64,000 nt of DNA, taken from the IMG/VR virus record IMGVR_UViG_3300025598_000030, positions 20,181 through 84,180 of that record; one strand, 5' to 3'. The translations under genes were made by a program, and so were the position numbers. Below, piece after piece: positions 1 to 64,000 of the stretch. This DNA is from a virus. The notes beneath the pieces were generated by a model. The model searched no databases, had not been told where the DNA came from, and worked only from the letters and a program-made list of their open reading frames with translations. Within the stretch, counting starts at the first letter, position 1. Every line of letters starts with the position of its first letter.

Positions 1-1191
1 CAATATAGTTGCCTGGGCATTTAAGCATGCATTAGGGAATCCATTAGTTAACCCGCAACTTGCAAAATTTACATTTATACCACCTTCAGTGCCGGAATAA
101 GGACCAGCTCTTCCCCAAGCCAAGGTCAATCCACCGGGTAATATCTGATAACCGTTTACTGTAAGACTTTGGTTCGTTCCTTGGAATGTCGAAGTAGTTA
201 AACCTCCTAAAGCATTAGCAGACACAGTTATCGGAGCTGATCCATTATAAGTTGTTCCGTCAAAGAATGTGAGAGAATTTTGAACCGAACTAGCAGGTCC
301 TACAAAACTATTTGCAGAAATATTTCCTGAACTATCTCTAGCAACTACAGTATTCGGAGTAGAATTAGTTGTAGCATATTCAACAGTCGTTCCATTGACA
401 TATAAACTATTAGCACGAGTTGCTGTTCCATTTATTAAATTAACTGATACATTACCACTAGAATCTCTAGCAACTATGGTATTTGCAACAGAACTGGTAG
501 TTGCAATACTATAAGATCCTGAATCATTTAGAACCGAATCAGCTTGTAAAGCATGAGCTGCAGTTCCATATAACATTGTTCCGGTTGTTAAAGATACTGC
601 CGATCTTCCTAATGTATCAGCTCCCGATAATGTTATTCCTTGAGAAATAACATTGAATGATGCTTGATTAGGATCTGTTACATTAACAGTAAATCTACTA
701 TCAGCTGAATTAACGTATACTGTAGAACTGTTAACTATAACCCTCGATACTAAATGAGATTTTCCAAGAGAATCTGCTATTGTTGAAAGCACCGCTCCAT
801 TCGATCCATACCCTGATGATAGCGAAATAAAAGTTCCGTTCGATTTAATCGACACTTGATTATTCGCGGGATTTAACCAAAAGTCTCCAGTTTGTAAATT
901 TCCTGGAGTACTAGTGGCTGTTGAAATTACCGATAATTGTTTAAAACTAGATCCATCATAAACTTTTAGATTAATATTTTTTGAATCAAACCAAAGTTGT
1001 CCCTGCAATGGAGCACTAGGTGCTGTATTATTTGAAAAATTTTCTAACAAATATAATAGATTATTATCAATAATACCGCCATACCCGGCATAATTTTTTC
1101 CTACAAAAGTCAATGAAGTAGACTGATCAATTGACCCGTCTGCAACAGTAACTAATGTATTTCCATTTGATTTTTTTAATATATACGGCAT
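1..1191 (-). CDS. Tail fibre paralog 1, gp53-like C-terminal domain (3' end outside window)
   Basis: The frame is open from the ATG at 1191 to the left edge (397 codons, no stop seen), so the C-terminus is missing. The N-terminal ~90 residues (MPYILKKSNG..., then GKNYAGYG, LLENFSNN, GQLWFD) match the same block in the next three genes. It probably docks the fibre on the baseplate. The middle is low-complexity Ser/Thr/Asn with repeated VARDSSGN motifs, as in fibre shafts. Near the edge, LPGGLTLAWGRAG followed by NVNFASCGLTNGFPNAC resembles the C-terminal domain of gp53-type phage tail fibres (family knowledge), which forms receptor-binding tips. GGA lies 9 nt before the ATG. It is the last visible gene of the minus-strand tail block, 26 bp after its neighbour. 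The fibre assignment is good; the receptor is unknown. Confidence 0.75.
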   Translation of the reverse strand, partial: MPYILKKSNGNTLVTVADGSIDQSTSLTFVGKNYAGYGGIIDNNLLYLLENFSNNTAPSAPLQGQLWFDSKNINLKVYDGSSFKQLSVISTATSTPGNLQTGDFWLNPANNQVSIKSNGTFISLSSGYGSNGAVLSTIADSLGKSHLVSRVIVNSSTVYVNSADSRFTVNVTDPNQASFNVISQGITLSGADTLGRSAVSLTTGTMLYGTAAHALQADSVLNDSGSYSIATTSSVANTIVARDSSGNVSVNLINGTATRANSLYVNGTTVEYATTNSTPNTVVARDSSGNISANSFVGPASSVQNSLTFFDGTTYNGSAPITVSANALGGLTTSTFQGTNQSLTVNGYQILPGGLTLAWGRAGPYSGTEGGINVNFASCGLTNGFPNACLNAQATIL

Positions 1192-1217
1192 TATTTTATT
1201 CCAAATTTATTTAATAA

Positions 1218-2804
1218 TTATGAGTAATAACCTATTATTCTAATAGCTACTGCTTCCATACCGCCACCATTTTGGGGTCTTGCAGGTATAGAATAATCAA
1301 AGCTTCCTGCAGGATGAGTGGTTAATCCCACTGTCTCAGCAGTCTGTCTAACCGGTACAGTAACTTGTACCATACCTATATTTTGATTCCAATACTTATA
1401 ATCACCATTTACTGATCTAGCTAATAAGAAAGTATCCGACCAAGGCCATGTACTATTATTCCCAACAGTGGTTGAATTTCTACCTAAAACTACTGCGATA
1501 TTATAATTACTCGGCCACACACCATCACCTAAATAGTGTGCAAGATAATGGATTTCTAAAATTAAAGATTTAACATTAGCTGGAATTCCGCCCACTCCGG
1601 CAGCGGTATAAGTAGTCCACCCTACATTTAATACAGGAGTATTAGGATCTACACCACCACTGCTATTTAAAAATGCAGAACCATTGCCAGTCATATCGTA
1701 TACAGTTATTGGAGTTATAAATCCATATGTTGGTTCTATTGCATTTATTTGTGATATTAATGCTGCTTTTGTGCTATCTACATAAGATTTAACTGCTTGT
1801 TGAGTCGGCAAACGATTATTAGCATTAGCGGTCAATGATCCATCAGAATCAAACAATCCGACAGTAGTAGATGCCGAGTCAGTTAATGTCGTAAAACTTA
1901 CATTCCCTGCAGACAAACTAGACCCTACAAAATTTTGAGAATAAACATTACTCCATCTCAATCCCGATGTTCCTAAGTTAACCGAATTGGTAGTAGATGG
2001 ATTTAAGCTGGTATCTAAGGACCAAGCTCCGCTAATTAATCCAGAAGTGCTGCTTAATAAATTTGCACTTATTCCTGTTACCGCAATATTTCCGCTAGAA
2101 TCTCTTTCTACAATAGTACTCGGAGTTGCAGATATAGCAGCCGAAACTTCTCCGCCACCGTCACCTAATAATTGATTAGCAAGTAATGCAGCTTGAGAAT
2201 AACCAATCAATACAGTATCATTTGTTGAACCATAATTTTTAAGATTAATACCCTTCTGTATTGAAGTATACCCAGTAACCGGAGAACCTGTATTAATAGT
2301 GAATGATGAATTACTAACAATTGCTACCATTTCCCCATTAACGAACCATTCTATAACCGGATGAGCAGTATTAGATTGATCTAAAATAGTAGTCGATACT
2401 GATCTAGTAGTACCATAACCCGGGATTCCGTCAGGACCGATAATACTAAATCCTGTTCCATTGTTAATAGAAAGTTGATTATTAACAGTATCATAATATA
2501 AATTACCAGTAGAACTAGCATATGCTTGGTTAGTTGATAAAACCGCCAATGGTTGCCAGACAGAATTATAAACTTTTAAAAGATTATTTGTTTTATCAAA
2601 CCAAAGTTGGCCGGTTAATTGATTAACAGGAGCAGTTGTATTTGCAAAATTCTCTAATAGATAAACATAATTTTCATTCTGTAATTGACCAAAATTATAT
2701 AAATTTTTACCCGGCAACGATAATGTGGTAGTTATATCATAACTCCCATCCGCAATAGTTGTTAATATCGTTCCATCACTTTTTCTTATAGTATACGGCA
2801 TCAT
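1218..2804 (-). CDS. Tail fibre paralog 2 (shared N-terminal docking domain)
   Basis: A 528-residue fibre-like protein. Residues ~1-90 (MPYTIRKSDG, GKNLYNFGQ, LLENFANTT, GQLWFDKTN) repeat the N-terminal domain of its three neighbours. The middle carries VERDSSGN and LGTSGLRWSNVYSQNF modules typical of phage fibre shafts, then RLPTQQAVKSYVD, a motif common just before fibre tip domains. The last ~170 residues (from about YGFITPITVYD) are a distinct domain I cannot name, ending AVAIRIIGYYS; it is probably the receptor-binding tip. Two ATGs are adjacent. AAGGA lies 4 nt before the first and 7 nt before the second, and paralogs begin M-P-Y, so the second (2801) may be used. No catalytic motif is visible. 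Confidence 0.75.
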   Translation of the reverse strand: MMPYTIRKSDGTILTTIADGSYDITTTLSLPGKNLYNFGQLQNENYVYLLENFANTTAPVNQLTGQLWFDKTNNLLKVYNSVWQPLAVLSTNQAYASSTGNLYYDTVNNQLSINNGTGFSIIGPDGIPGYGTTRSVSTTILDQSNTAHPVIEWFVNGEMVAIVSNSSFTINTGSPVTGYTSIQKGINLKNYGSTNDTVLIGYSQAALLANQLLGDGGGEVSAAISATPSTIVERDSSGNIAVTGISANLLSSTSGLISGAWSLDTSLNPSTTNSVNLGTSGLRWSNVYSQNFVGSSLSAGNVSFTTLTDSASTTVGLFDSDGSLTANANNRLPTQQAVKSYVDSTKAALISQINAIEPTYGFITPITVYDMTGNGSAFLNSSGGVDPNTPVLNVGWTTYTAAGVGGIPANVKSLILEIHYLAHYLGDGVWPSNYNIAVVLGRNSTTVGNNSTWPWSDTFLLARSVNGDYKYWNQNIGMVQVTVPVRQTAETVGLTTHPAGSFDYSIPARPQNGGGMEAVAIRIIGYYS

Positions 2805-2811
2805 TCATTCC

Positions 2812-4719
2812 TTAAGGTAACGTAATCGAGCCCTGATATGTCCAAACTCCGTTGACTACTTCAAATAACATAGCAGTGTATACCGTTGTATAAACAGCAT
2901 TAGTTGGTTGTGTTACAACACCTACATTGGTTACAACCTGTTGAGCATTTTGAACGCCACCTGCATCAACAAATGCATAATTTTCGGTTACATTAGTATT
3001 CAATTGAGGGATACCTACTGTAGATGCAGAACATAATACACGCATCACAGTGCCGTTAATTAAATCATATGTCGGATCAGCATTGACCGGTGGCGCTAAG
3101 ACCGTAAGCCAACTAGCAATTGTTGTGGTAGGATTTGTCATATTAGTAATATCAACACTAAAAATAAACCCTTTTGTACCGACAAGATATAATTTATTAT
3201 CTACATATTGTTTATTAGCTGCATCTGTAGGATCAGTACATGTATTAACATTAGTAACCTTTGAACTATTAACATTAACTACTCCACCGCCGGCAGGTTT
3301 TAAATTCATATCAACCGACGTACCGACACCAGGAGCTACCATCGATATAGTACCGGTAGTAATACTTACATTAGTGACCGTTAAGTAATTTAAAGTCCCT
3401 AATTGATTAATTCCGATTGCAGAAGTTATTGAAGACCCTAATGTTGATGACGTTAGAACTGTAGTTCCATTAATTTGATAAGAATTATAGTTATTAACAA
3501 GGTTAAAATTATCGTCCACTTGCCATGAACTTAAAGAATTACTCCAATTTAGATTATGGGTTCTAGTACCCATTAATGTAATTCCGCCACCATCAGCTAA
3601 TGAATCACTAGGTGAAGCACTATATGCTAATTGAATATTTTTGTCTGTAATCTGTAAATTATTTGTTTGTAATGTAACCGTTGTTCCGGCTATAGTTGTA
3701 TTACCTTTAATAGATACAGGACCGGTAACTGACAATGTTCCGGTCATAGTTAAATCAGAGTTTACATTTACTATACTGGTACCGGTCGATGCTCCTGGGA
3801 AAAATGTTAATGAAGGTTTTCCGAATGTCGTATCATCGCCGTTTAATCGAATCGCTGTAAAATATCCCGGAGTTAAACTACTATTTGCTCTGATATCAAA
3901 TAATTTATTCAACTCATTACTATTCAAGTAATTAGCGGTACTACTTGAAACAATCGAAACACTACTATTTGTACCTACATATAATCCAGCATTATTTAAA
4001 ATATTTAATCGTTGTGTTGTGTATTGAGTTGCAGTAGCATTAATTTGTAAATAATTCGCTGTTAAAAAGTTTGTAATTGTTGTTACAGCATCGGCATTTG
4101 TTGCATCTCCGACAAATTTAAGTCCAGGAACAGAAGGATTTAAATTTATTCCCGGCGATACTGAAGTCATTCCATGAAACGTCGATGCAAATGTAAACGA
4201 TGCAGTAGTTGCCATCGCAATTAATACACCGTTATTATATAAACTAGCAACTGTATTTGTATTATTACTCGAATCTGTGATTACATCATTAACCCAAACA
4301 TTTGTTGTCGAAGTGGTGGCATTATTTTGAGGTCCAGCTAATATCCAATTTCTGCCATCTTCTGTAAAATATAAAGTATGATTTGTGGTATTAATCCAAA
4401 GATCTCCCGCATTAGCTAATGTAGGAGTAGTAGGATATAATTGTGCACTTGAAACTGATTTAAATACATTATCTAAGGTATAGACATATAATTTTCCATC
4501 GACTCTATTATACCAAAGCTGACCCACTAGCGGGGATCTCGGTTGAATCCCATCAGTTGCAAAATTTTCTAATAACTGAACAAGGTTGTCATTATAATAT
4601 TGTCCATAGGCATTTACATTTTTACCTATTAATGCTAAACTAGTAGCTAACTGATCAACTGTGCCGTCAGCCAATGTAAGCAATACTGTACCATCTGAAT
4701 TTTTTATTGTATATGCCAT
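2812..4719 (-). CDS. Tail fibre paralog 3 (shared N-terminal docking domain)
   Basis: A 635-residue protein starting with the same ~90-residue domain (MAYTIKNSDG, GKNVNAYGQ, LLENFATDG, GQLWYNRVD). Around residues 370-430 is a module (LQTNNLQITDKNIQLAYS, then SLADGGGITLMG) that marine T4-type fibres often carry; a related block (SSLIKDNIIILNAEE) is in the fibre-like gene at 48488. PTDAANKQYVDNKL follows, another classic fibre motif before the tip. The last ~120 residues form a unique tip-like domain with no family I recognise. Its start is 4 bp downstream of the stop of the gene at 4724, so the pair is likely translationally coupled. The SD is weak (TTAAGAAT). Confidence 0.75.
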   Translation of the reverse strand: MAYTIKNSDGTVLLTLADGTVDQLATSLALIGKNVNAYGQYYNDNLVQLLENFATDGIQPRSPLVGQLWYNRVDGKLYVYTLDNVFKSVSSAQLYPTTPTLANAGDLWINTTNHTLYFTEDGRNWILAGPQNNATTSTTNVWVNDVITDSSNNTNTVASLYNNGVLIAMATTASFTFASTFHGMTSVSPGINLNPSVPGLKFVGDATNADAVTTITNFLTANYLQINATATQYTTQRLNILNNAGLYVGTNSSVSIVSSSTANYLNSNELNKLFDIRANSSLTPGYFTAIRLNGDDTTFGKPSLTFFPGASTGTSIVNVNSDLTMTGTLSVTGPVSIKGNTTIAGTTVTLQTNNLQITDKNIQLAYSASPSDSLADGGGITLMGTRTHNLNWSNSLSSWQVDDNFNLVNNYNSYQINGTTVLTSSTLGSSITSAIGINQLGTLNYLTVTNVSITTGTISMVAPGVGTSVDMNLKPAGGGVVNVNSSKVTNVNTCTDPTDAANKQYVDNKLYLVGTKGFIFSVDITNMTNPTTTIASWLTVLAPPVNADPTYDLINGTVMRVLCSASTVGIPQLNTNVTENYAFVDAGGVQNAQQVVTNVGVVTQPTNAVYTTVYTAMLFEVVNGVWTYQGSITLP

Positions 4720-4723
4720 ATTC

Positions 4724-5365
4724 TTAAGTCTTTATAATATATGCAGTCGAAGTAGACTGATAAGTTAATGATCCATTACTTACAGGTAACCCTGCAATCT
4801 GAGGAACATTGAAATAATCTATTGCCGAACTTCCGTAATTAATGCCGATAACCGCATATAAATCCGGATAGTTGTATCTATAATAAGATGAACCATCACA
4901 AAGAAGCCATCCAGTAGGTGCAGGAACACTCGAAGATGGCCATATTATAATCATCCCTGTCTGCGGTGTCGAAACATCCGATAGAAAATCTGTTTTAGAT
5001 ATGCTTAATGCATTGCCATTATCAGAGATAGCTAGTAATGCATCTCCGGATGCTGCTGTTTCTGTAGGTAATGACGATATCGTATTAGAGTTAAATGAAT
5101 TAACTGCATTCCAATTTAATCCATCAAATACAGATAAAGTCGATGTAGCATTATTAAACCATAACTGTCCTGCTGTCGGATTGGCTGGAGAAGTGGAATT
5201 TGAAAAATTTTCTACTAAATGAAGGAAATTTGTAGCAAATGCTTGTCCATAATTAGGATAATTCTTTCCGATTAAGGTTAAACTAGTATCAGTAATATTA
5301 ACACTATTATCTGGAATAGTAACTAATGGTTGTGTAGGATCTGATTTAGATATTACGTATGGCAT
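4724..5365 (-). CDS. Short tail fibre paralog 4 with phage tail-collar domain
   Basis: Only 213 residues. The shared N-terminal domain (MPYVISKSDP, GKNYPNYGQ, LVENFSNST, GQLWFNNAT) is followed almost directly by a phage tail-collar domain at ~135-195 (GMIIIWPSSSVPAPTGWLLC, then DGSSYYRYNYPDLYAVIG and DYFNVPQIAG). That domain (Pfam tail collar, as in T4 gp12-type fibres) sits near the adhesin tip. With no shaft between the two domains, it may be a stub fibre or connector. GGAAG lies 6 nt upstream of the ATG, overlapping the end of the previous gene. It is the first of the four paralogs in transcription order. The domain call is firm; its exact place on the virion is inference. Confidence 0.8.
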   Translation of the reverse strand: MPYVISKSDPTQPLVTIPDNSVNITDTSLTLIGKNYPNYGQAFATNFLHLVENFSNSTSPANPTAGQLWFNNATSTLSVFDGLNWNAVNSFNSNTISSLPTETAASGDALLAISDNGNALSISKTDFLSDVSTPQTGMIIIWPSSSVPAPTGWLLCDGSSYYRYNYPDLYAVIGINYGSSAIDYFNVPQIAGLPVSNGSLTYQSTSTAYIIKT

Positions 5366-5367
5366 AA

Positions 5368-6000
5368 TTAACTTCCATTAGTTAGACTTTGTATTCTAAC
5401 AGTATAATCAACTTGAATTAATCTATTTAGAGCTTTCTGAACCGGATGGAAAATGACATGTGTTAACAATGGACCAGAATTCTGACCAGTCGGGTCATAA
5501 CCTCTGAGGCCCAATTCATCAAAAACAAATGTAGTATTAGATGATACACTGGCATCAAATGCTGGTTGCCCTGATGGCTCACCAAAATCTAATAAACAAC
5601 TAACTAAAACATCAGAATAATATGTTCCGGGAACATGTCTGACTTCCATAAAATTTCTAGATGGGTCAACATCATACGGGTTATTTGCATCAACTACTTT
5701 ATAATAAGTTTGATTATATAACGCAGCATCTGATCCTACTACATTCGGAGTAAGATAGGTAATAATTCCGGTAGGATCTATTCTACTTCCGCCATTTCCG
5801 AATGCCATTTCACTGATAAAATTCTGACCTAAATTTGCAACACTATTAGCTAATGCTATAGAAAAATTCTCGTAATGAATTGCGTTTCTTTTATCAACAA
5901 AAACTTCTTTTGTTTCTGGATCAAAGATTTTAATGTGACCTTGAATTCTAAGAGATCCTGTTTCATTGGGATTTTTAGAACTTGGTTGATTTTTTATCAT
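5368..6000 (-). CDS. Virion structural protein of marine T4-type tail modules
   Basis: About 210 residues if it begins at MIKNQPSSKN, the start chosen because GGAAG lies 5 nt upstream, the same SD type as the next gene. In-frame ATGs at 6012 and 6036 lack an SD; the latter would overlap the end of the 4432-codon gene by 14 nt. The protein begins with a polar tail, then LRIQGHIKIFDPETKEVFVD, a central NFISEMAFGNGGSRIDPTG and a C-terminal beta-rich part. I recall similar proteins in marine T4-type tail clusters annotated only as structural. Position between the giant baseplate protein and the fibres suggests a baseplate-to-fibre adaptor (inference). No enzymatic motif is seen. Confidence 0.65.
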   Translation of the reverse strand: MIKNQPSSKNPNETGSLRIQGHIKIFDPETKEVFVDKRNAIHYENFSIALANSVANLGQNFISEMAFGNGGSRIDPTGIITYLTPNVVGSDAALYNQTYYKVVDANNPYDVDPSRNFMEVRHVPGTYYSDVLVSCLLDFGEPSGQPAFDASVSSNTTFVFDELGLRGYDPTGQNSGPLLTHVIFHPVQKALNRLIQVDYTVRIQSLTNGS

Positions 6001-6022
6001 ATTTTCTTCCATTTTTTCGTTT

Positions 6023-9000
6023 TTATATTTGTCCATAGTAATATTTATCCGGGATAGTTGCCGGCGCATCACGTAAAAATACTGCAAATAACCCATTATC
6101 AGTTAATATCGATGTATTTGTTGAAGCATACATGTTATTTGTAGCAACTTTTTGTAATACTGTAATATGTGTTCCGGTTATTAATCCAGTTAAATTTAAA
6201 TTTAAAACAGCAGTCGCTGTTGTACCATAAGATGTTAAATTATTGATTACATAATCAGGCTGAATATAGTTTATACCAGTATACATAAATCCGTTGATTG
6301 AATTTATATTATTTGAATTTAAGTAAACCCATACTTGGTTAGTTGTTGTAACTAAGTAAGAATCATATAAATTAACCGAAGTTGAGAACGTAGCGGTACT
6401 AGCAGTCGATGTTGATCCGATTATATTAAACGGATATGGATCATAACCTACTGAAATATCTTGTTTATAATAAGATAACTTATTCAACAAGTTTCCGGCA
6501 TAAAGAACAGTAAACTGATCATTTAATGTACTTGTAGTTAACGAAATTCCATTAATTAGATACGAAGCAGTATTAGTAACTGTAAGAATTTGTTTAATTG
6601 TTGTTTCTTTATAAGGAGCATTTTGAGATATTCCTTGATCTATTACTGATGTCCCTGCAGGATATACCGAATTTGCACCGGTTCCTAACGAACTTCTTCT
6701 TAAATTACTCAATACATTATTATTAACAGTCAAATATTCGATCCATTCGCCGTTTATTAATATGGCTCCTGGAATTTTTCTAACTAAATCTGGCTCAGTT
6801 AATACATCCGCATCTTCTACTACAATAGTAGTTGACGTAGAATATAATGGTTCAGCTAATTGAGTGGTATTCCCTCTACTTAATCTCTTGAATTGCGAAC
6901 GTCCTAAAATATCAGTAAAGACTCTATATCCTACTGAACCTTTATTTAAATAAGCATTGGTCATACTAAGTACAGAAATAGTTTGTCCTTGAGTGTAAGG
7001 ATACGTATCTCTAATAGATAAAATCTGTCCTGTACTATCTAATGAAAAATCTAGACCGTTAACTAGAGCATTATTTTCAATTGTTACCCAAATATACTGG
7101 TCACTCAATGCAGGTCTACTTAATGTATAACGGTTTGATGGTCTAGAAATAAATGTGTCAGTTCTAATCAGACTATTATCTCCGTCAGTAAATGATATCA
7201 CCTTTAATACATTTCCTACACCGTAATTTGCACTAGGTTTAATATAAATGTATCCGTTATTAAAGTAATAATCACTAAATGTATGGTTCGTTATGGCCAT
7301 TGCATCGCCTGTTTGTAAGAAACCATTATAGAAAACCACAGTATTATTCGGTTGATCCACATAGAAATCTATACCGTTTCGTATTTTGATGCCGTTTACG
7401 TAGATTTCTACTTCACTCGAATCAAATGTTCCTGATGGATATGTATCGTTCGGATCGATCAAGAATACTGTTTGCCCACCCGCAACCGAATAATATACAG
7501 TTGTAGGTGAAATTAATCTCTTAGTGTCGATTTCAACGATAGCTTGTGCATTTGCTGGACCCAAATTACCGGGATATACAGTTAGCTGATAAGAACTTGT
7601 AATTCCATCTCCTACAAAATATTCTTCAGTAACATCGCTAAACTGATTGTGGGTTGAGGAGAATGACCATGTTTGCAATGTATAATCACCGATCGGTAAT
7701 CCACTTACAATTAATCGACCTGAACTGATAGTGTATTGAGTCGGAGTAAGCTGTATACCATTTAATGTAGCATATATACTTCCAATTTCTTCAGCAAATC
7801 CGACATGTGCACTTATAGTTGTCACATTAGATTCTGTTACAAAATCATTAGTAATTAAATCAACACCTCCGATACCTACAATAGTTATTCCTACAGTTCC
7901 TGTGCTGGTCTGGGTATTAATAATAATAGTATCATTGTCAAAGTTTAAATTATAATCATATCCGTATGATAATACTTCATTATTAAAGACAACCATTGCA
8001 GAATCTACATTAGGAGGCATCATAGGTAGATTAAACACAGTAGTAGTTGAGGTTTGAATAATTTGATTAATGGAATGCGATACTAATGGGCTACCGGTAT
8101 GCGTTCTTGTATATACCGATATACCTACACTTTCGTACATCTGTCCTTTTATCATTTCTTCCGGACTATTACTGATATACGGAGAAATGAATTGATCACC
8201 ATCGACTATTATATCTTCTGGATTGATTCCGAATGCTGTCGTGTAGCCTAAATCACCACCGTCTAATATAGTATCTAATACTCCCGGAGTAAGGTTATAA
8301 TCCCAGAATTCTAAAAGAGTTGTTCCAGGAGTAATTGTTTCAATAATAGGAGTATCGAATATTACCGCTGAATATACAGCATAGTTAATATACTGTAATG
8401 TGATCGGAAATGCTGTCGAATTAGACGGCCATGTTCCTGTTATAGTATAGACGCTAGTATTCGGAGCCGGGCCACTAATTCCACCAACTGCAGCAATCAC
8501 TCCGCCGTTGAATATGATTTCATAATTACTTGGGTTGGCAGCAATTGCTGCTGCTTCATTTGAATTACTAATACTCACAGTTATTGCATTAGTATCTGCA
8601 TTAGATTGATTATAACTATTAGTAGGAATATTTAAACTAAACCCGATAGTATAAGAATTTGTTACACTGGTTACTAATACTGTGCTACTTCCAAATTTAT
8701 TATCATTAGCAGTTGCTGTGCTAAGAGCCACGGTATTCACACGTAATCCTGGTGATATTCCTTGAATAGTGTTTACAAACAAGGTGTTTGTTCCTGTAAT
8801 TGCAGTAGCAACCACTGTTGCTGTTGTATAATAACTAGAATCGTCGCCATATAATGAATTACCGTATGGTGTCATGTCCCAATTAGTAGTGTAATCGAAG
8901 GTTAATCCCTGAATTTGAGGAATAGAAGGATCTATTCCACTCATTAATTGAGATACATCATTTCCCGGCATTCCTATAGTCGGGTCATAATAGTAATTAA

Positions 9001-12000
9001 CTCTATCCACTGCGCTGAATATATCGATTCTCTTATTATATGTAATAGATACAACCTGTCCCTGTGTTGGGACAAAATTTAATATTAATTTCGATACTAA
9101 TCTATGATATCCATTAATAAATTGTTTAGTGGTAGCAATATTATATTGTGTTGCTAAGACTCTAGTTCCGATATCATTATTGCTTATTATTATAGAAATA
9201 TTAGATTTTGCATTATCTGCCGGCCATGATAATGTAAATTCATATGTATTACCATCTGCAATAAATTGATCATAGACCGAAGTGTTTGATATCTCACTCG
9301 ATGGCGTTATTCTATCAAACTTCATTTCTAGAGAATTTTGTCTAACTTTAGTATTAGACATCCTAGCATATACCTTAGCTGGAATTAATGAAGTAGATCC
9401 CCCGCCTACTAATGTTATGGTAGGTGTTTTTGTATATCCACTTCCTGGATTAGTTATAATAACAGAAGTTACTTTTCCTAAAGAAATATATGCTTCACCG
9501 GTGGCTCCTAACCCCGTGTCACCTATAGCAGGTATTATCTGTACTTGAGGAACAGCAGTATATCCACTTCCTGCAGAAACTACATATGCACTATCTACCG
9601 ATAAAGTGTAATTATCATTCCAAGATTTCCAAGGATATTCAGTTAAGAGCTTAGGTATATCTAAGACGTTAACAAAAGAGGAGTTTTCATTATCGTAGTA
9701 TGCCGGAAGATCAAAATCAGTTATATATGATTGAGAGTTGTCTAATATATCATAATTAATTTGATAATTTCTAACTTTACTGTGATACGGTTTAACCTCT
9801 TCTAAATATTCTTCATAATATTCACTATTTTGGAATCTATAAACAGGACGCTGATCTAATGATCCAGCTAAATTTTTCACATTTAAGAATGCTGTTTTAA
9901 ATGCCCAATCTAGGAATTTCTGTTCACTAAATGCATATTTTACTGCTTTAAAGAATGTGTAATTCCAATAAACCTTCAATGATCCTACAAATATATCATT
10001 TTTAATAGCATTTAAAACATTAACTAATTCTGTTATAGGAGTTTGATCATATAATGTTTGATCATATGTAAAATAAGAATCATAATTATAGGTGCTATTT
10101 GCTATATTCCAGAGGTCGTCACTGAGTTGTATTGTGGCATTTTCGCTTAATACTAAGTTGTATTGATCAGTAAAATCGCCTCCTGAACTAACTTTTTCTA
10201 AAATAATATATTTGCCGTTGCCTTGATTTGCAACCTTTACATAAGATCCATCAGCAACTGTGAGCGTATTCAATTGCCATATTTCGTCTACCGTAGCAGT
10301 TAATGATTTCAATTCATCATAATCATTACTGCTCCAATCCACATAAGACCAATATTGTGTTGTATCATAATCTTGGGTATGCATTTTAACCCATTTATTA
10401 TTAATTCGTTGATACTGAGCCCATAAGTTATCACTATTACTATCGGATGTTACTATTACGGTATATGGTCTTACGACTAATGTTGGAGAACTACTGAATC
10501 CTATACCTGCATTGACTATTGAAGTTGTAATAATATTTCCATTGCTATTAATAGTTGTCGTAATCGATGCGTTTCCTAATGTATCACCCGGTGCTGCGAT
10601 TATTTCAACAGAAGGGCCAGCCCACGCTATCGGATTTCCGTAACTATCTAATTCAACCGGTAATAATGTTCCATAAGAAGTGCCAGAATTAACAATTTGA
10701 ACGCTAGTTATTGATCCATCAGTTATTTGACAAGATAGAATTGCTGGTTCAATTCCGATCGTTACTAAATTAACCAACTCATCGTATGAATTAACAATTA
10801 AATCATAAGTTCTAGAATATACATCTGGGATTTCTTCCTTACTGTTTAAGTTAGTAAAATCCGCAATATCAGTGATGCGATATTGAGAGAAAATCCCATT
10901 AACATATTCGATAACATTATGTAAAGCTTCTGTTCGATTAACAAACATGCTTTGTTTTGGTCTAAATTCTATACCATATTTTTGTCTATCACTAAGGGTA
11001 GGATCCGGAACAGGGTTTCCTAAACTATCATAACCAACTAAGCTATCGATTAACTTTCTATTAAGCATAGTTGTCGGCATATAATTTTCATCACCTTCAC
11101 TCAATAATACCCATTCTGTATGTTTGTTAATAGAATTATTAATACTATCAGATGCAATATTCAAATAAATGTTATTAGAATCAAGATCATTAGTTACATT
11201 AGTAATTGCAATAGAATTTTGTGATAATATAGATACAAATTTTGTACCATTACTAGCAGGATTATAAATCAAATTAGAAACATCGTTTGCAGATAATCTT
11301 CTATTTGAAACATTAGGAACTATAACAGTATTTTTAACCCAATAAAAATACACATTAGTAGCTGCACCTGTATTAGAATCATAATATTGTTTTACACTTA
11401 TAACACTATCATCAGGATATTTCGGTTGTCCACTAATATTCTCAGCTAATCCGGCAGTTGTATCTGCTAAAGCACTCCATTGACTTGGCAGATATTCACT
11501 TTGTATCCATTCATATACATCTATACTGCAACCTGGGAATAAATTTCCCCATGAATTCTTTCTGTATTCTAAATCACTTTGTTCATACCATACATACTTA
11601 ACTGTAGATAAATCCCACCATAATTCACCAACGTGTTCTTCTATCCAGCTAGTGTTTGTATCAACATTTACTCCTTGCACACCGATGCTATATGTTGCAG
11701 GATCAAATTCTGTTTTATATTTGATTTCTTGATCAGCTAATCCTAAAATTTTGCCTTTTACAGGATCTACTATGTCTAGATAATCTAAAATTTTCGACGA
11801 TTGACTATCTATTGTAATGGCTTTCTTGATCTTAGAAAGGTCTACCAAATCATCTTCTTGTCTTAAAATATTCCAAGTAGGTGAATTTTTAATAATTTCT
11901 GCAAATTGATAAAACGCCCCATGATCAGGAGTTGCAGTAGGTGCTCCTACAAATACATTTCCGTTAGAAATTGCAACGCTAGACCCATAACTACTACCAT

Positions 12001-15000
12001 TTAATAATGTTCCATTATCAAACAATTCTCTTGCAAATATGAATTTAGCATTTCTTCTTTCAAAAACATAAACCGAACCGGAATTAGAAATATCATCATA
12101 AAATTTAGTCGTATTATTATCAAAAGTGGTTGTACCACCATCTATCATGGTATTCAAACGTTGAACACCGGTTGACGAAATATAAATTGTATTATTATCT
12201 TTTATATTAATAAAAGTTCCGAAGTTTAATCTTTGATTTTTCAAAGGATTATGTATCGTTTGTATTAATTGATACCCAGATGATGTATTATTATAAACAT
12301 AAACTTTTCCAGGCCCATTGATGTCATCACCTACAGATGCCGAGGATACAAACAAGTATTGACTGTCATCTGTTATTGCTATTGCCGATCCCCAATAATC
12401 TGTAATCGAAAGATCCGATGGCGGACTAATCGAATCGATTAAAGTAGTTCCGTTATAAATTCTTACACTAGAACTAGTATTATGAACTGTTGGCATAGAG
12501 ATTGCAATAACAGAACCTGTTGCATCACCGGTAATTAGGTATTTGTCTGTACCAGTAGTAAGGTTAATGACATTATTTAGAGTCAATGTTCCATTTATAC
12601 CAGTTGCAGTAGTTTCAACATTTAAATTAAATGAATAAACTTTCGACTCTAACGGTGAAGTAACATATAATGTTTTATTTCCGTAAATATCAAATGATTT
12701 TGTAAGATAAATCTCATCACCAAACGATGTAGTAGTTGTGTTTATATAATCAACTATAAACTGTCCGGTAACAAAATTAACCTGAACTAAGTTCGCATCA
12801 GGAGCACCCGAAATAATGATATTAAAATCAGGATCATATATTAAAGATTTACCAAGAGATGTTTGAGATGAACTTAATGTAGGATCATTTACTTCAAAAG
12901 TCCCAATTAATGCAGGTGTTTGATTATATAACCCATTATAAATGAATACTTTTCCATATCCAGTGCTAATATCATGATAATATGGCGCACTTACTGCTAA
13001 AATATCTGCATTAACTGCTGTAGCTAAACGATACCCGAAACGTTGGTCTATTGATTGTACCCCATTTACAAACGATATAGAAGGATTAAAATTATTATTC
13101 TTTTGGTAAACTGCCCATTTTGATTGTAAAGTTCCAGCATCGCCCATATCGGCCCATATTGTCTCTCCAAAATTTAAAAATAAATTATTTTGAAGATTAT
13201 CAATATCGTCGAAGCTACTAACTCTTACACTAATAAATTTAAATAATAATGCGTTTGTAGTCGACGGAGCTATTGAACTTAATGTAGTTTCTACCGCAAA
13301 TGAAGTTAAATTAGGTATACTAATTATTTCATAGACACCGTCGGTATTGTTATCTAATCCAATAATAGAAACGATATCACCTACTGATAAATTATGATAG
13401 ACATCAGTTGTAAACACCATCGAAGTGGCCGGGTTTAATATAGCTGAATTTATTACATTTGCTACTTGTTTTGTATAACGTCGAACATCCCAATCATGAT
13501 TATCTGTAAATCCGATCCAGATAGTATCCCCATCATTAAGACTAGTATTATTAGCAATATCAAATAAACTATTTTTATTATAAGCGGTAGCAGTAATATC
13601 ATCTATTCTTACATAGCCTGCAGTAGGTAATAATAAATTGTTACTGTTATATGTACATGATGGTATTGTAGAAAATACTTGATTTGAAGAATAATCTGTC
13701 GGAATGATGCTTAGATCTGATGGTAAAATATACGATATAGCATCATTATTTCCGATTATTGGTTGGTCAACAAATGTTATAATTTGACTATTTTCTTTAA
13801 AATCTGTTTCTCTTAATGGAAATTCTATCTCATTATATGTTGTATAATTACCGTAAGATCCGATTCTAAATGCCCATTCCTCATTGAATTGCAATTGCCC
13901 TTGTAGATTATGTATACTGGCTTTTGATAGTTTTTGTATAGCATTAGCTGTGCCTTTTTCTCTAATAAATCCTTGATAGAATTTATATTGAGCTATCGGG
14001 TCAACTATAATATTAGTTAGATAATTTCTCGGAGTATAACCTATTAAATGTTGTGCAGCTTTTTGCTGTCCGGCATCGAAATTATCTATATCTAAACTAT
14101 AGAAATCTTCAAATTGACTTATTTTATAATCAAAATTCGGTAACAATGCAGCGACCGGTTTTGTTCCTAAAATATTCCATGAACTAGCATCAAAGGTTGC
14201 AACTCCCGATAGGCTAGTTTTAGCTGCATAATATTTTCCGGAATATTTAACAACATCAGCAGCTGAATAATCAGTAAAGGGTTGCCAGCTTGATATAATT
14301 GCTTCGTCATATACAAATCCCGGAACCAAGTAATCGCCATTCCAATCTCCAGTAATGAATCCAGAGATCTTCATTCTAGATTGTCTATATCCGGTTTCAA
14401 TATCGTAAACAATGTCTCCGAATATAGTATTATTATTCAATATAATCGAATGTTCTTTTTGAACTAAATTCAATCTTGCAAAATATAACCCTTGGTTAGT
14501 ATTCTGCGCTGTAATAGAACAAATATTATCTTCTCTTGAAATATTAAATTTGTCATGTGGAAATGGTAACCCTGTAGCAGTTAATAAACTATATTCATAA
14601 AAACTATCGAGTACATTATCTACTACAGAATCAGTAAATTGGAATTGAATCTGATTAGAAAATGGACTAATAGTTATAACAGAACCATTACCCCATGATT
14701 GAGTAGTCCAATATAAAAATTCTTTAGCACTAAAATTCCAATCAATCACTGAGCCTAAATCGGAATTATATTGATTAAATTGGAAACCTTGATTAATTAG
14801 GTATTGACCATATCCTAATATAATATCATATATTTCTTGTATTGTATCAAATTTCGAACCATATGGTATTATTGTAACATTTTCATCAAAAGATTTAGTA
14901 GCTAATGCTGATGATCCGCCGACAATCGGTAATTGTGATATTTTAATATGATTGATAATATTAAAAGAGGAACCAGAATTTTCTGTTGCATTAACTGTAT

Positions 15001-18000
15001 AAAATTGATTGTTATATTCAACAATTTGTCCTGTTTGATAAAGAGTATTTTCTGTCCATGTTAAGAAAGGAACTGTTTTCCCTCCTACAGTAACCAATGT
15101 ATCACTAGAGGTATGTATAGGCAATTGCACACTAAATCGTGGATTTTCTTTATCATAACCTTTAATTACAAATTGTGCATTATTTTTTTCTACAATAATA
15201 CCAGAAATACTCACAGTCTTAACAGGATTACTAATTGTATAAAATAAAGTATAATCTTCTTCTGATAATGCAACTCCGGGACTAGCAGAATTAGGACTTA
15301 CTGAATCGATTAATATTTCTAATTTATTTTTACTCAAAAACCCGCCGGCTTTATAGAATAGATTAAAATTTGCATATAATAAATCGTTTTTAAGACTGGT
15401 CAAATATCCTAAAGACTTCTTTTTTCCATTTTCCACTACAAGCATACTATAACCAGAAGTTAAAGTATTATTATCTGAAAAAATAGAAACAGAATTTAAA
15501 TTTAAGAAACTATTTAAAGAACCATAGCGATATTGACCTGTTGCATCTTTAGTCAACCTAGCAGGATCATACATTTTTGCAGCATAATCAGCAGGCTTTG
15601 ATAAAGCACAAATTACTTGTGCTGCAAATGGCCAAAGACTGCTGCGTCTCCATGCAGTTTCGGCCGGACTGTAATCGCCAAATACCCAATCTTGTGTGCT
15701 ATTATTAAAAAATCCTTCATTAACAATACCACTCCAGTATCTAAGGTCGACAAGGTTGCCGTGTTCGTCTACCGGAATCGCATTGGTTAATCCTGGTCTA
15801 ACATATACTTCGTCTACCCCTGCTCGATCTCCGTACCTTATCAACCCTGCCTCTAAATCTTGCCATAAATTTAAATTTCCAGACGTATAAGGAGCAGGTC
15901 CGTATTCTTCTTCCCACCAAGAAGGCATAATACTAAATCCCAACATCTCCCAAGGGCAGGTATCCGGGCGATCGGTATCAAAATAATACTTATAAATGCC
16001 TCTCCACCCGCCGGCCGGCAGCGGAGTCTCTGTAATATAATCGACATTTGATCCGTAATTATAAGTTTTGTAATTATCTACATCATAATCGAGATTTTCT
16101 ATATAATTTATATTAAATGTAGAGGTCCATTTAATGAAGTCTGCTGAAACTAATTTATATATCTCTGAATATGTATAATCATTTGTTCTATATAATCCGG
16201 GAAGAATTTTATCAATGTTAATTAATTCTCGATTATATTCAACCTTAATATTATTAAAAACTCTTAATTCGAATTCTAATAATATTAAATCTCTGAGATC
16301 ATAATTTCCTTGATTAAAATTATCGATAGTTGTATATGCAATAGTTAAACTGCCGTCATGCCCTTGTAATACTACTTGAGGTACAGAATATGAATAATCT
16401 ATAAAAATATTTGGAATATATTTCGGATATAATCCTAACTTTGTAGGAGTCGGAGGAACATAATTACCTATTGTAGATGTATAATCTTTAATTACTAAGA
16501 CATCACCGACAGATAATGTAGCAGTTACTTCTACTGTTGAATATGTTTCATTAAATGTATAATCTCGACCGTATGCTAACGAACTATCATTCAAATATAA
16601 TAAAACAGATCTATAAGAAAGATTATCTAACGAGTACCCAGAAGTTAATGGATATGTGGTATTTCTAACGTCAGTTATGGTATATTTTTGTGTAACAACA
16701 TTATTTCCATAAGCGATCATATCACTTTGACTATATGGAAATGAAGAATTTTTACTTAAATTTATTTCAGATAATATCGAGTCTAATGCATCTGCAGGAG
16801 TTAAATTTATATCTGCATTGGTAGAAAATTTAATAAGATTTAATTTAAATTGATAATAATCATTTCCTACTGATCTAATTGCAGGGATTAATCCGTGCTC
16901 TATATTAGTAATAAATTCTTGAGAAAAGGATAGTGGATTATTACTTGTAATAATTCTAGATCCATATTTGCTTATATCGGGCAAACTTTTTAGATTACTA
17001 ATACCTGGATAATTCCCAACAAATCTAGGATCCTTATCGACCATTGTTTTAACATGATCGGAAATCTCACTAAATGTAAATTGCAAAATTTGTCCGTTTA
17101 GTGGATTATTAGTCAGGTTGATCGGAGTTTCATATACCCCAGTATCATTAGGATCTGAAGAAGTATACAAGTTAATTAAAACATTTGTAGCAGTATTCAC
17201 CGAATTATTCAGTTTGACAGATAATTCAGTTTTGTCTTTCACTAATGTATATTGCGAATTTAGTAATTTTGCATTATTAACAAATACTTCTAAAGTTAAG
17301 TCATTAATTAATGCAGGATTATCAAATGCTGTAACAGATATGCTATCACCACTGTTTATTGATTGAAATTGTTGTACAGGTATTTGATAAGACTCACCCT
17401 TAGTCCATATGTTAACAAAATTAAACCCCAAATCGCCATTGTTAATTCTTAAGAATGTCTCCGATGTCGGAACATCTGTTACTGCTGTAGGAGATAATAA
17501 TTTAATAATATCTGAATTAAAGTAATTTTGAAATAAGAATAATCCTTCTATTCCGACATCTTTATACAATAATGGAAATCCTAATATAGGATCATTTGTT
17601 CCTGTGCCGATTGCATAACCGAATAACTTATTTCCTGAAAAAATAGAATCATAATACGTTTTATCGCTATAACTATTCCCATTAGCATCATATAAATCAA
17701 ACAACGGAGCTTGATTTAAAACAGTACGTTGTTGAGCAGTGACCCATTCAGAACCATTAAACCACCATTCTATTGCTTTACCGGTAGTGCCGAAAAGCGT
17801 TACCATACTATTTCCGAAGACTGGATCGATCTTTTTAACTAGATTAATTTTATAGACGCCGAAAATACTACTTAACGTAGCTTCGAATACTTTACCTCTT
17901 ACTAACGGGTCAGTATCAGCATTAAAAATTACTAATTGACCTGGTTGTAAAGGTAATCCATCAACAGTAGCCGATGTTGCGCTTTCTATAGTAGAAAATG

Positions 18001-19321
18001 CATCTTTTGTTACTTGATCAATAACATCAACAGAGGGTATACTATTTGTACCGAAATTATAAAGTTGTAAATCAGGTCTAAATTCTATGATAGGATAGAC
18101 AGCTCGTTGATTGATCGGAAATGTTGGAATATTTCCATTAGCAGCGGCTGATTTACGAATAACATCACTATGGAACCAACGATTATATCGAGACCACGGA
18201 TTGAGATCTCTACTTGATCGATTAATAGTAATATATTCCGGAGTTAATGGAAGATTTTGAAAATTATCAAAAGGATAATCGTCAAATAAAGTTGTATCAA
18301 AGTTATCATCATATTGTGTTGAGACATTTTCAGGAGTTTGTAAAACAGAAAAATCTACCAATCTAATAGAATCCCCCACTCCTTCAACAATATAATCTTT
18401 ACCTAAATAAGATTCAGGAATTACATTTCCAGCAAAATTAATTTTTAATCCATTAATTAATTCTATTCCATTAGCAGTAGTGTAAGTTGCTTTACCGATA
18501 ATATCTGCATTGATATCTAAATAAGAATTTTCTGTAATATTTCTAACTAAGATATTTCCCGGCACAACAGTCGTATCATCAGATGCATAATAAAGAATTC
18601 CGGGCAAAGTATCAACTACTGTAAAAATAATCTGCCCATTGCTAACACCGTTGCCGGTTAATGAACCGCCCGAGCCTGGTTCATTATTTGTTTTAATATA
18701 GAATGTATGTTTAGAATTAATATTAAGAACGTAAGTTACGCCTTTATAAAATGTTAGAACTGGATCTTCAGTTAGCCCATCTGGCGTGAATACAAAATAA
18801 CTTCCATCCGCAGAATCTGTTACTGTATACGTGCTAACGGTATTTCGTTGTTGGCCAGTTATGGTAACTGCATCAGGACCCATCGGTAACCAGTAGTATT
18901 CTCTAAAATTAACAAACTTATCCCAATCAATATGTGGATAATATGAATTAACATCAGGTGAAAACAACTTATTAAAATTACTTGTATTAGCACCATAGAA
19001 AGATAATTGATTTACTAAATCATCTATACCAAAAACATTTTTAATATTTCCTAGAGAATCTTGATTGATCAATGCTGGTTCAAATTGATATTTGTTTCTT
19101 AGTTCATTGCTACTAATATTAGAATTATTAACATAAACATCAGTTAATGAATTGTATGTCGGGCTTAATTTGCTACCTACAAATCCGTTAAATCTTGTTA
19201 AAGATGGAACCGAATAGAGAGGATCAAGTGCTCCGGATAAAAATTTAGTATTTTTATTGGTTTGAAAATAAGAAGGAAGTAAATTTACTGATTTTCTACG
19301 GTTTTTATTTGAATTACTCAT
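6023..19321 (-). CDS. Giant 4432-residue baseplate/tail structural protein (gp7 position) with internal beta-propeller
   Basis: One open frame of 13.3 kb directly after gp6, where T4 has wedge gp7 (about 1030 residues). The N-terminus (NLLPSYFQTNKN..., HIDWDKFVNFREYYWLPMGP) and a Trp-rich block at ~1100-1260 (PWEMLGFSIMPSWWEEEYGP, WRRSSLWPFAAQ) look like conserved marine T4-type structural modules. Residues ~2085-2475 hold repeats of the FG-GAP/integrin type (FGYRLATAV...AVSAPY, YGSSVAISNGNVFVGAP), a likely beta-propeller. About residues 2850-3300 include GSGYT-P-type beta modules. The last ~900 residues repeat a small unit (VFVNN-G-DY and similar). No signal peptide, protease or glycosidase motif is seen. 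AAGGA lies 11 nt before the ATG, 14 bp after gp6. Wedge function is inferred from position. Confidence 0.8.
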   Translation of the reverse strand: MSNSNKNRRKSVNLLPSYFQTNKNTKFLSGALDPLYSVPSLTRFNGFVGSKLSPTYNSLTDVYVNNSNISSNELRNKYQFEPALINQDSLGNIKNVFGIDDLVNQLSFYGANTSNFNKLFSPDVNSYYPHIDWDKFVNFREYYWLPMGPDAVTITGQQRNTVSTYTVTDSADGSYFVFTPDGLTEDPVLTFYKGVTYVLNINSKHTFYIKTNNEPGSGGSLTGNGVSNGQIIFTVVDTLPGILYYASDDTTVVPGNILVRNITENSYLDINADIIGKATYTTANGIELINGLKINFAGNVIPESYLGKDYIVEGVGDSIRLVDFSVLQTPENVSTQYDDNFDTTLFDDYPFDNFQNLPLTPEYITINRSSRDLNPWSRYNRWFHSDVIRKSAAANGNIPTFPINQRAVYPIIEFRPDLQLYNFGTNSIPSVDVIDQVTKDAFSTIESATSATVDGLPLQPGQLVIFNADTDPLVRGKVFEATLSSIFGVYKINLVKKIDPVFGNSMVTLFGTTGKAIEWWFNGSEWVTAQQRTVLNQAPLFDLYDANGNSYSDKTYYDSIFSGNKLFGYAIGTGTNDPILGFPLLYKDVGIEGLFLFQNYFNSDIIKLLSPTAVTDVPTSETFLRINNGDLGFNFVNIWTKGESYQIPVQQFQSINSGDSISVTAFDNPALINDLTLEVFVNNAKLLNSQYTLVKDKTELSVKLNNSVNTATNVLINLYTSSDPNDTGVYETPINLTNNPLNGQILQFTFSEISDHVKTMVDKDPRFVGNYPGISNLKSLPDISKYGSRIITSNNPLSFSQEFITNIEHGLIPAIRSVGNDYYQFKLNLIKFSTNADINLTPADALDSILSEINLSKNSSFPYSQSDMIAYGNNVVTQKYTITDVRNTTYPLTSGYSLDNLSYRSVLLYLNDSSLAYGRDYTFNETYSTVEVTATLSVGDVLVIKDYTSTIGNYVPPTPTKLGLYPKYIPNIFIDYSYSVPQVVLQGHDGSLTIAYTTIDNFNQGNYDLRDLILLEFELRVFNNIKVEYNRELINIDKILPGLYRTNDYTYSEIYKLVSADFIKWTSTFNINYIENLDYDVDNYKTYNYGSNVDYITETPLPAGGWRGIYKYYFDTDRPDTCPWEMLGFSIMPSWWEEEYGPAPYTSGNLNLWQDLEAGLIRYGDRAGVDEVYVRPGLTNAIPVDEHGNLVDLRYWSGIVNEGFFNNSTQDWVFGDYSPAETAWRRSSLWPFAAQVICALSKPADYAAKMYDPARLTKDATGQYRYGSLNSFLNLNSVSIFSDNNTLTSGYSMLVVENGKKKSLGYLTSLKNDLLYANFNLFYKAGGFLSKNKLEILIDSVSPNSASPGVALSEEDYTLFYTISNPVKTVSISGIIVEKNNAQFVIKGYDKENPRFSVQLPIHTSSDTLVTVGGKTVPFLTWTENTLYQTGQIVEYNNQFYTVNATENSGSSFNIINHIKISQLPIVGGSSALATKSFDENVTIIPYGSKFDTIQEIYDIILGYGQYLINQGFQFNQYNSDLGSVIDWNFSAKEFLYWTTQSWGNGSVITISPFSNQIQFQFTDSVVDNVLDSFYEYSLLTATGLPFPHDKFNISREDNICSITAQNTNQGLYFARLNLVQKEHSIILNNNTIFGDIVYDIETGYRQSRMKISGFITGDWNGDYLVPGFVYDEAIISSWQPFTDYSAADVVKYSGKYYAAKTSLSGVATFDASSWNILGTKPVAALLPNFDYKISQFEDFYSLDIDNFDAGQQKAAQHLIGYTPRNYLTNIIVDPIAQYKFYQGFIREKGTANAIQKLSKASIHNLQGQLQFNEEWAFRIGSYGNYTTYNEIEFPLRETDFKENSQIITFVDQPIIGNNDAISYILPSDLSIIPTDYSSNQVFSTIPSCTYNSNNLLLPTAGYVRIDDITATAYNKNSLFDIANNTSLNDGDTIWIGFTDNHDWDVRRYTKQVANVINSAILNPATSMVFTTDVYHNLSVGDIVSIIGLDNNTDGVYEIISIPNLTSFAVETTLSSIAPSTTNALLFKFISVRVSSFDDIDNLQNNLFLNFGETIWADMGDAGTLQSKWAVYQKNNNFNPSISFVNGVQSIDQRFGYRLATAVNADILAVSAPYYHDISTGYGKVFIYNGLYNQTPALIGTFEVNDPTLSSSQTSLGKSLIYDPDFNIIISGAPDANLVQVNFVTGQFIVDYINTTTTSFGDEIYLTKSFDIYGNKTLYVTSPLESKVYSFNLNVETTATGINGTLTLNNVINLTTGTDKYLITGDATGSVIAISMPTVHNTSSSVRIYNGTTLIDSISPPSDLSITDYWGSAIAITDDSQYLFVSSASVGDDINGPGKVYVYNNTSSGYQLIQTIHNPLKNQRLNFGTFINIKDNNTIYISSTGVQRLNTMIDGGTTTFDNNTTKFYDDISNSGSVYVFERRNAKFIFARELFDNGTLLNGSSYGSSVAISNGNVFVGAPTATPDHGAFYQFAEIIKNSPTWNILRQEDDLVDLSKIKKAITIDSQSSKILDYLDIVDPVKGKILGLADQEIKYKTEFDPATYSIGVQGVNVDTNTSWIEEHVGELWWDLSTVKYVWYEQSDLEYRKNSWGNLFPGCSIDVYEWIQSEYLPSQWSALADTTAGLAENISGQPKYPDDSVISVKQYYDSNTGAATNVYFYWVKNTVIVPNVSNRRLSANDVSNLIYNPASNGTKFVSILSQNSIAITNVTNDLDSNNIYLNIASDSINNSINKHTEWVLLSEGDENYMPTTMLNRKLIDSLVGYDSLGNPVPDPTLSDRQKYGIEFRPKQSMFVNRTEALHNVIEYVNGIFSQYRITDIADFTNLNSKEEIPDVYSRTYDLIVNSYDELVNLVTIGIEPAILSCQITDGSITSVQIVNSGTSYGTLLPVELDSYGNPIAWAGPSVEIIAAPGDTLGNASITTTINSNGNIITTSIVNAGIGFSSSPTLVVRPYTVIVTSDSNSDNLWAQYQRINNKWVKMHTQDYDTTQYWSYVDWSSNDYDELKSLTATVDEIWQLNTLTVADGSYVKVANQGNGKYIILEKVSSGGDFTDQYNLVLSENATIQLSDDLWNIANSTYNYDSYFTYDQTLYDQTPITELVNVLNAIKNDIFVGSLKVYWNYTFFKAVKYAFSEQKFLDWAFKTAFLNVKNLAGSLDQRPVYRFQNSEYYEEYLEEVKPYHSKVRNYQINYDILDNSQSYITDFDLPAYYDNENSSFVNVLDIPKLLTEYPWKSWNDNYTLSVDSAYVVSAGSGYTAVPQVQIIPAIGDTGLGATGEAYISLGKVTSVIITNPGSGYTKTPTITLVGGGSTSLIPAKVYARMSNTKVRQNSLEMKFDRITPSSEISNTSVYDQFIADGNTYEFTLSWPADNAKSNISIIISNNDIGTRVLATQYNIATTKQFINGYHRLVSKLILNFVPTQGQVVSITYNKRIDIFSAVDRVNYYYDPTIGMPGNDVSQLMSGIDPSIPQIQGLTFDYTTNWDMTPYGNSLYGDDSSYYTTATVVATAITGTNTLFVNTIQGISPGLRVNTVALSTATANDNKFGSSTVLVTSVTNSYTIGFSLNIPTNSYNQSNADTNAITVSISNSNEAAAIAANPSNYEIIFNGGVIAAVGGISGPAPNTSVYTITGTWPSNSTAFPITLQYINYAVYSAVIFDTPIIETITPGTTLLEFWDYNLTPGVLDTILDGGDLGYTTAFGINPEDIIVDGDQFISPYISNSPEEMIKGQMYESVGISVYTRTHTGSPLVSHSINQIIQTSTTTVFNLPMMPPNVDSAMVVFNNEVLSYGYDYNLNFDNDTIIINTQTSTGTVGITIVGIGGVDLITNDFVTESNVTTISAHVGFAEEIGSIYATLNGIQLTPTQYTISSGRLIVSGLPIGDYTLQTWSFSSTHNQFSDVTEEYFVGDGITSSYQLTVYPGNLGPANAQAIVEIDTKRLISPTTVYYSVAGGQTVFLIDPNDTYPSGTFDSSEVEIYVNGIKIRNGIDFYVDQPNNTVVFYNGFLQTGDAMAITNHTFSDYYFNNGYIYIKPSANYGVGNVLKVISFTDGDNSLIRTDTFISRPSNRYTLSRPALSDQYIWVTIENNALVNGLDFSLDSTGQILSIRDTYPYTQGQTISVLSMTNAYLNKGSVGYRVFTDILGRSQFKRLSRGNTTQLAEPLYSTSTTIVVEDADVLTEPDLVRKIPGAILINGEWIEYLTVNNNVLSNLRRSSLGTGANSVYPAGTSVIDQGISQNAPYKETTIKQILTVTNTASYLINGISLTTSTLNDQFTVLYAGNLLNKLSYYKQDISVGYDPYPFNIIGSTSTASTATFSTSVNLYDSYLVTTTNQVWVYLNSNNINSINGFMYTGINYIQPDYVINNLTSYGTTATAVLNLNLTGLITGTHITVLQKVATNNMYASTNTSILTDNGLFAVFLRDAPATIPDKYYYGQI

Positions 19322-19335
19322 TATAAAGTTGGTCC

Positions 19336-22300
19336 TTAACTACTCGAAACGATCAATGTTGCATTTAATTCTGATGCTGTTAAACTACTTAGTATTTGTA
19401 TATCACTGACTGTTGCGCCACTAATAAAAATTTCGTTACTCTGGCAAGTTATCTGAAATAAACTTCCAAAACTGTTATTAGTCGACTTCGGAACTATAAC
19501 AAAGTTAGTAATGTCCGGTGTCATTATATTCATAACATACGTTACTAACTCACCGAAATTAAAGGTTTGTCCGAAATCCCAATTTTCTATTGCAAAAAAG
19601 TTATTAATTGCAGTTAAAATACTCGATTGTAAACTAGTTGCACTAAGTGTGCTTGTTGGACTTTGAACTGCTTTGAAAGTTGCTTGTAACGATGTCGGTG
19701 CCGGGCCACCGAATAATACTTTGTAAATTGCAGGATGATATACGATTTCATCACTTATGCTTTTAATTGGTTCTAAATATGATGAATAATTATTTTCTAA
19801 ACTTTGTGATGTTGGAGTAATAGGTGCTGTTCCAGTTCCTGACATTAACCAACTTCTATATTCTGAATCATAACTACTGCTTAATAGATAAACATCAATA
19901 ATATTCATCTTCGATGGATCTAATCTTCTTTCATTTGCAGCATTATGTATATAATGAAACTTAATATTTTTTCTACCAGATCTTGCAAAATACAAGTAAG
20001 GAGACGGAGTGTCATATGAATTTGTCGAACTTGAATAAATTTTTATAAGATCTATATCATAAAAATAATATTTCTGTCCATCAATTGGGTTTACCACTGC
20101 ATTTTGATTAGGATAAGCAATTATGCTACCATTATATAAAGAATAAGTACTACCGGTAGCTGATTTTAGAAAATAGATAAATTTATCTTTGTATCCTGTC
20201 TGTAAACTATTACTATCAGGAGAAACAATATTGTTAAATGTATCAGGATCATCAATTTGACCATTATCATTGCGATCGTAAAAACTAATTAAAACTTTTT
20301 TAGGTTCTACATAACCGTCAGATTCGATAACAGCGCTATTAATTTGCCATGAATAATCATAACCTAATGAGATAGTATCTGGAGTAGGTCCTTTATTAAT
20401 CGACAATACATCTATACGATCTTTTACAACTGTATCATTTGTAAAATCATAATTCTTTGTCGATGTATCCACAAAGAAAGCTGTTTGAGCTGCGCTTTCA
20501 AATACATAATCAAGAGTTCTATATCTAACATTATATTCTTTTCCAGTCCATTGAAATGCCACCATCCAACTAGCATCGAGATTCGAATTGCTAATGTCTT
20601 TTTGATGAGATAAACTGAAAGAATTTAATAGATCTAAATTAGTATCTACAATTATATACCATGTTCGTGTTGTAGCATCGAAACTTAGTCCAAAATTTCT
20701 CTTTGATAGTGATAAATTTGCAATTTCAGTCTGTATATCATAAGATAGAATATTAATAAATTTAGGTATAATAGTCTGAGGTATTGCACTCGATGGGATG
20801 CTCAATGATGGGCTTTGTAATGATCCATTATTAATTACTTGTCCATTTCCGAATATGCTACCTGTCATAGTAATCGGCCCAACTCCGGTAACTAAATTTC
20901 CTGTTCCATTGTTAGAACCATCACCTATAATATTAACCACTTGTGCCCATATATATGATTTAGTTGTATCATCACTTATATTAGTAAGTTGTCCATTTGG
21001 TAAAAAGTAATTATTAGCAGGTGGTACAAATTTTATCAAAGATCCTGCCGATATATAAGACAAGTTACCAGTACCTAAATATCCTACAGAAACAGGGCCA
21101 GTGTAAGAGTTAAAATATCCATTAGTTTGATTTGTTAATAAATTCGATTGATTCCATGCAAGATTTGCATAGCTTAAATCAACTCTAGGATATTGATCTA
21201 AATAAAACGAGTTTAATCCTGCAGATCCTATAACTGTTGAAAGTTGTGTTTGTAAAACAGAGAAAATTTCATTTCGAGTAGTGAAAGAAAATTGAAAATT
21301 CCCTTCGTTATATTCTTTATATAAAATACCATCTGTTGCAAAAATATCAGTAGAACTATATGCTCCACTAACATCACTTAATTCATAATATTTGCTGATT
21401 CCGCTGCTAACTCTATTGATACTTTTAAGTTTAATAATATCAGGACTAACGTTGAGAGGAGCAATATTATAATCCTCAGCAGTAATCATTCTATTTTGAG
21501 TATAATATGTCTGAGGAGCTTTTAATTTAATATCGTCACTAGATTCACTACCTGAAGCATTCGATACTGTATATTGTAAACTTAAAATTAATGTTAATAA
21601 TTGAGACTGTCCTGAACTATCTGTAAAAGGAATTTGAACAGAAACATTGCTTAATTGCTCTGGTTTAATACTATAAGTTAATCCGCTACTTTGTCTATAA
21701 TATAATGCAAATGATCCATTTGGTAAATTTCCAAAACTGCCATCAGCAAACGATAGATCTATTTGATCATTATCTCTAGTTAAGACCGCATAGATATTGC
21801 GCTGGCCGGAATTCAAGCTATTATAAATGACATTATTGCCTGTTAGTGCAGGAACTTGTTGCCATAGAGTCTGTAAAGTAGTGCCGTCGAGGCTTTTTTG
21901 CCAAAGCCATACATCTGTATCATTAATGTTATTGACATTAATACCTACTAATTCGTTCGGCACCGGACTACTTACTGAAAAGCTAGCATTAGACAATGTA
22001 CCTTCGCGAAAATGAATAAAAAACCCGGTATTTGCACTACCACTTCCTTGATTATCATTTTGAAAAATTATTCCTAATGAATTACCAAGTTGCGGTGTTT
22101 CTTCATAGATATAATTATTATTAGCAAAGGTCGACGATACTAATTCAAATGATAATGTTGTTCCTGCTATGCTCTTTGTAAAACTAAAAACTGGCACATC
22201 GGCATTATTAGAATTAATCTTATATTGTTCTGTAGATATCCCATTAATCACAGAACTAATAACAGGTTTACCAAACTGTGTCGGCGAAACCATTGCAGAA

Positions 22301-22779
22301 TTTAAAATTGTAATGAATTGTTGATACCAATTAGAATTAGTAGGATCATCCCATCCAACAATGACATTCGATAAGTTTGTTCCATTAACATCATAAACAT
22401 TACCAGTAGTAGATATAGAGGTAATTTTTAATAATCCATTTGCAGGAACATTTCTTTTAGGATTGTAACTAATTAGCTGTGCTAATCTTAGAATACTATC
22501 TCTTCTTTCAGCTGTCTCTAAAAAGTTTTCTCGAGCATTTAAATCAATTCGAAAACTGAGATTTTGTCCTAAAAAAGCAATTAGATCAACAAGTGCTATA
22601 TATTCACTGCTATCAATATAATCGTTAAAATCTTCAGGAAAATTCTCTCTAAGATATGTAATCATTGTTCGACGTAATGTGTCGAAATCATAACTTTGAA
22701 ATTCTGCGTTTTGGAAACTCTGGTAAATCTTTTTCCAATCTTCTGCTACTAATAGTTGATTAGTTGTTGATGGTATCAT
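19336..22779 (-). CDS. 6: Baseplate wedge subunit gp6
   Basis: 1147 residues, against about 660 in T4. The N-terminal ~150 residues are the conserved part of marine gp6: DFDTLRRTMITYLRENFPED, EYIALVDLIAFLGQNLSFR, then RRDSILRLAQLISYNPKRN. The gp6/baseplate-J-type core follows (KAPQTYYTQNRMITAEDYN), and near the C-terminus YKVLFGGPAPTSLQATFK. In T4, gp6 dimers form the ring holding the six wedges together and start the baseplate rearrangement. The gene sits between gp25 and the giant gp7-position protein, matching the T4 25-6-7 order. An AAGG SD precedes the ATG by ~6 nt. A late-type box (22803-22810) predicts a TSS near 22797. Confidence 0.92.
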   Translation of the reverse strand: MIPSTTNQLLVAEDWKKIYQSFQNAEFQSYDFDTLRRTMITYLRENFPEDFNDYIDSSEYIALVDLIAFLGQNLSFRIDLNARENFLETAERRDSILRLAQLISYNPKRNVPANGLLKITSISTTGNVYDVNGTNLSNVIVGWDDPTNSNWYQQFITILNSAMVSPTQFGKPVISSVINGISTEQYKINSNNADVPVFSFTKSIAGTTLSFELVSSTFANNNYIYEETPQLGNSLGIIFQNDNQGSGSANTGFFIHFREGTLSNASFSVSSPVPNELVGINVNNINDTDVWLWQKSLDGTTLQTLWQQVPALTGNNVIYNSLNSGQRNIYAVLTRDNDQIDLSFADGSFGNLPNGSFALYYRQSSGLTYSIKPEQLSNVSVQIPFTDSSGQSQLLTLILSLQYTVSNASGSESSDDIKLKAPQTYYTQNRMITAEDYNIAPLNVSPDIIKLKSINRVSSGISKYYELSDVSGAYSSTDIFATDGILYKEYNEGNFQFSFTTRNEIFSVLQTQLSTVIGSAGLNSFYLDQYPRVDLSYANLAWNQSNLLTNQTNGYFNSYTGPVSVGYLGTGNLSYISAGSLIKFVPPANNYFLPNGQLTNISDDTTKSYIWAQVVNIIGDGSNNGTGNLVTGVGPITMTGSIFGNGQVINNGSLQSPSLSIPSSAIPQTIIPKFINILSYDIQTEIANLSLSKRNFGLSFDATTRTWYIIVDTNLDLLNSFSLSHQKDISNSNLDASWMVAFQWTGKEYNVRYRTLDYVFESAAQTAFFVDTSTKNYDFTNDTVVKDRIDVLSINKGPTPDTISLGYDYSWQINSAVIESDGYVEPKKVLISFYDRNDNGQIDDPDTFNNIVSPDSNSLQTGYKDKFIYFLKSATGSTYSLYNGSIIAYPNQNAVVNPIDGQKYYFYDIDLIKIYSSSTNSYDTPSPYLYFARSGRKNIKFHYIHNAANERRLDPSKMNIIDVYLLSSSYDSEYRSWLMSGTGTAPITPTSQSLENNYSSYLEPIKSISDEIVYHPAIYKVLFGGPAPTSLQATFKAVQSPTSTLSATSLQSSILTAINNFFAIENWDFGQTFNFGELVTYVMNIMTPDITNFVIVPKSTNNSFGSLFQITCQSNEIFISGATVSDIQILSSLTASELNATLIVSSS

Positions 22780-22802
22780 ATAGCCTTTCTCATAAGATAC
22801 CG

Positions 22803-22810
22803 TATTTATT
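22803..22810 (-). promoter_or_regulatory. Candidate late promoter of gp6
   Basis: On the minus strand the octamer AATAAATA, five bases before a predicted start at 22797, fits the T4-type late promoter spacing (octamer at -13 to -6). The leader would be about 18 nt and contain the gp6 SD. It overlaps no gene. Confidence 0.45.
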
Positions 22811-22830
22811 TGAGTAATAATATACGTATA

Positions 22831-23271
22831 TTATTGCGATAATAATCCTAATTCTCTATCGAATGATAAAGACATGCTAGCTGTTTGGTCTGTTCCGATA
22901 TATTGAAGTGTAATTTCTAAAAGAATTCCGTATTCTTGTTCTACAGTATCTAATTGTATCGGAACAACTCTCGGATCATTATTGCAAATTCTGTTAATAT
23001 CATCTGCTATAGCCTGTTTAACACTATCGGTAAATGGCTCGTATATTAAACTCCAAATAATTGTGCCGAAAGTAGGATTCATTACTCTCTCACCTAAGCG
23101 AGTATTAAACTGATTTAATAAATCTTGTTTAATAAGGTCAAAATCGTATAATCTTACATTATTTGTAACATCAGTGTTTACCGAACTATAACCAAAATAA
23201 AATTGACTTTGTTTATAAGTTAATGTAGGTTTAAATTGAACTGGGTTTATTTCTATATTTTTATAAGGCAT
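22831..23271 (-). CDS. 25: Baseplate wedge subunit gp25
   Basis: 146 residues with the GPW/gp25 fold: a central NQFNTRLGERVMNPTFGTII followed by WSLIYEPFTDSVKQAIADDI and a C-terminal VEQEYGILLEITLQYIG. gp25 is the inner wedge protein that nucleates sheath assembly in contractile systems (family knowledge). It lies 8 bp after gp5 and 51 bp before gp6. No SD precedes the ATG. Instead CATAAATA (23277-23284, minus) is followed by exactly five bases and then ATG, so a late transcript would begin at the A of the start codon. It could also be translated by reinitiation after gp5. Confidence 0.92.
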   Translation of the reverse strand: MPYKNIEINPVQFKPTLTYKQSQFYFGYSSVNTDVTNNVRLYDFDLIKQDLLNQFNTRLGERVMNPTFGTIIWSLIYEPFTDSVKQAIADDINRICNNDPRVVPIQLDTVEQEYGILLEITLQYIGTDQTASMSLSFDRELGLLSQ

Positions 23272-23276
23272 GTTCG

Positions 23277-23284
23277 TATTTATG
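23277..23284 (-). promoter_or_regulatory. Late-promoter-like box giving a predicted leaderless gp25 mRNA
   Basis: Minus-strand CATAAATA overlaps the last codons and stop of gp5. T4 late promoters place the octamer at -13 to -6, which puts +1 at 23271, the A of the gp25 ATG. No SD is present between box and start. One of four cases with this geometry in the window. Confidence 0.45.
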
Positions 23285-25649
23285 GGCCGGTAGTATTACT
23301 TGTTGTTGGCGTTGTAGTGGGCCCGACAACATCGCCTGCACTATTAGTTAGAGGTACTGAAGAATCATACGTAGGAATCGGTGTACCTTGCAATTGTCCT
23401 AAGAAACATTCATAATATCCTTTCTTAGTTGCATAAATGTCAGGTGTACAATAACCTACAGCTCTTACTGCTGCATCAAAATATCCGGGATCTGTTTGAG
23501 ATAGTTTAACTCTGTCTGCAATATATATTGCACTAACATAAGCTGAAATTTTAGGATCATTTAATAAAGACGGATTATCTACTAATGCCGTTGCAGATGG
23601 TAATAACCCTCTATCATATAATAACTTGCTATATTTTGTATAACTAGTCCGACCAGTAATTTGAATATACCCTCTACCGATAAATTTGGTACCGTCTCCT
23701 GAGGTAGTATTTCCTAAAGATCTGTATTGATTGTCAGGCGACCCAAACGGCGGCGGTCCGTATAAAAATTCAGGTAATTTAGATGGGTCAGCGGCTTTTT
23801 CTTGAGCTAAAGCTAAGTCACCTTTGAATATAGATGGAAAGACCTGTAATAATCTATTAGCAGAATAATTAAATTTCTCAGTTTGTATCTGCCATTTTGA
23901 TTCTCCTCCTGTTATACCTAATAAAGAAGCAATAGATATAGGAGTATTCAATCCAACTGCGGTACAAGCTGCTTTAAGTTGTGTAATTCCTGTTAGATTA
24001 GACGGATTTGAAATATCTGCTGCATATTTAGGTTCGCATGTACCAGATAATACCTCGGGTAAGTTAGCAGATGAGGCCGAAGAAACAGCCGAAGTATCAG
24101 GAATTCCACTAGCTGCTCTACTTTGTACAGTGACATCGGTATTAGTTGAACTAAATTTCACAGGATCTATATTTTCATGTTGATCCCACGGTTCGTGTGT
24201 CGGAACGCGCTGCATAATACTACTAATAGGATTAGCTTTATAAAATGTTCCGTGTGCCCATCCGTTCTCTGCTTTTCTATTAGGTAAGCTATATGTAGGC
24301 AACTGAGGAGGTAAACTGGCTAATTCTGCACTTGCAGCGGCTGCTGCCGATGGTCCATTTAAATGTATCTTTGCGCCAGTTGCAATTATATTTCCGCTTG
24401 CTCCGAAATGATGTGTACCTGCAGTACTTAATTTTACATCACCCTCTGCCGAAATATCGATTCCTGCTCCTGTAGTTGCTAATAAACCTTGATCTACCAA
24501 TATGTTTAAATTATTCCCTACACTGACCTTTAAATCTTTTCCTATTGTTTCGTCTTTATTTTTAGCAATAGATATCTTTGCATAATCATCTACGATTAAA
24601 TTATAATACCCGGCAATATTCTGTTCCATATTTCCCAATGCACGAACATTAATATTTCTGCCGGCTTCGATGTTAATATCTCGATCAGCTCTGAAATTAA
24701 AATCTGCTTCAGAGTGTATACTAACACTATCAGCAGCATATACATCTATTTTACCATTTGACGTTAATTCAATCCAAGCAGTTCCTTGGCTATTAGCAAT
24801 ATAAATCAAATCACTGCTGTTATGCATTAAAATTTGATGACCGGTTCTAGTACGTATACGTACTAATTCGTCTACAATTTTTCCAGTTTTTGGATCGACC
24901 CTGCCATCATCCATGACAAATTGTGTGCCTCCTAATCGCTTAATAGGCACTAATGTTTTTTTATCATATCCTACTGCTGCTTTTCTTCCAGTTAAATCTA
25001 AAGGACCCGGAGTACTGATACCATAAACTGTGCTTGGCATTTCTCGTCTAGCAGAACTAGATGTAATACCTCTAATATTATCGATTAATAGTCCTTGTGC
25101 TAATAATCGATCAGCGAATGGATGAATTGGGCGATATTGAGAACTGGGCATCGGGTGATCCTTAACTGTTCTCATCATAAATTCACCCACTGGCAATCTT
25201 GATGTTTGATATTTTAATTGCTGTTCGGGACTTATAAAAACTTTATCGCTCGCTGCAATTCCGGGAACGCTATGATTTTGGTAAGTATCCGGACAACACC
25301 CTAAAATGTAACCTTGATTAGGATCGCCGTCGATAAAAATTACCAATACCCATGCACCTATATCAGGAGGAACCATCCACATGCCATAACTATGTTGTAC
25401 ATCTTCATATTTTTTAGGATCAGTTCCTTCAAATAATTGATTCATCGTTCCCCAAAATGGAGGAAGATAATATGCACGACCTGTTAACTGTTCTGCATTA
25501 GGATCGTCTGTTGTACCTCTTTGAATAGAAACTTCAAATGCTCCCATTCTAGTCGGGTCGAGATGATTTGTTACCCTGGCTTTATATGGTCCAGGACTCG
25601 GCATCTTTTTTGTAAATACCGATGTTATTCGTTTATCAACTGCACTCAT
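23280..25649 (-). CDS. 5: Baseplate hub spike gp5 with C-terminal GH19 muramidase-like domain
   Basis: 789 residues in three parts. Residues ~1-135 are a gp5-type OB-fold (PYKARVTNHLDPTRMGAFEV, then GAWVLVIFIDGDPNQGYILG). Residues ~265-440 are a spike beta-helix with short repeats (IHSEADFNFRADRDINIEAG, RNINVRALGNMEQNIAGYYN). Residues ~545-755 match GH19 chitinase/endolysin domains: GITGGESKW with probable catalytic Glu583, NYSANRLLQVFPSIF, and GRGYIQITGRTSY at ~658-670. In T4 the hub muramidase is a GH24 domain between OB-fold and helix; here a different family is at the end. The likely role is puncturing the outer membrane and cutting peptidoglycan during injection. A Pro/Thr-rich tail ends the protein. 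It overlaps the hub-type gene upstream by 4 bp (ATGA). Confidence 0.9.
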   Translation of the reverse strand: MSAVDKRITSVFTKKMPSPGPYKARVTNHLDPTRMGAFEVSIQRGTTDDPNAEQLTGRAYYLPPFWGTMNQLFEGTDPKKYEDVQHSYGMWMVPPDIGAWVLVIFIDGDPNQGYILGCCPDTYQNHSVPGIAASDKVFISPEQQLKYQTSRLPVGEFMMRTVKDHPMPSSQYRPIHPFADRLLAQGLLIDNIRGITSSSARREMPSTVYGISTPGPLDLTGRKAAVGYDKKTLVPIKRLGGTQFVMDDGRVDPKTGKIVDELVRIRTRTGHQILMHNSSDLIYIANSQGTAWIELTSNGKIDVYAADSVSIHSEADFNFRADRDINIEAGRNINVRALGNMEQNIAGYYNLIVDDYAKISIAKNKDETIGKDLKVSVGNNLNILVDQGLLATTGAGIDISAEGDVKLSTAGTHHFGASGNIIATGAKIHLNGPSAAAAASAELASLPPQLPTYSLPNRKAENGWAHGTFYKANPISSIMQRVPTHEPWDQHENIDPVKFSSTNTDVTVQSRAASGIPDTSAVSSASSANLPEVLSGTCEPKYAADISNPSNLTGITQLKAACTAVGLNTPISIASLLGITGGESKWQIQTEKFNYSANRLLQVFPSIFKGDLALAQEKAADPSKLPEFLYGPPPFGSPDNQYRSLGNTTSGDGTKFIGRGYIQITGRTSYTKYSKLLYDRGLLPSATALVDNPSLLNDPKISAYVSAIYIADRVKLSQTDPGYFDAAVRAVGYCTPDIYATKKGYYECFLGQLQGTPIPTYDSSVPLTNSAGDVVGPTTTPTTSNTTGP

Positions 25650-28600
25650 TTTTTATTTGACCCATTTATTAAATTTATTAAAGGACTAGATGCTGCAGAT
25701 GCACTCTTCGATCCGTATTTGCTTACTACAGACGGAGATACATTTGATACATTAGGAAGTCCTGTTGGAACCACTGAATTTATAGTATTTACTACAGCCT
25801 CTACACTAGGGGAATTTCCTGTTAATTGTGAAAAACCTGATTGAAGTGTACTGACCTTACCTGAAACTGCTATAGGAGAAAGTGCCGATCCAGCAACTAC
25901 CGAAGCTTTATTATTCGAAATTAATTTATTGATATTCGGTATACTAGCAGCTCCTGGAATATCTGATAAAGTTCCACCATTTTTTAAGATATATCTTACA
26001 TCACTAATGTTTATATCAGCATCAGGCGCACTAATTGTCGGTTGGGTTGAGGGAATATTTTTAAGTCCTTGTACCGGTATATTATTAATCAATAACCCAT
26101 TACTTACTGCGGCATTAATATCAACATTCTTAGGAACATTTTGTGCCGCTTGAATAATTGTATTATAGATTTTAGATCTCAATCCGCCACTTAAACCTGC
26201 TAATCTATTAGGATTAATACCTAAAGTAGATTCTAGAGAATTTACATTACCGTTTATATTAGATAATTGTGCAGAATTACTAGAGACTAATCCTGCAGCA
26301 TTATTACCTAAATTATTCACTTGACTTAATGCACTACTAGAAAGATTGGAAGAATTTGCACCCGAAGCTATAGCATTTTGAGCAATTGTATTAGGTGAAA
26401 CATTATTAAATCCTATCGAATTGGCTACATTACTTAATTGATTTACCGACCCGCCTGCACTATTAATATTTGTTGAAAAATTCGTCAAACCTGAGTTAGT
26501 TAATCTAATAGCAGAAGCAACATTTAGTAATCCTAAAGCCGAAGATCCGGATAGACGATTAATTAAAGACCCATTAATTCCTGATGCGCCGGAAGATAAT
26601 GAATTAATAAATGATCCTATCGATAATCCTCCAGTTGGAGAACCTGAAATGCTTTGTAAATTACCCGGAAGAAGGTTAGATAAATCTCCAGGTAACCCAT
26701 TAAGTGATAGAGATGATGCAATTTCCGCAGCCAAGGTATCTTCAGTGGCTCTAACTGTGGACGGAGTATCAGGAGGTGGATTAATATTTTCTCTCACCGG
26801 ATCAGGGTATTCTATTACCGGTAATGGGAGTTTAGTTGGCGGAGGTACATCGGTATCTTCCACTTGTGCAGTTAATCTAATTAAATCTAATTTTTGTGTA
26901 AACTTTCCGTCTTTAAAATAATTAACTATTTGAGTTACTCTAAATACTCCGCTATACTTAGCAGTATATACCGACTTACCTGTTTTTGAATCAGCTACTG
27001 ATTGAAAAATAGCTTCACCGGTAGTCGGGTCAATATCTAAAGGATTTTTAAAATTTATAACAATATGAACATCGCCGTGGATAAATGGCGCTTCGTCTTG
27101 TCCTACAGTCCCATCTGGATTCTTAGTATGACGTTGATTTCCGATATTATCTGTTACTAGATAATATGGATCTCCTATGATGTTTAATTCTGCAGTGCAT
27201 TGATCGACATTTTCTAAAATTGCTTTATGCATAGACTTAGCTAGGTCTGCATATGGATCAGTAGTGGGCAATGCAGTATTAGGCACACCTGATACTACAA
27301 CCATTGTATTGTCTGTTGCTACTTTTATAGGAGGTTTTCCTAACCAACTTTTTTCTCGATCGGCAAGTTTAGAATCAGGTAATGCTGTTTTACTAGATCC
27401 CGACTGTTCTGTTAATCCTCCATTAGACGGAACTCCTACCTTATTGCCTAATGCTTTAGGTATTGCACTAAAAAATAAAGTATTAAATTGCAATCTAAAT
27501 CCTGTAATGTCTACATTTTTACCAGAATATATATAATTGTATTCTCGATGAATACTTTCTTTTAACTTTGAAGTATCTGCTGTAGCAGGAACTTTAGGAG
27601 GAAACCTAGAATAATGTATTTTATATGGTACAACAACATATCTATATTTAAAAAGAGGTAGGTTTGTTTTAGGATTGTCAATACCTAAATGTTCTGTTTC
27701 AACATTGACCATAAAATAATCAACCATACCGTTTTCATCAATTTTAAAAGTTTCTGCTATATTTTTTACATATTCGCTATCTCGTATCACCGAAGAAATA
27801 CAATCTACGACATCTTGTCCTTTTGCAAATTGTGCTATAGGATTAACAGGATCGTAAGGGATTGTATCTGTATTGTTATTATCTGTGACTTTTGATTGGT
27901 CTATAAATTCATAAGCAGTGTTAGATTTATAAAGTTCGACTAATTTCTTACCAGCAATCTCATTATCTTTTGTATAATCTAATCCGGTATCTGTTGGGGT
28001 AGGGAATACGATTTCAAATATATCATGACTAACATTACCTTGAGAATTACTAAGCGCTTGTGCTTCTTTTAGCTTTCCTGTATTAATACCATCCATAAAG
28101 CTGGTTAATATATCTTTAATAACACTACCTTTAATCTGTACAGTATCTTTAAGATTTTGAACCTCGCCTAATGCTTGTTCATTCCAAGGAACTGCACTGC
28201 AATTATAAACCGTTCCGCTTTCTTTTACTTCAATATCAATTGAAGTAAATTTCATAGGAAAGTATCTTGTAGATTTATCGATAATCTCAGGATCTGATAA
28301 ATCAGGTCCATCTGGGTATCCTATAAATTGCATTTTAAGCATATATGGACAATTAATATAACTATCATGCCCGGAAGCAATTGCAGAAACATGCAATGCT
28401 TCTATAAAACCACTCATACTATATGGTTCAGTGATTTGAAATTTAATATTAGTAGCAGGAGACATGCTAGTTTTTTTATCACCGCCGACAATATTTTCTA
28501 TTTCTACTTGATCGATATAAAAATCAAATTGCCCTGGGCTTTGTGTATTAAAATTTTGTAAGAGAGAGGAAAACGATTCATTTAATCTGTTAATTTCTGC

Positions 28601-28963
28601 AATTACATTTTGATTATGTTTAGCTTGAGTGGAATTAGGATTAGTATATAACTGCGAGGCAGGAGCAGTACGCTGAATTGGATTTTGTAAACCTGTTGTT
28701 CCTTTACCTCCTGATCTAGCAATAATCCAATAGTCTTGATTATCGTCAAGATTGAATGGATTAACCAATGCATTACCTTTAAGAGATGCTAAAGTGAAAT
28801 TGTAAGTATAAGATTTATAATTGTTTAAAATATTAGATCCTAAAGTTTTTCCTGCTATAGGTATCTTATTTTGTTCAGTACTGCTTTTAGACGGGGTTTT
28901 ATTTTCTGTTTTAGAATCCCCGGAAAATGATTGTTGTTTCGGTGCAATTACGAGAGCTGGCAT
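25646..28963 (-). CDS. Large baseplate hub-type protein (gp27 position)
   Basis: 1105 residues, no close family recognised. The first ~700 residues look folded: FDFYIDQVEIENIVGG, then SMSGFIEALHVSAIASGHDS and YMLKMQFIGYPDGPDLSDPE, and later FIHGDVHIVINFKNPLDIDP. Residues ~720-1105 are a Ser/Asn/Gly/Leu-rich, low-complexity tail (LSSGASGINGSLINRLSGSS). It overlaps gp5 by 4 bp, and in T4 the partner that trimerises with gp5 is gp27, so a gp27-like hub role is a reasonable inference, not a sequence match. AGG lies 9 nt before the ATG, which sits just after the stop of the gp53-like gene. No membrane segment or enzyme motif is seen. Confidence 0.65.
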   Translation of the reverse strand: MPALVIAPKQQSFSGDSKTENKTPSKSSTEQNKIPIAGKTLGSNILNNYKSYTYNFTLASLKGNALVNPFNLDDNQDYWIIARSGGKGTTGLQNPIQRTAPASQLYTNPNSTQAKHNQNVIAEINRLNESFSSLLQNFNTQSPGQFDFYIDQVEIENIVGGDKKTSMSPATNIKFQITEPYSMSGFIEALHVSAIASGHDSYINCPYMLKMQFIGYPDGPDLSDPEIIDKSTRYFPMKFTSIDIEVKESGTVYNCSAVPWNEQALGEVQNLKDTVQIKGSVIKDILTSFMDGINTGKLKEAQALSNSQGNVSHDIFEIVFPTPTDTGLDYTKDNEIAGKKLVELYKSNTAYEFIDQSKVTDNNNTDTIPYDPVNPIAQFAKGQDVVDCISSVIRDSEYVKNIAETFKIDENGMVDYFMVNVETEHLGIDNPKTNLPLFKYRYVVVPYKIHYSRFPPKVPATADTSKLKESIHREYNYIYSGKNVDITGFRLQFNTLFFSAIPKALGNKVGVPSNGGLTEQSGSSKTALPDSKLADREKSWLGKPPIKVATDNTMVVVSGVPNTALPTTDPYADLAKSMHKAILENVDQCTAELNIIGDPYYLVTDNIGNQRHTKNPDGTVGQDEAPFIHGDVHIVINFKNPLDIDPTTGEAIFQSVADSKTGKSVYTAKYSGVFRVTQIVNYFKDGKFTQKLDLIRLTAQVEDTDVPPPTKLPLPVIEYPDPVRENINPPPDTPSTVRATEDTLAAEIASSLSLNGLPGDLSNLLPGNLQSISGSPTGGLSIGSFINSLSSGASGINGSLINRLSGSSALGLLNVASAIRLTNSGLTNFSTNINSAGGSVNQLSNVANSIGFNNVSPNTIAQNAIASGANSSNLSSSALSQVNNLGNNAAGLVSSNSAQLSNINGNVNSLESTLGINPNRLAGLSGGLRSKIYNTIIQAAQNVPKNVDINAAVSNGLLINNIPVQGLKNIPSTQPTISAPDADINISDVRYILKNGGTLSDIPGAASIPNINKLISNNKASVVAGSALSPIAVSGKVSTLQSGFSQLTGNSPSVEAVVNTINSVVPTGLPNVSNVSPSVVSKYGSKSASAASSPLINLINGSNKK

Positions 28964-28964
28964 T

Positions 28965-29267
28965 TTATATACCTAATAATGTTTTTAAAGTTTGCAGCTG
29001 GGGAAGGTATATTGCCTGGCCGGCATATAAATCATAGATAGGATCTTTAATTATATCCTTGTTTCTTACAGCGAATACCCACCACAATGAAGGATCTCCG
29101 TATAGATCATATGCTAGCAAATCCGGTCGATTAGCATATTGACTAGTAACAACAAACTGTACATCGTTAGTTACATTAGGAATATTACGAAAATTGATAA
29201 TATCCAAGTATCCATTAGAGACTACTGTGGTATAATAAGGGCTATTTTTAGAATAAGTTGCGGACAT
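28965..29267 (-). CDS. 53: Baseplate wedge protein gp53-like
   Basis: 100 residues. The block RPDLLAYDLYGDPSLWWVFA followed by VRNKD-I-DP-YDLYAG resembles the signature of T4 gp53 (PEELANAIYGNPQLYWVL), the wedge subunit added with gp25 and gp6. The C-terminus GQAIYLPQLQTLKTLLGI also looks like the end of LysM-type tail proteins of other myoviruses, so that is the alternative. It is half the T4 length (about 196 residues). The ATG overlaps the previous stop (TAATG), giving tight coupling. Confidence 0.75.
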   Translation of the reverse strand: MSATYSKNSPYYTTVVSNGYLDIINFRNIPNVTNDVQFVVTSQYANRPDLLAYDLYGDPSLWWVFAVRNKDIIKDPIYDLYAGQAIYLPQLQTLKTLLGI

Positions 29268-30175
29268 TATAAGTATCCTTGAGCACGTTGATTACCGGTC
29301 AACCATCCAGAAACTGTACCATTTAACATTTCTCGTCTGCTATAAACCGGAGATAATGTCAAATTAATTGTTGTAAATACCGGCACAGAAGAAGATCCAT
29401 ATAAAAAATTATTCTGATCGGCGCCGGCTGTAAAGTAATCTATACCTTCCGGCAGATCAAAATTAAATCCTTTAATAACAACAGGAACCATATCTAACAT
29501 ATAAGGACCATAGGCCATTAATCTACAGACCGGCGGCGGCGCTCCTGCATTAGGATCATCACCAAATTTCATCTTAGTAAGAGCTCTTAATAAATGTATT
29601 ACTCCTAATAAAATTTGAGATTCGATATCATTTTGAGCTGAAAATTTACCGGTAATTTTAATATCACTTACTGCACTACTTTTATAAAAATTTTGAGTAT
29701 AGTTAGAATGAACAGCATTAAATGGTTCATAATTAGCGCTATGATCTAATGTAATCGACGGAGTATAAGGAAAAATTATTCCTCCATTTCGTTTAAGTTC
29801 ACCATTAGGACCTGCTGCTTGATTAATTAAATAGGAGTCCGGAACTATTAATCTAACTCTTTGATCTATATGACCAAATTTTGCTACGGCTCTAGGCGGA
29901 GTAGTCGGAGTCGCACTAGGTTTAAGAGATGCTGTTAATGATTCTGCTAATCCTGCGACATTTGCTGATAATTGTTGCGAAAGATTGACTATATTAGTAG
30001 GATTCGATATTTTTTTTAAACTTTCAGCATCCGACACACTGGGATTTGTAATAGCTTCGGATGCGATAGATCCTGACGATGCTTGCGATGTTTGTATCGT
30101 TCCATCTGCATTAGTAGTTGTTACTAATCCAGACGAATCTGTTTGAGAAGATGTTGGAAATCCTGTAATGGCCAT
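29267..30175 (-). CDS. Baseplate/tail-tube-initiator-type structural protein
   Basis: 302 residues. The first ~90 are a disordered Ser/Thr/Ala-rich arm. The folded part includes FGHIDQRVRLIVPDSYL, GIIFPYTPSITLDHSANYEP, AQNDIESQILLGVIHLLRAL and LMAYGPYMLDMVPVVIKGFN, a pattern found in myovirus baseplate or tube-initiator proteins. In T4 the gp48 and gp54 tube initiators assemble on the hub, and this gene leads the operon for gp53, hub, gp5, gp25 and gp6, so that role is plausible but only inferred. It is the first gene of the minus-strand tail block. A late-type box at 30195-30202 predicts a 14-nt leader; the SD (CGAG) is weak. Confidence 0.6.
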   Translation of the reverse strand: MAITGFPTSSQTDSSGLVTTTNADGTIQTSQASSGSIASEAITNPSVSDAESLKKISNPTNIVNLSQQLSANVAGLAESLTASLKPSATPTTPPRAVAKFGHIDQRVRLIVPDSYLINQAAGPNGELKRNGGIIFPYTPSITLDHSANYEPFNAVHSNYTQNFYKSSAVSDIKITGKFSAQNDIESQILLGVIHLLRALTKMKFGDDPNAGAPPPVCRLMAYGPYMLDMVPVVIKGFNFDLPEGIDYFTAGADQNNFLYGSSSVPVFTTINLTLSPVYSRREMLNGTVSGWLTGNQRAQGYL

Positions 30176-30194
30176 AGTTAATCTCGTTATCTGC

Positions 30195-30202
30195 TATTTA
30201 CC
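30195..30202 (-). promoter_or_regulatory. Candidate late promoter for the minus-strand tail block
   Basis: Minus-strand GGTAAATA, predicted TSS 30189, 14 nt ahead of the ATG at 30175. It lies one base from the plus-strand TATAAATA box, forming back-to-back late promoters. Confidence 0.5.
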
Positions 30203-30203
30203 C

Positions 30204-30211
30204 TATAAATA
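30204..30211 (+). promoter_or_regulatory. Consensus T4-type late promoter upstream of gp55
   Basis: A perfect TATAAATA octamer, predicted TSS near 30217, 68 nt ahead of the gp55 ATG. It would let gp55 increase its own transcription late in infection. Confidence 0.55.
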
Positions 30212-30229
30212 ATATTGGTATTTAATTGG

Positions 30230-30258
30230 TTGACATTTTGTTGTTTTTTTGCTACAAT
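30230..30258 (+). promoter_or_regulatory. Near-consensus sigma70 promoter for gp55-gp47-gp46
   Basis: TTGACA at 30230-30235, a 17-base spacer and TACAAT at 30253-30258. The predicted TSS is near 30265. The leader carries AAGGAAGG before the ATG at 30285. This is the expected form of an early promoter used by unmodified host RNA polymerase. Confidence 0.75.
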
Positions 30259-30284
30259 AACCCTAAGGAAGGAAAAATATAATA

Positions 30285-31193
30285 ATGACCATAACAACAA
30301 GTCCTACAGGAAGAAAAGTAAAATATTTAAATAATAGAGATTTATTAGCAGAAATACATAAAAGCAAATGCAGTTTTTCAAGTTTTACAAAGCCCGAATA
30401 TAATCAACATGACGTTATTTTAACTGGTTTAGATAAAATCAATATAAGAACTATAGCAGAAGCTAAACGAAATAGAGCAAAAAGAATCGGCATAGAAACA
30501 TTTAATCAAGCTAGATTAAACGGTGATAAAAAGATAAAATTGATTGAGTGTACTCCCGATTATAAAACTATAGATAAAAAAGATGTTATTATACGAATTA
30601 TGACATATGATCATATTCCGTTATCACCTAGTCGTAAAAAAACAGCAAAGACTACTGCGGATCGTCACGAAAAAGTAAATTTTCCACCTTTCCAGCATTG
30701 GAAATTTGATGAGAATGAAGAATTAATTTGTGTTGGTAAAAGCCATTGGAAAGGCTCTATAGATTCCGGAAAGTTTAGTAAAGATCATGGCAGAGTTACA
30801 GAAAATCTAGGCAGAATGTATATCAAATTAAGCGAGCGTTATGCACAACGTAGTAATTGGAGAGGCTATACTTATGTTGATGAGATGCGTGGGCAAGCTA
30901 TCTTACAGTTAAGCCAAATTGGATTACAATTTGATGAATCAAAAAGCGAAAATCCATTCGCTTATTATACTGCTGCAGTAACTAATTCATTTACTCGCGT
31001 ACTTAATTTAGAAAAGAAAAGTCAAAATATTCGAGATGATTTACTCGAAGTCAACGGATTAACGCCTAGTCTCACTAGACAAACCAAAGAAGAATTCGCT
31101 GATGAGGTTGCAAAACAGGCCGAAATTTACAAAAACATCCGTATGCCAAAAAGTCAAGAAAGTGATTTTGCATCAGATGAGGATGAAGATTGA
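30285..31193 (+). CDS. 55: Late transcription sigma factor gp55
   Basis: 302 residues, longer than T4 gp55 (185). The conserved region 2-like core lies at ~175-255: GRMYIKLSERYAQRSNWRGY, then TYVDEMRGQAILQLSQIGLQ, then NPFAYYTAAVTNSFTRVLNL. It replaces the host sigma to recognise TAAATA-type late promoters, normally with gp33 and the sliding clamp. The extra N-terminal ~150 residues are basic and unfamiliar. The C-terminus ends in an acidic run (SDFASDEDED). gp55 is followed by gp47 and gp46 as in T4. It has both a sigma70 and a late promoter upstream, and the SD AAGGAAGG is strong. Confidence 0.93.
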   Translation: MTITTSPTGRKVKYLNNRDLLAEIHKSKCSFSSFTKPEYNQHDVILTGLDKINIRTIAEAKRNRAKRIGIETFNQARLNGDKKIKLIECTPDYKTIDKKDVIIRIMTYDHIPLSPSRKKTAKTTADRHEKVNFPPFQHWKFDENEELICVGKSHWKGSIDSGKFSKDHGRVTENLGRMYIKLSERYAQRSNWRGYTYVDEMRGQAILQLSQIGLQFDESKSENPFAYYTAAVTNSFTRVLNLEKKSQNIRDDLLEVNGLTPSLTRQTKEEFADEVAKQAEIYKNIRMPKSQESDFASDEDED

Positions 31194-31236
31194 TTATTAT
31201 TTGCAATCCTGTTAAAATAAAACATGGAGTATAATA

Positions 31237-32250
31237 ATGTCACTATTTAAAAAAGTAGCAGCCTTTACAGATCTACACGTCGGTCTCAAGGGTAATAGTC
31301 AATTACACCTGCAAGATTGCGAAGAATTTGTAGATTGGTTTATTGAAAAGGCCAAAGATGCCGGTTGCGATACTGGCATCTTTTTAGGTGACTGGCATCA
31401 TCAGAGAAATTCAATCAATCTAATCACTTTAGATACTAGTGTACGTCTTTTAGAAAAACTCGGAAAAGCTTTTGACCAATTTATTTGGTTTCCCGGCAAC
31501 CATGATTTATTTTTTAGAGATAAACGTGATGTACATAGTTCTTCCTTCGGACGTCATATTCCTGGAGTGACTGTTATCGATACTGTTACTACTATCGATG
31601 ATGTCACTTTAGTTCCATGGCTAGTTAAAGAAGAGTGGAAATCTATTTCAAAATCTAAAAGTAGGTATGTTTTCGGCCATCTCGAATTGCCTACATTTAT
31701 GATGAATGCTATGGTTGCAGCTCCAGACCACGGATTATTGCAGCCTACTCATTTCCGTAATCAGGAACTAGTGTTTAGTGGACATTTCCATAAACGTCAA
31801 AATCAAGGAAAGATTTGGTATATCGGTAATGCGTTTCCACATGATTTTGCCGATTCGTGGGACGATGAAAGAGGAATGATGATTATGGAATGGGGTAGAA
31901 CTCCTGAATTCCACGCTTGGACCGATGCTCCTAAATATCGTTCGATCAAACTCAGTCAACTGATAGAAGATAAAGATAACATTTTAAAATCTAAGATGTA
32001 TCTCAAAGTTACAGCTGATGTAGAATTAAATTACGAAGAAGCTATCTTTCTAAAAGAGAGTTTTATGGCTGATGAAAATGTGAGAGAATTTAGTATGGTT
32101 AGAGATCGTATTAGCTTAGAAGGAGTTGAAGAAACACCAACTGAAGCTACAATACAAAGTGTAGATCAAATTGTAACACAAGAATTACTTAACATTTCAA
32201 GCGAACAGTTTAGTTCGGCAACATTATTGGATATTTGGCAACGTCTATGA
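31237..32250 (+). CDS. 47: Recombination nuclease subunit gp47 (Mre11/SbcD-type)
   Basis: 337 residues with the full set of metallophosphoesterase motifs: D12-L-H14 in AAFTDLHVG, GDWHH at 51-55, GNHD at 87-90, a conserved His in FGHLELP, and GHFHK at ~181-185. These bind the two metal ions. With gp46 it forms the Mre11/Rad50-like complex that resects DNA ends for recombination-dependent replication and degrades host DNA. GGAG lies ~9 nt before the ATG. Its stop overlaps the likely gp46 start (ATGA). Confidence 0.95.
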   Translation: MSLFKKVAAFTDLHVGLKGNSQLHLQDCEEFVDWFIEKAKDAGCDTGIFLGDWHHQRNSINLITLDTSVRLLEKLGKAFDQFIWFPGNHDLFFRDKRDVHSSSFGRHIPGVTVIDTVTTIDDVTLVPWLVKEEWKSISKSKSRYVFGHLELPTFMMNAMVAAPDHGLLQPTHFRNQELVFSGHFHKRQNQGKIWYIGNAFPHDFADSWDDERGMMIMEWGRTPEFHAWTDAPKYRSIKLSQLIEDKDNILKSKMYLKVTADVELNYEEAIFLKESFMADENVREFSMVRDRISLEGVEETPTEATIQSVDQIVTQELLNISSEQFSSATLLDIWQRL

Positions 32251-34037
32251 CAAACATTGAACTCGAAAGTATGACACTCAAGAATTTTATGAGTGTCGGT
32301 AATCAAACACAATCTATAAATTTTAAAAGCGACTGTTTAACCTTAGTATTAGGAACAAATCTTGACCTCGGAGGTGAAGATACAGGTAGTCGAAATGGAA
32401 CAGGCAAGACTACTATGATTAATGGATTGAGTTATCTTTTTTTCGGAGAGGCATTATCTCGAATTAAGAAAGAAAACTTAATTAACAAAACTAACGGCAA
32501 GAATTTGTTAGCTACTGGATCATTTAAAATCAACGGTGTTCAATATAGGATCGAACGTGGCCGAAAGCCAACATTTCTTAAACTTTATATTAACGATAAA
32601 GAACATGTTGGCCGAGATAATGAAGAATCTCAAGGCGATAGTAGAGAAACTCAAAAATATATAGAAAATCTAGTCGGTATGAGTCATACTATGTTTAAAC
32701 ATATTGTTGCTCTCAATACCTACACCGAGCCATTCCTTAGTTTAAAAGCTGCTGATCAGCGCGAAGTTATCGAAGAGCTTATCGGTAGTACAATGTTAAG
32801 TACTAAAGCCGAATCATTGAGATTGTTAATTAAGGAAACTAAAGATGCTATCACTACTGAACAAATAAAAATTGATAGTGTTAAAAATGCTAATGAGGGT
32901 ATACAACGCAGTATCAATTCATTAATTGCAAAGCGTGACTTATGGAACAAAAAGCAAGAAAAGGATCTTGAAGATTATGCTGCAGCGATTGCCGAATTAG
33001 AAAGTTTGGATATTTCTGCGGAACTCCAATTACATAACGATTTAAAAGTATGGAAAGATAATAATACTCAGTTACAGAATTTGAAGAAGCAAAAAGCTGG
33101 TTCGGATTCGTCATTGATACAAGCTGATAGAAATGTCAAAAGATATACTAATGAATTAGAAAAATTAGCAGACAATAAGTGCCCTCAATGTGATCAAGAT
33201 TTGCATAATGATACACATGTCACTTTAATTGCCAATACAGAGAAAAATTTATCTGATGCTGTTGATTATTATAATACTGTAAAGAGCAATATCGATGAAT
33301 TAACTTTGCAAATTAATGCAATCGGTGATATCGGAGTATGTCCTAAGACCTTTTATTCTACTGAGGCAGAAGCGTTAGGACATCAAAATCAATTAATGAA
33401 TTTAGAGAAAGCATTAATTGATTGTAGTAATCAGGTAAATCCATATACAGATCAAATTGAAGAGCTAGAAAAAACTGCCTTACAGTCTATTTCTTGGGAT
33501 AAGATCAATGAATTAACGAAATTAAAAGAGCATCAAGACTTTTTACTTAAACTATTAACTAACAAGGATAGTTTTATCCGTAAAAAGATTATCGATCAAA
33601 ATCTTGCACATCTTAATCATAGACTTAGCTATTATTTGGATAGATTGAAACTTCCGCATTTAGTTAAATTTAAAAATGATTTAGAAGTAGAGATTACAGA
33701 TTTTGGTAAAGACCTAGACTTCGACAATTTATCTAGAGGCGAACGTAATAGACTTATTTTAAGTATGAGTTTTGCTTTTAGAGATGTTTGGGAAAGTCTA
33801 TACCAAAGCGTTAACTTGTTATTTGTCGACGAGTTAATGGATTCGGGAATGGACTCTGCCGGTGTTGAAGCAGGACTAAGACTGTTAAAACAAATGGCTA
33901 GAGAAGGTGGTAAAAACATTTACTTGATTTCTCATAAAGATGAACTGGTTAGTAGAGTTGACAGTATCTTAAGGGTAGTTAAAGAAAATGGATTTACTTC
34001 TTATTCAAATTCAACCGAGCCAGTAGGACTATTATGA
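32247..34037 (+). CDS. 46: Recombination ATPase subunit gp46 (Rad50/SbcC-type)
   Basis: About 596 residues. Walker A is at 47-55 (GSRNGTGKT), a zinc-hook CPQC at ~311-314 in the middle of a long coiled-coil stretch, an ABC signature LSRGERNR near 494 and Walker B LLFVDELMD near 524. This is the standard Rad50/SbcC order. I chose the ATG at 32247, which overlaps the gp47 stop as ATGA; an upstream in-frame TTG at 32235 is less likely. The complex with gp47 processes double-strand ends. The next gene again overlaps by 4 bp, so the set is coupled. Confidence 0.95.
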   Translation: MTNIELESMTLKNFMSVGNQTQSINFKSDCLTLVLGTNLDLGGEDTGSRNGTGKTTMINGLSYLFFGEALSRIKKENLINKTNGKNLLATGSFKINGVQYRIERGRKPTFLKLYINDKEHVGRDNEESQGDSRETQKYIENLVGMSHTMFKHIVALNTYTEPFLSLKAADQREVIEELIGSTMLSTKAESLRLLIKETKDAITTEQIKIDSVKNANEGIQRSINSLIAKRDLWNKKQEKDLEDYAAAIAELESLDISAELQLHNDLKVWKDNNTQLQNLKKQKAGSDSSLIQADRNVKRYTNELEKLADNKCPQCDQDLHNDTHVTLIANTEKNLSDAVDYYNTVKSNIDELTLQINAIGDIGVCPKTFYSTEAEALGHQNQLMNLEKALIDCSNQVNPYTDQIEELEKTALQSISWDKINELTKLKEHQDFLLKLLTNKDSFIRKKIIDQNLAHLNHRLSYYLDRLKLPHLVKFKNDLEVEITDFGKDLDFDNLSRGERNRLILSMSFAFRDVWESLYQSVNLLFVDELMDSGMDSAGVEAGLRLLKQMAREGGKNIYLISHKDELVSRVDSILRVVKENGFTSYSNSTEPVGLL

Positions 34038-34339
34038 TAAACAAGTATATAGAATTACATGAAAAATTTATGGAATTACTCGCAGAGTATCATAATAATC
34101 ACATTTATTTTATAAGGAAGCCGAATACTTATACGTTGCGATTAGTTGCAAAAACGATGAGAGAGCTAAAAAGGCTCACTCGTGAAATGAAAGTTAACAA
34201 CGTAGAACTTAGTCGTACTTTATTAGAAGAAAAAAGAAAAAGTGTGATAGAAAATAAAATACAAAAGGAGATGAGGAAAAATGAGCGACTTAAACGAATC
34301 AACAGTCAATACGACGGAACAGATGGTAACAACACTTAA
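34034..34339 (+). CDS. Small basic protein of unknown function
   Basis: 101 residues, highly charged and mostly helical in appearance. A conserved-looking centre reads FIRKPNTYTLRLVAKTMREL, then KRLTREMKVNNVELSRTLLE, and the C-terminal half is Lys/Arg/Glu-rich. I do not recognise a family. It overlaps the gp46 stop by 4 bp and the Hc1-like gene by 59 bp, so all three are read from one message. Charge and position suggest DNA or RNA association, which is inference only. Confidence 0.65.
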   Translation: MINKYIELHEKFMELLAEYHNNHIYFIRKPNTYTLRLVAKTMRELKRLTREMKVNNVELSRTLLEEKRKSVIENKIQKEMRKNERLKRINSQYDGTDGNNT

Positions 34340-34496
34340 GACATATGTAGATGAAAATAGTAAGTTTATAAATGGAAATTCAGCGGCAGGAACCCGTGCA
34401 CGTAAGGCGTTAGCCGAACTTGGCAAACTAGTAAAAGCTCGACGTAATGAAATTACTGCCGAAAAGAATGCACGTAAAATTAATAAAGTAAATTAA
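34281..34496 (+). CDS. Histone H1-like (Hc1-type) DNA-binding protein
   Basis: 71 residues. The segment FINGNSAAGTRARKALAELG followed by KLVKARRNEITAEKNARK fits the Hc1 pattern (GN-AA--R-RKA---L-KL-K--R-E), the family named after the chlamydial nucleoid-condensing histone mimic. Hc1 binds DNA through its basic face, so the phage protein may compact phage or host DNA or mask ends during gp46/47 recombination. GAGG lies 6 nt before the ATG, inside the end of the preceding gene. Family membership is fairly likely; the role is inferred. Confidence 0.7.
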   Translation: MSDLNESTVNTTEQMVTTLKTYVDENSKFINGNSAAGTRARKALAELGKLVKARRNEITAEKNARKINKVN

Positions 34497-34499
34497 TTA

Positions 34500-35453
34500 A
34501 TGAAAGTACTATTTCACACCCATACTCCTTGTTATTTAGGAACGACCGTTTCTGTAATGAACTATGCAAGATATAATCAAGAAGTATTAGGTAATGAGAG
34601 CATTATTTGCTATAATCATGATTTTAAGGGAGAAATGATCAATGGTAACCTTGATAAAGATGTGCTAAAAAAATGGACTGATATATGTGAAGTTAGAAGC
34701 ACCACTGATGGAAACTATAATGATGTCTGTAAAGATGTCGATGTTGCATATTTTCAAAGAAGTGGCGAGCCAGAACCATTACCGAATACTGCTAGAACTG
34801 CTATTCATGCTGTTTTTCAACTTAACACCCCACATGGTGATCGATATGCATATATTTCGGAATGGTTATCTAAAAAAGTAACCGGCGGTGTTGCACCTTG
34901 GGTTCCATATATAGTGCAGATGCCGAAGCCTAATCAAGATATGAGAGAATTTTTCGGTATTCCTAAAGATAAAATCATTATCGGTAGATTAGGAAGTTGG
35001 AATATTTTTGTCGACGGAATGGAATGGGCATGTCAAGCTATTGTTAATATTGTAAACAAACGGAATGATATTGTTTTCCTATTAGTCAATACTAAAAAGT
35101 TTTACGAACATCCTAATATCATTTATGTAAATGGGATTGCAGATGAACAAATAAAATCTAATTTTATAAACACATGTGATGCAATGATACACTCTAGATG
35201 GCAAGGAGAAAGTTTCGGAATGGCTATCTGCGAATTTCTATTTCATAATAAGCCAGTACTATCATGGAACGGAGGAGTCGATCAGCATCATATCGATCTT
35301 CTAAAAGATACCGGATTATTGTATAATAGCACCGCTGATTTAGAGAATAAATTAGATAATATTAAATCGTTTAATGGCGATTATCATAAAATTGTCGAAA
35401 AATTTAATCCTAATAATGTAATGCAGCAGTTTAAATCAGTATTTTTAGATTGA
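34500..35453 (+). CDS. GT-B fold glycosyltransferase (GT4-like)
   Basis: 317 residues. The N-terminal half has MKVLFHTHTPCYLGTTVSVM, a typical acceptor-side opening. The C-terminal half has IIIGRLGSWNIFVDGMEWAC, ADEQIKSNFINTCDAMIHSR, then QGESFGMAICEFLFHNKPVL, where the E in ESFGMAICE matches the nucleotide-sugar-binding E-x7-E region of GT4 enzymes. It may modify phage DNA, virion proteins or host surface sugars; the sequence does not say which. It starts 3 bp after the Hc1-like gene and overlaps the nuclease gene by one base, so it seems co-transcribed with replication genes. The SD is weak. Confidence 0.8.
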   Translation: MKVLFHTHTPCYLGTTVSVMNYARYNQEVLGNESIICYNHDFKGEMINGNLDKDVLKKWTDICEVRSTTDGNYNDVCKDVDVAYFQRSGEPEPLPNTARTAIHAVFQLNTPHGDRYAYISEWLSKKVTGGVAPWVPYIVQMPKPNQDMREFFGIPKDKIIIGRLGSWNIFVDGMEWACQAIVNIVNKRNDIVFLLVNTKKFYEHPNIIYVNGIADEQIKSNFINTCDAMIHSRWQGESFGMAICEFLFHNKPVLSWNGGVDQHHIDLLKDTGLLYNSTADLENKLDNIKSFNGDYHKIVEKFNPNNVMQQFKSVFLD

Positions 35454-35878
35454 TGACTTGGTTCTATCAAGGACAAATAGTTACTGAACTTCCTGAGACC
35501 TGTGTTGGTTTTATATATCTTATTACTAACACTATCTCAGGACGTATGTATATTGGCAAAAAACTGGCAAAATTTTCAAAAACAAAATATAAAACAGTTA
35601 AACTTAAAAACGGCAAAAAGAAACGTAAAAAAATCAAAGGCACAATAGAATCAGATTGGCAAACATATTACGGTTCCAGTGATGAACTTAATCGAGATAT
35701 AGAAAAATTAGGCAAAGAAAACTTTCAAAGAGAAATATTACATTATTGTAATAGCAAGGCACAAACTTCATACTTAGAAGCAAAAGAACAATTTGACCGG
35801 CGCGTGTTAGAATCCACTGAATATTACAATGGTCATATACGTGTTAGAGTCCACGGCTCACATATACTCAAAAAATAA
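35453..35878 (+). CDS. GIY-YIG nuclease-domain protein
   Basis: About 141 residues from the ATG at 35453, whose A is the last base of the preceding stop (TGATG); a TTG three bases earlier is possible. The signature is GFIYLITN followed by MYIGKK, then a Lys-rich insertion, YYGSSDELNRDIEKLGKENF, and the catalytic-Glu region TSYLEAKEQFDRRVLES. Similar free-standing proteins occur widely in marine T4-type phages, where they are called Seg-like homing endonucleases. No separate DNA-binding domain is seen beyond the basic insertion. It directly precedes the structured gene-free region. Confidence 0.8.
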   Translation: MTWFYQGQIVTELPETCVGFIYLITNTISGRMYIGKKLAKFSKTKYKTVKLKNGKKKRKKIKGTIESDWQTYYGSSDELNRDIEKLGKENFQREILHYCNSKAQTSYLEAKEQFDRRVLESTEYYNGHIRVRVHGSHILKK

Positions 35879-35884
35879 GGCAAA

Positions 35885-36285
35885 ATAAGCAGTAAGGCTA
35901 GCATCGGCTGATATCGGATGCCCATGATAACCACACGAAAGTGATGGGGACGGAAGACTCTGCGCTGCACAGAGGACTCAACTACTATCCTTAACAGGAC
36001 GAGGATCGCGAATTGCTGCGGTTTAGTTGCTTAAGAAAAGAATTCAGGCACAAAGAAGGGAGAAAAACCCTACGTTGTTACATAAGACTAGCGTTTGTGT
36101 AATAGCCGCCGTCATATAAAGACGCTGCTCGAGGTACCGGATGACCGCCTCTGTAATGCAGTAACGCTAGTGGCTGTGATACTCAGATAATCTACAGTTT
36201 TTTGCCCGGCAACGGGCAAAGCATGGCTGCTTTATCTAGATAATCATTAAAAAAAAGAAAATGCTTCGAGCTGATAAGCGAAGAA
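35885..36285 (+). ncRNA. Candidate structured noncoding RNA (unknown family)
   Basis: The only gene-free stretch over 300 bases. It has no convincing ORF and its GC (53-57 % in the lines I counted) is far above its AT-rich flanks. Visible stems: GCATC 35901-35905 with GATGC 35917-35921; CCCAT 35921-35925 with ATGGG 35944-35948 enclosing CAC-GAAA-GTG (35934-35943); CTCTG 35958-35962 with CAGAG 35970-35974; TCCT-TAAC-AGGA at 35988-35999; a 9-bp long-range stem 36087-36095 with 36163-36171 enclosing the hairpin CGG-ATGA-CCG; and TTTGCCCG-GCAA-CGGGCAAA at 36201-36220. GAAA and GCAA are GNRA tetraloops. It does not match tRNA, tmRNA, RNase P or group I cores that I could check by eye. Strand and ends are inferred from flanking genes. 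Confidence 0.5.
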
Positions 36286-36287
36286 GC

Positions 36288-36309
36288 AGGTGAGCTCTTG
36301 CTCACCTTT
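36288..36309 (+). terminator. Hairpin, probable terminator at the end of the gene-free region
   Basis: AGGTGAGC-TCTT-GCTCACCT, an 8-bp perfect stem followed by only a short T run (TTTC). It sits directly before a late-promoter box and would separate upstream transcripts from the next gene. Termination strength is uncertain because of the short T tract. Confidence 0.5.
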
Positions 36310-36311
36310 CG

Positions 36312-36319
36312 CATAAATA
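36312..36319 (+). promoter_or_regulatory. Candidate late promoter of the Pro/Thr/Gly/Ala-rich gene
   Basis: CATAAATA with a predicted TSS near 36325 and a 16-nt leader carrying TGTGGA before the ATG at 36341. Confidence 0.5.
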
Positions 36320-36340
36320 AATTATAGTGTGGAAAAATAA

Positions 36341-37489
36341 ATGAGATTAACTGATGTATTATCGAAAAATGAGTTAAGAACTTTAAGAGAAGCAGATAAT
36401 GCGCTAGTACCTGCAGGTGGAAGAAAAATAACAGGTGGAGCAATAGTACCTGCAAATAAAGCAAATGATCCTCGTTCCGGAGAATTCCTTGGAGGAAGTT
36501 CTACAAATCCATCAGGCAATCAAAGTAATATGCAGTATCAAGTGCCTAATACTCAGAATCCTAACGGAATTAATCCGGCTAACTGGTTTAAACCTCAAAA
36601 TCCTAATGCTGTAAAGATTAATCAAACTCCACCACCTGGTCAAACAACTCAAGCAGGTCCTACTGGGGCAACTCCACCACCTGGTCAAACAACTCAAGCA
36701 GGTCCTACTGGGGCAACAACAACTCCGAATACGCCAACAGGAATTACAGGGCCTGCGGGAACAACCCCACCGCCGCCTGGTCAAACAACTCAGCCTGCTA
36801 CAACTACAGCAGCAAATTCTGCAGCAGGACTTAATATGCCAAAAAGTGGGATTATGTCTAAAGCTGTTGGCAAAATTGCTACCGGTCTTGGAAAAGCAGT
36901 CGGAGGAGTTCAAGGTGCTGCTCAAGGTGCTAAATTAGCATTTAATCGAGGACAAAGTGCTGCGAGTGCTGCTGCAACTAGAAATGTTGCTCAAGCAGGT
37001 GGAATGAGTCCTGGTCAAATACGTTCAGCGCTTAATACACCGAAAGGATCAGCAACTCCTGGAGGTACTGCACCTAGTGCTAGTGGTACTAGAGGCGCAG
37101 CTGGTACAGCAGGAATAGGTAGTGGCGGAAGAGGATCTGGTGCTGCAGGTGCTGCAAGCGCCGGAGGTGCTTCAACTAATACTAGAACTGCCGGTACATC
37201 TGGTCCAGCAGGACGTAGCCCATTTCCGAATTTAGTAGGACAAGATTTTGATAGCACACACAATGTACCAGTCACTGCTGCAGGCGCTGCAAAATGGAAT
37301 GCAGAAAAAACTAAAACTCAACAAAACCTTGATTGGTTTACTCAAAAAGAAACTGCTGCTACTAGAGCAGGATATTTGCCGAATAAAAACACAGGAGTAT
37401 GGACAGCACCGGCAGCTTCTGGAACACAACCTACTGCCGAATCGGTAGAAGACATAATTAGATTAGCTAAACAACTAGCGGCTCGTTAA
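36341..37489 (+). CDS. Pro/Thr/Gly/Ala-rich repeat protein, unknown
   Basis: 382 residues. A short folded-looking N-terminus (MRLTDVLSKNELRTLREADN) leads into low-complexity sequence with two exact copies of a 15-residue unit TPPPGQTTQAGPTGA, then Ala/Gly-rich stretches (SGTRGAAGTAGIGSGGRGSG). The end is helical: WFTQKETAATRAGYL and ESVEDIIRLAKQLAAR. No family recognised. A late promoter and its position next to gp26 and the tape measure suggest a virion or assembly protein (inference). The stop overlaps the convergent minus-strand gene by 4 bp. Alanine- and proline-rich antisense frames here are by-products of the repeats. Confidence 0.65.
   Translation: MRLTDVLSKNELRTLREADNALVPAGGRKITGGAIVPANKANDPRSGEFLGGSSTNPSGNQSNMQYQVPNTQNPNGINPANWFKPQNPNAVKINQTPPPGQTTQAGPTGATPPPGQTTQAGPTGATTTPNTPTGITGPAGTTPPPPGQTTQPATTTAANSAAGLNMPKSGIMSKAVGKIATGLGKAVGGVQGAAQGAKLAFNRGQSAASAAATRNVAQAGGMSPGQIRSALNTPKGSATPGGTAPSASGTRGAAGTAGIGSGGRGSGAAGAASAGGASTNTRTAGTSGPAGRSPFPNLVGQDFDSTHNVPVTAAGAAKWNAEKTKTQQNLDWFTQKETAATRAGYLPNKNTGVWTAPAASGTQPTAESVEDIIRLAKQLAAR
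36626..36715 (+). repeat. Two exact 45-bp tandem repeats
   Basis: Copies at 36626-36670 and 36671-36715 appear identical and encode the 15-residue unit TPPPGQTTQAGPTGA twice. A third, degenerate PPPPGQTTQ follows. Confidence 0.8.
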
Positions 37490-37704
37490 AAGAACGGCAT
37501 CCCGCTTTTTTGAGTCGTTTCTAGATTAGATTCTATAATGTTACCGATAATTTTTCGATCATCTATATCCATATTATAAGCTTCGGAAATAGTAACACCT
37601 CCTCTCATAAACCAACATATCTTATATAGTTCATCTTTAAGGGCTTTTGAATCATTTTCCATATCTAGAACCAGTTGGTTTATCTCTTCTAGATCAAGAG
37701 ACAA
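37486..37704 (-). CDS. Small protein downstream of gp26, probable baseplate-hub assembly factor
   Basis: 72 residues: LEEINQLVLDMENDSKALKD, then ELYKICWFMRGGVTISEAYN, then DDRKIIGNIIESNLETTQKS, ending GMPFF. The W-(F/Y)-MRGG motif and the Lys-Ser-Gly-hydrophobic end recur in small proteins beside gp26 in marine T4-type phages, as far as I recall; no function is established. It starts 5 bp after gp26 and must be co-transcribed. By T4 analogy it may be a hub assembly helper (gp28/gp51-type), which is inference. Its 3' end overlaps the convergent neighbour. Confidence 0.65.
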   Translation of the reverse strand: MSLDLEEINQLVLDMENDSKALKDELYKICWFMRGGVTISEAYNMDIDDRKIIGNIIESNLETTQKSGMPFF

Positions 37705-37709
37705 AAGCC

Positions 37710-38570
37710 TTATCCGAAAAAAGTTGAAGGATCGAATGTTAATGGAACTTCAACTTCCTCTGCAGAGCCAGCAGCAACCATTTCATCAGTGGCTTTAACA
37801 CGTAATGGCTTAATCGCAATATCATCTTTAAGCTTATCTAGATGATTTTTCACAGCATTGAAGATATTTTTATCGCAATTTTGCATAAATTCTGAAATAA
37901 ATTCACGTTCTGTTACAGAACCTGCAGTAGTATCAATACGATATATAGTATTTGATACTAGATCTAAAGTCATTTTTGTTAATTTATTGAAACTGTCCGC
38001 AAATAATTCTAATTTTTTATCTTCATCTATAGCTTTATCGTTAACTAAATTAATTATTCGTTGAGTTTCAAAGGATTCTGCACTAGCTTTTGATAGTTCT
38101 CTATAATTTAAAGGTCTTACATATATAACGAGATTAGAAGCTATTTCGATTCTTTCGTCCCATGCAGGCGCAGACACTAATTGTGCAAGAATATCTTTAA
38201 GATCTATACCGTATGTAGCATCTACGCCTTTAACTGTAACAGTTGTATCCATAAATTCGCCATAAGTTGCTAGCCTGATTGCAATTAATATAGCATCAAT
38301 GTCTGTCTGAGGACATTGCCACCCATCGAGTATGTTAGGAACACAGCTTTGAATCACATCAGCAACTGCTTGCCCATTAAGTAATGCATCTGGAGTTTTT
38401 AAAATCAACTCATCTCTAGCAGTCATAGAATATACAGGATATTCGTTTGTAGGGGTACGTTGCAAAGACCCGTCGGGCCAATACTTTCCTTGACTAGGTA
38501 AAGTAATATAAATCTTAGGTTGTCTCATTAATCCTAATAATGGATTAGTTTTTTGTGGAGGAATCTGCAT
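37710..38570 (-). CDS. 26: Baseplate hub assembly protein gp26-like
   Basis: 286 residues of the T4 baseplate gp26 type: IYITLPSQGKYWPDGSLQRT, VYSMTARDELILKTPDALLN, GQAVADVIQSCVPNILDGWQ, then DIDAILIAIRLATYGEFMDT. T4 gp26 is a baseplate hub assembly protein. A GGAG SD lies ~8 nt before the ATG. A perfect TATAAATA on the minus strand (38608-38615) predicts a TSS near 38602. With the 72-residue gene it forms a minus-strand island inside the plus-strand head block. Confidence 0.88.
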   Translation of the reverse strand: MQIPPQKTNPLLGLMRQPKIYITLPSQGKYWPDGSLQRTPTNEYPVYSMTARDELILKTPDALLNGQAVADVIQSCVPNILDGWQCPQTDIDAILIAIRLATYGEFMDTTVTVKGVDATYGIDLKDILAQLVSAPAWDERIEIASNLVIYVRPLNYRELSKASAESFETQRIINLVNDKAIDEDKKLELFADSFNKLTKMTLDLVSNTIYRIDTTAGSVTEREFISEFMQNCDKNIFNAVKNHLDKLKDDIAIKPLRVKATDEMVAAGSAEEVEVPLTFDPSTFFG

Positions 38571-38582
38571 ATTTTTAACTCC

Positions 38583-38590
38583 GATAAATA
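38583..38590 (+). promoter_or_regulatory. Candidate late promoter of the tape-measure gene
   Basis: GATAAATA, predicted TSS near 38596. The message would then begin 4 nt before the inverted repeat at 38600-38620, giving a 5'-terminal hairpin. The 44-nt leader ends with GAGG before the ATG. Confidence 0.5.
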
Positions 38591-38599
38591 ATTAATAGC

Positions 38600-38620
38600 G
38601 TGCATATTATTTATATGCAC
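38600..38620. promoter_or_regulatory. Perfect inverted repeat over a minus-strand late promoter
   Basis: GTGCATAT-TATTT-ATATGCAC (8-bp arms, 5-base loop). It contains the minus-strand TATAAATA box at 38608-38615 and falls at the predicted 5' end of the plus-strand tape-measure mRNA. It could be an operator, an mRNA-stabilising hairpin, or both. Confidence 0.6.
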
Positions 38621-38639
38621 AGATAACTGAGGCCTTACG

Positions 38640-40922
38640 ATGGCAAATGTAACCGGTTCTATTGGCGATCAACATGTTGTTTTAGAAAATGCAGCTACAG
38701 AAGCTACATTAAAGGCTTTATTACAGGCCTTTTTAGCTAAAAATGCGGGAGATGCATCTACACTTAAAAAAATTGCCGAAAAAGTTAATCTTAATACTGA
38801 AGAAGTTGAAGAACAATTAGAAGATTTAGGTGAAGAAGCTGAAAAAACCGGTACTGAATTTAAACGAACTACCGAAGATATATCAAGATCACGCAAAGGT
38901 TTCATTAACGCTTTTGATAGTTACACAAAAGAGTTCACTGCAGGCACCGCAAAAGCTAGCCAATTATTCGAGGCATTCGGCACTCTTAACAATACATTCG
39001 GTGTATTAGCCACTGTATCTGCCAAACTGCTAGCTATTCAAGAGCAGTATCTAGTAACATACCAGCAGATTTCCGGAGCAGGTGCTAATTTTGCAGGTAG
39101 TTTGACAGATATGAAAATGGCTTCTGCTGAATCTTATCTATCTTTAGAACAATTCGGACGACTTGTAACAGAAAATTCTGGTTCTTTTGCTAGAATGGGT
39201 AATAGTGTTGATGGTGGTGTTAGAGCATTTACAAAATTATCTCACGAATTGATTAACGGTACGACAGGAAAAAGTTTATTAGGGCTAGGCTATACTACTG
39301 ACGAATTAAATCAACAAATGGTCGACTATATAGCGAATACCGGCGGTAGAACTCGAGAAGAAATGGCTAATACTAAGGAAATTTCTAATTCAACTAAAGA
39401 ATACCTAACAGAATTAGATGCTTTATCTACAATTACAGGTAAATCTAGAAAAGAACAAGAAGCAGCAGCTAAAGAAGCAGCAGCTAATCAAGCTGTACAA
39501 GCAAAACTGCAAACTATGAGCGTAGAAGAACGCAAGAAATATGAAATTGCTAGAGCTGAAGCATTTGCAAGAGGCGGAAAAGGTGCGGAAGAAGCATTGC
39601 AAAGCGCATTACTAGGCTTTCCGCCTATGACTAAAGCTGCACAAGAATATACCGCAGTAGCAGGTAACATGAATGATGTTACAATGGAACAGGCTAAAGC
39701 AATTACTGATAGTACAAAAAGCGTTAAAGATATGAAAAATGGCGCAGCAGCGTACAACGAAGCAGCCATTAAAGATAAAAAAAATCTAGGTACTGCAGGC
39801 GATGCTATGATAATGAGAGGCGGAACTATGGCAAGTACTGCTGCTTCGATATATCAAACCGCTAATAGAGCAGTAGCGCAAGGTGCTGAAACTACTGCTA
39901 AATCATTAAAACAAGTAACTGACGTTTCTGATGAACAAGCTAAACGAGCAGAATCACAAGCTGCAGATGCTGCAGAGTCGAGCAAAGCTATGCAAGACCT
40001 TGCTGCAAATCTTAATACTTTCTTAAATCCGATAATAAAATACGGAGCAGGTGCTATTAATGCATTAATAAGCGGGTTTAACAAGCTTCCTCATTGGCTT
40101 CAGTTAACTGTAGAAGGTTTAGCAGCAGCCTATTTGGCAATTAGAGGTTATAAAGCTATGGTCGGCGTAAAAAGTGTTGCCGGCGGCATAGCAAGTAACA
40201 TGGCAAAAGGTGCTGGAGGAGGACCGGGCGGAGTATTAGGTGAGGTTGAAAAAGCAGGTCCGGGAACTGGCGGTGTTTTACAAAGTTTAGCAGGAGGACT
40301 TAAATCTTTTGCTAATCCGCAGATTTTACTAGGCGCTACAATTTTAGCTGGCTCAATCGCAATCATTATTACAGGAATCGGTGCTGGAATTGCAGCAGCT
40401 TCGTGGTTAATGGGCAAAGCTTTACCTACTTTAGCTGAAGGATTAAGCAAGTTTGCTAACATTAATGGCGATAATCTCAAGAAAACCGGCGCAGGATTAG
40501 GTGTTCTCGGCCTGGGACTAATGGCATTTATACCATTCGGTATTGCAGGGATGCCTGCTGTACTAGCAGTAAACTTAATGGCCAATGGTTTAGAAAAGAT
40601 GGCCGCCGTAGATCCTAGTAAATTAGAGCGTGTTGCCGGTGCTATGAAATCTATAAAAGATAATACTCCTGGTATAGGTGCTAGCATATCTGCAGGTATA
40701 TTCGGCCTTGTTAGCAAGGTTACTGGCGGAGGATCAGCAACTGCTACACCTGCAACAGCTACCGCAGGTATTGATGTCTCACAGAATTCGCTCTACAATG
40801 CCGTAAAAGAGTTAAATAACACATCAAATGGTATGCTTGAAGTGTTAAATGAAATAGCAGGACACAGCAAACGCACCGGTGATGCAGTTAAACGACTGAA
40901 TAACAACAATTGGGCCAATTAA
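38640..40922 (+). CDS. Tail tape-measure-like protein
   Basis: 760 residues, Ala-rich and helical. The first ~130 residues look coiled-coil (EEVEEQLEDLGEEAEKTGTE). Ala/Lys/Glu-rich helices fill the middle (EQEAAAKEAAANQAVQAKLQ). Hydrophobic segments occur at ~485-510 and in two stretches at ~560-640 (ATILAGSIAIIITGIGAGIA and LGVLGLGLMAFIPFGIAGMP). This is the standard look of a tape-measure protein: long helix plus hydrophobic regions that may cross the host inner membrane. T4 gp29 has this role and is in the same baseplate-hub gene set as gp26, which lies just upstream. Its stop is one base from the gp20 ATG. Confidence 0.78.
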   Translation: MANVTGSIGDQHVVLENAATEATLKALLQAFLAKNAGDASTLKKIAEKVNLNTEEVEEQLEDLGEEAEKTGTEFKRTTEDISRSRKGFINAFDSYTKEFTAGTAKASQLFEAFGTLNNTFGVLATVSAKLLAIQEQYLVTYQQISGAGANFAGSLTDMKMASAESYLSLEQFGRLVTENSGSFARMGNSVDGGVRAFTKLSHELINGTTGKSLLGLGYTTDELNQQMVDYIANTGGRTREEMANTKEISNSTKEYLTELDALSTITGKSRKEQEAAAKEAAANQAVQAKLQTMSVEERKKYEIARAEAFARGGKGAEEALQSALLGFPPMTKAAQEYTAVAGNMNDVTMEQAKAITDSTKSVKDMKNGAAAYNEAAIKDKKNLGTAGDAMIMRGGTMASTAASIYQTANRAVAQGAETTAKSLKQVTDVSDEQAKRAESQAADAAESSKAMQDLAANLNTFLNPIIKYGAGAINALISGFNKLPHWLQLTVEGLAAAYLAIRGYKAMVGVKSVAGGIASNMAKGAGGGPGGVLGEVEKAGPGTGGVLQSLAGGLKSFANPQILLGATILAGSIAIIITGIGAGIAAASWLMGKALPTLAEGLSKFANINGDNLKKTGAGLGVLGLGLMAFIPFGIAGMPAVLAVNLMANGLEKMAAVDPSKLERVAGAMKSIKDNTPGIGASISAGIFGLVSKVTGGGSATATPATATAGIDVSQNSLYNAVKELNNTSNGMLEVLNEIAGHSKRTGDAVKRLNNNNWAN

Positions 40923-40923
40923 T

Positions 40924-42660
40924 ATGACATGGAAACGCTTTTTTTCACCTGTATCTTCCGGGGCAATGAGCCCGTTAAGTCAAAGCGGCCGTGCAAATCC
41001 TACACGTACTAACTATTCATCATATCTTCCGGATGTTTATAGCGGGCATCCTAACCGTTTAGAGCGTTATAGCCAGTATGATACTATGGATATGGATCCG
41101 GAAGTTAATGCTGCATTTGACATTTTAGCTGAATTCTGCACTCAAATGAACGATGAAAATGGTACACCATTCCAAACATTCTTCAAAGAACAAGCTACTT
41201 CTACTGAAATTAAGATTATTAAGAAATACATGCAGCAATGGACTAAGTTAAACAAGTTCGGAACACGTATTTTTAAGATTATTCGCAATACTTTTAAGTA
41301 TGGTGATTGCTTTTTCATTAGAGATCCTGAAACTTTAGCTTGGTTTTATATAGATCCTAGTAAGATTGATAAGATTATTGTTAACGAAAGTGAAGGTAAA
41401 GAACCCGAACAATATGTTATTCGTGATATGAATATCAATTTTCAAAATTTAACAGTAACACAGATCAACCCAACTAATCAAAATAGTACTCCGGGCGGTA
41501 CTGCTTATGTAACAGGCGGCGCACAACAACGAGGTATGGTCGGGGCATATCCTCAAGCTACCGGAAGTCGATTCACTCAAAACCAAAATCAATGGGCTAT
41601 TGATGCTAAACATCTAATACATCTTAGCTTAAGTGAAGGATTAGATAATAATTTTCCATTTGGCAATAGTTTAATGGAAACAATTTTTAAAGTTTATAAG
41701 CAAAAAGAGTTATTAGAAGACGCAATTATTATCTATCGCGTACAGCGTGCACCAGAACGTCGTGTATTTTATATCGACGTAGGTAATATGCCTAGTCATT
41801 TGGCTATGAGCTTTGTTGAACGTGTTAAAAATGAAGTAAATCAACGTAGAATTCCTAGTGTATCAGGAGGCGGGCAGAGCATTATCGATGCTAGCTATAA
41901 CCCTTTAAGCATTAACGAAGACTATTTCTTCCCACAAACTGCTGAAGGACGTGGCAGCAAAGTAGAAACATTACCGGGCGGTACTAATTTAGGTGAAATT
42001 AGTGACTTGTTATTCTTTACACAGAAGTTAATGCGTGCATTACGCATACCTAGCAGTTACTTACCAACCGGCGCAGCCGATGATCAAACCCCGTTTAACG
42101 ATGGGAGAGTCGGTACTGCATATATTCAAGAGTTGCGTTTTAACAACTATTGCGAACGTTTACAGAGTTTGATTAACGAACAGTTTGATACTGAATTTAA
42201 ATTCTATCTATATAGCAAAGGTATTAATATCGATCCTAACTTATTCGATGTTAAGTTTAATCCTCCGCAAAACTTTGCTGCACATCGTCAAGCAGAAATG
42301 GATCAAGCTAGAGTTAGTACATTTGGTAGTGTATCGGAGATTCCATATTTGAGTAAACGTTTTGCATTGAAACGTTTCTTAGGATTAACTGCAGAAGAAA
42401 TTGCAGAAAACGAGCAGATGTGGAGAGAAGAAAACGTAGATACAGAAACTCCATTAAATGCACAAGGAGAAATGCGTTCAGCAGGTATTACTACTTCAGG
42501 ATTAGGTAGCGATATGGCAAGTTTAGGACAAAGTGATGCAGGCACTGAAGAATTACAAAATATAGGTAGCGAAGCAGCTGGAGGGTCACCATTAGGAGGA
42601 CAACCGGCTTCAGGCGGTGCTCCTCCTCCGCCATCCGGTGGTGCTGCTCCTCCGGCATAA
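40924..42660 (+). CDS. 20: Portal vertex protein gp20
   Basis: 578 residues, close to T4 length (524). Characteristic gp20 blocks are visible: LERYSQYDTMDMDPEVNAAF with DILAEFCTQ, then IFKIIRNTFKYGDCFFIRDP, EDAIIIYRVQRAPERRVFYI and LMRALRIPSSYLPTGAADDQ. It forms the dodecameric portal, starts prohead assembly and is the DNA gate. An added Gly/Pro/Ala-rich tail (GGQPASGGAPPPPSGGAAPP) follows the conserved part. The start is one base after the tape-measure stop, with no clear SD, so translation is probably coupled. Confidence 0.96.
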   Translation: MTWKRFFSPVSSGAMSPLSQSGRANPTRTNYSSYLPDVYSGHPNRLERYSQYDTMDMDPEVNAAFDILAEFCTQMNDENGTPFQTFFKEQATSTEIKIIKKYMQQWTKLNKFGTRIFKIIRNTFKYGDCFFIRDPETLAWFYIDPSKIDKIIVNESEGKEPEQYVIRDMNINFQNLTVTQINPTNQNSTPGGTAYVTGGAQQRGMVGAYPQATGSRFTQNQNQWAIDAKHLIHLSLSEGLDNNFPFGNSLMETIFKVYKQKELLEDAIIIYRVQRAPERRVFYIDVGNMPSHLAMSFVERVKNEVNQRRIPSVSGGGQSIIDASYNPLSINEDYFFPQTAEGRGSKVETLPGGTNLGEISDLLFFTQKLMRALRIPSSYLPTGAADDQTPFNDGRVGTAYIQELRFNNYCERLQSLINEQFDTEFKFYLYSKGINIDPNLFDVKFNPPQNFAAHRQAEMDQARVSTFGSVSEIPYLSKRFALKRFLGLTAEEIAENEQMWREENVDTETPLNAQGEMRSAGITTSGLGSDMASLGQSDAGTEELQNIGSEAAGGSPLGGQPASGGAPPPPSGGAAPPA

Positions 42661-42662
42661 TT

Positions 42663-42670
42663 GGTAAATA
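42663..42670 (+). promoter_or_regulatory. Late-promoter-like box giving a predicted leaderless mRNA
   Basis: GGTAAATA, then five bases (ACAGT), then ATG at 42676; the predicted +1 is the A of that ATG. No SD is present. Confidence 0.42.
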
Positions 42671-42675
42671 ACAGT

Positions 42676-42921
42676 ATGTTATTGAAAGAGTTTATATATT
42701 TTAGTCAAGATGATGCAGAAATGCGTAACAATGATCGTTACGACATCGGGCACGATTCTAGTGTACTTGATTTGAAAGATACCCGTAAAAGTCGTCTTAC
42801 ATTAAGCGCGTTGAATAGATTAAGGAAAGCAGGCGATGCTCGTCAGCAAGAAAAAAGAGCCGAACTCGAATTAGTAAGGAAAATGTACGCAGCACCTAAA
42901 CCAGAAGCTTCGCCTCTATAA
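42676..42921 (+). CDS. Small prohead-core-position protein (between gp20 and gp21)
   Basis: About 81 residues starting MLLKEFIYFSQDDAEMRNND; a TTG at 42661 would add five residues but directly abuts the gp20 stop. The C-terminal half is a basic helix (LDLKDTRKSRLTLSALNRLR, KAGDARQQEKRAELELVRKM). T4 has gp67 and gp68, small prohead core proteins, in this place, so an equivalent role is plausible without a clear sequence match. There is no SD; the late box predicts transcription from the start codon. Confidence 0.6.
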   Translation: MLLKEFIYFSQDDAEMRNNDRYDIGHDSSVLDLKDTRKSRLTLSALNRLRKAGDARQQEKRAELELVRKMYAAPKPEASPL

Positions 42922-42979
42922 ATCTACATTTTTCCAAAATAGACCGTTTTTGGCCTATTTCGCATAAGTATTCTACAAT

Positions 42980-43003
42980 GGCTGTAAATATTACTCGACA
43001 GCC
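42980..43003 (+). promoter_or_regulatory. Leader hairpin upstream of the acidic core gene
   Basis: GGCTGT paired with ACAGCC around a 12-base loop, 34 bp before the next ATG and followed by TTGCCGATTTTTT, so it could act as a weak terminator. A variant late box CATAAGTA (42963-42970) would start transcription a few bases upstream, placing the hairpin at the 5' end of the mRNA. Confidence 0.35.
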
Positions 43004-43036
43004 TTGCCGATTTTTTATTATTAAGGAGAACCCGCA

Positions 43037-44107
43037 ATGTCTAACAAATTTGAAAAATTACTAGACTATCTAGTAAATGAAGAAATGGACAAAGCCAATG
43101 AGCTTTTCCATGAAATTGTTGTTGAAAAATCAAGAACAATTTATGAAAATTTAATTTCTGAAGAAGCACGTGAAGAAGATGAAGAAGATGATGAATCTAT
43201 GGAAGAAGCACGTGAAGAAGATGAATCTATGGAAGAAGCACGTGAAGAAGATGAAGAAGATGAATCTATGGAAGAGTCATGGATGAGCGACGAAAGCGTC
43301 TATGAAATCGGCGGCGATCCTGCCGATGATCTTGAACATGATACTGTAGACCATGATGCACCGGGTACATTCGGTATGGGCGGTGAAGAAGATCATGACA
43401 GCTTCGGAGATGACGACATGGGCGGCGATCATGATATGATGGGCGACGACGACATGGGCGGCGATCATGATATGATGGGCGGCGATGACGAACCAGTTAC
43501 AAAAGGTGATCTAGAAGCTATCGAAGATAGTATTGTAGATAAAGTTGTTAGCGCTCTAAAAAATACCAAAGGAGCTGAAGTAGATTTCGGCGATGACGAT
43601 ATGGGCGATGACGATATGGGCGATGACTTCGGTGGAGAAGACGGAGAAGATGATTCATTCGACTTTGATGACGAAGATGACGAAGATGATGAAGAAGACG
43701 AAGAAGACGAAGAAGACGAAGGGGAAATGAACCTCGACGAAAGTTTTCTAAGAGAATATAGTCAAGTCGTACGTAGCGGCAAAGATTACACAGCCGGTAG
43801 TCCAGGCGAAGAAGGCTCTGTGCATAAAAAGAGTGCAATTGCAACAGGCGGTCCTGGTATCAATACCAAGGCAAATGCTAAAAATATTGCACAGAATGAC
43901 AGAGAAGGTGACGAAGACGGCACTAAACCGAAAGGTAAGGCCGGTGGTCTAGTCGGAACTGTAAAAGGTGAATTTACCGATAGTAGCACATTGAATGTGA
44001 ATAAAAATCGTGTAAAAGGCGACGGATACAATAAAGCAGCAAAAGCACATAAAACTGGTGAAAATCAAGTAAATGATAAATCTATTGTTGCAAAGAGAAG
44101 TCGTTAA
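43037..44107 (+). CDS. Highly acidic prohead-core-type protein with Glu/Asp repeats
   Basis: 356 residues between the portal and the prohead protease. The N-terminal ~35 residues are helical. Then come repeats of EEAREEDE with ESMEE (residues ~45-85), repeats of DDDMGGDHDMMG (~120-155), a short folded segment (TKGDLEAIEDSIVDKVVSAL) and a second Asp/Glu run. The last 120 residues are basic (FTDSSTLNVNKNRVKGDGYN). An acidic body with a basic tail suits an internal scaffold component that is cleaved and expelled before DNA enters, as with T4 gp67/gp68 (inference). AAGGAG precedes the ATG by ~8 nt. Confidence 0.7.
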   Translation: MSNKFEKLLDYLVNEEMDKANELFHEIVVEKSRTIYENLISEEAREEDEEDDESMEEAREEDESMEEAREEDEEDESMEESWMSDESVYEIGGDPADDLEHDTVDHDAPGTFGMGGEEDHDSFGDDDMGGDHDMMGDDDMGGDHDMMGGDDEPVTKGDLEAIEDSIVDKVVSALKNTKGAEVDFGDDDMGDDDMGDDFGGEDGEDDSFDFDDEDDEDDEEDEEDEEDEGEMNLDESFLREYSQVVRSGKDYTAGSPGEEGSVHKKSAIATGGPGINTKANAKNIAQNDREGDEDGTKPKGKAGGLVGTVKGEFTDSSTLNVNKNRVKGDGYNKAAKAHKTGENQVNDKSIVAKRSR

Positions 44108-44116
44108 GAGAATCAA

Positions 44117-44752
44117 ATGAAACTATCTTACCTAAGAGAGAACCTAAGTTTTGATCAGGCTCGTGTAGAATTACACGAGTCTACAGATGAAAAAGGAGGC
44201 AAGAACCTTTATCTTAAAGGAATTGCTATTCAAGGTGGTATTCGCAACGCTAACCAGCGGGTTTATCCTGTAGGCGAAATCACTAATGCTGTCAAAACTC
44301 TGAACGATCAAATACAGAATGGTTACTCTGTATTAGGTGAAGTAGATCATCCAGATGATTTAAAGGTAAATTTAGACCGTGTTAGCCATATGATCACTGA
44401 TATGTGGATGGACGGTCCTAATGGATATGGGAAGATGAAAATTCTTCCCACTCCAATGGGCAATTTAATTCGTACTATGCTCGAAAGTGGCGTAAAACTA
44501 GGTGTCAGTAGCAGAGGCAGCGGTAACGTTGATGAACGCTCTGGTGAAGTAGCTGATTTCGAGATAATCACAGTTGATATAGTAGCCCAACCCTCAGCGC
44601 CGGGAGCTTATCCTACACCAGTTTATGAACACCTAATGAACGCAAGAGGTGGAAACAGAGCATTTAGGGTAGCGCAAGAGAGTAAACAAGATCCAAAAAC
44701 TCAACAGTATCTCCGTGAGGCGATGCTGAATATTATTAAAGGTTTGAAATAA
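44117..44752 (+). CDS. 21: Prohead core protease gp21
   Basis: 211 residues, same length class as T4 gp21 (212). Conserved parts: LKGIAIQGGIRNANQRVYPV, VLGEVDHPDDLKVNLDRVSH with probable catalytic His78, KLGVSSRGSGNVDE with probable nucleophile at Ser131 or Ser132, and DFEIITVDIVAQPSAPGA with Asp154. It cleaves gp22, gp23 and other prohead proteins after Glu in short (L/I)-x-E sites. It starts 9 bp after the acidic core gene and is followed by gp22, the T4 order. Confidence 0.95.
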   Translation: MKLSYLRENLSFDQARVELHESTDEKGGKNLYLKGIAIQGGIRNANQRVYPVGEITNAVKTLNDQIQNGYSVLGEVDHPDDLKVNLDRVSHMITDMWMDGPNGYGKMKILPTPMGNLIRTMLESGVKLGVSSRGSGNVDERSGEVADFEIITVDIVAQPSAPGAYPTPVYEHLMNARGGNRAFRVAQESKQDPKTQQYLREAMLNIIKGLK

Positions 44753-44769
44753 CCTTAAAGGGAGAAGTG

Positions 44770-45867
44770 ATGTTGGACGCATTCAAACAATTAGTAGAAT
44801 CAGGCGTAATGACAGAAGAAACTAAATCAATGGTCGAATCTGCTTTTGCTGCTAAAATTCAAGAGAATCGCGATCAAATCACCGCTGAACTTCGTGAAGA
44901 ATTCGCACAAAAATATACACATGATAAAAGTGTTATGGTTGAAGCAATTGATCGGATGTTGAGCGAGAGATTGGCCGCCGAAATGGCTGAACTTGCTGAA
45001 GATAAGCAATCACTAGTTAATGCTCGTGTTGCTTACGAAGGCAAAATGAAGAGAGATGCTAAGGTATTAGAATCATTCATCATGCGTCAGCTAGGAAAAG
45101 AATTAGTTGAATTCCAAAGCGATCGTAAAAAAGTTGCTGAGAATTTTTCTAAGTTAGAACAGTTCATCGTACACGCATTGGCAAAAGAAATTACTGAGTT
45201 CTCTCAGGATAAACGTGATTTAGCTGCAACGAAAGTTAAGTTAATGAAGGAAGCTAAAGCTAAGTTCGATGATATTAAAGTTAAGTTTATTAAACGTAGT
45301 GCTCAAGTTGTTGAAAGTACAGTTAATAAGAAATTAAAATCCGAAATCAAGCAATTGAAGGAAGATATTTCAAACGCTCGAAACAATGACTTTGGTCGTC
45401 GTTTATTTGAAGCATTTGCAACAGAATATTCTACATCTTATCTAAATGAAAAATCTGAAACAAGTAAATTGTTGAAGATTATCCAGAAGAAAGATTTAGC
45501 ACTTGCTGAAGCAAAATCTGCTTTAAATGAAAAAGCAGCGTTGGTTGAATCTAAGGAACGTGAAATTCGCGTTGCAAAAGATTCTGCAGAACGTAAAGCT
45601 ATGTTAAGTGAAATGTTAGCTCCATTAGGTGCTGACAAGAGAGAATTAATGCGCAGCTTATTAGAAAGTGTACAAACTTCCAAATTATCTGCAGCATTTG
45701 ACAAATACCTACCCGCCGTAATGGAAGGTGCTGTAAAGAAAAAAGAAACTTCAAAAGAGACTTTAACTGAAAGCACAATTGTTACAGGCGATCGCGAAGT
45801 GAAGACTCAGCCCCAGGTAGGCTTAGATAATATCTTAGATATCCGCAAGTTAGCGGGTCTAAAATAA
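44770..45867 (+). CDS. 22: Prohead scaffold (core) protein gp22
   Basis: About 365 residues, helical and charged throughout, with long coiled-coil stretches (DRMLSERLAAEMAELAEDKQ, KLKSEIKQLKEDISNARNND) and the gp22-type C-terminus SKLSAAFDKYLPAVMEGAVK. It forms the internal core around which gp23 assembles and is later degraded by gp21. The ATG at 44770 is preferred over the GTG at 44767 because GGGAG is then 5 nt away. It lies 17 bp after gp21 and 21 bp before gp23. Confidence 0.93.
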   Translation: MLDAFKQLVESGVMTEETKSMVESAFAAKIQENRDQITAELREEFAQKYTHDKSVMVEAIDRMLSERLAAEMAELAEDKQSLVNARVAYEGKMKRDAKVLESFIMRQLGKELVEFQSDRKKVAENFSKLEQFIVHALAKEITEFSQDKRDLAATKVKLMKEAKAKFDDIKVKFIKRSAQVVESTVNKKLKSEIKQLKEDISNARNNDFGRRLFEAFATEYSTSYLNEKSETSKLLKIIQKKDLALAEAKSALNEKAALVESKEREIRVAKDSAERKAMLSEMLAPLGADKRELMRSLLESVQTSKLSAAFDKYLPAVMEGAVKKKETSKETLTESTIVTGDREVKTQPQVGLDNILDIRKLAGLK

Positions 45868-45888
45868 CTATAATTCAAGGAGACATAA

Positions 45889-47070
45889 ATGTCACAGTTA
45901 TTAAATGAAAGATGGTCCGAGACAAAGGAAGCTCTGCTTGAAGGCCTATCGGGTAATCGTCGTGCTTCTATGCAGGTTTGCTTAGAAAATACTCGTCGTT
46001 ACTTGGCTGAAAGCGCAACAGCAGGAGCAACAAGTGCTGGTAACGTAGCAACACTTAATCGTGTAATTCTACCAGTTATCAGACGTGTAATGCCAACAGT
46101 TATTGCCAACGAAATCATCGGCGTACAGCCAATGACAGGCCCTGTTGGTCAGATCCACACACTACGTGTACGTTATGCTGATTCAAGCTCAGGTGACAAT
46201 ATTGTAGCAGGCGAAGAAGCACTAAGCCCGTTCAAGATTGCTGCTGCTTACTCTGGTAACAATGTTGATGCAACTCCAAAAGCTGCTGCAACAAGCGTAC
46301 TTGAAGGTACACCAGGTAAGAGAATGAGCATCCAGATCCTCAAGGCTCCAGTAGAAGCCAAGTCACGCAAGCTATCAGCTCGTTGGACATTTGAGGCTGC
46401 ACAGGATGCACAGGCTCAGCAAGGTATTGATATCGAAGCAGAAATCATGGCAGCATTAGCTCAGGAAATCACAGTTGAAATCGACCAGGAAATCCTAGCT
46501 TCACTACGTGGATTGGCTTCAGTAGAACAGTCATATGACCAGAGTTTAGTTTCTGGTACAGCAACATTCGTCGGCGACGAACATGCTGCACTAGCAATCC
46601 AGATCAACCGCGTAAGCAACCTAATTGCACAGCGTACACGTCGTGGCGCAGGCAACTGGGCAGTTGTATCAAACCAGGCTCTAACAATTCTACAGAGCGC
46701 AACAACTTCAGCATTTGCTCGTACAACTGAAGGTTCATTCGAAGCTCCAACAAATACTAAGTTTGTTGGTACATTGAACGGCGCTATGAAGATTTTCGTA
46801 GACAGCTACTTAGCTGACAATATCGATAACAACCAGGTTCTTATTGGTTATAAAGGCACAAGCGAAGCTGACGCACCAGCTTTCTACTGCCCATACATTC
46901 CTCTAATGAGCTCAGGCGTTGTTCTAGATCCAGCAACCTTCGAACCAGTCGTAGGCTTCCTAACACGCTACGGTTATGTTGAACTCAGCAACACCGCAAG
47001 CAGCTTAGGTAACGCAGCCGACTACCTCGGTAAGGTCGCTATCGTAAGCGCAAACGTAAGCTTCAAGTAA
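45889..47070 (+). CDS. 23: Major capsid protein gp23
   Basis: 393 residues, shorter than T4 gp23 (521). Typical blocks are RVMPTVIANEIIGVQPMTGP with VGQIHTLRVRY, IDIEAEIMAALAQEITVEID, NWAVVSNQALTILQSATTSA and FYCPYIPLMSSGVVLDPATF. The N-terminal propeptide probably ends at Glu41 in RRYLAE-SATAGATS, a gp21-type site, leaving about 352 residues. AAGGAGA lies ~6 nt before the ATG. Codon choice differs from its neighbours, with many CAG, GCA, CTA and C-ending codons and higher GC, as expected for the most abundant virion protein. A strong terminator follows. Confidence 0.96.
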   Translation: MSQLLNERWSETKEALLEGLSGNRRASMQVCLENTRRYLAESATAGATSAGNVATLNRVILPVIRRVMPTVIANEIIGVQPMTGPVGQIHTLRVRYADSSSGDNIVAGEEALSPFKIAAAYSGNNVDATPKAAATSVLEGTPGKRMSIQILKAPVEAKSRKLSARWTFEAAQDAQAQQGIDIEAEIMAALAQEITVEIDQEILASLRGLASVEQSYDQSLVSGTATFVGDEHAALAIQINRVSNLIAQRTRRGAGNWAVVSNQALTILQSATTSAFARTTEGSFEAPTNTKFVGTLNGAMKIFVDSYLADNIDNNQVLIGYKGTSEADAPAFYCPYIPLMSSGVVLDPATFEPVVGFLTRYGYVELSNTASSLGNAADYLGKVAIVSANVSFK

Positions 47071-47095
47071 TAGAATTACTTGTAAATTTACACAG

Positions 47096-47120
47096 AAAGC
47101 CCGCCCTGTGCGGGCTTTTT
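47096..47120 (+). terminator. Rho-independent terminator after gp23
   Basis: AGCCCGC-CCTGT-GCGGGCT followed by five T. It ends the head operon 25 bp after the gp23 stop. Confidence 0.9.
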
Positions 47121-47131
47121 GCTGATTACAA

Positions 47132-47139
47132 GATAAATA
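47132..47139 (+). promoter_or_regulatory. Candidate late promoter after the gp23 terminator
   Basis: GATAAATA, predicted TSS near 47145, giving a ~75-nt leader with a short hairpin (GCAGT-ACCC-ACTGC) before the SD AAGGAG. Confidence 0.5.
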
Positions 47140-47219
47140 TTATCAGTTCGCTCATAAAGAGAGTTTATGCAGTACCCACTGCGTAGATCCTAGAACGATC
47201 TTAATATAAGGAGAAACAA

Positions 47220-47888
47220 ATGGGACGTCCAATTAAAAAGAGATTTTTTGCAGGAACCGCTGTAGTTGCTGATACTGCAGGTATGGGAGTTGTTACGCCA
47301 AACGGTGTAACTATTGTTACTAGCGGAACGAATTATTCTTCTGCACCTACAGTTGTATTCAGCCAACCAGATATATTCGGCGGCACAGTTGCTACTGGTC
47401 ACGTTACTGTTAGCGGCGGAAACATTACTAGTTTTGTAGTAGATAATGGGGGATCCGGATATATGTCCGATCCTGCAATTGCATTAACAAACACTACAGG
47501 AACCGGCGCAACATTTACAGTTGCACTTGCTCCGATTAGTAATACAGGTAAAATTACGGTAACTGCTTACTTACCGTCACCTAAAGGATTAAGTTCTAAA
47601 ACTTCAAATATTCTAAAACAAGAATCAAGTCATCGTTATCTAGTACAAAATGCAGACGGCGACGGACAATGCAAGTTAGTTGCTTCGGGTAGTTTGACTG
47701 CAGGCCAAATGAATCTTGTTGCTACTGATAGTGCAGGTGGTACTTACTATGTAACGAAGTTGACTAGCCGTAAAGCTTATCTAACATCGATTAATGGTTC
47801 GCAATTTACTAACGGTGTTGCATCATGGTTGCTTGCTAGTGCAGGATCACCACAAGCTAATGTTAGTGTAACAATTCCTGTTTCTTAA
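47220..47888 (+). CDS. Capsid-associated structural protein, probable head decoration
   Basis: 222 residues starting MGRPIKKRFFAG, an opening I recall from small virion proteins downstream of gp23 in marine T4-type phages. Residues ~25-100 hold two copies of a beta unit (VTIVTSGTNYSSAPTVVFSQ and FVVDNGGSGYMSDPAIALTN), the second in a strong Gly-Ser-Gly-Tyr form also found in the 4432-residue baseplate protein. The rest is beta-rich with no known motif. Its own late promoter and terminator suggest a separately controlled, abundant product. A head decoration role is inferred from position. Confidence 0.65.
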   Translation: MGRPIKKRFFAGTAVVADTAGMGVVTPNGVTIVTSGTNYSSAPTVVFSQPDIFGGTVATGHVTVSGGNITSFVVDNGGSGYMSDPAIALTNTTGTGATFTVALAPISNTGKITVTAYLPSPKGLSSKTSNILKQESSHRYLVQNADGDGQCKLVASGSLTAGQMNLVATDSAGGTYYVTKLTSRKAYLTSINGSQFTNGVASWLLASAGSPQANVSVTIPVS

Positions 47889-47905
47889 TAGGTAATTGAT
47901 TAATT

Positions 47906-47937
47906 AAAAAATAGCTGCCTAGTGCAGCTATTTTTTT
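47906..47937 (+). terminator. Rho-independent terminator
   Basis: AAATAGCTGC-CTAGT-GCAGCTATTT with a T run to 47937. It is followed immediately by a late-promoter-like box. Confidence 0.9.
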
Positions 47938-47938
47938 G

Positions 47939-47946
47939 GGTAAATA
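47939..47946 (+). promoter_or_regulatory. Late-promoter-like box giving a predicted leaderless mRNA
   Basis: GGTAAATA, then AAGT, then ATG at 47951. The predicted +1 (47952) falls within the start codon, one base off the exact spacing. No SD is present. It directly abuts the terminator. Confidence 0.4.
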
Positions 47947-47950
47947 AAGT

Positions 47951-48460
47951 ATGCCTTTCTATTCAAGTAACATAATTCAATATGGCGAAGTTCCTCAACA
48001 TATCCCTTGGAATGATGATGGTTCGGGGTTTTATAATGCTAGATTTCCTGACGGAAAATTTGTAGATACTGTTTTACCATTGCTACATATAGCTAATTCA
48101 TTGGTTAATGATATTAAAAATAAAACATATTATATATCATTTTCTGGGTTCAATATCAACAATATTCCTACTACTATATCCGGTATTGAAGTAGAATTAT
48201 CTATGAATAGAAGTGGAAGAATTACCGATGAAACTATACAATTAACTTATAATAATCAATTAATTGGAGAGAATAAAGCAGACGGTGATTTAGGTATTGA
48301 TAAAATATATGGTGGTTCTAATGATTTATGGGGTACAAATTTAACACCTGCAATAGTTGCAGATCCGACATTCGGAGTAACTTTACGTTTTCAAAGTCAT
48401 CCCAGCTGGCCACATAAGTCTATTCCTTTAATAGAATACGTTTCAATAAGTGTCTATTAA
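47951..48460 (+). CDS. Virion-region protein, unknown
   Basis: 169 residues, beta-rich: MPFYSSNIIQYGEVPQHIPW, then TYYISFSGFNINNIPTTISG, IEVELSMNRSGRITDETIQL and a C-terminal VTLRFQSHPSWPHKSIPLIE. The layout (IEVELSMNRSGR...) resembles jelly-roll or carbohydrate-binding domains, but I cannot assign a family. It lies in a run of structural genes. There is no SD, and the ATG is 4 nt after a late-promoter-like box, so the mRNA may be leaderless. Confidence 0.6.
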   Translation: MPFYSSNIIQYGEVPQHIPWNDDGSGFYNARFPDGKFVDTVLPLLHIANSLVNDIKNKTYYISFSGFNINNIPTTISGIEVELSMNRSGRITDETIQLTYNNQLIGENKADGDLGIDKIYGGSNDLWGTNLTPAIVADPTFGVTLRFQSHPSWPHKSIPLIEYVSISVY

Positions 48461-48462
48461 AG

Positions 48463-48470
48463 AATAAATA
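48463..48470 (+). promoter_or_regulatory. Candidate late promoter
   Basis: AATAAATA, predicted TSS near 48476, 12-nt leader with AAGGAA before the ATG at 48488. Confidence 0.45.
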
Positions 48471-48487
48471 CAGTAAAGGAAAAAGTA

Positions 48488-49498
48488 ATGACCACTAATG
48501 TCTTGAAATTACCCGGCGATTATCTTATAAACACTCCAAGTGGTAATATTACTCTCGACGCCACTGGGGTGAGTTCTGGTACTGCAGTGACCGGTACTGT
48601 AAGAATCATTGGTAATTTAGATATTATCGGCAATCAGACATTAATTGAAAGTACAAGTAGTTTAATTAAAGATAATATTATCATTTTAAATGCAGAAGAA
48701 ACTAATGCATATGTTACTTTAGGTAATAGTGGTATTGTAATTGATAGAGGTAGTTATGCAACATTAACAAACGCCGCTACATTATTATATGTAGATTCGA
48801 TCGGTATTAGTCCTGTTACCTGGACAGATAGTTCCGGAACAGTATATCAAGGATTATTTGATTTTCGTTCAGCAGGAACCGGCACTGCAATACAAGCAGC
48901 CGCGTTAAGAACTAACGGACCAAATGGCACAATTAACTTTTTAGGTGTTGAAAATCCATATGGAATGCTTAATGTTAAAGGTACGATCAATTATGCATCT
49001 AGAGTTTTAGATAACGATGACATTCCTAACAAATATTATGTAGATAATAGGATTTACACCGGTACTAATTTTGCTCAGAAATTACAGGTAGGAAATACTT
49101 TTGTACAACTTGGTGATAATTCAATACCACCTAATCAACAATACTTTTCATCAATTAATACAATGTTTGTCGGACTCGGTTCTACTAGTAACGTTGTCTT
49201 TAAATTAATTGGAACCAGTGCAGTATTTTCCGGAATCAGTTTAAACAATAATGTTATACAAGCTAATACCGGATCTGATTTGATTTTACAAGCAGGCGGA
49301 AACGGATCTATTGATCTTAATTCTGCTTTAAGGCTACAAGATCAAACTTCAATACCTCTTCCATTAGTTAATCAAACAGTTTTATATGCGTCGACAACAA
49401 CCGGCGGCGGCGGCACTGGGATATATTTTACAAATACAAATAAATCCGACGAACTAGTTAGCCGCAGAAAAGCAATAATTTATAGCATCATATTTTAA
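48488..49498 (+). CDS. Fibre-like virion structural protein
   Basis: 336 residues. TVRIIGNLDIIGNQTLIEST followed by SSLIKDNIIILNAEET is a module shared by fibre-type proteins of marine T4-type phages and resembles one in the fibre gene at 2812. Further on is NDDIPNKYYVDNRI, a typical fibre motif. The C-terminus DELVSRRKAIIYSIIF has the form of conserved tail ends in this group. It is probably part of a head or tail appendage. It has its own late promoter and a good SD (AAAGGA). Confidence 0.68.
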   Translation: MTTNVLKLPGDYLINTPSGNITLDATGVSSGTAVTGTVRIIGNLDIIGNQTLIESTSSLIKDNIIILNAEETNAYVTLGNSGIVIDRGSYATLTNAATLLYVDSIGISPVTWTDSSGTVYQGLFDFRSAGTGTAIQAAALRTNGPNGTINFLGVENPYGMLNVKGTINYASRVLDNDDIPNKYYVDNRIYTGTNFAQKLQVGNTFVQLGDNSIPPNQQYFSSINTMFVGLGSTSNVVFKLIGTSAVFSGISLNNNVIQANTGSDLILQAGGNGSIDLNSALRLQDQTSIPLPLVNQTVLYASTTTGGGGTGIYFTNTNKSDELVSRRKAIIYSIIF

Positions 49499-49508
49499 GG
49501 TATAAAAA

Positions 49509-49826
49509 ATGTCAATAAAAAATACATTAGTTCATTCTACGACAACACAAATATTTTCCGCAGTTAGTGCAGAACAAGCTGTAACTACTATGTTTTTCTG
49601 CAATACTTCGTTAACATCTAGTACAAATGTTAATGTATTCTTAGTTCCTATTGGCGGAGCTGCCGGTAATTCAAATTTAGTTATAAATGCTCTTCCAATA
49701 CCAGCAACTGAAACATTTGTATTCGATGCTGAAAAAGTTATACTCGAAAGTGGAGAAAGCATCTGGGCACAATCAACTGTAGATAATATTTTAATTGCAA
49801 CTGTAAGCTCAGTACAAACATCATGA
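49509..49826 (+). CDS. Small beta-rich virion protein
   Basis: 105 residues: TTTQIFSAVSAEQAVTTMFF, VNVFLVPIGGAAGNSNLVIN, then a C-terminal VILESGESIWAQSTVDNILI. This organisation fits a single beta-sandwich domain like small virion proteins in this phage group; no named family. AAGG precedes the ATG by ~10 nt, and its stop overlaps the next ATG by 4 bp. Confidence 0.6.
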   Translation: MSIKNTLVHSTTTQIFSAVSAEQAVTTMFFCNTSLTSSTNVNVFLVPIGGAAGNSNLVINALPIPATETFVFDAEKVILESGESIWAQSTVDNILIATVSSVQTS

Positions 49827-50629
49827 GATATATTAAAAAACTTGCATTATATTCTAAAAGTCCTATGGATGATAAATTTTCTGTTCTTCAGGACAATCGA
49901 ATTGTAACAACTAGTAAAACTACTTTAGAAGTTCCTACCGGCGCAAAAACTGATAGACCTTCCACTATTGTCGACGGTACTGTAAGATATAATACTACCT
50001 TAAATGAATTTGAAGTATATAATAGTATGGGAGGATTGAATACAAACCCACTTAATACTAATTGGGAAATTATCAGAACTATTAGACAGGCTACAATTAC
50101 TCCTCAAAATTTAGGATATGGCAATTATAATGATATCTATTTCGGTCCTCTAGCATATGATGTCGATATAACAAAACCACAAAATGTTTTAGTATTTGTT
50201 GATAATGTTTATCAAGTGCCGACTACAAATTATACTTTGGTTAAAAATCCTACAGCAGCGATTGCAACAGCAACTATAGCTGTAAGCAATACCTTTACTA
50301 TCTATCTTAATACCTTGACAAATATTGATGTAGGTGAATCGGGAATATGGAGAACAATTTCAGGCACTGGGATACAATTAGGTACTACGATCACTTCAAT
50401 TACTACCAACCTCAGTGTACCAAATAATGGCTATCCTGTAGGTATAAGTTTATCCGCGACATTATCTCAAGGAACACAAGTCACAGTTCAATATGGTTCG
50501 TATCCTGTATCCGGTGCAGCTACTTACATTAAATTTACAGGTCCGGTTCCGGCTAAACCGGTCTTTAGTTTATTAGGATTCGATGGCTATTTCCCAGCTG
50601 GGCCAAATCGTAACCTTTTTGAATCCTAA
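49823..50629 (+). CDS. Virion structural protein with fibre-type beta modules
   Basis: 268 residues. RPSTIVDGTVRYNTTLNEFE is a common fibre-shaft motif. NVLVFVDNVYQVPTTNYTLV matches the repeated -V-VN-VYQ-G-DY-type unit also used many times in the 4432-residue protein. The C-terminus is FSLLGFDGYFPAGPNRNLFE. It overlaps the upstream gene by 4 bp. Role probably structural; no enzyme motif. Confidence 0.62.
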   Translation: MRYIKKLALYSKSPMDDKFSVLQDNRIVTTSKTTLEVPTGAKTDRPSTIVDGTVRYNTTLNEFEVYNSMGGLNTNPLNTNWEIIRTIRQATITPQNLGYGNYNDIYFGPLAYDVDITKPQNVLVFVDNVYQVPTTNYTLVKNPTAAIATATIAVSNTFTIYLNTLTNIDVGESGIWRTISGTGIQLGTTITSITTNLSVPNNGYPVGISLSATLSQGTQVTVQYGSYPVSGAATYIKFTGPVPAKPVFSLLGFDGYFPAGPNRNLFES

Positions 50630-50651
50630 CAACCCCATTTAATAAAACAAT

Positions 50652-50755
50652 AATAAATATAACGATGTCGAGAATGTTCCCGACAGGAACAAACTGTGGC
50701 AAACCCGCAATGTAAGGTGGTTACCCGTGAAAATCGGTGATGACAAGGAGCCACA
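50652..50755 (+). promoter_or_regulatory. Late promoter and structured leader of the 3846-codon gene
   Basis: AATAAATA at 50652-50659 predicts +1 at 50665. The ~91-nt leader can form either TGTCG (50666-50670) with CGACA (50681-50685), or TGTTCC (50675-50680) with GGAACA (50686-50691); the two are mutually exclusive. TGTGGC (50695-50700) pairs with GCCACA (50750-50755), which ends right before the ATG and takes the last G of the SD AAGGAG. This could switch translation of the giant gene on or off. A 16-codon frame (MSRMFPTGTNCGKPAM) begins at the predicted +1 and ends at 50715. Confidence 0.45.
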
Positions 50756-53700
50756 ATGGCTATTGGTCGTATTTCAGGTCCGTTATTATCTTCTAATCTA
50801 TTACGCGATGGTGTAAACCTAGCCTTTGAAACTAATTTATTATATCTTGACGTCAATAATGGACGTATTGGTATACGTAACAGTAATCCGGCATACGAAT
50901 TAGATGTCAATGGAACTATCAATGCTAATAATTTAAAAGTTTTATATACTGGGCCGAATACAGGTGTAGCTCAATTAGGTAATCTTGTAATACAAAATGG
51001 AGTTATCACCACTAATGTTGGGCCAATCACTATACAACCTAGCGGTAATGAATCTGTAAATATTGTCGGCGATACTATTGTTACAGGAAACTTGCATGCT
51101 ACCGGTAATATTACTGCAGATGGTAATATTGTTTTAGGAAATAATACTGTTACAGATACAGTTATATTTGAATCGGAAATTGGTTCAAATATCGTTCCGA
51201 CAATTAACGACGCATTTAATTTAGGTAGTCCTGAAAGAAATTGGCTCAATGCATATGTTGATACGTTAGTTACTAATCAGGTTACTAGCACTAATACATT
51301 AAGCATCGGCTCGACTGCCGGTTTAGTACAAATTAATGCTGAATTAAGAGCATTAGGATCAAATCCGATTGGTACTGCACCGGTAATCACTAACGTTCTC
51401 CATGTTACAGTAGACGGTAATGATACCAATGATGGGCGAGCAGCTGATCCTAGTCGAGCATGTCGCACGGTTAGCGGAGCTGTCCGTAGTCCATATTATC
51501 GTCCGGGAACATTAATTAAAGTTTATAGCGGACATTATTTAGAAAATAATCCTATATTATTACAGCCAAATACTGCTGTAGTAGGAGATGATTTAAGAAC
51601 TACTAGTTTAGAACCGATTAATAAAACACAAGATCTTTTCCATGTTCAAAGTGGATGCTATCTTGCACAGATGCAGTTTTTTAATGGCAGAAGCGGATTA
51701 TTACCTGGTCCATATGTTAATGGAACTAATCGAGGTGCTTATTGTACTGCGTTCCCACCGCAAGTTAACGGAGCTAAGATCGACCTTTATCAATCGCCAT
51801 ATGTACAGAATTGCACTAATCAAAGCGGTCCTTGGTTAGTTGATGGAACAATGTTTGTTCCGAACCAAACAGTACAAGTTCCTCAAGGTGTAGGCATTGC
51901 TACATTTGAAGCAAATACAACAACACTAACAGTACAATTAACAAACGGATCGATCGTTCCGGGATTAAACGTTATTAGTGGACCACAAGATCCGGGATTT
52001 TTTAGTGCTAGAACCTTAATATTAGCTAATATTACATTTATTCAAGAACAAGTGGTTGCATTCGTTAATCAACAAGTTGCTGCTGCTACTCCGGGGTCTG
52101 CTTTTTACAATTTTACATATAACCAAGCTAAGTGTTTCAGAGATGTTGGATTAATTGTACAAAATATTTCCTATGATGTTACTTTTGGTGGTAATGAAAA
52201 AGCAGTTGAAGCAGGATTAGCCTATTGGAATGGCGTTATTAATCTTATCGAAGGTCAACAAATACAAACTACTGCAGCGATTGAATACATCGATACATTA
52301 TGTCAGTCTATTATTGTTAACCAGACAGCTCCTGTGATTACGACAGGTACCTCTCAAATAATTAATACTTCGATGATCGGTGGAGGAATCGCTAGCCAAG
52401 AAATTACCAATGCTGTTAATATCATTACTACGATTATTAATGAAGGGCCGAGTGCAGCTCCGACTAGCTTTAATAGTTGCGGACCCGAAGCTCCTTTAGT
52501 TAGCGCTGAATTATTATTACAAGCTAATAGAAATTTTCTACAAAACGAAGTAGTAGCATATGTAAATGCAACTTATCCGACTTTTGTTTATAAACAAGAT
52601 TATTGTTTTAGAGATACTGGATTAATTGTTGATGCAGTAACACAAGACATTATCCTCGGCGGGAACACCAAGAGCATTGAATGCGGTTTGAGCTATTATA
52701 CCGGAGCAAAGGATGATAGTAGCGTAGCCGAAACTGTTATTATCAATAACTTTAACTTAATTAAAAATATAATTCAAAATGGTCCAAGTGTTGCTCCTCC
52801 TTCTATTAGCGGACCGAATTTAGGAGGAGGATTCTCAAATGCACAAAATATTTTACTTAAGAACTTATTATTTGTTCAATCAGAAGTAAGTGCATATGTT
52901 CGTAGCCTGTTTAATAATAATTTTAGATTAACGCAGATACAACAAAATAAATGTTACCGAGACATTGGTACAATATTAACTGCAATCGCTAATGATGCTG
53001 CAGCCGGCGGTAATGTTAATACATTACAATCCGCATTAGCATATTACAATAACGGAGTAATTATTCTCCCTGGCAATCAGCCTGCAGAAACATTAAATGC
53101 ATTAGATTATATGCAATATATTGCGGTTAACATTATTAAAAATAACAAGTTAACCAATCTTTATCAGAATTATATATCTCAAACATTCAATCCGATTGCA
53201 GGTACTGCGATTCAAATCAATAATATCAATTCTAATATTGATAGAATTACTACAATTATTAATAATGGTCCTAACACATTAATTAACGGATTACCGATTA
53301 CACCTAGCCCGATCGGATTAAAAGCTTTAGGAGATGCATATACACAAACTGCAGCTACTTTACTAAATGCCAATCGATACTTTGTTCAATCCGAAGTGGT
53401 AGCCTATATTGACAATTATATCTATAGTAACTCTTCATATTATCAAAATTATAGTAGAACGAAATGCTTAAGAGATACCGGGTTAATTGTTGATGCTCTC
53501 GTGTTAGATCTGTTATTTGGCGGAACTAGTCAGAGCGATTTTGCTGGATTACAATATTGGAATCAAAATGGATACGTTGGGTTAATACCTTCGGAGTTAA
53601 CAACAACAACCGCTGCTATAAATTTTATTAGTAGTTTATCACAACAGATTGTACAAAATAGTACGAACGGTACAAGATATACTGCTACATATTATAATGG

Positions 53701-56700
53701 AGCATCGCCTAGTACACAAAATATTAGTTTAACTGCTGCAACCACTAATGAAGCTACATTAATTGCTAATGACTTTTCTGTAATTACAAATATTCTAAAC
53801 AATGGAACCACTGGAGTGACAGATCTAATCATTCCTAATGGCATTAATCCTGCAACAGGTAACATACTTAATGCAGTAAATTTATTGCAAGCAAATAAAG
53901 TTTATATACAAGAACAGACAGTTGCATTTGTAGAAAATACAAAAACTGCAGGGTTTACATATAGTCAGGCTAAGTGTTATCGAGATGCAGGGTATATGGT
54001 TGATAGCGTATGCTTTGACTTATTATATGGCGGTAATAAACAAGCTGTTCAAAGTGGCGTTTATTATTATTCATTCTCAACCATAGCCGGAGCTATTGCC
54101 ACTAACGAAGTAGCTCAAACTACATTAGCATATAATTATATTAAAACATTGGTCTCCTCTATTGTTAGGGGTAAACTTATAACAAATACATATCAGACCG
54201 CTGTTATGCAGGTACTTCCCGGCGAGACTGGATCATCATTAGAAGTTGAACAGATAAATTCTAATATCGATTTAATTACAGATATTATTACAGTAGGCCC
54301 TAGTATTGCTCCTCCTCCAACTCCGATTAGTAATCAATTAACCTATAACTATAATGCTATTAATGCATTTAACTTATTAACCTCAAATAGAGATTTCTTA
54401 GCAGCAGAGTTGACTGGATGGGTTGATGATACTTTTAGCGTAGGATTTAATTATAATGCTGCGAATTGTTATAGAGATACCGGGTTAATTATTGATAGTA
54501 TTGCATTTGATATTTTACAAAAAGATAATAGTCAAGCAATCTTTGCTGGATTACAGTATTGGAATCAAAAAGGATATACAGGAGCAATTAGTAAAGAATT
54601 AACAACAACTACCGCCGCAATTAATTATGCAAGTTGGTTAGCACAGAAAGTTATTACTAATACAACTGTTACTTCTTTACAAACAGCAACTACACAGATC
54701 TTTAATTTTGCAGCAAGCGGATCTACTACTGCAAGCGGTATAGTTTCTTCATTATTCTCGACAATTACGAATATTTTAACTAACGGAACTGTCGGAGTTA
54801 CTAATATTATTACTCCGAATGGTACTGCAACATCCAATACATTAATTCATAATGCTTATAACCTATTGCAGGCAAATAAAACATTTATCGAAAATGAAGT
54901 AGTTGCTTATGTTGATTTAGGTTTATCAAATTATTATTATGATAAAACAAAATGTTCACGAGATACCGGATTAATAATCGACGCTATTGCATTAGATTTA
55001 TTATATGGTGGAACAAGTCAAAGTGATTTTGCCGGATTGCAGTATTGGAATCAAGCAGGATATACTGGGCAAATTACAGTCGAATTAAATCAGACAGTAG
55101 ATGCAATTAACTTTGCTAGCTCTCTTGCACAACAAGTAGTACAAAATATCACTAACGGCACAAGATATAATCCTATATATTATCCATCGGGCCCGACTGC
55201 TCAGCAGACAGGAACTGCAGCAACTTCAGTAGAAGCTGAAATAATTGCAAATGATTTTTCTGTAATTACAAATATTTTAACAAACGGAACAGCCGGTGTA
55301 ACTGATCTTATTATACCTAATGGATATACTCCAGTTAGTACTGCTACTACAAATGCATACAATCTATTACAAAATAATAGAACATTTATTCAAGAACAAA
55401 CAGTTGCATATGTTGAGGCAACTAAACCCTCGTGGTTCGTTTATAGCACAGCAACATGTTACCGTGATGTTGGATATATAGTCGATAGTATTAGTTTTGA
55501 CTTATTATATGGCGGTAATAAACAAGCTGTTCAAAGTGGCGTTTATTATTATTCATTCTCTCCGACAGCAAGTGCAATTGCTCCGACAGAAAAAAATCAA
55601 ATAACCGCAGCATATAATTATATACAAACACTGACGAATTATATTGTACAAGGTATTGCTGTGCCGAATCCGTATCAAACTGCAATATCTCAAAGTGGAG
55701 TCGGCGGATCGGCCGGTACAAGTGTTCAAGTTTCTGCGCTTGATAATAGTATTAATAGAATTACAACTATTATCAATAATGGACCTACAGTCACTATAGG
55801 CGGATCGCTTATAACACCGACACCGATATCATTAACACAGAGTTCGGTATCTGCTGTGAAAAATGCTGTTTCTCAATTAGAATCTAATAGAGATTTCATA
55901 AGAGCTGAAGTTATTGCTTATCTTGATAATTTTATATATAGTCAAGCAAAACCAGGTTTTGTTTATGATCAAACTAAGTGTGCAAGAGATGTAGGATTAA
56001 TTGTAGATTCTCTAGCTGAAGATTTATTATTCGGCGGCAGCAGTCAAAGCAATTTCTCCGGATTGCAATACTGGGCACAATCTGGATATACAGGTTCAAT
56101 TGCAACTGAATTAACTACAACTACTGCTGCTATTTCTTATATTAGAGATTTAGCAATTAAAGTTATCACTAATGATACTACCGGAATTAGATATCAAACA
56201 TCTACGGTTCAAACTACAGTTTCCGGGATTGTTGTAACAAATAGTGAAAAACAAAAGATCTATGATGAGTTTAACTTAATAGTCGATATTATTAATAATG
56301 GAACAGCTGGAGTTACTGATTTAATTATACCTAACAGTTTAACTTCTAGTACAAATGCATTTGTTGCCGGAGCTTATACTTTATTAGAAGCTAATAAAGC
56401 ATATCTACAATCGGAAGCTGTTGCATTTGTAGAAGCTACTAAAACATATGGATATGTATATAATTCAAGCAAATGCTATCGTGATATCGGCTATATGGTC
56501 GATAGTGTAAGTTTTGATTTATTATATAACGGCAATAGACAAGCAGTACATAGCGGAGTTTATTATTATGGTTTTAGTAATATAACCGCTATACCTAATG
56601 AACAACCTCAAGTAACTGCAGCATATAACTTTATTCAAAATATTAGTTCATATATCATAACAGGACAACGTGTACCGACTCAATATCAATCAAATGTTGC

Positions 56701-59700
56701 ACAAGTTCTAAGTCCTAATGTTGGAACAACTGCACAAGTAGTTGCAGTTTCTAATAATATTAGTTTAATTACTAGTATTATCAATACAGGAACAAGCGCA
56801 GCATTAGCACCTACTCCAATTTCTGTTATTCCTAGTGTAGTACCTGCTGTAATTAATGCAGCTAATTTATTGTCTGCTAATCGCGCATTTATTCAAGCAG
56901 AAACAGTAGCTTATATTAACAAAATATATCCTGTAGGATTTAATTATAATAGAGATACTTGCAGACGAGATGTTGGATATATTATCGATAGCGTGAGTTT
57001 TGATTTGTTGCATAACGGTAATAGACAGAGTATACAAAGTGGTGTCTATTATTATAATTATGATAGCAATAATAGTGTTATTACCTATGAATTAGCACAA
57101 GTTACCGCTGCTTATAATAGAATTAAACAAGTCGCACGAGGTGTTATAACAAATAATACCGTAACGACTACTATCGGAAATACATCCACTCAGATCTTTA
57201 TATCAACAGCAACTCATGCTTCAAGTTCGCAAATAGCATATATTGAAAATGAAGTTGATATCATCACAGACATTATTAATAATGGTCCTAGCCCGTATTA
57301 TCCAAAGAAACCGATTAATTTATCATCGAGTAATGTACAAGGGGATATTGACGCCTACAACTTATTGCTAGCGAACCGTACATTCATACAAAATGAATTA
57401 ATTGCTTATATTAACTATTGGTTTGCAAAACCATTTAATTACGATAGAAACAAATGTGAAAGAGACACCGGATTAATAGTCGATGCAATAGCTCAAGATT
57501 TGTTATTCGGTGGAACCAGTCAAAGCGATTTTGCAGCTATTCAATATTGGAATCAAAATGGTTATACTGGAAACATCACAGTTGAATCGGCACAAACAAT
57601 CGAAGCTATTACATATCTTAAAAATTTAGCAAAAGAAATAGTACAAAATTCTACTGGGCCGACAACAAGATATTCCACGACTGCAACGCAAACCATCTAC
57701 AACGGTTCTCCAGGAACTATTAATGATGCTGCCGCAATAGAAACAGATTTTAATTATATAATTAATATCTTAACTAATGGTACTACAGGTGTAACTGATG
57801 AAATAGTACCAAATAGTTTAAGTGCTAACGGAACCACCGCTAATGCAGTATCATTATTAAAAGCTAATAGAACCTATTTGCAACAACAAGTAGTAGCGCA
57901 TGTTAATGCAACATATTCTAATACTACATTTAATAATTCAACTCCATTACAAAGCAAATGTAAAAGAGATACTGGTTTAATTGTTGATGCATTGGCTCAA
58001 GATTTATATTTCCCCGGAACTAGTGGAAACAGTCAGATCGTATTTTCAGCATTACAATATTGGGCACAAGGCGGTAATTTAAATATTCAAGGATCAGAAC
58101 TTGTAGCCACCGAATATGCAATTAATCAATTAAGTATAGCAGCAGCCTCAGTTATTACAACTACGTTAGAAAAAAACTTTGTAACAAATGAATTCAATTT
58201 AATTATCGGGTTATTAAACGGAACAATCAATCCGTCTACTATTACAGATTCTATTGTACCAAATTCAATAACTGCAGGTACAGGAGTGGTACTTGCTGCA
58301 TATAATGCATTGCAATCGAATAGAGATACCATTATTTCGACTGTAGCTAGCGAGTTACAAACCACATATCCGTATGTTTGGGGAACAATTGATCAAGCAA
58401 TTTGTCGTAGAGACATGGGTTTCATTATTGATAGTATCAGTTATGATTTATTATATAATGCAGATCCAACTTATACATCTCCTTCTAATAGACAAGCTAT
58501 TCAAAGCGGTATCTATTATTTAGGGTTCTCGAATACAACTAATATTCCGAATGAACTACCACAAACTGTTGCTGCATATACATATTTAAAGAAAGTAGTC
58601 AGCTATGTTATTTCTGCAAAATCATTAAATGGTTATGCTTCTGGACAAGTTACTAATTTACCAGCTGGAACAAATGCGGATATTTCTGCAGTTGTTAATA
58701 ATATCAATTTATTATTAAATGTTGTCCAAAATGGGCCGGCAGCGGCAGGAGGGATATACACTCCGATTGGGTTAACACCGAATTCTGTATCATATAATGC
58801 ATTCTTGCTCTTGCATAGTAATAGAAGCTTTATACAAAATGAAATAGTCAATTATATCAAAAATTGGTCATACACAACTAGCACATGTCTTAGAGATGCT
58901 GGATATATAATCGATAGTGTAACATTTGATTTAACATATGGCGGTAATAGACAAGCTATACAAAGTGGAGTTTATTATTATACAAATACCGGTACAAATA
59001 GTGTATTACCATCTAATGAAATACCACAAACTACGGCTGCATACAATTATATTCAAACATTAGCAAATTATGTTATACAAGGGATTCAATTACCGAATCC
59101 ATATCAAACAGCAGTCGCTCAGGTTATTAGCGGATCAGTCGGTACTACCAATGAAGTAACTGCTATTGATTCTAATATTAATAGAATCACAACTATAATT
59201 AATAATGGTCCTGGAGTATTAATCGGTGGAAATCCTGTTACCCCAACCCCGATAGGGTTAACCCCGAGCTCTACAGCAGCAGTTGTTAATGCTGCTAATT
59301 TATTAGAAGCCAATCGTTCATTTATACAAGCAGAAGTAACTGCTTATATCGATGCAACATATTCGAGTGTGTTTATCTATGATAAGATCAAATGTGAAAG
59401 AGACACGAAATTAATTGTTGATAGCGTAGCATTAGATTTAATTTATGGTGGAAACTCACAAAGTGCTTTTGCAGGACTACAATATTGGTCACAAGGTGAT
59501 TATACAGGTTCAATTGGTAGAGAAGTAACTACAACAACTAATGCTATTGAATATGCACAATCTCTAGTAACAGCAACTATTGCTAGCTTCCCATCTGCTA
59601 TAACTAGTGTTAATGCAAATTTCAATGAAATTATAACTATTATTAATTCTGGTACCAATGGAATAACAGATATTATTATTCCTAATGGATTACCATCGAC

Positions 59701-62296
59701 AAATACATCAACGGTAGCAGCATACACTGCAATTCAAGCTGCTAAAACAACAATTCAACAACAGACAGTCAATTGGGTAACTGCAAATAATCCAGGGTTT
59801 GTCTATAATACATCAACATGCTATCGTGATGTTGGATATATTATTGATTGTGTTAGCTTTGATTTATTAAATGGGGGTAATCGACAAAGTATTCAAGCAG
59901 GTGCATATTATTATGCATCGAGTTATACTACGACTAATATTCCTAATGAAATTCCTCAGGTAGTAGGGGCCTTTAATCAACTTAAATATCTAATTAATCT
60001 GGTTATTCAAAGTCAACCTCTTCCGACGTCACATCAAAAGAATTATAATCAAGTCATTATTCCTTCATATGCAGGAGTACAGAGTGCTATCTACGGTGAA
60101 GAAACTATAACCTCTGATGCAATAGCATATCTCAATAATATTAGTCAAAATATAATAAGTAACACACCTGTTCCGGTTGTAAGATCTACAGCAACACAAG
60201 TGTTTATTAATACTTTAGAAGGGGGAATACATGCAGCCTCGGCTATTAATAGATGTTATACAATTATATCTGATATAATAAAAAATGGTCCGGATGCTGC
60301 ACCATTGCCATTCACTGGATCGGGATTATTTGCAACTACTGGAGTAAGTTCGGATGACGTAAGAAACAGTCCTACAATTATTTCTATTACTTCTCAGACA
60401 AATAATGTTTATACGATCACATTATCCGGTCCGACTGTAGGCGATGCACAAAATGGAACTTTATATTTCGGCAATACTTTAGTTTTCCCTGCTACAGATG
60501 CACAAGTTGAGGAATTAAGTTTAAAATATACCGGAAATACCAGTACATGGGATAGTCGTAAAGTTGATCAGATCGGCGCGATGGGCGGTACATTGATCGA
60601 CGGTGCTGTAATTAGCGATCGAAGCCCAATTCAATCGTATGTATTCGACGCATTTACTCAAATTAATCAAGGCGGAAGAGGTATACACATCACCAATAAT
60701 GGTTATGCGCAGCTTGTATCGGTGTTTACAATCTTCTGTAGCGTTGGTGTACAAACTGATAACGGAGGAATCGCATCTATTGTTAATAGTAATGCTAACT
60801 TCGGTAATATATGCTTATTATCTAATGGGTTTGGCAAATTAGAATTTAGTGGAACTATATATAATCCTCCGAATCCGACATATCAGGTTAATGGTGAATA
60901 TTATCCATTAGGATATTATCCACAAAATGGACAAGTTGAAATCTATATACCGGATACAGCATTTCGACCCCATATTGCATTAATTATGGAAGTAGAACCT
61001 CCATTAACTACTGTCGATTATCAAGGAAATATAGTTCCTTATATTAATAATCAAGGGTATCCGGGGTTCTTAAATGCTACTCCGAGTCTCGCATCATTAA
61101 CTACCGGTAGTCTTACTATATCCGGTATCGATACTACAGGTATTGCTGTGGGAAATACGGTATATATTCAAGACCAATTCGGTAATACAGGAACTACTGT
61201 TAATGGAGTATTTTCTCCATATATTATACCTGGAACCATTGTAACAGATGTTAGTTATCAAACTATTACATTAAACTATGGATTAGGTAGTGGCGGATCT
61301 GATCCTACAAATACTGTACAATTAGTTAATAGTAACTACTTTAATTTATATTTCTGCGGAAATGCATATTATACTGTATTGTCAAGCGATGTAAGTGACG
61401 CATTTGCAACTAAAATTAATCCAGATGGAAGTACAAGTCAAAAATATGAATTAGGTAGTAATATATTAAGCGCTGCTAATACAGCACAGCAAAACAGCCA
61501 AATAGGATATGAAATTGATATATTATTTGAATTACAAGCTATTTTATGTTCAAATGGTAACATTTTAACAAATGCACATGTTAACGGCGAATCTATTAGT
61601 TTTATATATAATCGACTTAATTTAATTATAGGCATAATTGATGCTGCTAATATAACATTAGCAACAAATTATGCTGTTCCCACAAAAGTAGGAACACCGC
61701 CGGCGGGAGCAAGTGTAGCAATATCGACAATAAATGCCCAAACGGAATACTTAGTATCTTACTTAATTTCATTCATCGAAGGGGATCCTTATTTCTTTAC
61801 TAGCTTTAATGTAGAGAAATGTAAGAGAGATATTCGACTTACATTAAGGCAATTAACATATGATCTCGAAACTGGCGGAAATTATTATAGTTATTATTCA
61901 GGACTAAGTTACTGGTATCGTTCAGGAACTCATCATATTGTGTCCTTAGAAGAAAATGTAACTGATGCATCTCTCTTCCCAGATGGCGCTATTGTAAACT
62001 TTTATCAAAGAAGCTATCAATCTGCTTCTGGATATACGTTTGAGTATGTAGGTGCTGGTGTAACATACAGTGCATTGCCACAGCGTGGAGTTAAAGATCC
62101 TGTTCAAGGACAGGAAGTAGTTCAATTAAATAATGGTAAGGTCTTCTATACTTCAACCGACCAGAATGGTGATTTTAGAATTGGCCCTTCACTTGTTATT
62201 AGCCAGGCCACTGGTGTATTAAGTGGTAGAACGTTTACAAAGAGCTTGTTTGCTAATATGACACCGTTCATTTTAGCAATTGAAGGCGGAGGTTAA
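50756..62296 (+). CDS. Giant 3846-residue virion protein with 18 internal repeats
   Basis: One 11.5-kb open frame. The N-terminus has fibre modules (NNGRIGIRNSNPAYELDVNG, FNLGSPERNWLNAYVDTLVT). Residues ~215-330 are a right-handed beta-helix-type segment (VTVDGNDTNDGRAADPSRAC). Residues ~430-3050 contain 17 copies of a ~165-residue unit centred on C-x-R-D-x-G-x-I-x-D (for example CYRDVGYIVDSISFDLLYGG), each preceded by a helix of the FIQNE-VAY type. The beta-helix resumes at ~3280 (DAFTQINQGGRGIHITNNGY, AQLVSVFTIFCSVGVQTDNG). Copy 18 is near 3690. The end (FYTSTDQNGDFRIGPSLVIS) is the standard C-terminus of marine T4-type fibre proteins. It looks like a long appendage lengthened by repeat expansion. 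The SD AAGGAG may be partly paired in the leader. Confidence 0.82.
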   Translation: MAIGRISGPLLSSNLLRDGVNLAFETNLLYLDVNNGRIGIRNSNPAYELDVNGTINANNLKVLYTGPNTGVAQLGNLVIQNGVITTNVGPITIQPSGNESVNIVGDTIVTGNLHATGNITADGNIVLGNNTVTDTVIFESEIGSNIVPTINDAFNLGSPERNWLNAYVDTLVTNQVTSTNTLSIGSTAGLVQINAELRALGSNPIGTAPVITNVLHVTVDGNDTNDGRAADPSRACRTVSGAVRSPYYRPGTLIKVYSGHYLENNPILLQPNTAVVGDDLRTTSLEPINKTQDLFHVQSGCYLAQMQFFNGRSGLLPGPYVNGTNRGAYCTAFPPQVNGAKIDLYQSPYVQNCTNQSGPWLVDGTMFVPNQTVQVPQGVGIATFEANTTTLTVQLTNGSIVPGLNVISGPQDPGFFSARTLILANITFIQEQVVAFVNQQVAAATPGSAFYNFTYNQAKCFRDVGLIVQNISYDVTFGGNEKAVEAGLAYWNGVINLIEGQQIQTTAAIEYIDTLCQSIIVNQTAPVITTGTSQIINTSMIGGGIASQEITNAVNIITTIINEGPSAAPTSFNSCGPEAPLVSAELLLQANRNFLQNEVVAYVNATYPTFVYKQDYCFRDTGLIVDAVTQDIILGGNTKSIECGLSYYTGAKDDSSVAETVIINNFNLIKNIIQNGPSVAPPSISGPNLGGGFSNAQNILLKNLLFVQSEVSAYVRSLFNNNFRLTQIQQNKCYRDIGTILTAIANDAAAGGNVNTLQSALAYYNNGVIILPGNQPAETLNALDYMQYIAVNIIKNNKLTNLYQNYISQTFNPIAGTAIQINNINSNIDRITTIINNGPNTLINGLPITPSPIGLKALGDAYTQTAATLLNANRYFVQSEVVAYIDNYIYSNSSYYQNYSRTKCLRDTGLIVDALVLDLLFGGTSQSDFAGLQYWNQNGYVGLIPSELTTTTAAINFISSLSQQIVQNSTNGTRYTATYYNGASPSTQNISLTAATTNEATLIANDFSVITNILNNGTTGVTDLIIPNGINPATGNILNAVNLLQANKVYIQEQTVAFVENTKTAGFTYSQAKCYRDAGYMVDSVCFDLLYGGNKQAVQSGVYYYSFSTIAGAIATNEVAQTTLAYNYIKTLVSSIVRGKLITNTYQTAVMQVLPGETGSSLEVEQINSNIDLITDIITVGPSIAPPPTPISNQLTYNYNAINAFNLLTSNRDFLAAELTGWVDDTFSVGFNYNAANCYRDTGLIIDSIAFDILQKDNSQAIFAGLQYWNQKGYTGAISKELTTTTAAINYASWLAQKVITNTTVTSLQTATTQIFNFAASGSTTASGIVSSLFSTITNILTNGTVGVTNIITPNGTATSNTLIHNAYNLLQANKTFIENEVVAYVDLGLSNYYYDKTKCSRDTGLIIDAIALDLLYGGTSQSDFAGLQYWNQAGYTGQITVELNQTVDAINFASSLAQQVVQNITNGTRYNPIYYPSGPTAQQTGTAATSVEAEIIANDFSVITNILTNGTAGVTDLIIPNGYTPVSTATTNAYNLLQNNRTFIQEQTVAYVEATKPSWFVYSTATCYRDVGYIVDSISFDLLYGGNKQAVQSGVYYYSFSPTASAIAPTEKNQITAAYNYIQTLTNYIVQGIAVPNPYQTAISQSGVGGSAGTSVQVSALDNSINRITTIINNGPTVTIGGSLITPTPISLTQSSVSAVKNAVSQLESNRDFIRAEVIAYLDNFIYSQAKPGFVYDQTKCARDVGLIVDSLAEDLLFGGSSQSNFSGLQYWAQSGYTGSIATELTTTTAAISYIRDLAIKVITNDTTGIRYQTSTVQTTVSGIVVTNSEKQKIYDEFNLIVDIINNGTAGVTDLIIPNSLTSSTNAFVAGAYTLLEANKAYLQSEAVAFVEATKTYGYVYNSSKCYRDIGYMVDSVSFDLLYNGNRQAVHSGVYYYGFSNITAIPNEQPQVTAAYNFIQNISSYIITGQRVPTQYQSNVAQVLSPNVGTTAQVVAVSNNISLITSIINTGTSAALAPTPISVIPSVVPAVINAANLLSANRAFIQAETVAYINKIYPVGFNYNRDTCRRDVGYIIDSVSFDLLHNGNRQSIQSGVYYYNYDSNNSVITYELAQVTAAYNRIKQVARGVITNNTVTTTIGNTSTQIFISTATHASSSQIAYIENEVDIITDIINNGPSPYYPKKPINLSSSNVQGDIDAYNLLLANRTFIQNELIAYINYWFAKPFNYDRNKCERDTGLIVDAIAQDLLFGGTSQSDFAAIQYWNQNGYTGNITVESAQTIEAITYLKNLAKEIVQNSTGPTTRYSTTATQTIYNGSPGTINDAAAIETDFNYIINILTNGTTGVTDEIVPNSLSANGTTANAVSLLKANRTYLQQQVVAHVNATYSNTTFNNSTPLQSKCKRDTGLIVDALAQDLYFPGTSGNSQIVFSALQYWAQGGNLNIQGSELVATEYAINQLSIAAASVITTTLEKNFVTNEFNLIIGLLNGTINPSTITDSIVPNSITAGTGVVLAAYNALQSNRDTIISTVASELQTTYPYVWGTIDQAICRRDMGFIIDSISYDLLYNADPTYTSPSNRQAIQSGIYYLGFSNTTNIPNELPQTVAAYTYLKKVVSYVISAKSLNGYASGQVTNLPAGTNADISAVVNNINLLLNVVQNGPAAAGGIYTPIGLTPNSVSYNAFLLLHSNRSFIQNEIVNYIKNWSYTTSTCLRDAGYIIDSVTFDLTYGGNRQAIQSGVYYYTNTGTNSVLPSNEIPQTTAAYNYIQTLANYVIQGIQLPNPYQTAVAQVISGSVGTTNEVTAIDSNINRITTIINNGPGVLIGGNPVTPTPIGLTPSSTAAVVNAANLLEANRSFIQAEVTAYIDATYSSVFIYDKIKCERDTKLIVDSVALDLIYGGNSQSAFAGLQYWSQGDYTGSIGREVTTTTNAIEYAQSLVTATIASFPSAITSVNANFNEIITIINSGTNGITDIIIPNGLPSTNTSTVAAYTAIQAAKTTIQQQTVNWVTANNPGFVYNTSTCYRDVGYIIDCVSFDLLNGGNRQSIQAGAYYYASSYTTTNIPNEIPQVVGAFNQLKYLINLVIQSQPLPTSHQKNYNQVIIPSYAGVQSAIYGEETITSDAIAYLNNISQNIISNTPVPVVRSTATQVFINTLEGGIHAASAINRCYTIISDIIKNGPDAAPLPFTGSGLFATTGVSSDDVRNSPTIISITSQTNNVYTITLSGPTVGDAQNGTLYFGNTLVFPATDAQVEELSLKYTGNTSTWDSRKVDQIGAMGGTLIDGAVISDRSPIQSYVFDAFTQINQGGRGIHITNNGYAQLVSVFTIFCSVGVQTDNGGIASIVNSNANFGNICLLSNGFGKLEFSGTIYNPPNPTYQVNGEYYPLGYYPQNGQVEIYIPDTAFRPHIALIMEVEPPLTTVDYQGNIVPYINNQGYPGFLNATPSLASLTTGSLTISGIDTTGIAVGNTVYIQDQFGNTGTTVNGVFSPYIIPGTIVTDVSYQTITLNYGLGSGGSDPTNTVQLVNSNYFNLYFCGNAYYTVLSSDVSDAFATKINPDGSTSQKYELGSNILSAANTAQQNSQIGYEIDILFELQAILCSNGNILTNAHVNGESISFIYNRLNLIIGIIDAANITLATNYAVPTKVGTPPAGASVAISTINAQTEYLVSYLISFIEGDPYFFTSFNVEKCKRDIRLTLRQLTYDLETGGNYYSYYSGLSYWYRSGTHHIVSLEENVTDASLFPDGAIVNFYQRSYQSASGYTFEYVGAGVTYSALPQRGVKDPVQGQEVVQLNNGKVFYTSTDQNGDFRIGPSLVISQATGVLSGRTFTKSLFANMTPFILAIEGGG
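52030..60350 (+). repeat. Array of 17 degenerate ~490-bp coding repeats
   Basis: C-x-R-D motifs fall near 52132, 52603, 52950, 53463, 53972, 54465, 54953, 55457, 55978, 56470, 56960, 57450, 57957, 58405, 58887, 59391 and 59818; most spacings are 480-520 bp. Two subtypes recur: one with GGTSQSDFAGLQYWNQ, one with GGNKQAVQSGVYYYSF. An isolated copy lies near 61818. Confidence 0.85.
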
Positions 62297-62303
62297 AAGA
62301 TTT

Positions 62304-62702
62304 ATGGCATTATTACCGTTAAATGTATTCAAAACTAAAACAGCAAAATTACAAAGTACCTGGACTACCGGAACTACAGCAACGGTATATACCGCTCCTG
62401 TTGGGGTTACGGCAATTATTCTAATGACGCAGGTGGCAAATATTGATCCGATTAATCCTCATGCTGTCACATTTGCACATTATAGAAATTTACCTATTTT
62501 AAAAAATGCACAAGGATTTGGAGGACAAGATCCTCATGTAGTGACACCATTAGTTGTGGGATACCAAATTCCACCAAATGATGCTGCTAGTATGACTACA
62601 GGAAAAATGATTGTCGAGCAATTAGATAGTGTTTATTGTTATACCGATGCAGATAATGCCTGTGTGATAACTTTAAGTGTATTAGAAACGGCGAATAGCT
62701 AA
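62304..62702 (+). CDS. Small virion structural protein
   Basis: 132 residues: MALLPLNVFKTKTAKLQSTW, then TATVYTAPVGVTAIILMTQV, then MIVEQLDSVYCYTDADNACV. Proteins with the opening MALLP-N-FKTKTA and a VYT-PVG-AVVL block follow fibre genes in marine T4-type phages, as I recall. GGAGG lies 11 nt before this ATG; an upstream TTG at 62280 would overlap the giant gene. Probably a single beta-sandwich structural subunit. Confidence 0.65.
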   Translation: MALLPLNVFKTKTAKLQSTWTTGTTATVYTAPVGVTAIILMTQVANIDPINPHAVTFAHYRNLPILKNAQGFGGQDPHVVTPLVVGYQIPPNDAASMTTGKMIVEQLDSVYCYTDADNACVITLSVLETANS

Positions 62703-62736
62703 TGAATAATTTTAATTATAAAACGGAGAAATTTTA

Positions 62737-64000
62737 ATGCCAGGTCTTATTAGCGGTCGTACACTTGTTAATCCTACAGGTACGTTAAGCCCGACACGTT
62801 ATCAATTTTTAAACTTAGCCAATGCGCAGCCTGCATTGGGTCCTTCTCCTACCACAGGTACTGGGTATACATTAATATCTTATGCCACCGGTACTGTATT
62901 TTCTAGCAGTTTAGGTAATTTAAACTTTAATTATGGAGTTATATCTCCCAATACTCCTAGTTTATCTACTATTACGTTACAAGTAAGTACAATAACTGGA
63001 AATATAAGTTTAGTTACTCAATTAGTTAGTATTACCGGTAATTTAACTTTTACTAATACTGTTTCTAGTTTTATTAATCTAGGTGGTAGAGAAAGTGTAA
63101 GAATTCCCAATTATTACGAAGGAGTCACTCCTCCTACAAATACAACGTTTTGGGCAGGTGATCATTGGTATGAACCAACTAATCAAGTATTATATGAATA
63201 TGTATTAGATGATATCGGCGAAAGATGGGTAGATATTACAGGACCTTTCTTTAGTACTGATGTAGCACAATTTGGGTATGTTGGTAGTATCGGCGGAATT
63301 GGATACTCTGGAAGTCGAGGAGATAAAGGTGATGCAGGAGGATATACCGGAAGTCAAGGCTTATTAGGGTATTATGGTAGCCAAGGAATATCCGGATATC
63401 TCGGGTCAATCGGGTATATAGGAAGTGCCGGTGTCGGGTATATCGGATCAAAAGGATATACTGGAAGTAGCGGATTAGGATATACCGGTTCACTCGGATA
63501 CGTCGGCAGTGCCGGCTCGGGATATACCGGTTCACTCGGATTACAAGGGTACACCGGTTCACTCGGATACGTCGGCAGTGCCGGTTCGGGATATACCGGG
63601 TCAGTGGGCCTTTTAGGTTATGTCGGTAGCAGTGGGTTAGGGTATTCTGGATCTTTTGGGTCGTTGGGATATTTTGGATCGAAAGGGTATACCGGATCAT
63701 TCGGATTACAAGGATATACTGGTTCACTTGGGTATATCGGTAGTGCTGGTTCGGGATATACAGGATCTTTTGGATATACTGGTAGTAGCGGATTAGGGTA
63801 TAACGGATCAGTTGGTTACACTGGTTCACAAGGACTAGGTAGTCCTGGTTATTTCGGTAGTCAGGGTAATATCGGATATACTGGTTCACTTGGGTATATC
63901 GGTAGTGCTGGTTCGGGATATACAGGATCTTTTGGATATACTGGTAGTAGCGGATTAGGGTATAACGGATCAGTTGGTTACACTGGTTCACAAGGACTAG
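62737..64000 (+). CDS. Collagen-like GYTGS-repeat fibre protein (3' end outside window)
   Basis: Open from the ATG at 62737 to the right edge (421 codons, no stop). Residues ~1-180 are a head domain (MPGLISGRTLVNPTGTLSPT, then WAGDHWYEPTNQVLYEYVLD, which resembles a fibre trimerisation/attachment unit). From ~residue 185 the protein is a Gly-rich repeat of GYTGS, GYVGSAGS and GLQGYTGS units, a collagen-like triple-helix candidate seen in phage fibres. The array is still running at the edge. GGAG precedes the ATG by ~8 nt. A 246-codon antisense frame here comes from the repeat composition. Confidence 0.75.
   Translation, partial: MPGLISGRTLVNPTGTLSPTRYQFLNLANAQPALGPSPTTGTGYTLISYATGTVFSSSLGNLNFNYGVISPNTPSLSTITLQVSTITGNISLVTQLVSITGNLTFTNTVSSFINLGGRESVRIPNYYEGVTPPTNTTFWAGDHWYEPTNQVLYEYVLDDIGERWVDITGPFFSTDVAQFGYVGSIGGIGYSGSRGDKGDAGGYTGSQGLLGYYGSQGISGYLGSIGYIGSAGVGYIGSKGYTGSSGLGYTGSLGYVGSAGSGYTGSLGLQGYTGSLGYVGSAGSGYTGSVGLLGYVGSSGLGYSGSFGSLGYFGSKGYTGSFGLQGYTGSLGYIGSAGSGYTGSFGYTGSSGLGYNGSVGYTGSQGLGSPGYFGSQGNIGYTGSLGYIGSAGSGYTGSFGYTGSSGLGYNGSVGYTGSQGL
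63712..64000 (+). repeat. 127-bp exact direct repeat in the GYTGS array
   Basis: Positions 63712-63838 and 63874-64000 appear identical over 127 bp, offset by 162 bp; the second copy may continue past the window. Shorter near-copies fill 63480-63600. Confidence 0.8.

Follow-up and report, generated by a model that had tools for sequence, protein, structure and literature searches.

GOLLD and ROOL are large pseudoknotted phage RNAs of unknown function that often adjoin tRNA genes; many GOLLD RNAs exceed 800 nt (PMC12286853). An abundant noncoding transcript of ~800 nt, also of unknown function, is made by ICP1, a phage without tRNAs (PMC7567579). Accounts of the Polynucleobacter-1 motif (RF01718) differ: Rfam types the family as an sRNA gene, whereas Table 1 of Weinberg et al. 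2010 (PMC2864571) tentatively enters it as probably cis-regulatory (cis-reg 'y', switch '?') in Burkholderiales. Its habitat is given in the same paper as fresh water/estuary.

We analyzed a 64,000-nt stretch of viral DNA (the window), in which positions 35888–36307 of the + strand are, with high confidence, a real structured noncoding RNA gene of ~420 nt, here called class I (Table 1). The locus as a whole is best explained as a noncoding RNA gene of T4-like lake phages that stands alone, is present in single copy and is inherited vertically, a reading that we consider probable; the label "lake phage" derives from the Rfam literature (fresh water/estuary) and a nearby T4-like baseplate gene rather than from sample records. 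An earlier, sequence-only reading had proposed a large structured phage noncoding RNA in the block 35879–36340, and conservation, covariation and genomic context bear this out. Since the RNA begins ~10 nt past the stop codon of the upstream gene and extends to about 36307, the limits of that block were nearly exact. The block indeed lacks a convincing ORF, containing just ORFs of 30–35 aa and an antisense 90-aa ORF that reaches into the next gene. Its description as GC-rich between AT-rich flanks holds on the upstream side (29–35% GC in the flank against 45–47% in the block, 200-bp windows) but not downstream, where the collagen-like gene reaches up to 52%; the GC content of the Rfam-matched part of the RNA is 52%. 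The folding energy of the block is -135.9 kcal/mol (z = -3.3), and none of 100 shuffled sequences was as low.

Table 1. Features of the class I RNA locus and location of the class II RNA (window coordinates unless a locus is named; cols, alignment columns)
Feature	Coordinates	Strand	Evidence or remark
SegE-like GIY-YIG endonuclease gene	35450-35878	+	PF19835, Pfam 1.5e-33; PHROG_447; directly upstream of RNA
Class I RNA gene	~35888-36307	+	homologues, tree-aware covariation, pairing counts
Pseudoknot a	35889-35892/35965-35968	+	cols 6/85, 8/83 E<0.02; 91.9% paired
First hairpin	35901-35905/35917-35921	+	3 covarying pairs E<0.02; 98.1% paired
Hairpin whose loop forms pseudoknot a	35958-35962/35970-35974	+	95.5% paired
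Helix enclosing hairpins 35988-35999 and 36004-36023	35979-35984/36024-36029	+	3 covarying pairs E<0.02; 100% paired
Hairpin inside the 35979-36029 helix	36004-36008/36019-36023	+	
Hairpin of highly variable sequence; loop 36088-36094 forms pseudoknot b	36074-36106	+	both-side changes in 9/9 tested pairs
Pseudoknot b (stem of the sequence-only reading)	36088-36094/36164-36170	+	2 covarying pairs; both-side changes in 6/6 tested
Core helix, crossing the next two helices	36111-36115/36141-36145	+	cols 231/261 100% canonical
Helix and enclosed helix	36125-36128/36158-36161 and 36131-36135/36147-36151	+	4 covarying pairs E<0.02 in total; 98-99% paired
Twin heptamer 1, AGATAAT after ACTC	36185-36191	+	identity covariation with heptamer 2
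Hairpin between twin heptamers	36200-36207/36214-36221	+	93% paired
Twin heptamer 2, AGATAAT after ATCT	36238-36244	+	concerted changes with heptamer 1
3′ hairpin 1, GAGCG..GCGAA type	36264-36286	+	cols 406/424, 407/423 E<=0.02
3′ terminal hairpin, terminator-like, short U-run	36288-36307	+	col pair 433/439 E=0.1; recurs in relatives
Collagen-like, repeat-rich ORF, outside RNA	36341-37489	+	downstream of RNA
Class II RNA	L066:3424-3900, also L042, L016 and ~70 loci among L287-L376		shared twin-heptamer 3′ domain

The sequence-only reading had recognized no known family in the block. An Rfam scan showed that this is wrong for positions 35896–36032 (+), which match RF01718 over its complete model (1–141; 93.3 bits against a gathering cut-off of 37, E=1e-18), but right for the remaining two thirds, where none of 4227 families matched at the gathering threshold. 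Three lax matches in the region (E 0.58 to 3.8) all lie far under the cut-offs of their families, and the RNA has no Rfam match to a group I intron or other catalogued ribozyme. Positions 36075–36170 have a very weak likeness to cow-rumen-2 (15.7 bits against a cut-off of 66), with a GGAUGACC hairpin in common; a distant link is possible.

The RF01718 model ends at ~137–141 nt, whereas the conserved covarying structure runs on for another ~275 nt, to ~36307. At the other end, one strand of pseudoknot a lies 5′ of the model. The two parts also travel together. All 13 viral contigs retrieved with a pattern for the 5′ part match the 3′-part pattern as well. Conversely, the 3′-part pattern alone retrieved 63 stretches, and of the 12 records tested all 11 true ones have RF01718 directly 5′, the twelfth, from a GC-rich phage, being a match by chance. 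With another, independent 5′ pattern we obtained at least 120 stretches, and nearly all of the matches listed have the 3′ part too. Because 11/11 and 13/13 contigs carry both, the RF01718 part and the 3′ part form one unit; Polynucleobacter-1 is thus a fragment, the 5′ third, of a ~420-nt phage RNA.

Conservation and covariation in related viruses, which the sequence-only reading had proposed looking for, were both found. For covariation, 168 sequences were aligned by sequence only and compared with 60 null alignments keeping the tree and the substitutions per column. This tree-aware test, which uses no proposed structure, is our own adaptation of the R-scape approach, with tree and nulls drawn from the same alignment, and it yielded 29 column pairs at E<=0.1, the majority of them canonical base pairs, with a few exceptions. 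In a separate 43-sequence alignment, also made from sequence only, 91.1% of pair cells are paired and both sides have changed in 51 of 73 pairs. When partners are slid by 1–3 columns, pairing falls from 91% to 35–45%, a control that leans in the structure's favor because the structure was proposed from related sequences. The core helix alone accounts for 23 same-branch changes out of 23, reading GUCAU/AUGAC here and GUUGU/ACAAC, GUCGU/ACGAC or GUCAG/CUGAC in other viruses. Together, these comparisons support a predicted many-helix fold with three crossing (pseudoknot) helices. Conserved G-U pairs (columns 139/169 and 300/312) favor a function at the RNA rather than the DNA level.

Details singled out beforehand fared unequally. 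The 9-bp long-range stem 36087–36095/36163–36171 covaries (36092/36166, E 0.07; 36093/36165, E <0.02), and the hairpin described as a terminator-like end recurs in relatives, with a short U-run. Of the two GNRA tetraloops, GAAA (35937–35940) and GCAA (36209–36212) are both present here, but relatives have other loops and neither is conserved.

A profile search found class I RNA in 251 of 276 fetched loci, which include some overlapping fetches of one contig. They provide at least 168 non-redundant full-length viral sequences, most from fragments of uncultured phages. Copy number is one in 25 of 26 large contigs. The remaining one (L105, 328 kb) has two RF01718 copies, at G002:160251 and G002:299833; perhaps two phage genomes were joined in assembly, or the duplication is real. 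Two class I queries had no blastn match in cultured phages and plasmids. None of 399 Pseudomonadota genomes exceeded the RF01718 cut-off; there was one sub-threshold match of 25.8 bits. Fifteen contigs from the bacterial genome scan look like chance matches, without RF01718 where tested. In locus L275, a short intergenic stretch on the reverse strand (~11300) has a ATCCTTAACAGGACG hairpin joined straight to AAGGGATACAGCGTGACTCCCTT; possibly it is a compact distant relative, or else it is due to chance.

How does this RNA compare with the known large RNAs? It was previously likened to GOLLD and ROOL, and in size class, multiple pseudoknots, phage origin and unknown function the likeness stands. 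One could picture a GOLLD/ROOL-like system in which the RNA, produced late in infection, assembles into a homo-oligomeric complex of RNA only. We consider this alternative unlikely. Neither family is matched by the RNA in the search of 4227 Rfam families, nor in the region at E up to 5. The RNA is shorter, no self-complementary interface was identified, and the 64-kb window contains no tRNA genes, so that class I RNA does not adjoin them here as GOLLD and ROOL often do. The ICP1 RNA, compared by its published description and not by sequence, is likewise large and untranslated but twice as long as class I.

The 3′ domain of the RNA shows covariation of another kind. Three non-canonical covarying column pairs (305/359, 309/363 and 300/354) are identities at one offset of 54 columns, with counts of A/A 84 and G/G 74 for 305/359 and of A/A 112 and G/G 44 for 309/363. 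The same word occurs twice per RNA, after ACUC and AUCU, flanking a hairpin. Other viruses have GGATAAT, GGATGAA, AGATGAG, GCATAAT, GAATAAT, GTGTCAAGT and further heptamers. At heptamer position 1, the two copies underwent 25 and 26 changes, 24 of which (A/G) fall on the same branch where 2 are expected; at position 5 there are 13 same-branch changes against 0.5 expected. With ~24 independent concerted changes at a single position, and without pairing, the two copies must match. An exact twin repeat of at least 6 nt is present in 163 of 168 sequences, and of the 251 RNA-positive loci, 207 match a back-reference pattern for the twin word, as against 7 matches in the same 2.3 Mb of shuffled sequence. 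Strict heptamer identity is absent in some loci, such as a few members of the class II RNA described below, which have ACATGAG/ACATGAA.

We looked for a base-pairing partner of the heptamers. Within the RNA, no complementary strand was found, nor are the copies complementary to each other. A third strand pairing with both was rejected, as 6-mer and 7-mer complements are no commoner than with swapped heptamers; the small excess of 5-mer complements (z 3.3) is probably due to invariable stretches such as TATCC. In the window, heptamer 1 could pair with the AUCU that precedes heptamer 2, but C357 never varies, although its partner does. We also discarded a local stem around heptamer 1 (36174–36177/36194–36197), which is just 53% paired across the alignment. 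No third column co-varying with the heptamers was found. A search for antisense targets in the flanking 4 kb gave no clear signal, the weak excess of upstream complements (z 2.4) being uncorrected for kinship.

The same domain recurs in a different RNA. Three loci (L016, L042 and L066) have, in class I's place downstream of the endonuclease gene, an RNA of ~380 nt or more whose 3′ end likewise bears the twin domain, with two copies of GCATGAA or of ACATGAA, and hairpins similar to those of class I. A pattern for this class II RNA gave 74 usable loci, with an endonuclease gene at most 1.5 kb upstream in 61, although 14 of the 74 have less than 800 nt of sequence upstream. Class II has its own helices: 12 pairs reach E<=0.3, ten of them E<=0.1, and all are 87–100% canonical. 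Rfam searches of ten loci, class II members among them, and of L066 gave no match to the class II RNA, and blastn gave none in cultured phages. Both classes begin with a similar AAGG-YU-RGC stretch, so that they may be distant relatives. A third form, at locus L079 (3420–3960), is divergent; its core is GGTACAGCGTAACCGCC and its twin word GGAAAT. We tentatively regard the 3′ twin domain as a portable two-site recognition or tertiary module common to at least two dissimilar phage RNA classes, in which selection would keep the copies identical either through a like-base contact or through the same fast-changing partner; the odds for this reading lie somewhat below even.

Both classes are tied to an endonuclease gene. 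Among the 167 RNA-selected loci that have an upstream ORF, 149 carry a GIY-YIG gene directly upstream of class I RNA. In the other direction, the RNA lies directly downstream or nearby in 73 of 80 protein-selected loci. Of the seven others, two lie on contigs that stop within 25 nt of the gene, three (L016, L042 and L066) have the class II RNA, L079 has the divergent form, and in L074 the endonuclease gene is followed by another gene. The upstream gene belongs with the T4 seg homing endonucleases (SegE, PF19835), a kinship of the gene and not of the RNA. PHROGs and many phage records label its family, PHROG_447, as 'NAD synthetase', but by Pfam it is GIY-YIG (SegE).

Such an arrangement might mean that the RNA is a 3′ UTR element that stabilizes the upstream, mostly GIY-YIG, mRNA or controls its translation. 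In line with this, the RNA is always on the same strand as the upstream gene, mostly within a few nt of its stop codon, and has no clear separate promoter. We nevertheless hold this to be decidedly unlikely, because at least three other gene families occupy the upstream position in about 10% of loci, an extra gene separates the endonuclease gene from the RNA in class II loci L016 and L042, RNA and GIY histories are weakly congruent, and the fold is far bigger than typical 3′ UTR elements. In loci L083, L135, L139, L177, L174 and L237, the endonuclease's place is held by other families, for example a ~172-aa protein ending ...DFWQLNKD....

The linkage in both directions, extending to 61 of 74 class II loci, would also fit a single RNP of the GIY-YIG protein and the RNA, such as an RNA-guided or RNA-controlled nuclease with the twin heptamer as guide. 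Inheritance argues otherwise. In 33 loci chosen by RNA, all with the baseplate gene downstream, the divergence of the RNA parallels that of the baseplate gene (rho 0.74; permutation maximum 0.17) but barely that of the GIY gene (rho 0.25); the collagen-like downstream gene set, whose alignment was too poor (18% identity), was left out. GIY proteins are 71% identical between phages whose baseplate proteins are 38% identical. A search for endonuclease residues that change in step with the heptamers found none (best P 0.003 in 202 tests). The gene upstream of the RNA is in some cases a different one, and cultured phages, where examined, have the endonuclease gene without the RNA: related genes occur in 503 cultured phage records, and RF01718 is absent from the eight examined. 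A joint RNP is thus very unlikely. Since the RNA tracks the baseplate gene and scarcely the GIY gene, the RNA appears to be vertically inherited and the endonuclease a mobile neighbor. Most likely, judging from these sequence comparisons, the upstream gene is a homing endonuclease that has repeatedly settled beside a conserved RNA gene.

On the downstream side, the longest ORF is on the + strand in 71 and on the - strand in 67 of 138 loci and mostly belongs to two unrelated families. Between the RNA and the collagen-like ORF lies the octamer CATAAATA (36312–36319, +), late-promoter-like when judged by the T4 consensus, TATAAATA; this suggests that the downstream gene has its own promoter. Such an octamer occurs near the RNA 3′ end in 25 of 138 loci, compared with 1.9% of control segments. 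That the RNA is a cis-regulatory leader (5′ UTR element or riboswitch) of the downstream gene, the tentative call of the original entry in Table 1 of Weinberg et al. 2010 (PMC2864571), agrees with a + strand gene following in about half of loci but is largely refuted and has scarcely any chance of being correct, as the downstream gene varies in family and strand, conserved 3′ hairpins close the RNA, and the late-promoter-like octamer lies between RNA and gene here and is enriched there across loci. Compared with Polynucleobacter-1 as described, the RNA here is a phage RNA whose downstream gene is not conserved. The window contains a further known RNA, freshwater-2 (RF02980, 59.9 bits), at 47147–47222 (+), between a capsid-like ORF (45889–47070) and the ORF 47220–47888; freshwater-2 is also present in the class II phage contig L357.

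For the stand-alone RNA gene, our preferred reading, we propose the following course. Transcription would either run on from the upstream operon, with the RNA as its tail, or start at a promoter within the upstream gene; the 3′ hairpins would be the site where the transcript is cleaved or terminates. Once folded, the body would present both heptamers, flanked by the constant ACUC and AUCU, to one common partner, which might be a protein dimer or another RNA and would differ between phage or host lineages. Alternatively, the two heptamers may contact one another directly by a non-Watson-Crick interaction. During infection, the RNA would then act in trans, as a scaffold or decoy. That the heptamers act as a two-site docking domain is a conjecture we hold at roughly one chance in three. 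Two mutations suffice for a direct contact while a trans partner needs a third; by this reasoning, co-evolution with a single phage protein seems less likely than either such a contact or a partner that depends on the host.

These findings call for a correction of Rfam, in that Polynucleobacter-1 is a piece of a phage RNA three times its size and is no leader of the gene that follows. A widespread class of large RNAs and an unlisted sister class thereby join the few big phage RNAs now under structural study, and the locus offers what looks like a clean example of homing endonucleases settling beside a conserved RNA gene. The twin heptamers pose a sharp, testable puzzle: if the reading of the twin domain is true, they covary by identity and not by complementarity, a mode that standard RNA-family methods overlook.

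Follow-up and report, generated by a model that had tools for sequence, protein, structure and literature searches.

A giant tail-fibre-type protein of a T4-like phage with phycobiliprotein-type repeat units and a putative bilin-attachment motif

A single gene of a T4-like phage encodes a tail/fibre-type structural protein in which 18 copies of a CxRD-containing unit are found, 17 of them in tandem. The descent of these units from the phycobiliprotein/bilin-binding-globin family is well supported and, in our judgement, very probable. As an explanation of the whole we propose, tentatively and with slightly less than even confidence, that phycobiliprotein-type units are carried on the phage fibre with putative bilins bound at the CxRD motifs.

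The gene and its repeat array

The window analysed here is a stretch of 64,000 nucleotides corresponding to bases 20181-84180 of an 84-kb IMG/VR virus fragment (IMGVR_UViG_3300025598_000030). It carries genes for portal, major head and gp25/gp5/gp6-type baseplate proteins, a late sigma factor and an SbcCD-like nuclease, and because these T4-type genes surround the ORF we assign the fragment to a T4-like myovirus. The ORF, of 3846 amino acids and with an ATG start, matches PHROGs of short tail fibre, tail fibre and virion structural proteins (E to 3e-156), and this homology identifies the product as a tail/fibre-type structural protein. Just downstream lies a collagen-like ORF with short Gly-rich repeats of GYTGS type (62737-64000, open at the window end). 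Elsewhere in the window, a 4432-aa virion structural protein (phrog_10938; 6023-19321, minus strand), in which no CxRD unit was found, adjoins the baseplate genes, and short tandem repeats (43391-43490 and 43589-43721) coding Asp/Gly/Met/Glu-rich stretches are present in an ORF (43037-44107) situated between the genes for portal and major head protein. The parts of the gene are as follows, with the CxRD position of each unit given in amino acids and its support in brackets.

50756..62296, +, whole gene, tail/fibre-type structural protein, 3846 aa (ORF; PHROGs)
50756..51946, +, N-terminal region, beta-helix-type, aa 1-397 (flank conserved N-terminal to arrays in relatives; fold by inspection)
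51947..52417, +, unit 1, aa 460 (HMM i-E 3.4e-46; best stretch for Pfam PF00502)
52418..52762, +, unit 2, short, aa 617 (HMM i-E 1.7e-39)
52766..53254, +, unit 3, aa 733 (HMM i-E 2e-45)
53279..53767, +, unit 4, aa 904 (HMM i-E 4.5e-52)
53789..54277, +, unit 5, aa 1074 (HMM i-E 6.4e-59)
54281..54766, +, unit 6, aa 1238 (HMM i-E 2.5e-55)
54767..55255, +, unit 7, aa 1400, first of three units modelled with AlphaFold (HMM i-E 1.7e-54; pLDDT 90.5 for units 7-9)
55271..55759, +, unit 8, aa 1568, also modelled alone (HMM i-E 1.8e-60; pLDDT 89.9)
55793..56281, +, unit 9, aa 1742 (HMM i-E 5.1e-58)
56288..56773, +, unit 10, aa 1907 (HMM i-E 3.9e-58)
56774..57262, +, unit 11, aa 2069 (HMM i-E 3.6e-57)
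57269..57757, +, unit 12, aa 2234 (HMM i-E 4.1e-59)
57773..58216, +, unit 13, aa 2402 (HMM i-E 1.5e-42)
58217..58699, +, unit 14, aa 2550 (HMM i-E 3.7e-40)
58700..59188, +, unit 15, aa 2711 (HMM i-E 1.1e-53)
59207..59632, +, unit 16, aa 2880 (HMM i-E 1.5e-51)
59633..60121, +, unit 17, aa 3022, last of the tandem array (HMM i-E 8e-50)
60074..60295, +, C-terminal half-unit lacking CxRD, aa ~3107-3180 (domain score 28 bits; 14 bits in a second profile search)
60503..60865, +, C-terminal beta-helix-type region, core aa 3250-3370 (flank conserved behind the first array in relatives; fold by inspection)
61634..62122, +, unit 18, isolated, aa 3689 (HMM i-E 3.8e-34)

Along the tandem array (aa 460 to 3022) the CxRD motifs are spaced by 116-174 residues, with a mean of 160. 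A profile HMM recovered 18/18 units with i-E values from 3.8e-34 to 1.8e-60, which is far beyond chance. All 18 units share Ala29, Cys63, Arg65, Asp66, Asp77 and Tyr93 (unit numbering) as their six invariant residues, and two subtypes, CxRDxGL...FAGLQYW and CYRDxGY...QSGVYYY, are intermixed along the array. After unit 17 comes the extra half-unit, and the array is flanked by beta-helix-type sequence (aa ~200-398 before and ~3250-3370 after), a fold that was assigned by inspection rather than from a structure model. A preliminary description of this DNA, made from the letters alone, had given the same gene coordinates, 17 tandem units plus an isolated one, an intermixture of two subtypes, an invariant Cys and the interruption of a beta-helix-type domain by the array; the ORF calls, the motif positions and the HMM search agree with it on these points.

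An assembly artefact can be ruled out: within the protein no unit is more than 66% identical to its best paralogue, an independent 328-kb contig has all 18 units without a change in order, and bases 43279-54010 recur at 100% identity in a second record. Further, each unit best-matches the same-numbered unit of the 328-kb contig, at 72-88% identity, and we can therefore also rule out recent amplification or concerted evolution of the array.

Kinship of the unit with phycobiliproteins

The kinship was probed against the PDB (177,635 distinct sequences) with three queries. A single unit matched phycobiliproteins in 34 of 35 cases (best E 0.0066), the other match being a thiol:disulphide interchange protein; a profile of the 18 units of the window gave phycobiliproteins in 60/60 among the matches listed (best E 5.5e-5), and one built from 109 diverse units of phages did so in 38/38 (best E 7.6e-5). 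The best phycobiliprotein match was phycocyanin alpha. In Pfam, the whole protein reaches 48.9 bits with the Phycobilisome family (PF00502), whose cut-off is 22.2; 21 of the 109 single units match this family, which is the only one among 24,736 Pfam families to match more than one of them. Alignment with hhalign against phycobiliproteins gave 92.5% and 85.8% over helices A-G, versus 0.1% for the control; of the five phycobiliprotein sequences used in it, two were compared with the PDB, where phycocyanin alpha proved to be exact and allophycocyanin beta near-exact. In all alignments the CxRD of the units falls on the bilin-attachment triad, Cys84-x-Arg86-Asp87.

Structure prediction points in the same direction. 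AlphaFold modelled three consecutive units (7-9) with a mean pLDDT of 90.5 and a pTM of 0.73, and unit 8 alone with values of 89.9 and 0.63, which bears out the tandem folded units of the preliminary description. The predicted helices of each unit match A, B, E, F, G and H in number and order, and the Cys lies near the start of E. When the three-unit model was compared with the PDB using Foldseek, the matches with probability >0.9 were all phycobiliproteins or a bacterial fluorescent protein, which we take to be phycobiliprotein-derived; their TM to target reached 0.51, with 3.7-6.8 A across 106-126 columns. Long alignments of this model with membrane proteins, having a probability of about 0.1 or less and ~30 A rmsd, were dismissed. 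With the model of one unit, 50/50 among the matches listed were phycobiliprotein-type (E at least 0.06, TM about 0.2-0.4). Across the whole single-unit model the rmsd is 17 A, which suggests that helix H packs elsewhere in the prediction, perhaps swapped between neighbours.

The structural match is thus modest, the best phycobiliprotein Foldseek E values being 0.06-0.3 and TM 0.3-0.5; sequence identity between units and phycobiliproteins is about 15-20%, and single stretches of the protein stay just under the PF00502 cut-off (best 21.2 bits). Such figures could be expected of an unrelated helical bundle that had converged on a CxRD-like spacing and on the helix order of phycobiliproteins, but we consider this improbable, because exclusively phycobiliprotein matches are credited to the three PDB queries, to Pfam and to the fold search (34/35 in the case of the single-unit query), and because the alignment spans helix A to G and so extends beyond the motif alone.

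Units and phycobiliproteins have in common the helix order A-B-E-F-G(-H), which for the units is a predicted one, a CxRD (in many cases KCxRD) close to where helix E starts and a length of ~160 residues. The N-terminal X-Y helical hairpin, through which phycobiliproteins make their alpha-beta dimer, has no counterpart in the phage units; homology begins at about residue 35 of phycocyanin, in helix A, and a linker precedes it. Because of this absence the unit has to be seen as a relative, and not as a standard phycobiliprotein. It also differs in the invariant Asp that follows the Cys at a distance of 14 residues and is not found in phycobiliproteins, in being arranged in tandem within one giant phage polypeptide, and in that its bilin is putative. 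The preliminary description, which also suggested that the units may stack into a long stalk, had the tandem folded units right and overlooked the kinship with phycobiliproteins and the nature of CxRD as a chromophore-attachment motif.

Distribution and probable hosts

Single units used as tblastn queries against INPHARED gave matches only in cyanophages. A profile search found 10 matched stretches in S-PM2, 13 in S-RSM4, 4 in P-HM2, 4 in DSL-LC03, 1 in S-T4 and 0 in Mosig. The units of the five cyanophage isolates are mostly CxRD and are spread over one to three proteins per genome, their carriers being giant tail-fibre and gp7-type proteins. These giants of T4-like cyanophages (PHROGs 4527, 5342 and 701; S-PM2p091, P-HM2 gp7, S-RSM4_151) carry diverged copies of the same unit as the protein described here, but in lower number (each of the five isolate genomes has 1-13), and have been annotated just as structural, tail fibre or baseplate proteins. 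In S-PM2 (NC_006820, 165928-177267; locus L146), 16 annotated tRNA genes lie inside a 3780-aa CDS with units, so that something looks odd about the gene call or else about those of the tRNAs; CpeT is found ~1.5 kb upstream of this CDS.

In IMG/VR, units were detected at more than 570 places per scan. Copy number was also counted in relatives, a check that the preliminary description had put forward, and proved to vary: between the two beta-helix halves there are 0 to 17 units, a second array of 0-16 can be found behind, and the numbers in all run from 1 to 23. The statement in that description that related marine proteins have far fewer copies holds for the five cyanophage isolates, where the copies are also weaker, but does not extend to uncultured relatives, since 20-23 copies are present in some of these. 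Among 84,980 prokaryote genomes scanned, units were present on 3 contigs, all of them in the MAG Rhodobacteraceae bacterium Water_Bin34 (GTDB). The unit branch is therefore nearly confined to phages. Water_Bin34 is itself a reference bacterial MAG, filed under Rhodobacteraceae, that holds phage-like contigs with giant unit proteins.

The photosystem gene psbA was absent from 49/49 records tested, and many unit-bearing phages therefore probably do not infect marine cyanobacteria. For the phage described here, a cyanobacterial host is unsupported in view of the same 49 records and of CsgF and CsgG in its nearest relative; these curli secretion genes suggest another Gram-negative host. Curli (type VIII secretion) sets are unusual for a phage. 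They were observed directly downstream of a hemO-pcyX cassette at locus L154 (6788-11598; relative G030, 158000-170000) and at locus L156 (7757-11582), in the latter with one extra ORF between cassette and set, and consist of CsgF and CsgG, recognized by Pfam, followed by curlin-like repeat proteins and a FecR-domain protein.

The CxRD site, its possible pigment and its meaning

To characterize the motif beyond one protein, 145 loci (from IMG/VR scans plus own-record loci) were reduced to 92 distinct ORFs and these to 459 units with less than 65% identity. Among these non-redundant units the Cys is conserved in 96%, the Arg in 98% and the Asp in 99%, and 438 of the 459 have all three together with both fold residues intact. 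The Cys is missing from 18 units, which come from 13 loci. Counted without regard to shared ancestry among units, the Arg is kept in 10/18 of these versus 99.5% of the others (p 4e-11) and the Asp in 13/18 versus 100% (p 5e-8), while the next most affected position gives p 0.002. The fold residues stay: Asp75 in 18/18, Asn34 in 18/18 and Tyr91 in 17/18. From this joint loss of Arg and Asp with the Cys, the CxRD triad can be seen to behave as one functional site that is able to die while the fold persists.

The beta-helix of the fibre protein is interrupted by 17 tandem domains, with one more near the C-terminus, that very probably belong to the phycobiliprotein family, and we propose that the array would act as a run of rigid helical modules lengthening the fibre. 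It is quite possible, in our opinion, that the CxRD near the start of helix E, at the position where a linear tetrapyrrole is bound in phycobiliproteins, is still a working chromophore site, in which case up to 18 bilins would be covalently held by each fibre chain. Uptake of bilin by CXRD bilin-binding globins is known to occur without a lyase (PMC10151467). The bilin, phycoerythrobilin or a precursor of it, would be supplied by the phage's own heme oxygenase and PcyX in the closest relative, and elsewhere by the host. What the pigment might be used for is a matter of speculation: protection against light or oxidative damage, stiffening of the fibre by a buried cofactor, or presentation of a decoy ligand to a host tetrapyrrole receptor, an idea that has been proposed for iron-carrying fibres (PMC11705849).

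No bilin gene was found in the 84-kb record of the window, which was searched for heme oxygenase and bilin reductase. Its closest relative, the 328-kb contig (unit protein 78% identical, gp23 94% identical), carries hsp20, clpS, heme oxygenase and bilin reductase consecutively, and the reductase is PcyX-type (PDB 5owg, PcyX, E 2e-48, versus 6e-13 for PcyA). Adjacent heme oxygenase and bilin reductase genes are also present in G008 and G010, two further large records with units, and a bilin cassette occurs in 3/6 unit-selected records of at least 200 kb. Phage records selected by their reductase contain units in 5/5 cases at 200 kb or above and in 3/6 cases between 100 and 200 kb. As a background, gp23-selected, reductase-free records of at least 100 kb contain units in 4/8 cases; because of this background the excess of units in reductase-bearing records (8/11 versus 4/8), although positive in direction, is not significant. 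The Water_Bin34 MAG (loci L351-L353 and L356-L358) has, in addition to its three unit-bearing contigs, three heme oxygenase-bilin reductase cassettes on other contigs; these adjoin uvsX and gp32 genes, which PHROGs confirmed for one cassette and which in the other two are alike in sequence. Other observations count against a pigment: in a 331-kb relative with 17 units (G001) neither bilin reductase nor heme oxygenase was found, and the SAR11 phage Mosig has both enzymes while the search found no unit in it.

It is also a serious possibility that units of this same ancestry carry no pigment. They would then be apo globin-type blocks that extend the fibre, and CxRD would serve in packing, through an Arg-Asp salt bridge and a buried Cys, or in inter-chain contacts. 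Units do occur in phages where no bilin genes are detectable (G001 and most of the gp23-selected records) and in phages lacking psbA, whose hosts may lack bilins; the presence of 0 to 17 copies at one insertion point is what would be expected of a length module, and the cyanophage units include a CxDD subclass, devoid of the Arg, which also counts against the pigment reading. On the other hand, Arg and Asp are lost with the Cys while those fold residues that vary least stay, a pattern that a ligand site fits better than packing does, and the retention of a lone Cys at 96% in a unit of 160 residues needs a reason. A use of the Cys for covalent protein chemistry, be it an internal thioester or isopeptide-type bond or inter-chain disulphides locking the fibre or gripping the host, would suit a single conserved Cys that is repeated in a fibre protein and followed by a conserved Gln (column 138, 83% of the 459 units), but is very improbable: the Gln is kept in 15/18 Cys-less units (p 0.62) and is thus uncoupled from the Cys, which rules out a thioester, 352 of the 441 CxRD units have exactly one Cys, which rules out an intra-unit disulphide, and such chemistry predicts loss of neither Arg nor Asp.

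The most far-reaching form of the bilin proposal, that T4-like aquatic phages make pigmented virions by loading bilins from their own heme oxygenase and PcyX-type reductase onto up to ~20 fibre domains, seems to us rather unlikely. Parts of it have parallels in known systems. Bilin biosynthesis-associated globins (BBAGs; PMC10151467) are CXRD bilin-binding globins from genomes, outside cyanobacteria as well, in which genes for heme oxygenase and bilin reductase are present too; they are separate globins clustered with the enzymes, whereas the phage unit is a repeat inside a virion-type protein, with the enzymes far off in the genome. Iron-carrying tail fibres of the HxH type (Trojan or Ferrojan horse; PMC11705849) resemble the proposed fibre in presenting a host-relevant cofactor in repeated sites, but they hold a metal through His in an unrelated fold, and the phage units would hold a putative bilin through Cys. 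In the open-access literature we came upon no paper that connects virion proteins with domains of phycobiliprotein type. The phycobiliprotein/bilin-binding-globin family is known, and it is the setting in a virion protein that is new, provisionally so because the search was limited to open-access sources.

The purpose of bilin-making genes in phages has been debated for two decades. Where the host has no phycobilisome, it has been called unclear or enigmatic in a review and in a 2024 study (PMC2984593; PMC11480375); the latter study describes the co-occurrence of phage hemO and FDBR as 'still enigmatic' and considers host BBAGs as one possible acceptor, and no phage protein. Reports on phage hemO-pcyX/pcyA/pebS cassettes (PMC11480375, PMC2984593), of which the closest relative carries a heme oxygenase-PcyX-type example, have proposed that the product is meant for host antennae, phytochrome, a host BBAG or iron supply, and name no phage-encoded acceptor. 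A candidate phage-encoded acceptor of phycobiliprotein type in the virion makes the purpose of these genes testable, concretely and cheaply. If the pigmented-virion reading is true, bilins made by phages would have their missing destination in the virus itself, even where the host lacks phycobilisomes, and a pigmented virion would be categorically new. Even without pigment, a branch of the phycobiliprotein family would be serving as a virion building block, widespread in phages, with a bearing on the origin of phycobiliproteins and with tandem scaffolds for pigment arrays on offer.
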